Shown: positions 1-20,932 of the stretch, in pieces
Layout: each line of letters starts with the position of its first letter
Numbering within the stretch: position 1 is the first letter of the stretch
Source of the DNA: a virus
IMG/VR virus record: IMGVR_UViG_3300032164_000088
Location: 1-20,932 of that record
Length of the DNA stretch: 20,932 nt
Reading direction: 5' to 3' (one strand)
The notes under the pieces: model-generated
Database searches by the model: none
Told to the model about the DNA's origin: nothing
What the model saw: the letters and a program-made list of their open reading frames with translations, nothing else
Made by a program: the position numbers and the translations under genes

Positions 1-1
1 G

Positions 2-235
2 GTTTCCAGTTCGACGAGTTCTTCATCTTCGAGCCTGTCGGTTTCCAGTTCGACCAGCTCTTCCTCATCGAGCCTGTCGGTTTCCAGCTCGACGAGTTCT
101 TCATCATCGAGCCTGTCGGTTTCCAGCTCGACGAGTTCTTCCTCTTCGAGCCTGTCGGTTTCCAGCTCGACGAGTTCTTCATCTTCGAGCCTGTCGGTTT
201 CCAGCTCGACGAGTTCCTCTTCGTCGAGCCTGAGC
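2..235 (+). repeat. 39-nt in-frame coding tandem repeat (about 6 copies)
   Basis: Units begin with GTTTCCAG at 2, 41, 80, 119, 158 and 197, an exact 39-nt period. Each encodes VSSSTSSSSSSLS. Copies differ mostly at synonymous or Ser-to-Ser positions, and the sixth decays into irregular Ser codons. The period is a multiple of three, so copy-number change would keep the frame. Confidence 0.9.
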
Positions 236-304
236 AGTTCCAGCTTTTCATCGTCCAGTTTAAGTTCCGTCAGCCTGTCATCGAGCAGTTCTTCGAGCGG
301 GTAG
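2..304 (+). CDS. Serine-rich C-terminal tail of a 5'-truncated gene (probable phage structural or head-maturation protein)
   Basis: Only the last 100 codons are inside the window, open from base 2 to a TAG at 302-304. The visible protein is almost entirely Ser, with Leu, Val and Thr punctuation. The first part is a 13-residue unit (VSSSTSSSSSSLS) repeated about six times, and the end is irregular, finishing SSSSG. Nothing catalytic is visible, so function cannot be assigned from sequence. By lambda-like gene order the gene just before the decoration protein would be the head protease/scaffold, but this is position only. Polyserine tails recur on at least five other virion genes here. The following gene begins 32 bases downstream with its own Shine-Dalgarno site. 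Confidence 0.75.
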   Translation, partial: VSSSTSSSSSSLSVSSSTSSSSSSLSVSSSTSSSSSSLSVSSSTSSSSSSLSVSSSTSSSSSSLSVSSSTSSSSSSLSSSSFSSSSLSSVSLSSSSSSSG

Positions 305-336
305 CCGGCTCATAGACAATCAAAGGAGATTGAATC

Positions 337-717
337 ATGGCAGAACAAAGACAATGGCCGATCGCGCTGCCCGCCGCCTCGGCGGTCACCGCCTTTCGGC
401 GAGTGCGTTTGAACGCGGCGGGCCGGGTCTCGCACGCGGGCGCGAAGGATTACGGGATCGGCGTGGCCCAAGCCGCCCAGGCCACGGTGGGCAAGGACGT
501 CACGATCCGCGGGTACGACGAGGGCACGGTCAAAATCGAGACCTCCAGTCTCATCGTGGCCGGCAAGAGGGTCTACGCCTCCGCCAACGGCTGCGTGGCG
601 GCCACGGGCACAGTGTTGATCGGGACCGCCTATAAGGGCGCTTCAGGCAGCGGCTCGATCGTGGAGGTCATCGTCCACCGGGGCCTGCTCCAGTCGTCCA
701 GCTCCTCCTCGTGGTAG
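337..717 (+). CDS. Capsid decoration (head-stabilisation) protein, lambda gpD slot
   Basis: A 126-residue protein directly before the major capsid gene, the place of lambda gpD-type decoration proteins. Its short beta-rich sequence (SAVTAFRRVRLNAAGRV, then GIGVAQA, then a long central stretch ending VEVIVHRG) resembles the small capsid-cement family (DUF2190-like) that is common beside phage capsid genes. It would bind the outside of the expanded capsid. The protein ends in six serines and a Trp, like the Ser tails of other virion proteins here. The start is supported by AAAGGAG about ten bases upstream. Family assignment rests on size, pattern and position and needs a profile search. Confidence 0.7.
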   Translation: MAEQRQWPIALPAASAVTAFRRVRLNAAGRVSHAGAKDYGIGVAQAAQATVGKDVTIRGYDEGTVKIETSSLIVAGKRVYASANGCVAATGTVLIGTAYKGASGSGSIVEVIVHRGLLQSSSSSSW

Positions 718-756
718 GAACGGAATAGAAAACAGCGATTCGGTTCGAAAGGAATC

Positions 757-773
757 CTCCGCCGGCGGCGGAG
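757..773 (+). other. GC-rich hairpin between decoration and capsid genes
   Basis: CTCCGCC and GGCGGAG form a 7-bp stem around a 3-base loop, 21 bases before the capsid ATG. There is no T-run, so it is not a classic terminator; it could affect mRNA processing or capsid translation. A related stretch, GCCGGCGG followed by GTCTGACGAAAGGAG, lies before the tail tube gene at about 3524-3547. Confidence 0.35.
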
Positions 774-793
774 TCTAAGGAAAGGACATCATC

Positions 794-1753
794 ATGTCAG
801 TACAGTACACGGGTTTCAGCACGCCGCGCGAGGATTTGGGCATGGCGCTGCACGAATTCGATCCGTCGTCGCAGGGGCTGATCGCGACGCAGGTCCTGCC
901 GATCCGGGCGGTGCGGAAGCAGGCGGCCAATTTCAGCATGATCTCGCGGGAGAACAAGAAGAACGCGGAGCGCGTGAAGCGCGCCGCCGGCAGTGCGTTC
1001 GCCCGCGTGCACATGCGGGCGGAGGATCTAGCCTATGCCTGCGAGCTCTACGGCCTGGAGGCCCCGCTCGCCGACGAGGACCGGGACAACTACGAGGACG
1101 ACTTCAACGCCGAGATGGAGCTGACGCAGTTGATCAACCTGCTGCTGCTGCTCGATCTGGAGATCGAGGTCGCGGCGCTGGTCTTCAATACGGCCACGTG
1201 GACGGGCGGCGGCCTCTACGTGGACCACAACGCGGCCCCCTGGGACGCCGCGGCCACGGACATCATTGCCCAGGCCGAAGAGGCCAAGGAATACGTCCGG
1301 CAGAACTGCGGCCAGCCGGCCAACGCCCTGGTCATCAGCGCCAAGACGCTCTCGAACATGCGGCTCAATACCGGGATCAAGGGCGCGTTTCCCGGCATCG
1401 CGACGCTGACCTATTCCGCCCTGATCGGCAATCTGCCGGGCATTCTCGGCATCGAGCGAATCCTCGTGGGCGGCCAGGTCTACGACACGGCGGACGAAGG
1501 ACAGGCCTCCACGATGGCGGATATCTGGCCGGACGATTACGCGATGTTCGCCCGGCTCAATAGCTCGGCAGACAGTCTCTGGGCGCCGGGTCTGGGCCGG
1601 ACGATGGCCTGGCGGTCGGTGTCCTCCGATCTGGTCGCGACGGATCAGTACCGGGAAGAGCAGACAAAATCGGACATCTTCCGCGTGGAGCACGCCCTGG
1701 ATCCGCTGATCCTCAATAAATACTGCGGGTTCCTGATCAAGATCGACGCGTAA
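794..1753 (+). CDS. Major capsid protein (HK97-fold type)
   Basis: A 319-residue protein. Its features match the widespread phage major capsid family: an N-terminal segment with a hydrophobic 'GLIATQVLPIRAV', an Arg/Lys-rich stretch, a helix-rich 'spine' region (about residues 75-130), an Asn/Trp loop with 'WDAAATDIIAQ', then 'NALVISAKTLSNMR' and the C-terminal 'YREEQTKSDIFRVEHALD' beta region. It forms the icosahedral shell. The Shine-Dalgarno is AAGGAAAGGA before ATCATC-ATG. It follows the decoration protein and precedes head-completion genes, exactly the lambda gpE slot. I see no clear similarity to lambda gpE itself. It has no Ser tail, unlike its neighbours. Confidence 0.8.
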   Translation: MSVQYTGFSTPREDLGMALHEFDPSSQGLIATQVLPIRAVRKQAANFSMISRENKKNAERVKRAAGSAFARVHMRAEDLAYACELYGLEAPLADEDRDNYEDDFNAEMELTQLINLLLLLDLEIEVAALVFNTATWTGGGLYVDHNAAPWDAAATDIIAQAEEAKEYVRQNCGQPANALVISAKTLSNMRLNTGIKGAFPGIATLTYSALIGNLPGILGIERILVGGQVYDTADEGQASTMADIWPDDYAMFARLNSSADSLWAPGLGRTMAWRSVSSDLVATDQYREEQTKSDIFRVEHALDPLILNKYCGFLIKIDA

Positions 1754-1817
1754 CATGGGTCCATCCGCGGCCGAATCGGTCGGAACAGCAGTGCGACTTT
1801 TTTTGAGGATTTCGGAC

Positions 1818-2045
1818 ATGGAGACGAATCTCGAAGGCTGGCTGGACAGTCCCGTTACCCAGGCGGTGATCGAGCAGATCGCCACCCGGGTGACGCAGCA
1901 GGTGATCGAGACGCACATTCAGTGCTGTCCGCACGGCCAGATGTTGAGCAAGGGCCGGTCGATGCTCATCGGCCTTTGCATCGGCAGCGGGGTGGCGGGC
2001 GGCGGCGTCGTCGCCCTGGTGTCCAAAATGCTGATGGGGATATGA
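1818..2045 (+). CDS. Small single-pass membrane protein in the FI slot, unknown function
   Basis: 75 residues from the ATG at 1818 (METNLEGW...). GAGGAT lies eight bases upstream, which favours this start over the in-frame ATG at 1755, which has no ribosome binding site. The first half is amphipathic (VTQAVIEQIATRVTQQVIE), then there is a CC pair and a C-terminal hydrophobic glycine-rich helix (SMLIGLCIGSGVAGGGVVAL) that looks like a transmembrane segment with small-residue packing. Lambda has the packaging factor FI here, but no resemblance is visible. A holin-like or membrane-anchored packaging role is possible and unproven. The stop lies three bases before the next ATG. Confidence 0.65.
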   Translation: METNLEGWLDSPVTQAVIEQIATRVTQQVIETHIQCCPHGQMLSKGRSMLIGLCIGSGVAGGGVVALVSKMLMGI

Positions 2046-2048
2046 GCG

Positions 2049-2387
2049 ATGAGCGATGCCGCCGTCACGATGGATCTGGCCGCCGAGGCGGCGTGGGTGA
2101 GCCTGGACATCGAGCCGATCACCTACACGCCGATCGGCGGCGCCGGTCTGGCCCGTTCCGCCCTCGTGCGCCGGCTGGTGCCGCAGGAGATTTCCGGTCT
2201 GGGCCGGGCCCCGGAAGCGATGGTCACGTTGCGGAATCATGCCGCCGCCGGCCGCCTGAGCTCGAACGTGGATACCGGCGGGGACAGGATTTCCTGGTCT
2301 CCGAAACGCGGTGCGGCCGCGAAGGTCTCACGGGTCCTGGAAATCGTCTCGGCAAACGGCGGTTTCGTGACGGTCCTGGTCGGGTGA
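2049..2387 (+). CDS. Head-tail joining / head-closure protein, lambda gpFII-like
   Basis: 112 residues. The second half, with 'VTLRNHAAAGRLSSN', 'GDRISWSPKRG' and 'ISANGGF'-like strand pattern (VSANGGFVTVLVG), fits the small beta-barrel head-tail connector proteins of the gpFII type, which close the filled head and receive the tail. Position after the capsid gene and before the Z- and U-like tail completion genes agrees. It starts three bases after the stop of the membrane protein gene, so the two are probably translationally coupled. Assignment is by position and pattern and is moderately secure. Confidence 0.6.
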   Translation: MSDAAVTMDLAAEAAWVSLDIEPITYTPIGGAGLARSALVRRLVPQEISGLGRAPEAMVTLRNHAAAGRLSSNVDTGGDRISWSPKRGAAAKVSRVLEIVSANGGFVTVLVG

Positions 2388-2394
2388 CCCATTT

Positions 2395-2430
2395 GATGTT
2401 TGATTTTTGATGTTTGATTTTTGATTTTCG
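2395..2430 (+). repeat. Heptanucleotide repeat tract (TTTGATG/TTTGATT)
   Basis: About five 7-bp units in a row (TTTGATG, TTTGATT, TTTGATG, TTTGATT, TTTGATT) form an AT-rich island in GC-rich surroundings, between a stop codon and the start of the Z-like gene. Confidence 0.85.
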
Positions 2431-2438
2431 CTGGAATC

Positions 2439-3065
2439 ATGGCAGATAGTGCACTACTGGCGGTTCGGTACGATCATGCGGCTTTGCAGGGATTGGCCCG
2501 GCAGGTGGCGGGGATTCGGGGCGGTCTTGCCCGAGTCGTGCCGGCGGCGCTCAATCGCACGGCCGCATGGACTCGCACGCGGCAGCGCCGGGAAGTGGCG
2601 AGCCAATGCCGGATCAAGGTCCGGGCGGCGGACCGACTCCTGCGGACCGACAAGGCCGGCGCCGCCAAATGGAACGCCCAGTGCGAGATCCTGAATCGCC
2701 GGGTCGGGATCGGCAAATTCATCGCGCGGGGAAAGGGGCACGTCACGGCGCAGTTTCCGAGTGGTCTGTCCCTGAGTTATCCGCGCCATTTCCAGGCAAT
2801 CATGCCCACCGGTCATAAAGGCGTATTCGTACGGGCCCGGGTCGTCAAGCCGGGGATCAGTATCCGCCGGCCGGAACACGTCGGCCGGGGCCGCCACGGC
2901 TGGTACAAGTACGCGACGGAATTGCCCATCTACGAGCAGCGGGAGCGGCTCGGCATCGTGATGCGGATGGATTGGCTGCCCGCTCTACAGATCGCCGGTT
3001 CGGCCCAACTGCAAAAAGAGATTGACTCGAAAATCGCCTGGGTGACGGCAAAGGGAAAAGGGTAA
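2439..3065 (+). CDS. Tail completion protein, minor tail protein Z-like
   Basis: 208 residues from ATG 2439 (MADSALLAV...). Residues about 25-70 read GIRGGLARVVPAALNRTA followed by an Arg-rich stretch and 'RIKVRAADRLLR'. This is the hallmark of the prophage minor tail protein Z family: 'ALNRTA', then basic residues, then a Lys/Arg-rich 'iK' motif. GpZ-like proteins act in the last steps of tail completion at the head-proximal end. The gene lies between the FII-like and U-like genes as in lambda. An upstream TTG at 2421 is in frame inside the heptamer tract, but the ATG is the likelier start; its ribosome binding site is weak (CTGGA). Confidence 0.75.
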   Translation: MADSALLAVRYDHAALQGLARQVAGIRGGLARVVPAALNRTAAWTRTRQRREVASQCRIKVRAADRLLRTDKAGAAKWNAQCEILNRRVGIGKFIARGKGHVTAQFPSGLSLSYPRHFQAIMPTGHKGVFVRARVVKPGISIRRPEHVGRGRHGWYKYATELPIYEQRERLGIVMRMDWLPALQIAGSAQLQKEIDSKIAWVTAKGKG

Positions 3066-3067
3066 TC

Positions 3068-3538
3068 ATGGCCGCTTCGATTCGCGAACGGATTTCCGAA
3101 TGGCTCCGCACGGAGGCGGCGAAGATCTCCGGCGTCACGGCCTTGCGGCCGAAGCGCGTCTTCTGGACCGAGGAGCTGACGAAGGACTTGACGGCCGTGA
3201 TCCGCCAGCGGTCCTGCCTTATCGATGATGCGGATAAGACTGACCTGATTTTCGAGCAGGAATACAAAATCACGATAGCCGTGATCGATCGGGACACGGC
3301 GGCCGCCTCGCTCGACACCCGGATCAATCTCGTCATGGCGGCGATCGTCAAGGCCCTGGCGGCGGACCCGTCCTGCGGCGGCCTCGCCGATTCGAATGGC
3401 ATGACCCTGAAGGAGATCGTCTCGCTCCAGGAGGATAGCAACGAGCCGCTGGCGCCGGGCGTCACGGGCGAGAGCCTGCTGCTGCAAGTTAAATTTTCCA
3501 CGTTGAAAACAGACCTCAGCGCCGCCGGCGGTGTCTGA
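3068..3538 (+). CDS. Tail terminator protein, lambda gpU-like
   Basis: 156 residues beginning two bases after the Z-like stop, with AGGGAAAAGGG as ribosome binding site. An alpha/beta pattern is visible: 'IRERISEWLRTEA' helix, 'EYKITIAVIDRD' strand, 'RINLVMAAIVKALAAD' helix, then 'SLLLQVKFST' strand. This matches the gpU/tail-terminator fold, which caps the growing tail tube and forms the ring that joins the head. The position between Z and the tail tube gene is the lambda U slot. No single diagnostic residue exists for this family, so the call leans on context. Confidence 0.65.
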   Translation: MAASIRERISEWLRTEAAKISGVTALRPKRVFWTEELTKDLTAVIRQRSCLIDDADKTDLIFEQEYKITIAVIDRDTAAASLDTRINLVMAAIVKALAADPSCGGLADSNGMTLKEIVSLQEDSNEPLAPGVTGESLLLQVKFSTLKTDLSAAGGV

Positions 3539-3553
3539 CGAAAGGAGTAATCC

Positions 3554-3988
3554 ATGCTCGGTAAAGGAACCACGCTGACCGGCTCGGTGACGGGCCTGAT
3601 CGGCCACATCCGGAACATCAACTTCGAGGGCACCAAGGTCGACAACCTCGACAACACGGACGCCGACACCCCCGGCTATCACCGCACGTTCGAGCCGGGC
3701 CTGATCGACTCCGGCCGCTTCACCTGCGAGGTCCTCTACAACGCGACCTACGCCTGGGCGGTCCTGGCGGCGCTGAAGAACCGCGTCACGGAAAGCTGGA
3801 AGGTCCAGTTCGCCGACGGCCGCCGCCGGTGGTTCTGGGGCTATCCCGACGATAGTTCGCTCGCGGGTCCGCACGATGCCCTGGTCAGTTACAATTTCGG
3901 CATCAAGATCACCGGGGCGATCACGAGCAGTTCGTCCTCCTCCAGCAGCTCGTCGAGCCTGTCCTCCTCCAGCAGTTCCTCGGCCTAA
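3554..3988 (+). CDS. Major tail tube protein, lambda gpV-like, with polyserine C-terminus
   Basis: 144 residues. The N-terminus 'GTTLTGSVTGLIGHIRNINFEG' is shown here in part (GTTLTGSVTGLIGHI); the protein continues with 'DNLDNTD', 'PGLIDSGRFTCEVLYN' and 'KVQFADGRRRWFWGYPDD'. This is the typical pattern of the siphovirus tail tube family, in which subunits stack as hexameric rings. The last 21 residues are T, eleven Ser, Leu, seven Ser, Ala, written with mixed TCC, AGC, TCG and AGT codons, so selection is probably on protein sequence rather than polymerase slippage. In lambda gpV the extra C-terminal domain is displayed on the tail surface; a Ser tail here would likewise be exposed. Shine-Dalgarno is AAAGGAG. 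Confidence 0.8.
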   Translation: MLGKGTTLTGSVTGLIGHIRNINFEGTKVDNLDNTDADTPGYHRTFEPGLIDSGRFTCEVLYNATYAWAVLAALKNRVTESWKVQFADGRRRWFWGYPDDSSLAGPHDALVSYNFGIKITGAITSSSSSSSSSSSLSSSSSSSA

Positions 3989-4001
3989 ACGAAAAAAGGG
4001 G

Positions 4002-4082
4002 CACCACGGAGACACGGAGAACACGGAGAAGAAAGAATAAATGTTTTCCGGTTTTCTCTGTGACCTCTGTGCCTCGGTGGTG
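4002..4082. repeat. Inverted repeat of the CACGGAG type (29-nt arms, 23-nt loop)
   Basis: The left arm 4002-4030 starts CACCACGGAGACACGGAG. The right arm 4054-4082 ends CTCGGTGGTG and is its imperfect reverse complement. It is a small mobile-looking hairpin element inserted between the tail tube and tail chaperone genes. A related half-copy lies at 20872-20900. The ATG at 4041 inside the loop is not a likely start. Confidence 0.75.
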
Positions 4083-4090
4083 AATAGTAA

Positions 4091-4103
4091 AAGGAGAAAC
4101 GAC
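4091..4103 (+). promoter_or_regulatory. Extended Shine-Dalgarno leader AAGGAGAAACGAC
   Basis: This decides the start of the G-like chaperone at 4104. Nearly the same leader precedes the genes at 15193, 17097 and 18784, so it seems to be a favoured translation-start cassette of this element. Confidence 0.8.
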
Positions 4104-4472
4104 ATGACACTGACGCGCGAGCAAATCTTGGCGCACCAGAAACTCAAGCAAAAGAAGGTGGATTTCCCGGCCCTCGGCGGCGAGATGCTCTTCCAAGAGA
4201 TGGGGGCGGACGACTGGGAGAATTTCGATCGCAAGGCCCCGAACTATTCCATCCGGCTGTTCATCGCCGGGGCCATCGACGAGAAGGGGATCAAGCTCTT
4301 CAGTGACAAGGACGTCAATCACTTAGCCGGCAAGGGCGCCCACCTGATCGAGAAGGGGGCCCGGGCGGTCCTGGAGCTCTGCGGCGTACTGCCGGAGAGC
4401 GAGGAGGAGATCCTAAAAAACTCCAAGCCGACCCCGCCCGCGCCCAAGAATGGCGAATCGCCCTCGGCCTGA
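4104..4472 (+). CDS. Tail assembly chaperone, lambda gpG-like
   Basis: 122 residues from ATG 4104. 'LTREQILAHQKLKQKKVDFP' is shown only in part (LTREQILAHQKLK); then come 'GGEMLFQEM', 'DEKGIKLFSDKDVNHLAGKG' and 'AVLELCGV'. This is the standard layout of siphovirus tail assembly chaperones: a short N-terminal helix, 'D-x-x-G-x-x-lFsd-x-D' in the middle, and a final helix. It coats the tape measure during tail assembly and is absent from mature virions in lambda. Its 3' part contains a slippery heptamer giving a longer product. Normal termination yields a short Pro-rich tail (KPTPPAPKNG). Confidence 0.8.
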   Translation: MTLTREQILAHQKLKQKKVDFPALGGEMLFQEMGADDWENFDRKAPNYSIRLFIAGAIDEKGIKLFSDKDVNHLAGKGAHLIEKGARAVLELCGVLPESEEEILKNSKPTPPAPKNGESPSA

Positions 4473-4741
4473 ACCGGACCCGGGCGGAGCTGCTGGCGGG
4501 CGTCACCTGCTCGGAACTGGCGACGCTGCGGGTCCTCGACGGGGTCCGGGCTTTCGGCGAGCGGCGGGCGGATTTGCGGGCGGCGAAATTGGCGATGCAC
4601 GTAGTTGCCTGCCTGCGGTCGAGCAAGAGCGGCGTCGTGCACCTGGAGGAGTTCCTCCTGCGGAGCCTGGACGATCCGGAGCCGGAGGAGCGGAACTTCG
4701 ACACGCCTGAGCGGTTCGACGCCCAGGCGGGTTTGGTCTGA
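4104..4741 (+). CDS. Tail assembly chaperone GT-like fusion made by -1 frameshift
   Basis: In the G frame the codons are CTA AAA AAC (4413-4421). A -1 slip on A AAA AAC at 4415-4421 lets ribosomes read on from 4421 with no stop for 106 codons, to TGA 4739-4741, giving about 212 residues in all. The extension reads like a tail-chaperone T domain: 'EWRIALGLNRTRAELL', 'CSELATLRVLDGV', 'FGERRADLRAAKLA', ending just before the tape measure gene. In lambda, G and GT are made by a -1 frameshift in the same place, and T recruits tail tube subunits. The extension frame has no good start codon of its own. The frameshift itself is inferred. Confidence 0.8.
4415..4421 (+). promoter_or_regulatory. Programmed -1 ribosomal frameshift site A AAA AAC
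   Basis: The heptamer has the X XXY YYZ form in exact register with the G-like frame. GC-rich sequence follows: a possible hairpin GGCG/CGCC at about 4452-4462, and CCGCCCG near 4435 could pair with CGGGCGG near 4483. Either could act as the stimulatory structure. Confidence 0.8.
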
Positions 4742-4775
4742 AATCAAAAATCAACAATCATAAATCATAAATCAC
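4742..4775 (+). repeat. Heptanucleotide repeat tract (AAATCAA type)
   Basis: Units AAATCAA, AAATCAA, CAATCAT, AAATCAT, AAATCAC run from the chaperone stop straight to the tape measure ATG, leaving no Shine-Dalgarno sequence. The tract is effectively the leader of the next gene. Confidence 0.9.
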
Positions 4776-6974
4776 ATGGCCGACACCTGGCAAAAATCCG
4801 GCATCGAGTACATCGTCAAGGACTCCACGCGCACGGGCGTAGCGGGCGTGCAGAAGAGTTTGCAGACCCTCGAAAAGACCGCCCAGGGCGTCAGCAAGAT
4901 GCTGGGCACGGCCCTGGCGGTCGGCGTCGGCTACGTGGGAATCTCCAAGCTGGTCAGCGGCTATCAGGAGGTGGCCCAATCGATCAGCGACACGGCCAAA
5001 GCGGCGGACATCCTCCAGATCTCGACGGAGAGCATGAGCGGCCTCAAGTACGTGGCGGAGCAGTCGGAGGTCGCGGGGGCCTCGATGGTCACGTTCCTGG
5101 AGCGGCTGACCCGATTCGGAGCGGAGGCGGCCCAGGGTACGGAGGCGGCGCGAATCGGCCTGCAGCAACTGGGACTCAGCGCCAAAGAGTTGAGCGAGAC
5201 CAGTCCTGATCAGGCGATTCGCAAGCTGGCGGACGCCTTCCAGACGATCCCCAACGCCTCGGACCAGATGCGGCTCGCGTTCGACATCTTCGGCCGGGGC
5301 GGCGCCGAGATGCTAAAGGTCCTGCGTCTCGGCAGTGCCGGGATCGATGAGATGATGGTCCGGGGCCAGAAGTTGGGCGGGGTCTTGACCGAAGTGGACG
5401 CGGCCCTGGCGCACCAGGCGGAAGTCGCCTTGAAGGAACTCCGCACGATTAAGAAGGCGATCCAGGACCAGCTCGTGGTGCAGGTGGCTCCCTATATCGC
5501 GGCGTTGGCGGGCCGTCTTGCGGACGCGGCGGCGGCCGGCGGCGGGTTCGGCGAGACGGTGACGAGTGCGATGGAATCCGTCGCGGTCGCGGCGGGCAAA
5601 GTGCTGGATATCCTCATCAAGATCGAGAACATCAAGAACTCGGTGGCCCTGCGCGCTTACGACGCCGCCTTTAAGAAGGATGTCTTCGATACCACCAAAG
5701 AGGTCTACGCGGACCAGATGAAGCGGGAGGGGAAACAGCCTTGGAGCCTGCTGGGCAAGGGCGGGGTGAGGTACGAGAACCGCTGGGCCCAGGCGGAGGA
5801 GATCGTCCGCAAAGACCGGACTCCCGCCTACGAGGCGGGCCGGGCCCCGCTGGTGCAGGAGGCGAGCAACGCCGAGCAAACCAAGACCTATTTCGCTCAA
5901 CTTCGCCAGCGGGCCCAGGGGATCCGTGAGCAGGCGGAGACGGAGGCCCGGATCAAGGAATACGGCCGCAGCCCGATGGCAGTTTCGAATCCAGCGGGAG
6001 TGATGCCGACGGAGCAGGAGATCAAAGACGCCGAGCAGGCCATCCAAGAAGAAGAGCGAGCGGTCCGGCGGGCGGCGGAGGGGATGCAGCGGCTCCGGGA
6101 CCGGGTCTCGGAGATGGACGCCGCGACGGAGACGGAGATCGAGGTGGTGCGGCGGGCGGGGGACGCCCACGGCAAATTGGGCGAGATCGTGCGTTACGAG
6201 ATGACGGTCCGCGAAGCCTATGGGGATAGTGTCGATGAGGTGACGCGGCGCTTGGAGAATCATCGCCGCGCGCTGGAGCTCCTGTCCCGGGTCGAGTTTT
6301 CGAACCGGTCGCTCGATGACCTGGGCCAGACCTTGACGGACATCGCGTTCGACTTCAAGAACGCCAGCCAGTACGCGGAGCAGTTTTTCAACACCCTCGC
6401 CCGCCGCGCGACCAACGAATTTATCATGCAGCCCTTCATGGATGCGATCAAGCCGGGCGTCGCCTCGCTCTTTGCCGGCGGCGGTCGTCAAAGTTACGGC
6501 AGTCTCGATACCTCCGTCGGCTCGAATTATCAGGCGCAGTCTGATTTCTACGGCTATAGCGCCGAGGTCCATCACGCGGGCGGCGGGGTTGGGGATGCTG
6601 GTCAGACCCGCTATCTGCCCGTGGGCGCTGCCGATCGCTATCTCGCTTCGAACGAGCGGCTGATCGTGGCGCGGGTGGGCGAGGAGGTCCTGACCGAGCA
6701 GGAATCCCGCCGCCAGCGCGTCGCCGTCTATCATGGCGGGGGCATCGTCGGCGGCTCGGCCGAGGCGGCCAGTGTCCCGGCATCGGGCGGTGCCGCGGGC
6801 CGGCCGGACAAAGTCGAGGTCCGGATCAGCAACCCGCCGGGCAGTCCGCTGGAGGCGACGGGCGCCCAGATCTCCTTCGACGGTCCCACGATGATCGTCG
6901 GCGTGATCCTCGACAACATCCGGCGGGGCGGCGTGATGCGGGACCAGATCCGCATGACGGCGCGGGGGGGGTAG
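4776..6974 (+). CDS. Tail tape measure protein
   Basis: 732 residues, the longest of the tail-core genes apart from the tip protein, and directly after the chaperones. Residues about 60-205 hold the typical tape-measure N-terminal region: 'SDTAKAADILQISTESMSGLKY', shown in part as ILQISTESMSGLKY, then 'LGLSAKEL', 'FDIFGRGGAEMLKVLRLG' and 'GGVLTEVDA'. A long Ala/Glu/Arg helical middle (about 300-500) follows, then 'LTDIAFDFKNASQYAEQF' and a glycine-rich tail with 'HHAGGGVGD', 'NERLIVARVGEEVLTEQE' and 'YHGGGIVGG'. It sets tail length and reaches the cell envelope at DNA entry. If mostly helical, a tail of roughly 100 nm would follow. No murein hydrolase motif is apparent. No Shine-Dalgarno is visible; the heptamer tract abuts the ATG. 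Confidence 0.9.
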   Translation: MADTWQKSGIEYIVKDSTRTGVAGVQKSLQTLEKTAQGVSKMLGTALAVGVGYVGISKLVSGYQEVAQSISDTAKAADILQISTESMSGLKYVAEQSEVAGASMVTFLERLTRFGAEAAQGTEAARIGLQQLGLSAKELSETSPDQAIRKLADAFQTIPNASDQMRLAFDIFGRGGAEMLKVLRLGSAGIDEMMVRGQKLGGVLTEVDAALAHQAEVALKELRTIKKAIQDQLVVQVAPYIAALAGRLADAAAAGGGFGETVTSAMESVAVAAGKVLDILIKIENIKNSVALRAYDAAFKKDVFDTTKEVYADQMKREGKQPWSLLGKGGVRYENRWAQAEEIVRKDRTPAYEAGRAPLVQEASNAEQTKTYFAQLRQRAQGIREQAETEARIKEYGRSPMAVSNPAGVMPTEQEIKDAEQAIQEEERAVRRAAEGMQRLRDRVSEMDAATETEIEVVRRAGDAHGKLGEIVRYEMTVREAYGDSVDEVTRRLENHRRALELLSRVEFSNRSLDDLGQTLTDIAFDFKNASQYAEQFFNTLARRATNEFIMQPFMDAIKPGVASLFAGGGRQSYGSLDTSVGSNYQAQSDFYGYSAEVHHAGGGVGDAGQTRYLPVGAADRYLASNERLIVARVGEEVLTEQESRRQRVAVYHGGGIVGGSAEAASVPASGGAAGRPDKVEVRISNPPGSPLEATGAQISFDGPTMIVGVILDNIRRGGVMRDQIRMTARGG

Positions 6975-6975
6975 G

Positions 6976-7010
6976 CGATTTATGATTTACGATTTACGAT
7001 TTACGATTGA
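6976..7010 (+). repeat. Heptanucleotide repeat tract (GATTTAC type)
   Basis: GATTTAT, GATTTAC, GATTTAC, GATTTAC, GATTGAG, i.e. the opposite orientation of the AAATC-type tracts. It lies between the tape measure and M-like genes. Confidence 0.88.
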
Positions 7011-7022
7011 GGGAAGATGCTG

Positions 7023-7565
7023 ATGTCGTCCAGCTCGATTTCATCCAGCCTTTCATCTAGCTCGCTCAGCTCCCTGTCGGTCTCCTCGTCGTCGCTCAGT
7101 TCATCGAGCTCAGCCTCCGTCAGCTCTTCCTCCTCGCTATCCTCCAGCTCCAGCAGCAGTTGCGGCCTGGATTTTCCGGAATTGATGAGGGCCTCGGCTC
7201 GGGGCTTTCCCCAGGAGTTCGTGATCGACCCGGGCGTGGCTGCGGCCCAATTGGGCAATGGCCGCACCCGCACCCGCCGCGAGTGGCAAGACGCCTTTCG
7301 CGGCTGGCGGGACCGGCTCATCAATTGCAGTACGGCCGATTACGCCATTTTCGAGACCTTCTATCGGGTCACCGCCCATCGCAGCGTGCGGCCGTTCACA
7401 TGGACCAATCCCCGGACGCAGGAGCGGGTCCTGGTCCGCTTCTGGTTTCGGGAGCCGCCGCGCTGGCAGCGGGTCGTGGACCATCAGATCGAGTGGGCAG
7501 TGGATTTCACGCTGGCCGAATGCGCCGGGGCGACGGGCACCGGCTATGGAGGCGCGGATGTGTGA
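7023..7565 (+). CDS. Minor tail (distal tail) protein, lambda gpM-like, with polyserine N-terminus
   Basis: 180 residues from ATG 7023, about eight bases after GAGGGAA; ATG 7017 is in frame but too close to it. About the first 48 residues are Ser with scattered Leu, Val, Ile and Ala. The folded part follows: 'EFVIDPGVAAAQLGNGRTRTR', shown only as EFVIDPGVAAAQLG, then 'AIFETFYRVTAHRSVRPFTW', then 'ERVLVRFWFREPPRW' and 'VDFTLAEC'. The pattern (FxxFY, then a loop of aromatic residues and 'TW', then two strands ending 'F-x-L-x-E') matches lambda gpM and other distal-tail-like proteins, and the slot after the tape measure is that of M. It is paralogous to the gene at 14661. This is the only virion gene here whose Ser tract is N-terminal. 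Confidence 0.72.
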   Translation: MSSSSISSSLSSSSLSSLSVSSSSLSSSSSASVSSSSSLSSSSSSSCGLDFPELMRASARGFPQEFVIDPGVAAAQLGNGRTRTRREWQDAFRGWRDRLINCSTADYAIFETFYRVTAHRSVRPFTWTNPRTQERVLVRFWFREPPRWQRVVDHQIEWAVDFTLAECAGATGTGYGGADV

Positions 7566-7656
7566 TATTTGATGTGTGATGTTTGATTGAATTGGAGGCG
7601 GGCGTGCCCGCAAGAGTCTTGAAATCAAAAATCAAAAATCAAAAATCAAACATACC
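7561..7656. repeat. Composite palindromic element: heptamer arms around a GC hairpin
   Basis: Left arm heptamers (TGTGATA, TTTGATG, TGTGATG, TTTGATT), core 7594-7620 (GGAGGCGGGCGTGCCCGC then AAGAGTCTT) and right arm heptamers (AAATCAA four times, ending ACAT). The arms are inverted complements (GATGTTTGATT versus AATCAAACAT), so the whole can fold as one hairpin. The right arm runs up to the L-like ATG. Related cores are at 12221, 12289 and 13532. Confidence 0.88.
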
Positions 7657-8502
7657 ATGAAGCAGATCCCGGACCTCATTCTGCGGCGGCTGAAAGAGCT
7701 GGAGACAACGGAGCCGTTCGTCGCCCTCCTGGACGTGGCGATCAACGACATCGCCGATACCCACATCCGCCTGGCCCGCAATACCCGGACGATCACGTTC
7801 GGCGGGGTAGACTACGTGCCCGCCGCCTTCGACATGCAGGTCCTGGGCGTCACGAAGAGGGAGGGGATTCCGCAGTTCGACCTGGCGATCAGCGACGTAG
7901 AGGAGCGGCTGCGGCCCTCGCTCTATGCGACGAACTATTTCCGGGGTGCGACCCTGACGATCGCGATTGTCATGCCGGACGCCCTCGCCGTCTATTACCA
8001 GGACCTGATCACGGAGTACAGCATTCTCAAAGCCCGGCCGCAAGCGGAGTGGGTCTATCTGACGATCGGCGGGCCGGACCTATTGCGGAAGCGGTTCCCA
8101 TGTGGCCGATTCTTTGCGGACCTCTGCGAGTACCGGTTCGGGACCGATCCCCGCTGTCCCTACGTCCCGATGGCGGTCGATGCGGTCGGTCACGCCGCGG
8201 CCGGCCGGGTCACGGTCACGGCGGCCGGCCACGCGTTCGAGACGGACGATCAGGTGACACTGGCCGGAATCGTGGGGATTACCCCGTCCCTGACGGGCAA
8301 CTACGTAGTGGAAAAGCATGATGCCAACAGCTTCCACCTCGACAGCACCGACGGCGCTAATTACGCCGGGGCCTATACGGGCGGCGGCACGGCGGGTTTC
8401 ACGATCTGCGAGCGGAACCTGGACGCCTGCCGAAAACGGGCCGCGACGCTGCACTTCTGGGGCTGCGTGGGCCTCCGCAATCGCGTGGCCCGACTGGCTT
8501 GA
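7657..8502 (+). CDS. Minor tail protein, lambda gpL-like iron-sulphur protein with an inserted beta domain
   Basis: 281 residues. Residues 1-145 follow the gpL N-terminal region ('FVALLDVAIN', 'ITFGGVDYVPAAFDM', 'LAISDVEERLRP'). Then come 'LCEYRFGTDPRCPY' (Cys157, Cys167) and 'ICERNLDACRKR' (Cys251, Cys258), matching the C-terminal four-cysteine region of lambda gpL, which binds an iron-sulphur cluster near the tail tip. Further Cys are at 149 and 270. Between the two Cys pairs lies an extra block of about 78 residues (172-250) containing 'GHAFETDDQVTLAG' and 'GAYTGGGTAGFTI'. This resembles the small FCCH-like beta domain often seen repeated in phage tail proteins. Position after M and before K-I-J is as in lambda. 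No Shine-Dalgarno is visible. Confidence 0.85.
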   Translation: MKQIPDLILRRLKELETTEPFVALLDVAINDIADTHIRLARNTRTITFGGVDYVPAAFDMQVLGVTKREGIPQFDLAISDVEERLRPSLYATNYFRGATLTIAIVMPDALAVYYQDLITEYSILKARPQAEWVYLTIGGPDLLRKRFPCGRFFADLCEYRFGTDPRCPYVPMAVDAVGHAAAGRVTVTAAGHAFETDDQVTLAGIVGITPSLTGNYVVEKHDANSFHLDSTDGANYAGAYTGGGTAGFTICERNLDACRKRAATLHFWGCVGLRNRVARLA

Positions 8503-8540
8503 AAATGATAAATCAAACATCGAACATCAAAAATCAAACT
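8503..8540 (+). repeat. Heptanucleotide repeat tract translated as the N-terminus of the K-I-J fusion
   Basis: Units GATAAAT, CAAACAT, CGAACAT, CAAAAAT, CAAACTT. The only good start codon (ATG 8505) lies at its left edge, so the tract is read as MINQTSNIKNQTS. Confidence 0.85.
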
Positions 8541-11500
8541 TCCGGCAATTGCTGGCGGCTCGTTCAAGCGACCCGTCAGGCGGCCGGTCTCGCCATGCCG
8601 GATCAGTTGCCGTGGTTGGCCGGTCTCGTGCGCGGCCCGGCCGGACCCGCCCGCTTCGTCCGTCTCGCCGCCCCGCAGACCTACGCCATCGTCGCGATCC
8701 GGATGGGGGAATACGTCACGCACCTCGGCGTGGTGCTCTCACCGCAGGAGTTCCTCCACGCGACGGACGCGGGACCACGGGTGGAGCGGATCGAGGCGTG
8801 GGCCCCCCGGATCGAGGGCTTCTACGAGTTCGCGTACCCCGCCCTCCCGCCCGGCCGTGAGGAAAGCGGCGCCGTGCCGGGGTCCCTGACGATCCTCACG
8901 AATCCCCTGACCGGCGCCACGCGGGCCGCGGCTGGTCCTGCCGCGGGCCGCAGTATCGCCGAATGGTTGGCCCAGGAAGGCGTCCCGGCGGCGGCCTGCC
9001 TCTTGAATGGGGAGCCGTTGGGACCGAAGGAATGGTCCTATCGTCCCCGGCCCGGGGACCGCGTGCAGGTGATCGTTCTCGTGGGCAAGGACACGCAGAT
9101 GATGGGCATGATCCTGATGGTGATGCTCGCCGTCGTGTCCTACGGAGTTGGGGGCTATGTCGGCGGGGCAGCGGGCCTTGGTTGGGGTCAGGGTTGGGGT
9201 GCGGCGGCCGCCGCCGGCATTATGATCGGCGGGTCGCTGCTGCTGAATACCCTGCTCGCCCCCGGCGCCCCGGACGCGGCCCAGGCCCGGCAGGCGCAAT
9301 GGAGCGATCAGACCATCCAGGCCCAGGGCGGGGCGGTCCCGAAAATCTATGGCGACGTGCGGGTCCACGGCAACATCATCGGCCATTACAGTGAGTTGGG
9401 AGCCGTGACCACCCGGGGCCTGCAACCAGCCTGGTGGATTGCCATCGAAGAGGGTTGGCGGCAATTCTTTAATTTGACTAATCCAGAATTGAATACCCCT
9501 ATCACGGCGACGCCGGTCAAATTGAGCACGCAGCACCTCCGGAATGTCCTGATCTGTTTCGGGGAAGGCCCCATCGGCAGTTTCGACGTGTCCTCGCTCC
9601 GAATCAACGACCAATCGATTACCGACCTGGCCGGCGTGGCCGTCGAATATCGCAACGGCACGCTCGAACAGACGGCAATGAGCAAGTTCAACACGGAGAC
9701 CCCGATCGAATTCTTCGCCGGCTACGTGCTGCCCTATGACACCAATGTCCGGACGTACACCCTGCCGGGCACCGGCTACGATGACGCCGAGGTGACGGTC
9801 GTCTATACGAACGGCATCTGGAGCATGGACCAAAGCGAGCTGGTTCCGCAGCGGGTGGTGCTCAAGGTCGAGGTTGGGGACGCGGTGGGGAATACGTGGC
9901 AAACGCTCTTTGCCGGGTTCGTGTGGGGCGAGACGACGAATCCCCTGCGCGTCGTTTACCGCGCCTCCACGACCTACGAGGGCGGAGCGCCCCTGGCCAT
10001 CACGCGGGCGATGCAGCCCCGCTTTCGGGTGACGCGGATCGAGCCGAGTTATCAGGGCACCACCTGGGGCGGCGACTGCATGATCGGCGAGGTCCGGGGC
10101 ATCCTGAACGAGGTCTTCGAGCATCCGGGCAAGGTCCTCATGCAGATCTCCGCCCTGCCCTCCGATCTGCTCTCCGGCTCGCTTGACGTCAGTATCGTGG
10201 TTCACGGCTCCATTCTGCAGCGTTGGGATGCGGCGGCCAACCCGCCGGCCTGGGTGCTGGACGCGGTCAAGCCGCAGAACCCCGCCTGGATCGATTATGA
10301 CATCCTGACGTATCCGCTCATCAGCGGCGATGGGATAGGGACACCCTACGCCGTCGAGGAGTATCGGGGCGTCGATCCGGACACGATCGATCTGACGGGT
10401 TTCCTGGCCACGGAGGTCCTGGCGGATGGCCAGGTCCCGGACGGCCTGGGCGGCGCCGGACTGGAGAATCGGATCGAGATCGACACCGTCTTCGGGGAGA
10501 CGGGCAACGTGTATGACGCGGTCCGGCGGATCGGGGTGACGGGCCGGGCGGGCCTCGACCTGCGGGGCAATCAGGTGGGGCTCTGGTGCGACGACGCCCG
10601 CGTGCCTTGCGGCCTGTTCGGCGACGGCAATTGGCTGAAGGACTCCTGGGAGCCGGACCCGATCCCGCAGGCGGACCGGGCGGCGGAGCTGGAGATCGTC
10701 TATTACGACCAGGATAACGGGGATGAGCAAACGCCGATCCTGGTGCCGGACCTGGAGATCGAGACGACGAACCGGTCAGCGATCGATTGCCGGGGCACCC
10801 GGCGGCGGAGCGAGGCCTGGCGGACGGGCCGGTACAATCTCGCCCGCAATCGCCTGCTGGATCTCGCGGGCCGGTTCGCGACGGACATCGACGGCATCAT
10901 TTACGAGCCGGGGGACGTGCTCTATATCCAGTTGCCCGGCCGGTCCTGGGGCGGCCGCTTGGCGGCGGTGGATTCCGGGGCGGATACGGTCACGCTGGAC
11001 CAAGACGTCCGGACGTCCGCCGGCGCTTGTCTGATCGTCCAAGTCCGCGATTCCGTGACGGGCGGGCAGGCGGCCGGCTATCGGCTGGTGGCGTCGCTCG
11101 CCGGGCGGGTCGTCAGTTTCGCGGGCGCCTGGATTTTCCCGGCGGGCGTGACGGCGGCGGCGGCGGCGGATGACGCCTATCTGTTCGGTCCCGCCGCGAT
11201 CCTGACCGACACCTTCGAGGTGATGGAGGTCCAGCCGCAGGCGCACCTGCAATTCGGGATCTCGGTGATCCGCTACGCCGCCGGGGTGTACACGGCGGAT
11301 GATGAAGAGTCGGGGATCTCGATCGATTCCGGCGTGGCGGTCGATCCGCCCACGGCCGGACCGCCGCGGCCGCCGACGCCGGCCCAAATGGCCGCCCTGC
11401 TGCCGCCGGGCGCCTTAGCGCCGCCGCCCAGCCGGGGTCTGCGCGTCTCCGCCCTCGACGTGACGGGCGATGGCGACGATACGATCTCCTGGCTCGCCGG

Positions 11501-12173
11501 CAGCATCTCCTACGCGGGCTACGTCTATCCGATCGTCGCCGGCGCCACGACGGATAAATACGTCTGGTTCGATCCCGGCGCCGTGGACCCCTTGACCCTG
11601 AAAACCGGTGCGACCTGGCCCGCCGATCCCGACATCTACAAGATGTTCATCAACGTTGCCGGCCAGCCGGTGGCGCTCTACGGCCAGCAGGTGGTCGGCG
11701 AGGACCCGGCCGGCGTCCTGCCGCTCTTGGTCGATGGCTCCCGGGTCGCGGCCAAATTGGGGATCACCGGCCACGCCTGGTTCGACGCCGAGTATGACAA
11801 CGGCAATTCCGGCGCGGCTAAGACGATCGACTGGCACAACGGCAATAAGCAGCTCCTGACCCTGACCGCGAGCTGCAATTTGACGTTCACCAATCCGGAC
11901 GGCGCGGCGAACCTGGTCCTGCGGCTGATCCAGGGCGGCGCGGGCGGCTACACGCTGACCTTGCCCCCGAGCACCTATATCGTGGGCGGGACGGCCTTGA
12001 CCTTGAGCGCGGCGGTCGGAGCCGAGGACATTCTGACCCTCTATTACCCCGGCGGCGGCAAGGGCTACCGGGTGGTGGCGGCGGCCTCGCAGCAATTGTC
12101 CAGCTCATCGAGCACGTCGTCGTCGTCGTCATCCTCATCGGAATCGTCGTCCAGCTCCTCGGGAGGGGCATAG
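8505..12173 (+). CDS. Fused tail-tip protein: NlpC/P60 peptidase (K) + ubiquitin-like (I) + host-specificity/tip protein (J)
   Basis: 1222 residues from ATG 8505; TTG 8499 is an alternative. Residues about 14-110: NlpC/P60 (C40) peptidase with Cys16 in 'NCWRLV', His73 in 'THLGVVL' and His85 in 'FLHATD'. The 12-residue gap between the two His is typical of the family, as is 'HLGVVL....FLHA'. Residues about 126-194: a beta-grasp ubiquitin-like domain ending 'RPGDRVQVIVLVGKD', as in gpI. Residues about 197-250: a hydrophobic glycine-rich segment, then 'AQGGAVPKIYGDVRV', the start of the gpJ body. A Pro-rich hinge near 946-978 leads to a C-terminal beta domain (about 1091-1194, 'IDWHNGNKQLLTL', 'LVLRLIQGG', 'DILTLYYPGGG') like fibre receptor-binding ends. 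Last comes a Ser tail. It would cut peptidoglycan and bind the host. The MPN/JAB domain of lambda gpK is missing. There is no Shine-Dalgarno. Confidence 0.88.
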   Translation: MINQTSNIKNQTSGNCWRLVQATRQAAGLAMPDQLPWLAGLVRGPAGPARFVRLAAPQTYAIVAIRMGEYVTHLGVVLSPQEFLHATDAGPRVERIEAWAPRIEGFYEFAYPALPPGREESGAVPGSLTILTNPLTGATRAAAGPAAGRSIAEWLAQEGVPAAACLLNGEPLGPKEWSYRPRPGDRVQVIVLVGKDTQMMGMILMVMLAVVSYGVGGYVGGAAGLGWGQGWGAAAAAGIMIGGSLLLNTLLAPGAPDAAQARQAQWSDQTIQAQGGAVPKIYGDVRVHGNIIGHYSELGAVTTRGLQPAWWIAIEEGWRQFFNLTNPELNTPITATPVKLSTQHLRNVLICFGEGPIGSFDVSSLRINDQSITDLAGVAVEYRNGTLEQTAMSKFNTETPIEFFAGYVLPYDTNVRTYTLPGTGYDDAEVTVVYTNGIWSMDQSELVPQRVVLKVEVGDAVGNTWQTLFAGFVWGETTNPLRVVYRASTTYEGGAPLAITRAMQPRFRVTRIEPSYQGTTWGGDCMIGEVRGILNEVFEHPGKVLMQISALPSDLLSGSLDVSIVVHGSILQRWDAAANPPAWVLDAVKPQNPAWIDYDILTYPLISGDGIGTPYAVEEYRGVDPDTIDLTGFLATEVLADGQVPDGLGGAGLENRIEIDTVFGETGNVYDAVRRIGVTGRAGLDLRGNQVGLWCDDARVPCGLFGDGNWLKDSWEPDPIPQADRAAELEIVYYDQDNGDEQTPILVPDLEIETTNRSAIDCRGTRRRSEAWRTGRYNLARNRLLDLAGRFATDIDGIIYEPGDVLYIQLPGRSWGGRLAAVDSGADTVTLDQDVRTSAGACLIVQVRDSVTGGQAAGYRLVASLAGRVVSFAGAWIFPAGVTAAAAADDAYLFGPAAILTDTFEVMEVQPQAHLQFGISVIRYAAGVYTADDEESGISIDSGVAVDPPTAGPPRPPTPAQMAALLPPGALAPPPSRGLRVSALDVTGDGDDTISWLAGSISYAGYVYPIVAGATTDKYVWFDPGAVDPLTLKTGATWPADPDIYKMFINVAGQPVALYGQQVVGEDPAGVLPLLVDGSRVAAKLGITGHAWFDAEYDNGNSGAAKTIDWHNGNKQLLTLTASCNLTFTNPDGAANLVLRLIQGGAGGYTLTLPPSTYIVGGTALTLSAAVGAEDILTLYYPGGGKGYRVVAAASQQLSSSSSTSSSSSSSSESSSSSSGGA

Positions 12174-12350
12174 TGGATGTGTGAAGTGTGATGTTCGAAG
12201 TGTGATGTTTGATTGAGGTTGGAGGCGGGCGTGCCCGCAAGAGTCTTGAAATCAACAATCAAAAATCAGAAATCAAAGATCACAAAATGAGGCGGGCGTG
12301 CCCGCAAGAATCTTGAAATCAACAATCAAAAATCAGAAATCAAAAAGGCC
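12174..12350. repeat. Tandemly duplicated composite repeat region
   Basis: Heptamers of TGTGATG/TTTGATT type (12176-12214) lead into a GGCGGGCGTGCCCGC core at 12221 and AAATCAA/CAATCAA heptamers. Then a second copy of core plus heptamers begins about 67 bases later at 12289, with one mismatch (AAGAGTCTT versus AAGAATCTT) over some 53 bases. This fills most of the 260-base gap after the tip gene; no intact gene is seen in it. Confidence 0.85.
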
Positions 12351-12354
12351 ATGA

Positions 12355-12420
12355 AGCAGAACGGGCACGCCGATCTACTGGGCGGCCCTCTTGACCAACT
12401 TCGGCACACCGCCGGCATAG
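12355..12420 (+). pseudogene. Possible relic of a small tail-associated reading frame
   Basis: One frame reads GTPIYWAALLTNFGTPPA up to a TAG at 12418-12420. Its third positions are almost all G or C, like true genes here. A TGA at 12352 and the lack of a start codon prevent expression as it stands. The ATG at 12351 opens a different frame (26 codons) with less gene-like codon use. This looks like the surviving 3' end of a gene cut by the adjacent repeats, but it is short and uncertain. Confidence 0.3.
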
Positions 12421-12433
12421 AAAGGAATTGATT

Positions 12434-13492
12434 ATGGCTTTGCTGATGCAGGAGAGCTTTGATTTTTACGCCTCAACGGCGAGTCTTTTGAATTCGGCGT
12501 GGACCAGAGCCACGGGTTCACTCTCCGCTCCGGGTGGGCGTCGATCTTCACGCGCAGCCTCGGTTAATGGTTATGCCACTGGTTTAACATATTGGATTTC
12601 GTACATCCTCCCTGTAGAAAATACTGGGGTCATCTGGTGGGGATTTGCGTTTGCCCAAGAGGCATTAGCGGGGGTGAATACGGAATGGATTCGGGGGCAA
12701 TCGGCGGCCCCGGCCTCCGGCAACCAATTTACTCTAGATATCACCGCCGCCGGTCGCGTGCGGGTCAAAGTCTCGGCGGCGGGCGCCGTTCTGGCCGAGA
12801 GTGCGGACGGCGCGATAAAACTGGATGGGACGTTCCAGTTCATCGAGATCGGCTTTCAATGTGCCGCGAGCGCCTCCGTGGCGGTCTGGGTGAACGGCGT
12901 GTCCGTGTTGTCCGGTAATGCTTTGAATCTGCGGCAATCGGGTGCGGGTGGCTGCGGCCGACTGGTTTGTGGGAGTCCAGCCAATAACGTCGCTAACGCC
13001 GCCTTCTACGATGATATGTACCTGTTGGATACCACTGGGGATGCCCCATTCAATGCCCGGCTCGGCGACTACAAAGTGGATGCCCATCTATTCACGGCGG
13101 ATGACGACGTCGAATGGGCCAGCACCGAAGCCGCCCATCACGACTCGATCAACGTGGTCGGGGCCAACTACGCCGTTGATTATATCGAGAGCGACGGGGT
13201 CGGCGAGCAGGATTCCTTCGCGATCACGCCGGGCGATATGACGACGATTCAGGCGGTGGAGCTTGTCGCCTACTGCCGCAATCCGGGCGGCGGGACGGCG
13301 AAGTGCAAGCCCTTCGTGAAGATCGACAGCACGATATACTACGGCGATGAAGTGACGCTGCCGGCGGATACCTGTAATAAGCGGAGTTACGTTTGGCTGC
13401 TGAACCCGGCGGGCGATCCCGACCCGATCCCGTGGACCAAGGCGGTCGTGACGGATGCCACGTTCGGCTGGGAAACGACGGTACTGGCGTAA
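12434..13492 (+). CDS. Lectin-like (concanavalin-type) phage surface or fibre protein
   Basis: 352 residues from ATG 12434, preceded by AAAGGAATTGATT. Residues about 1-210 show a beta-sandwich pattern, with 'MQESFDFYA' at the start, 'FTLDITAAGRVRVKV', 'IEIGFQCAASASVAVWVNG' and 'AAFYDDMYLLDTTGDAP'. It resembles LamG/concanavalin A-like domains, where the 'DDMYLLDTTG' strand is common in phage structural proteins. The second half ('LGDYKVDAHLFTADDD', 'SINVVGANYAVDYIES', 'WETTVLA') is typical of the same phage proteins. Likely a tail-tip or fibre accessory that binds glycans; exact role unknown. It has no Ser tail. Its 5' third is somewhat less GC-rich than the neighbouring genes. Confidence 0.65.
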   Translation: MALLMQESFDFYASTASLLNSAWTRATGSLSAPGGRRSSRAASVNGYATGLTYWISYILPVENTGVIWWGFAFAQEALAGVNTEWIRGQSAAPASGNQFTLDITAAGRVRVKVSAAGAVLAESADGAIKLDGTFQFIEIGFQCAASASVAVWVNGVSVLSGNALNLRQSGAGGCGRLVCGSPANNVANAAFYDDMYLLDTTGDAPFNARLGDYKVDAHLFTADDDVEWASTEAAHHDSINVVGANYAVDYIESDGVGEQDSFAITPGDMTTIQAVELVAYCRNPGGGTAKCKPFVKIDSTIYYGDEVTLPADTCNKRSYVWLLNPAGDPDPIPWTKAVVTDATFGWETTVLA

Positions 13493-13596
13493 GGAAGTTT
13501 GATGTTTGAAGTGAGAAGTTTGATTTGAGTTGGAGGCGGGCGTAGCCCGCAAGAGTCTTAAATCAACCATCAACCATCAACAATCAAACTTGACCT
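13493..13596. repeat. Composite palindromic element with arms AAGTTTGAT / ATCAAACTT
   Basis: Left heptamers (GTTTGAT, GTTTGAA, GTGAGAA, GTTTGAT), core at 13532-13560 (GGAGGCGGGCGTAGCCCGC then AAGAGTCTTA), right heptamers (AAATCAA, CCATCAA, CCATCAA, CAATCAA) ending ACTT. The arms again pair as inverted complements. It runs up to the next gene and leaves no ribosome binding site. Confidence 0.88.
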
Positions 13597-14601
13597 ATGG
13601 CTGCTCTGATTCCAGTGATGACTTCGAACACCGCCCCCTCGGGCACGGCCTCGGCCAGTACGGCCCTCTCCACGACCTACGCCGCCTGGAAGGCGATGGA
13701 CGATTCGACCGCCACCTGGTGGAGTACGACGGACGCCGGTTCGGGCACCTGCTGGCTGATGTATTCCTGGGGAGCCAACAACAGCAAAATCATCACGTCG
13801 TACACGATCCGGGCCCGGTCGGGCGCGGGCAATCAGGCGGGCGCCCCCCACGACTTCAAACTGCAGGGTTACAACGGCTCGACCTATACCGATCTCGACA
13901 CGCAGACACACCAGAGTTTCGGCGACTCCGAAGTCAAGACCTACAATTTCAGCAATACGACAGCCTACCAGGCTTACCGGCTGAACATCACGGCGGACAA
14001 TGGCGGCACGTACACCGAGGTCGCGGAATTGGAGCTGCTGACCACGACGCCCTACGCCCGAATCGAGTTGGCGGGCGTGACGATCGTGTGCAAGGCCCCA
14101 GCGCCCCGGATTTTGCTGGCGGGCGTGCAGATCGCGTGGACCCTGACCGCGCCGGGCCAGGCGCTCAATCCTTCCCCGGCGGATGAGGCGATTGACGTTC
14201 TGCTGGACGCCGAATTGTCGTGGACCGATGGCGGCGGAACTGTCACATTCGACGTGTACCTCGGCACGGACCCGGACGATTTGGATCTGGTCAGTGACGA
14301 TCAGGCCGGTCTATCCTATCAGCCGCCGGCCGCCCTCGATCCGGGCACGATCTATTACTGGCAAATCGACGCGACGAACGCGGTGGGCACGACCGCGGGC
14401 GACATCTGGTCCTTCACGACGGCCGCCTCCTCTTCGAGCTCGAGCAGCAGTTCCAGCCTTTCCTCGTCGAGCAGTTCCGAATCCGTGTCGTCTTCATCCT
14501 CATCGTCATCGTCCTCCTCCTCCAGCAGTTCCAGCTCCTCGAGCAGTATGGCCGCCGAGGAAACCGGCATCGTGACGATGTTCCTGGGCTTCCACTTTTG
14601 A
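13597..14601 (+). CDS. Discoidin (F5/8 type C)-like plus FN3-like adhesin with polyserine tract
   Basis: 334 residues. About 10-148: an F5/8 type C-like carbohydrate-binding domain ('TYAAWKAMDDSTATWWST', 'SKIITSYTIRARSG', 'PHDFKLQGYNGSTYTDL', 'AYRLNITADNGG', 'VAELELL'). About 152-182: two copies of a short motif, 'ARIELAGVTIVCK' and 'PRILLAGVQIAW'. About 188-276: a fibronectin type III-like domain ('LNPSPADEAIDV', 'VTFDVYLGTDPDDLDLV', 'DPGTIYYWQIDATN', 'IWSFTTAA'). Then about 40 residues nearly all Ser, and a final 17-residue peptide starting MAAEETG. It is probably a secreted-looking virion surface or fibre protein binding host glycans. No signal peptide is seen, which fits a virion rather than an exported protein. 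Confidence 0.75.
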   Translation: MAALIPVMTSNTAPSGTASASTALSTTYAAWKAMDDSTATWWSTTDAGSGTCWLMYSWGANNSKIITSYTIRARSGAGNQAGAPHDFKLQGYNGSTYTDLDTQTHQSFGDSEVKTYNFSNTTAYQAYRLNITADNGGTYTEVAELELLTTTPYARIELAGVTIVCKAPAPRILLAGVQIAWTLTAPGQALNPSPADEAIDVLLDAELSWTDGGGTVTFDVYLGTDPDDLDLVSDDQAGLSYQPPAALDPGTIYYWQIDATNAVGTTAGDIWSFTTAASSSSSSSSSSLSSSSSSESVSSSSSSSSSSSSSSSSSSSSMAAEETGIVTMFLGFHF

Positions 14602-14611
14602 GCGGCCTCTC

Positions 14612-14650
14612 TGAAAATTCGGAAATCGGAAATCGGAAATAGTAAATTCT
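14612..14650 (+). repeat. Heptanucleotide repeat tract (AAATCGG type)
   Basis: AAATCGG, AAATCGG, AAATAGT, AAATTCT units between the discoidin-like gene and the second M-like gene. This is the same subtype (AAATCGG) as the tracts at 17991 and 20167. Confidence 0.85.
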
Positions 14651-14660
14651 CGGAGTCTTT

Positions 14661-15170
14661 ATGGCGGCATCGGCGGTCATCGATCTGGCGGGCGTCGTGA
14701 TCATGTGCACGGCCCCCCATGCCCAAATCAACCTTTTCGGCGTGATAATACGAAACATCTTCATCCCCTACGTCCCGCCCGGTACTCCCCCGGTGTTTCC
14801 TGACCTGAGCGTGCCGGGGATCGCGACCCTGAGCCGTGCGGACGCCCCCGGCTATCCGCAGCAGCAGATGGCGGCGGATGGGACGGTCCACGCCCTGCTC
14901 GGCGAAGGGTCCCTGCGGGCCCGCGAGGACCTGGGCCGGCATCGCTCCTGGACGCGGTCGATCCGCTTCCTGACCTTGGCCGACTACACGCTCTTCCAGA
15001 CCTTTTATTATACCACAGTCTACCGATCGGTGCGGGCCTTCTATTGGACCAACCGCGCCAATGGCGAGCAGGTCCTGGTGCGGTTCAGTCCCACGTCCCC
15101 GCCCCAGTGGACCCCGGTCGAAAACCACAAGGACAAATTCCGTCTTGATTTCACCCTGATCGAAGCCTGA
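14661..15170 (+). CDS. Second gpM-like minor tail protein with LAGV-motif N-terminus
   Basis: 169 residues, with GGAG upstream. The C-terminal 80 residues align by eye with the M-like protein at 7023: 'TLFQTFYYTTVYRSVRAFYW' against 'AIFETFYRVTAHRSVRPFTW', 'EQVLVRFSPTSPPQW' against 'ERVLVRFWFREPPRW', and 'LDFTLIEA' against 'VDFTLAEC'. The N-terminus instead has 'AVIDLAGVVIMCT' and 'AQINLFGVIIRN', the same short repeat as in the preceding discoidin-like protein. It may attach the accessory fibre proteins to the tail tip by mimicking M, or replace M. That is inference; the paralogy is seen directly. Confidence 0.72.
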   Translation: MAASAVIDLAGVVIMCTAPHAQINLFGVIIRNIFIPYVPPGTPPVFPDLSVPGIATLSRADAPGYPQQQMAADGTVHALLGEGSLRAREDLGRHRSWTRSIRFLTLADYTLFQTFYYTTVYRSVRAFYWTNRANGEQVLVRFSPTSPPQWTPVENHKDKFRLDFTLIEA

Positions 15171-15179
15171 TCGAAGAAG

Positions 15180-15192
15180 AAGGAGAAACGAT
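15180..15192 (+). promoter_or_regulatory. Extended Shine-Dalgarno leader AAGGAGAAACGAT
   Basis: Same leader as at 4091; it sets the start of the first methyltransferase at 15193, opening the cassette of modification genes. Confidence 0.75.
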
Positions 15193-15801
15193 ATGACAAC
15201 CGCGATCGACTATGCCACGTTGCGGCGGCAATCCCACGGCCGCCTGGCCATCGAGGATATGCGGCTTTTGGTCCGGGCCTGCGCCGCCTGCGAAGCCCGC
15301 ACGATTCTGGAAATCGGGGCGGCCGACGGCGGCTCATCCGTGATCCTGGCGGCGCAGGCGGCGGAGCGGGAGGGGCGGCTCTATTCCATCGAGGGCAATC
15401 CGAAAGCCCTGATGCGCGCGAACCTCGCGGCCTACGGTTTGCAGGATCGATGCACCTTGCTGCCCGCCTGGTCGCCGTGGCTGGGGCCGTTGGAGCGGCA
15501 GATTCCGGCGCGTGTGGATCTTCTCTTCATCGACGGCCGTCACGATATTCGCTGGTGCCTGGCGGACTATCACTATTGGGAGCCGCGGGTCCGGCCCGGC
15601 GGCGTGATCGTATTCCACGACACGGGCGGCCTGTGCCGCGAGGACCGGGCCCAGCCGGACTTCGGCCAGCCCGGATACGTGCCCCTGGTCCGCCGGGCGT
15701 TGGCCATCATTCTCGCGACCGATCCCCTGGTCCAGATCGACGCGAGCGACGTTGTGGACGGCGGCGCGATCGCCTTCGCAAAGGGGGTGAAAGATGAGTG
15801 A
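15193..15801 (+). CDS. Class I SAM-dependent methyltransferase (Methyltransf_24 type), first of a pair
   Basis: 202 residues. SAM-binding motif I is 'ILEIGAADGGSS' (about 38-49), the ribose-binding acid is Glu67 in 'YSIEGNP', then 'LLFIDGRHD' (about 110-118) and 'GGVIVFHDTGG' (about 136-146). This order and the 'FIDGxHD ... GGxxxxHD' signature are those of the Methyltransf_24/cephalosporin-hydroxylase-like family, which methylates small molecules, sugars among them. It begins the run of glycan genes. The next gene overlaps it by eight bases. The substrate is unknown; neighbours suggest a sugar. A DNA methyltransferase is unlikely because no DPPY- or PC-type motif is seen. Confidence 0.8.
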   Translation: MTTAIDYATLRRQSHGRLAIEDMRLLVRACAACEARTILEIGAADGGSSVILAAQAAEREGRLYSIEGNPKALMRANLAAYGLQDRCTLLPAWSPWLGPLERQIPARVDLLFIDGRHDIRWCLADYHYWEPRVRPGGVIVFHDTGGLCREDRAQPDFGQPGYVPLVRRALAIILATDPLVQIDASDVVDGGAIAFAKGVKDE

Positions 15802-16387
15802 TGGTTTCCCGGATCTGGCCGAATGGAGTGCGGCCGTGGTGCACCCCGATGACGAGGGCAAATTCCGTACCCAGAGATTTCACGACTATTATCGCCAGAA
15901 GTACCTCATCGCCGCCCTGTTCGCCCCCGCTTCCATCGCGGAGATCGGGGTCCGCTGGGGCTATTCCGCGTGGTCATTTTTGCGGGCCTGTCCCCGGGCG
16001 GCCTACGACGGTTTCGATCTCCAGCAAGGGACACACGGGGGGGCCAAAGGGGCCGACACTTTCGACTGGTGTTTGCAATTGCTCGCCCGCGATTATCCGG
16101 ATGCCTCGGTGGCGTTCCATCGGGCGGACACGCAGGCCCTCGATACGTTGGGCGGGCCCTACGACCTGATCCACGTGGATGGCGATCACACCGAGCGCGG
16201 CTGCCGGCACGATCTGGATTTGGCGTGGAACGCCGCGGCCGCCGGCGGTTTGATTCTGGTGGACGATTACGATTACATTCCCGGGGTCCATGCGGCGGTA
16301 GATGCCTTTTGCCGGGCCCGGCCGCGGGCCGGCCAAATCGCCGTGCCCTCATTGCGCGGCGAGTATCTGATTCGAAAGGAGGACTGA
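15794..16387 (+). CDS. Class I SAM-dependent methyltransferase (Methyltransf_24 type), second of a pair
   Basis: 197 residues. Motif I is 'IAEIGVRWGYSA' (about 48-59), then 'AYDGFDLQQG', 'YDLIHVDGDHTERG' (about 123-136) and 'GGLILVDDYDYIPGV' (about 151-165). The 'HVDGDH ... GG.ILVDDY' signature is very typical of Methyltransf_24 enzymes encoded in polysaccharide loci. Its ATG lies inside the end of the first methyltransferase gene, after GGGGGTGAAAG, so translation is coupled. The two are only distantly alike and are unlikely to be a recent duplication. A sugar O-methyltransferase is the best guess. Confidence 0.8.
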   Translation: MSDGFPDLAEWSAAVVHPDDEGKFRTQRFHDYYRQKYLIAALFAPASIAEIGVRWGYSAWSFLRACPRAAYDGFDLQQGTHGGAKGADTFDWCLQLLARDYPDASVAFHRADTQALDTLGGPYDLIHVDGDHTERGCRHDLDLAWNAAAAGGLILVDDYDYIPGVHAAVDAFCRARPRAGQIAVPSLRGEYLIRKED

Positions 16388-17097
16388 TGGATTTGTATTT
16401 CTTCTGCGCGGTCGACGAGAATCCCACCTATCGAAAAGAAGCCGAGATCCTGATCGAATCCGGCCGAGTCTTCGGGCGGGAGATTCACCTGTACGATATC
16501 CCTACCACTGAGGTCTGGAATCGGTACAAGGTCAATCTGTTCCTCGCGGACCTGCCGGCGGCCGACCGGTATATCTACCTGGACAGCGACTGCGTCTTGA
16601 CCGGTCCCGGCGATTGGGAGGCCCCGGACTGCCTCGGCGTCTGTGACGTGCTCTACTATTGCGACGCCTTCGACCGGTCCCGCCACACGAAGGGATTCAT
16701 GCGGAATCACACGCTCCTCGTCGGCGAGAAAAAAGGGTACGACTACCTGGTCCAGCTCTATCTGGAGCATGGCCAGCCACCCTGGTGCAATTCAGGTGTC
16801 GTTGTCCTATCGGCCGAGCAACGTCTGCCGTTCGCCCGGGTCTGGAAAGACTGGATGAACCGGATCGATGCCCAGTGCGAGAAGGGCTTCATGGTGGGCG
16901 ATGAGGGGGCGCTGCTGGTGGCGCGGCAAGAGTACGGCCTGCCGCTGCTGCCGCCGCGGTTCAACGGCATGTGCAAATGGCAGCCGATCTTCGATTGGCA
17001 CGTCTTGATCCACGCCGACGGCAACGTCGGCGGTCCGAAACGGCAACCTTATCTGGATGCGATTCAACGCGTCCGCAATTTGAAGGAGAAACGATGA
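16387..17097 (+). CDS. GT-A fold glycosyltransferase with DxD motif (GT8-like)
   Basis: 236 residues from ATG 16387, which overlaps the previous TGA by one base and follows AAAGGAGG. 'YIYLDSDCVLTG' (Asp66, Asp68) is the metal- and nucleotide-sugar-binding DxD motif. 'WCNSGVVVLSAEQ' corresponds to the 'NSGvmli' acceptor-side motif of GT8-like enzymes, and 'HVLIHADGNVGGPK' near the end gives the C-terminal His loop. It would transfer a sugar from a nucleotide donor, in the cytoplasm. Neither donor nor acceptor can be read from sequence. The cluster position suggests priming or extension of a glycan on a virion protein or on the host surface. Confidence 0.78.
   Translation: MDLYFFCAVDENPTYRKEAEILIESGRVFGREIHLYDIPTTEVWNRYKVNLFLADLPAADRYIYLDSDCVLTGPGDWEAPDCLGVCDVLYYCDAFDRSRHTKGFMRNHTLLVGEKKGYDYLVQLYLEHGQPPWCNSGVVVLSAEQRLPFARVWKDWMNRIDAQCEKGFMVGDEGALLVARQEYGLPLLPPRFNGMCKWQPIFDWHVLIHADGNVGGPKRQPYLDAIQRVRNLKEKR
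17083..17094 (+). promoter_or_regulatory. Extended Shine-Dalgarno leader AAGGAGAAACGA
   Basis: Lies inside the end of the glycosyltransferase gene. Spacing to ATG 17097 fits the other copies of this leader better than spacing to ATG 17094. Confidence 0.7.
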
Positions 17098-17978
17098 TGA
17101 AAGTATTGGTACTCGGCGGCGCAGGCTTCATCGGCCGTCATGTTTGTGATCTCTTGATGCAGCGGGGCCACGTGGTCACGGCCTTCGACCCGGCCCCGCT
17201 GGAATTGCCGGCCCCGCACGCGGGCGTGCGCGGGGACGTGCGGGATGCAACGGCCGTGCAGTGCTATGTGGCCCAGCATGACGCCGTGGTGCACCTGGCC
17301 GGTATTCTCGGCACGGCGGAGACCGTGGACCGGCCCGGCCCGGCCATCGAGGTCAATATCCTCGGCGCCTTGAACGTCTTCGAGGCGGTCCGCCGGGAAG
17401 GCAAACTCGCGGTGACGATCACGGTCGGCAATCACTGGATGCTGAACAGCTACTCCATCACCAAGAGCTGCGCTGAGCGATTGGCCCTGATGTACGATCG
17501 CGAGCACGGGACGCGGATCGCGGTCGTGCGGGGTCTCAATGCCTACGGACCCGGCCAGAAGGCCAAGCCCGTCCGCAAAGTGATACCGAATTTCATTCTG
17601 CCGGCCCTGCGCGGCCAGGACCTGACGATCTACGGGGATGGCGAGCAGATCATGGACTTCATCTACGTCCGCGATCTGGCGTCGATTTTGCTGACGGCAT
17701 TGTTCCGCGACCACGGGTGCTACGACCGGATCTTCGAGGCGGGCAGCGGCCGGCGCACGACGATCAATGAGGTCGCCGAGTGCGTGATTCAGGCGGCCGG
17801 TTCCCGCTCCCGGATCTGTCACCATCCGATGCGGCCCGGCGAAATCGCCAACAGTGTGGTACTGGCGGATACGGAGACCTTGCGGCCGCTCGGCGTGGAC
17901 GTGGCGGGGATGGTGTCCCTGGAGGACGGTCTCCGGCAGACGATTCCCTGGTACCGAGAGCATCTGGCGGACCTGTGA
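17097..17978 (+). CDS. NAD-dependent sugar epimerase/dehydratase (extended SDR)
   Basis: 293 residues from ATG 17097; ATG 17094 is also possible and would add one Met. The N-terminal Rossmann motif is 'VLVLGGAGFIGRHV' (GxxGxxG at about 7-13). Then come 'GDVRDATAV' for the adenine end, 'VVHLAGILG', 'EVNILGALNVFEAV', the catalytic YxxxK 'YSITK' (Tyr119, Lys123), 'VVRGLNAYGPGQ' and 'MDFIYVRDLASILL'. This is the classic UDP-/dTDP-sugar epimerase-dehydratase family, making an activated sugar such as a 4-epimer or a 4-keto sugar. The length is normal. It overlaps the upstream glycosyltransferase gene and so belongs to the same operon. The usual catalytic Ser/Thr region reads 'TITVGNHW', slightly unusual. 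Confidence 0.85.
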   Translation: MKVLVLGGAGFIGRHVCDLLMQRGHVVTAFDPAPLELPAPHAGVRGDVRDATAVQCYVAQHDAVVHLAGILGTAETVDRPGPAIEVNILGALNVFEAVRREGKLAVTITVGNHWMLNSYSITKSCAERLALMYDREHGTRIAVVRGLNAYGPGQKAKPVRKVIPNFILPALRGQDLTIYGDGEQIMDFIYVRDLASILLTALFRDHGCYDRIFEAGSGRRTTINEVAECVIQAAGSRSRICHHPMRPGEIANSVVLADTETLRPLGVDVAGMVSLEDGLRQTIPWYREHLADL

Positions 17979-17987
17979 GGGGGCATT

Positions 17988-18719
17988 ATGAAATCGGAAA
18001 TCGGAAATGGTAAATCGGAAATCTGGCCGGCTCCGCCCTGGCACGGCGAGTTCGGCTGGGAGGTAATGAGTTGGGCGCCCTTCTGTCGGGCCCGCAGCCG
18101 CACGGGGCGCGTCGGCATTACGAGCTTCGCCGCCAGCCTGGCACTATACGCCGACTTCGCCTGGGAGTTTCACGATCACGGGGCGAGCGGCCGGAGCCTC
18201 GTCTATCGCAAGGATTTCGGCATGTACCGCAGCGGCGGCCCCGGCTTCGAGCATTTTCGCTACGGCGATCCGGACCGGGCGGAGCCGTTCGACGTACTGA
18301 TCCACGCCCGGGGCATCGGGCGGAAATCCGCGATCAATTATCGCCATTGGGATAGCATCAGTCTTATGCTCCTGGGGGGTGGGATCAAAGCCGCCTCGAT
18401 CGGCACGCTCCAGGACCTTATCGTCCCCGGCACGCGGGATCTGCGGGGCCTGCCGTTGGAGCGATTGATGGACCTCTGTTTAGCGGCGGATGTCACGGTG
18501 GGGTGCAGCTCGGGCGTCATGCACTTGGCCGCCGCCTGCGGCTGCGGCCTCGTCGTCTGGGGCGACACGAAGACCCGCTACCGCGAGACGCTGGAGACGC
18601 GGTACAAAGAGACCTGGAATCCGCAGCACGTCGACGTCGCCTGGCTCGACGCCGACGATTGGCAGCCGGACCCCGGCCGCGTGATCCGTGCCATAGAACA
18701 AATCAACAATTCCCCGTAG
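17988..18719 (+). CDS. GT9-like (heptosyltransferase-type) glycan protein with repeat-derived N-terminus
   Basis: 243 residues, ten bases after the epimerase stop, with GAGGGGG as ribosome binding site. The first 13 residues, MKSEIGNGKSEIW, are encoded by AAATCGG-type heptamers. The domain starts at 'HGEFGWEVMSWAPFCRA'. Near the C-terminus 'DVTVGCSSGVMHLAAACGCG' followed by 'LVVWGD' matches the 'SgxmHlaaalG.p.v.lfG' loop of GT9/GT-B enzymes that binds the nucleotide-sugar phosphate. It is shorter than full GT9 enzymes (about 320-350), so it may be a minimal or partner subunit. The stop codon lies within a 29-bp palindromic repeat at 18716, so the original C-terminus may have been changed. Confidence 0.65.
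   Translation: MKSEIGNGKSEIWPAPPWHGEFGWEVMSWAPFCRARSRTGRVGITSFAASLALYADFAWEFHDHGASGRSLVYRKDFGMYRSGGPGFEHFRYGDPDRAEPFDVLIHARGIGRKSAINYRHWDSISLMLLGGGIKAASIGTLQDLIVPGTRDLRGLPLERLMDLCLAADVTVGCSSGVMHLAAACGCGLVVWGDTKTRYRETLETRYKETWNPQHVDVAWLDADDWQPDPGRVIRAIEQINNSP
17991..18026 (+). repeat. Translated heptanucleotide repeat tract (AAATCGG type)
   Basis: AAATCGG, AAATCGG, AAATGGT, AAATCGG, AAATCTG directly after the ATG at 17988. It is translated as KSEIGNGKSEIW. Here, unlike most loci, the tract is downstream of the start codon. Confidence 0.88.
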
Positions 18720-18744
18720 GGGCGGGTTTCAAACCCGCCCGTAC
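18716..18744. repeat. 29-bp palindromic repeat, copy 1 (GGGCGGGTTT type)
   Basis: Ten-base arms GGGCGGGTTT and AAACCCGCCC flank a single C, making a strong hairpin. The 29 bp at 18716-18744 are the exact reverse complement of 19736-19764. It contains the TAG that ends the GT9-like gene and could serve as a transcript-end hairpin there. Confidence 0.9.
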
Positions 18745-18769
18745 AGAAACCCGCCCAATGGGGCGCCAA

Positions 18770-18783
18770 AAGGAGAAAACGAC
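18770..18783 (+). promoter_or_regulatory. Extended Shine-Dalgarno leader AAGGAGAAAACGAC
   Basis: One base longer than the other copies; sets the start of the two-domain glycosyltransferase at 18784. Confidence 0.75.
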
Positions 18784-20754
18784 ATGCAATTCATCGAAAC
18801 GATCGACGTGACCGCGCCCTTGCGGGTCCTCTTGAAAAACCACCAGGAATTGCTGGGGGACCGGATGGGCCTGACGGCCCTGGTCCGGGATTTGAAAGCG
18901 ACGTATCCGCACTGGCAGATCTACGTCGCCGTGGATGATGCGACGGTCTGGCGGAACAATCCGCACGTGGCGGGGATCGTCCTGCCGGGCGAGCCGGACC
19001 CGGCGAAGATCGACATGGCGGTCGACGTGGGTCCTTTCCGCGCGACCCAGTCCAGCAAACATAATGGCGTGCATTTCATGCGGGCCTGGAATTACGGTTT
19101 CATCCGGGCCACGGGCCTGCCCGTCCACCCCGGCCCGTTGAAGGCGGATCTCCATCTCTCCGCCGAGGAGCGGGCCTACCAGCCTGTGGCGGGGTCCTAT
19201 TGGGTTTTCAATGCCGACACGAACAACATGGGTAGCAAGCGCTGGCCCGCCGAGCGTTGGCGGGAGCTGATCCGGTCGCTGCCGGAGATCCGGTTCGTCC
19301 AGGTCGGCCTGGCGAAGGATTTGATCGAGGATTACAGCGATGAGCCAAACGTCACGAGCCTGGTGGGCCGGACGGACGTCCGGCAACTGTTTGCCCTGGT
19401 CGCGCACGCCGAGGGTTGCGTGAGCCTGATCAGCTCCCTGATGCACGTGGCCGGGGCCTTCGACCGGCCCTGCGTGGTCCTGGCCGGCGGCCGGGAACCG
19501 GCGACGTTTGAGCAGTACCCGGCCCACTATTTCATTCAGCGGGTCGGCCTGCTGCCGTGCTGCCGGGCCCTCGCCTGCTGGCACAACTCGATCACCGCCT
19601 GTACGGACCGGGTCGAAACGCCGGCGGGTCCCAACTCCCGGTGCATGACAACGATCGCGCCGGCGGACGTCCGGCGGGGAATCGAGCTGTACTACGAAGG
19701 CGGCCGCCTGGAAAATCCGAAATCCAAACATCAAAGTACGGGCGGGTTTGAAACCCGCCCCTACCAATTACGCGGCCCCCGCGTCCTTCGCATCGTGACG
19801 AACGGCAAATACCTCGGCGGGGCAGAGCGGTCCTGCCTGGCGATCGCCCGGATGTTCCGGGCGCAGGACTGGCAAGTGGAGATCGCGACCCGCCAACCGA
19901 TGTGCGCCGAGATGGCGGCGGCGTTCGATCCCGTGGCGGTCCGGACGGATCGGGTCTCGGCGCCATGCGACGTGCTGCTCTGGTATGCCAGCGATCAGGT
20001 CTACGACGCCCACCTGCCCGAGTTCGAGCTTCTGGTAAACGCCCATGCCCGCAGGAAGGTGATGGCGTTGACCTACAAGCTCGGCCGGGTGCCCGAATTG
20101 CCGTGGGCCAAGGATTGGGACGGCTACCTATTCCTGTCCAGCGCGATGCGGGGCTCCTTCGCGGCGAAATCGAAAATGGTAAATAGTAAATCGGAAATCA
20201 TAAATAGTAAATGCCAGGTCCTCGCTCCGCCGGTCGATCTGGCCCCGTTCCTGGCCCTTCCTCTCGGCTCCCGGCCGGGGGTCCGCATCGTCCGGCATGT
20301 CTCCCAGGGCGATGCGAAATGGCCGGGGGATACGGAGGCCCTGATCCGCGCCTGCCCGTCGGCGCGGTTCGAATTCATGCCGCCCCCGGTCTGGCTCGAA
20401 CCGATGGACAATCTCGGGCGGTTTCCCTATGGGGCCATGCCCGTGCCCCAGCTCCTGGCCGGCGGCAATCTGTTCCTCTACCTGCTCCCGGATGAGTACA
20501 CGGACCAGGGGCCGCGGGTTGTGGTCGAGGCGATGGCGGCGGGCCTACCGGTGCTTTGCCAGCGGCGGGACGGGTGTGCGGACCGGGTGACGGAGGAGAC
20601 GGGATGGTTCGTCCGGACAGCGGCCGAGGCGGCGGAGATCGTCAATACGGTGACGCCGGAGATCCTCGCAGCCAAGGGCCGGGCCGCCCGCGCCCGGGCG
20701 CAAACGGAATTCGATCCCGAAAAGTGGTACGGCGCGATCGCGGGGGGCCCGTGA
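18784..20754 (+). CDS. Two-domain glycosyltransferase, GT9-like + GT4-like, joined through repeats
   Basis: 656 residues. Residues 1 to about 305 are a GT9/heptosyltransferase-like unit: 'LLGDRMGLTALVRDLKATYP' shown in part (GDRMGLTALVRDLK), 'WVFNADTNNMGSKRWPAERW', and 'SLISSLMHVAGAFDRPCVVL'. Residues about 310-329 come from a heptamer tract plus the 29-bp palindrome (translated 'STGGFETRPYQ'). Residues about 333-656 are a GT4-like GT-B unit: 'LGGAERSCLAIARMF' at the start and 'DQGPRVVVEAMAAGLPVL' near the end, the E-x7-E-type donor-binding motif. A second heptamer tract is translated inside it (about 461-478, 'KSKMVNSKSEIINSK'). Likely role: adding two sugars in sequence. It could also be two ancestral genes merged by the repeat. 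Its stop is TGA at 20752-20754. Confidence 0.82.
   Translation: MQFIETIDVTAPLRVLLKNHQELLGDRMGLTALVRDLKATYPHWQIYVAVDDATVWRNNPHVAGIVLPGEPDPAKIDMAVDVGPFRATQSSKHNGVHFMRAWNYGFIRATGLPVHPGPLKADLHLSAEERAYQPVAGSYWVFNADTNNMGSKRWPAERWRELIRSLPEIRFVQVGLAKDLIEDYSDEPNVTSLVGRTDVRQLFALVAHAEGCVSLISSLMHVAGAFDRPCVVLAGGREPATFEQYPAHYFIQRVGLLPCCRALACWHNSITACTDRVETPAGPNSRCMTTIAPADVRRGIELYYEGGRLENPKSKHQSTGGFETRPYQLRGPRVLRIVTNGKYLGGAERSCLAIARMFRAQDWQVEIATRQPMCAEMAAAFDPVAVRTDRVSAPCDVLLWYASDQVYDAHLPEFELLVNAHARRKVMALTYKLGRVPELPWAKDWDGYLFLSSAMRGSFAAKSKMVNSKSEIINSKCQVLAPPVDLAPFLALPLGSRPGVRIVRHVSQGDAKWPGDTEALIRACPSARFEFMPPPVWLEPMDNLGRFPYGAMPVPQLLAGGNLFLYLLPDEYTDQGPRVVVEAMAAGLPVLCQRRDGCADRVTEETGWFVRTAAEAAEIVNTVTPEILAAKGRAARARAQTEFDPEKWYGAIAGGP
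19713..19764. repeat. Heptamer tract plus 29-bp palindrome (copy 2), translated inside the GT9-GT4 gene
   Basis: Heptamers (AAATCCG-like, AAATCCA, AACATCA) run into the palindrome at 19736-19764, the exact inverse of the copy at 18716. There is no stop in this frame, so it forms the linker between the GT domains. Confidence 0.9.
20167..20214 (+). repeat. Heptanucleotide repeat tract translated inside the GT4 domain
   Basis: Seven units in register: AAATCGA, AAATGGT, AAATAGT, AAATCGG, AAATCAT, AAATAGT, AAATGCC. It encodes about 16 Lys/Ser/Asn-rich residues placed just before 'VLAPPVDL', i.e. at the usual link between the two halves of a GT-B enzyme. Confidence 0.9.
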
Positions 20755-20756
20755 GA

Positions 20757-20788
20757 AATTATGAATTATAAATTATGAATTATCAATG
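20757..20788 (+). repeat. Heptanucleotide repeat tract (AATTATG type)
   Basis: AATTATG, AATTATA, AATTATG, AATTATC directly after the last stop codon. This begins the final non-coding stretch of the window (20755-20932), where no gene is seen. Confidence 0.82.
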
Positions 20789-20811
20789 GACGTGTCGTTT
20801 CTCCTAAGGCC

Positions 20812-20841
20812 GCGGCGGCTCGGGCCTGACCGGGCCGCCGC
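20812..20841 (+). terminator. Strong 12-bp hairpin, possible transcript end of the operon
   Basis: GCGGCGGCTCGG pairs with CCGGGCCGCCGC (one G-U) around the loop GCCTGA. It stands 58 bases after the last stop codon. No T-run follows, so it is not a textbook intrinsic terminator; it may protect the 3' end or be another repeat element. Confidence 0.4.
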
Positions 20842-20871
20842 TCGCTATATCTCGCCGGGCGATAAGAGGAT

Positions 20872-20900
20872 TCACCCCAGAGGCACAGAGGACCCAGAGG
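20872..20900. repeat. Half-copy of the CACGGAG-type inverted repeat
   Basis: CACCCCAGAGGCACAGAGG and following bases resemble one arm of the inverted repeat at 4002-4082. The partner arm, if any, lies beyond the window. Confidence 0.5.
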
Positions 20901-20932
20901 GCGGCCGGGGAGCGGGGAGATGAGGGCGGCCT

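Follow-up and report, generated by a model that had tools for sequence, protein, structure and literature searches.

The gene ahead of the tape measure gene in this phage raises the question of whether it specifies one protein or two, that is, whether some ribosomes slip back by one base near its end and continue into a second domain. The window analyzed here is an entire virus record (IMGVR_UViG_3300032164_000088) of 20,932 bases with a G+C content of 64%. An earlier note on this DNA had proposed a programmed -1 frameshift that yields a G/GT pair of tail chaperones. That proposal is supported by the register of the slip site, the homologies of both halves, the gene order, the conservation of the site and the frame of selection. 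Collectively, these sequence-based lines of evidence suggest, with a probability of roughly 94%, that the locus is the G/GT tail assembly chaperone gene of a tailed phage, with a -1 ribosomal slip at A AAA AAC.

The tail genes are arranged on the forward strand in the order tail completion, tail terminator, tail tube, G, T and tape measure (Table 1). Long serine-rich, low-complexity stretches (SSSSSSLSSSSSS) are found in several structural proteins of the window (1-304, 3921-3988, 7020-7165, 12100-12173 and 14410-14560); the tail-tube protein, for example, ends with one such stretch, and the gene at 7017 begins with one.

Table 1. Features of the tail module and of the proposed frameshift site in the window.
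Feature	Position	Strand	Family match or basis
Tail completion gene	2421-3065	+	phrog_27
Tail terminator gene	3068-3538	+	phrog_4204
Major tail (tube) protein; C-terminal tail serine-rich	3554-3988	+	PF16460, E 6.4e-5; phrog_158, E 8.8e-9
G-like tail assembly chaperone ORF, 122 aa	4104-4472	+	phrog_344
Shine-Dalgarno-like purine stretch aggaggag, possible stimulator	4402-4409	+	sequence reading, graded weak
Slippery heptamer A AAA AAC	4415-4421	+	X XXY YYZ register with the G frame
T-like domain, -1 frame, 106 codons + TGA	4421-4741	+	PF06223, phrog_337
Candidate stimulatory hairpin	4427-4468	+	fold prediction, graded weak
Tape measure protein	4776-6974	+	phrog_9483, E 3.8e-43

The G-like ORF matches the tail assembly chaperone family over residues 2-111 (E 7.1e-14) and adjoins the tape measure gene on its upstream side, as expected of a G/GT chaperone. 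Translation likely starts at ATG 4104, which follows aaaaggaga. Mechanical extension of the ORF reaches ATG 4041, and this extension falls inside a stretch of about 100 bases that is not alignable with the relatives. The stretch in question (3985-4090, between the tail-tube and G genes) resembles a dispersed repeat (caccacggagacacggagaacacggag...), and its surroundings have a short partial copy at 20870-20899 on the opposite strand. As the stretch gave no alignment with relatives L023-L025, a recent insertion is possible.

Near the 3' end of this ORF, the 0 frame at 4410-4424 reads ATC CTA AAA AAC TCC. Thus, as the earlier note had claimed, the codons of G divide the heptamer exactly as the X XXY YYZ pattern requires; the heptamer is followed by 16 sense codons and then TGA at 4470-4472, which places it 17 codons from the end of G with the stop included. 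Both the register and the position close to the end of G are those of a G/GT chaperone gene. Given the residues Leu-Lys-Asn and the codon usage of the window, such a heptamer would arise by chance in about 1% of cases. The forward genes of the window contain seven XXXYYYZ heptamers in register, and only two of them, at 4415 and 10397, are conserved across the compared region. Those at 811, 1799, 2729, 3053 and 8394 were rejected as rival slip sites, being absent from the matching place in L023-L025; GGGTTTC at 10397 is conserved, but it lies in the middle of a gene and is followed by only 37 open -1 codons.

Slippage of RNA polymerase at runs of A or T can likewise change the reading frame, and the site includes a homopolymer of six A. 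The fusion could in principle be made during transcription, an explanation that we regard as very unlikely. Six A is a short run for polymerase slippage, the C that follows the run fits the X XXY YYZ rule with exact register, and a G/T gene pair is the classical case of ribosomal frameshifting.

Two nearby elements are candidate stimulators of a ribosomal slip. First, a predicted hairpin begins 5 nt past the heptamer, with an outer stem (GCCGA ... UCGGC) and an inner stem. The fold of 4422-4471 has a predicted energy of -14.4 kcal/mol (z -1.9 against shuffled sequences), and the equivalent fold of L010 has one of -17.4 (z -2.4 against shuffles); windows larger than 4422-4471 fold no better than shuffles. 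Among the three haplotypes compared, two-sided covariation was absent from the hairpin, one pair differs in a single partner (G-C to G-U), and one inner pair forms in the relatives only. Second, the purine stretch ends 5 nt ahead of the heptamer and is shrunk to GGAG in the relatives. The hairpin or the purine stretch may help slippage. In E. coli, which is possibly not the host here, A_AAA_AAC is reportedly much less shift-prone than A_AAA_AAG (PMC5009743). We consider it unlikely that the host is unusually efficient in decoding A AAA AAC, or relies on the hairpin and the purine stretch as a specific stimulator in doing so, and that the G:GT ratio is in consequence unlike that of lambda.

A -1 shift at the heptamer reads on as LQADPARAQEWRIALGLNRTRAELL... 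from 4421 through 106 codons to the TGA at 4739-4741, in agreement with the open frame first described. The resulting GT protein of about 212 aa would join G residues 1-106 to the T-like domain. The length of the open frame, which had been put forward as an argument, carries little weight, since at least 107 open -1 codons follow 22.5% of all codon sites of forward genes in this G+C-rich window. A T-like match of the extension had been set beforehand as one test of the proposal, and it was obtained both with PF06223 (Phage_tail_T; 25.5 bits, E 1.8e-5) and with phrog_337 (E 1.3e-5, and 3.7e-7 in a relative). The PF06223 scores of the window and of relative L017 (24.9 bits) have significant E-values and fall just under the curated cut-off of 25.9 bits, by 0.4 bit in the case of the window, and the domain is therefore called T-like rather than a formal member of PF06223. 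Three other lines of evidence do exceed chance, namely the homologies found for G and for the extension, the conservation in relatives and the codon-level selection in the -1 frame.

The relatives used for comparison are contigs L009-L011, and the comparison comprises two lineages only, with three haplotypes. Amino acid identity of L009-L011 to the window is 82% in G and 91% in T. The heptamer is invariant in every relative found that spans the site, so the loss in relatives that would have spoken against the earlier note is not seen. L009-L011 also keep the -1 frame, and they keep the position of the 0-frame stop with a different codon (TGA to TAG). The last observation, together with the presence of the same A run in contigs of several other metagenome records (L007-L011), contradicts the idea that a sequencing or assembly indel splits one gene here, and although homopolymer errors are generally common, such an artifact is the least credible of the explanations considered.

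Codon-level comparison indicates which frame is under selection in each part of the locus. Before the heptamer, dN/dS in G is 0.21 against L009. In the part coding for T only, substitutions fall 11/5/23 on the three codon positions of the -1 frame, and dN/dS is 0.136 in this frame; the remaining forward frames give 1.05 and 3.4. In the G/T overlap (4422-4472), dN/dS is 0.10 for the -1 frame, compared with 1.2 for the 0 frame. The counts in the overlap are small (six substitutions), but they locate the switch of coding frame at the heptamer or in its immediate vicinity. Where L009 and L010 differ within the overlap (window position 4432), the substitution is silent in the -1 frame and replaces Thr by Ile in the 0 frame. 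Furthermore, an exact identity run of 44 nt with L009 (4406-4449) spans the heptamer, and simulations with position-specific rates produced a heptamer-covering run of this kind in 0.3% of cases; the run drops to 26 nt when the third haplotype, L010, is added. Thus, across these two lineages, the slip site and both frames are kept under selection, as expected of a G/GT chaperone gene.

These results also bear on the possibility that T is a separately translated gene, with a start downstream of the heptamer that is its own or is coupled to the stop codon of G. A separate T is annotated in some phages; Vibrio phage PhiPS02, for example, has a separate ORF between its G-like gene and the tape measure gene. 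Here, however, the -1 frame is open from 4307, and its first start codons are TTG 4574, TTG 4589 and ATG 4595. The claim of the earlier note that the domain lacks a start codon is right in effect, as the first ATG, GTG or TTG is found at residue 52 or later of the 106, and initiation at 4574 or later would cost the first half of the conserved domain. Moreover, purifying selection in the -1 frame starts right past the heptamer, well ahead of any start codon. Independent initiation of T is thus highly improbable, slightly more so than slippage of the polymerase, and the downstream frame is best described as a T-family domain of a G/GT chaperone that lacks its own start.

Searches beyond these lineages added little. 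Wider alignment-based scans of viral contigs yielded no third lineage, and no relatives of G or T were found in the bacterial genomes searched. In the phage-record collection no record matches the G or T of the window at E 0.01, the NCBIfam search gave chance-level matches only, and the search of solved structures returned no relatives.

For the G/GT gene proposed here, we infer ribosomal slippage, its rate and the roles of the products in assembly. Most ribosomes would translate the ORF into the 122-aa G-like chaperone. A minority would move back by one base at A AAA AAC, with both tRNAs re-pairing after the slip, the Lys tRNA on AAA and the Asn tRNA on AAA with a third-position mismatch, and would go on in the -1 frame to produce the GT protein. 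By analogy with lambda, the tape measure protein would be coated by many copies of G and few of GT, the T domain serving to recruit the tail-tube subunit. G would accordingly bind the tape measure protein and T the tail-tube protein. Such a lambda-like function is the best explanation because gene order and families are shared with lambda.

Several other features of the window were noted. Beyond the tail module, the genes at 15193-20754 resemble, by eye, methyltransferases, a sugar-nucleotide epimerase and glycosyltransferases, which suggests that the phage makes or decorates a glycan. Many intergenic gaps contain A+T-rich runs of a 7-base unit (aaatcaa / aaatcgg), often right before start codons (4739-4778, 7620-7659, 12247-12286, 12314-12353, 13558-13597, 14617-14647, 17989-18028 and 20165-20218). 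In addition, a 72-base intergenic element (gaggcgggcgtgcccgcaagagtcttgaaatcaa...) is present four times, ahead of different genes (7595-7666, 12222-12293, 12289-12360 and 13533-13604).

The locus would be a sequence-divergent example of a frameshift that is conserved across long-tailed phages, from an uncultivated lineage without close relatives in phage records. Its value for annotation is that the 106-residue T domain would escape a gene caller. In addition, the frame-specific selection test provides a way to support such a site from two related metagenomic lineages.

The G/GT arrangement is conserved widely among long-tailed phages (PMC5009743). In lambda, gpG outnumbers gpGT by about 30:1; both attach to the tape measure protein, and recruitment of the tail-tube subunit falls to the T part (PMC5009743). 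As in the window, the lambda genes lie between the tail-tube and tape-measure genes (V-G-T-H), and the slip proposed here resembles that of lambda in its -1 direction and in its place close to the 3' end of G. Both T domains are in the -1 frame and match phrog_337 in nearly equal register (lambda T at E 4.7e-7 over profile positions 4-97, the T of the window over 9-82). In contrast, the slip site is G GGA AAG in lambda and A AAA AAC in the window, and lambda G matches phrog_42 whereas the G of the window matches phrog_344. Direct pairwise comparison of the G and T of the window with those of lambda detected no similarity, and the link to lambda therefore runs through phrog_337 only.

Among other systems, the slip site can be likened, by description, to that of the tail chaperones of Caulobacter phage phiCbK and relatives, for which an AAAAAAC site is reported; the pre-tape-measure chaperones gp93/gp94 of phiCbK combine this site with a -1 shift ahead of the tape measure gene, as in the window (PMC3556154). 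An AAAAAAC site has been tentatively reported for the tail chaperone gene of Paenibacillus phage Dragolir (PMC6003738). Haloarchaeal virus HCTV-2, likened by description, is also reported to have an A_AAA_AAC slip site for its g-t genes, but its host is an archaeon (PMC5009743). The G-like gene of PhiPS02, like that of the window, matches phrog_344 (and also phrog_25875), and the tape measure domain is related. It differs from the window in its slip sequence, with an A-rich end (GC A AAA AAA G) ahead of the stop, and in the ORF that follows, which is short and divergent and has a gene annotation of its own. Read as a G/GT gene, the locus is an ordinary, fresh example of a known mechanism, for which both the arrangement and AAAAAAC sites in tail chaperones have already been reported.

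Follow-up and report, generated by a model that had tools for sequence, protein, structure and literature searches.

Virion glycosylation has been documented in only a few phages, mostly those of actinobacteria. In mycobacteriophage Che8, phage glycosyltransferases are linked to glycosylated capsid or other virion proteins (Freeman et al. 2023, as cited in PMC11256854 and PMC13313380), and in some actinobacteriophages a methyltransferase is also linked to virion glycosylation (as cited in PMC11256854 and PMC13313380). A protein heptosyltransferase with serine as its acceptor is TibC, which carries an iron finger and requires each of Cys339, 342, 358 and 370 for activity (PMC4358343). Long Ser tracts are glycosylated by the GT4 enzymes GtfA/B, which act on serine-rich-repeat adhesins, and SdgB.

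The locus described here resembles the mycobacteriophage system in that phage-encoded glycosyltransferases and a methyltransferase are tied to virion proteins. It differs in that no polyserine tag is mentioned in the passages of PMC11256854 and PMC13313380 bearing on that system, and in that its GT-A and GT9-GT4 proteins have zero matches among 50,697 annotated phage records. With the bacterial autotransporter heptosyltransferases TibC/AAH (BAHT, TIGR04414) it shares the GT-B/GT9 fold and putative acceptor serines in a repetitive protein, and it may share a finger of four Cys closing the C-lobe, three of which align in the profile match, whereas the enzyme misses the family model, has another Cys spacing and is fused to a GT4 domain, and its acceptor would be homopolymeric serine on the virion. 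The GT4 domain is predicted to superpose on GtfA/B and SdgB (Z 22.6 and 23.6), a match which is not specific among GT4 folds; unlike those systems, the locus has no accessory secretion system and its target would be the phage particle.

The window, which is the whole stretch of DNA analysed, comprises the entire record IMGVR_UViG_3300032164_000088, a 20,932-base linear phage fragment, and the structural and sugar genes are therefore carried on one phage contig. Along it lie genes for capsid cement, major capsid, neck, tail tube, chaperone, tape measure, minor tail, tip and fibre proteins, followed by a six-gene cassette. The principal features are:

2-304, + strand, truncated capsid-cement paralogue, cut by the window start, with a C-terminal polyserine tail (13-aa tandem repeat)
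337-717, + strand, capsid cement protein (PF09956, Phage_cement_2) with a short tail, SSSSSSW
794-1753, + strand, major capsid protein, MCP (phrog_1005, E=3e-43)
3554-3988, + strand, major tail tube protein, TTP (phrog_158), Ser tail at about 3926-3982
4776-6974, + strand, tape measure protein
7017-7565, + strand, minor tail protein (phrog_384), N-terminal Ser tract at 7023-7166
8505-12173, + strand, tail tip/J-like protein, whose sequence and place in the gene order are conserved among relatives, C-terminal Ser tail at 12093-12167
13597-14601, + strand, fibre-like tail protein (phrog_17517), Ser tract at 14419-14556 near the C-terminus
14661-15170, + strand, second minor tail paralogue without a Ser tract, 42% identical to 7017-7565
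15193-15801, + strand, MT1, SAM methyltransferase (PF13578, Methyltransf_24, 72 bits)
15794-16387, + strand, MT2, SAM methyltransferase (PF13578, Methyltransf_24, 57 bits; weak TylF match)
16387-17097, + strand, GT-A glycosyltransferase with an LDSD (DxD) motif and no Pfam match
17091-17978, + strand, NAD-dependent nucleotide-sugar epimerase/dehydratase (PF01370)
17988-18719, + strand, short GT9-like protein (PF01075 under the cut-off, 18.3 vs 22 bits)
18784-20754, + strand, GT9-GT4 fusion, residues 1-312 GT9/TibC-like and 331-656 GT4

The identity of the truncated first gene was taken from the near-identical records L004 and G002, which hold the full gene, the tract there coming directly after a second capsid-cement paralogue. 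The MCP, which served as the clade marker, has only 22-24% matches among annotated phages, in Rhizobium and Arthrobacter phages. Only one of the two minor tail paralogues has a Ser tract in the window; in G004 and G005 the second copy is also preceded by one.

The first-pass annotation had listed six polyserine-tagged virion genes, of which five carry real tracts (2-304, 3554-3988, 7017-7565, 8505-12173 and 13597-14601), while the sixth, at 337-717, is weak, with only SSSSSSW. The tail tube protein ends in 18 Ser interrupted by one Leu and followed by Ala, the minor tail protein begins with about 45 Ser-rich residues, the tail tip protein ends in about 25, and the fibre-like protein contains a Ser tract of about 45 residues with 17 further residues behind it. 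Across the entire coding set only 3e-5 Ser-rich 12-residue stretches (at least 9 Ser) are expected by chance. All six Ser codons are mixed within the tracts (TCG 54, TCC 48, AGC 42, AGT 19, TCA 17, TCT 14), indicating that serine itself is conserved or selected. No relevant paper on polyserine in phages was found in the literature searched.

The same codon mixing rules out a DNA microsatellite as the nature of the tracts, with the exception of a 39-nt tandem array in the first gene. The copy number of this 39-nt (13-aa) repeat of the cement paralogue (window 2-304; L002 3918-4169; L004 6192-6560) varies among otherwise near-identical records, giving 84 vs 123 Ser-rich residues, and the difference may tentatively be ascribed to slippage or assembly collapse. 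The tracts of the window are interrupted by L, V or E, unlike those of L377, L379, L381 and L384, which belong to one enzyme group and in which R or CR interrupts the serines regularly, every 6-10 residues.

The first-pass description of a packed cassette placed after the tail genes and comprising two methyltransferases, a GT-A enzyme, an epimerase, a GT9-like protein and a GT9-GT4 fusion held: the six genes occupy 15193-20754 on the + strand, directly 3' of the tail genes, with overlaps at the first three junctions. The AlphaFold model of the GT-A enzyme (pLDDT 93) has GT24/GT8/GT6-type enzymes and the PBCV-1 capsid glycosyltransferase as its nearest folds. When a divergent GT9-GT4 homologue was compared with annotated phages, one weak partial match was obtained.

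Both halves of the fusion protein satisfy their family thresholds, the N-terminal half as GT9 (PF01075, 54.6 bits vs gathering 22) and the C-terminal half as GT4 (PF13692, 27.4 bits vs gathering 27). In the GT9 domain four cysteines (C259, C265, C273 and C287) are invariant in 25 sequences. Asp26 of the GD motif is also invariant, and the domain satisfies the BAHT criterion of a GT-B catalytic fold with a catalytic Asp. The GT9 profile matches TibC with E=4.6e-6 over a region that covers the iron-finger stretch, where three of the four Cys align (TibC Cys342, 358 and 370); the fourth is spaced differently (C-x5-C-x7-C-x13-C vs Cys339, 342, 358 and 370). The structure predicted for the window protein (pLDDT 87) places residues 1-312 on TibC (4rap) with Z 22.2 and 3.0 A over 279 residues. 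The resemblance is not exclusive, as the model also superposes on further GT9 proteins (Z 22-26) and, by sequence, the GT9 domain matches LPS heptosyltransferase II of E. coli as well as it matches TibC. The C-terminal half is predicted to adopt a GT4 fold, with generic matches to GT4 enzymes at Z of about 25. The TIGR04414 (TibC/BAHT) model was not met, four of the five scanned homologues scoring 10.6-19.2 bits against a 200-bit cut-off and the fifth giving no match, and the enzyme is therefore not classed as a BAHT. Nevertheless it probably works like one, an activity inferred by analogy, and its four-Cys finger is likely to bind metal, for which there are no metal-binding data. In the divergent homologues of G049, G051 and G064, GT9, methyltransferase and GT4 domains are joined in one full chain; a single-sequence search of the PDB with this three-domain enzyme returned nothing useful.

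Relatives of the window were collected by MCP or tail-tube similarity. All viral records with MCPs 93-100% and 43-48% identical have Ser tails on cement and/or tail tube proteins, and in many cases fibres and the protein preceding the tip are tailed as well; tail tubes merely 30-40% identical to that of the window are still Ser-tailed. On cement and tail tube the tails are kept at protein identities of 30-45% and across a GC content of 0.48-0.67. MCP relatives at 33% identity or less have neither Ser tails nor cassette, with one C-terminal tract in 57 loci. Cassette genes were present in all seven Ser-tailed records that were found by MCP or tail-tube similarity alone and reach past the tail genes: the window, G004, G005 (cut in GT-A), G009, G013, G017 (cut in MT1) and contig 92 of G031. 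The same layout with Ser tails occurs in G008, G092-G096 and G099, which were found through the enzyme itself and were left out of this count as circular. The constant core of the cassette is a methyltransferase with GT9-GT4; in L364 (G093) and G031 contig 92 neither an epimerase nor a GT-A gene was found. The second gene beyond the cassette of G013 (L100 9882-10934) encodes a long Ser/Leu/Glu tract of about 200 aa, and homologues of its C-terminal part lie 3' of the cassette in L366, L367 and L371.

The association was then followed beyond the clade in both directions. A forward scan, which used only polyserine DNA with mixed codons and was blind to sugar genes, recovered many phages with several Ser-tailed proteins each; outside the window clade these were again cement/decoration and tail proteins, some of them from other families (phrog_122, phrog_290). 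A GT9 or GT9-GT4 homologue was present in 7 of the 19 records outside the clade. PF01075 was detected in six of these 19 vs one of 32 controls, made up of 12 MCP relatives and 20 contigs chosen by an arbitrary 15-mer (p=0.008), and blastp added G049. No GT9 homologue was found in the remaining 12; three of them (G057, G060 and G045) break off within the tail module or shortly behind it, and their missing enzymes therefore cannot be judged. PF00535 (GT2) was no marker of polyserine phages.

In the reverse scan the GT9-GT4 alignment was the sole query and 33 loci were obtained. Ser tracts lie within 10 kb of the enzyme in 27 of them, vs 3 of 80 random phage loci (Fisher p=4e-17), and in 21 of 26 (p=1e-14) after removal of the window clade and of contigs known from the polyserine scan. 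The six tract-less loci include that of G102, a record rich in tracts at other places, and L390 (G051), whose Ser tails lie outside the locus; the enzyme records G100, G103 and G112 have no convincing Ser tract. At 50% identity the enzymes form eight clusters, and every one contains a Ser-tract phage. PF13578 (Methyltransf_24) was found in 19/25 enzyme records vs 1/32 controls, while the random control G073 has GT9, GT2 and PF13578 without Ser tracts. It should be noted that Ser-tract phages supplied the sequences from which the enzyme profile was built, that the loci are related to each other and not fully independent, that contigs are fragments, and that the random control was unmatched by environment. 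Ser tails and enzyme are strongly associated in both directions, also beyond the clade of the window.

This survey had been proposed in the first-pass annotation, together with two findings that would refute a link. Several of the apparent exceptions are contigs ending before the cassette region, and the enzyme stands without Ser tails in the three records lacking a convincing tract, set against the 27 of 33 loci with tracts. Its own inference that the tracts are glycan acceptors is supported by genomics only, through the strong two-way association and the resemblance of the GT9 domain to the proven protein-serine glycosyltransferase TibC; the chemistry remains inferred.

Contig 92 of G031 belongs to a Phycisphaerae MAG, which is possibly the first clue to a host. 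Relatives of the MCP at 38-42% identity in other MAGs, mostly Omnitrophota, lack virion Ser tails, and only weak single-domain enzyme matches, with no full-length GT9-GT4, were found in those MAGs. A close GT9 homologue occurs in 3 of 397 genomes of the class of the Phycisphaerae MAG, that MAG counted, and is therefore not a general host gene. One chromosomal homologue from this class (L442-L443, G237 contig 331) is surrounded by ordinary chromosomal genes and is apparently non-phage; a few kb away lies a 1,644-codon frame with Ser-rich stretches, which raises the possibility that bacteria own a related Ser-tract/GT9 system. The polyserine DNA pattern had no match in seven host MAGs, yet it also misses a Ser-tailed prophage-like contig there, so that its absence carries no information on polyserine as a general habit of the hosts.

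The criterion for a phage virion glycosylation system, co-occurrence of glycosylation genes with a candidate virion acceptor, is met, and, as the best explanation of the locus, the phage probably encodes a system for O-glycosylation of the polyserine tags that its own virion proteins carry. This rests on genomics only, with no activity, sugar, modified serine or mass-spectrometric data. The acceptor tags would be the polyserine tails of the capsid cement, tail tube, tail tip, minor tail and fibre proteins. The epimerase/dehydratase may shape the nucleotide sugar, whose identity is inferred, and the TibC-like GT9 domain of the fusion, with its four-Cys finger, would put the first sugar on the serines inside the infected cell. 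The glycan would be extended by the GT4 domain, the GT-A enzyme and the small GT9-like protein, and capped through O-methylation by the two methyltransferases, in a step order that is likewise inferred. The putative outcome is a hydrated glycan brush over head and tail, with particle protection, adhesion or receptor masking as candidate purposes, also inferred.

A bolder reading, which the evidence favours by a narrow margin, is that of a phage system, widespread but so far undescribed, with polyserine as a portable acceptor tag for any virion protein and a dedicated GT9-(methyltransferase)-GT4 enzyme that decorates it and bears a cysteine-finger protein-glycosyltransferase module; the system would serve unrelated phages whose bacterial hosts are poorly cultured. 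A sequence tag and an enzyme family would then predict virion glycosylation across many unrelated uncultured phages, making the glycosylation of phage particles searchable by sequence. The tag-plus-enzyme pair is testable and is a possible tool to glycosylate chosen proteins.

Among the alternatives, the one that survives best, although unlikely, combines two that the first-pass annotation had raised: the cassette alters glycans of the host surface, for O-antigen-like conversion or superinfection exclusion, while the Ser tails serve merely as flexible linkers or spacers. Serotype-converting glycosyltransferases encoded by phages are well known, and GT9 with GT4 is typical of LPS synthesis. However, this explanation does not predict the two-way association of enzyme and polyserine, no membrane flippase, polymerase or GtrA-like partner was recognised among the cassette genes, and the cassette adjoins late tail genes; nor do linkers need near-pure serine at protein ends, past the folded domain. 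It is very unlikely that tails and enzyme merely ride in the same lineages or hosts through shared ancestry or ecology. Enzyme and tails are inherited jointly in the window clade, at least one relative is in a Phycisphaerae MAG, a kind of host that related phages may have in common. Against this, the association is seen again alongside other head and tail genes and in eight enzyme clusters below 50% identity, the MCP relatives in Omnitrophota bins that lack virion Ser tails also lack a full-length GT9-GT4 match, and the close GT9 homologue, present in only 3/397 genomes of the Phycisphaerae MAG's class, is not a general host gene. Some phages do encode DNA glucosyltransferases, and phosphorylation of polyserine is possible, but glycosylation of hypermodified phage DNA, or another modification of the tails such as phosphorylation, is also very improbable, as no base-hypermodification or kinase gene was recognised in the window and the nearest enzyme matches are heptosyl- and GT4-type rather than DNA glucosyltransferases.

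Apart from the polyserine system, the window has short heptamer-like tandem repeats (AATCAAA, GGAAATC, AATTATG and CTCTGTG types) between its genes, together with a repeated GGCGGGCGTGCCCGC element. Such repeats, almost missing from 80 random phage loci, are located at 4010-4080, 8500-8545, 12240-12370, 13500-13595, 14605-14650, 17988-18020, 20180-20210 and 20755-20790. They extend into the coding starts of the tip and GT9-like genes and also occur within the GT9-GT4 gene.
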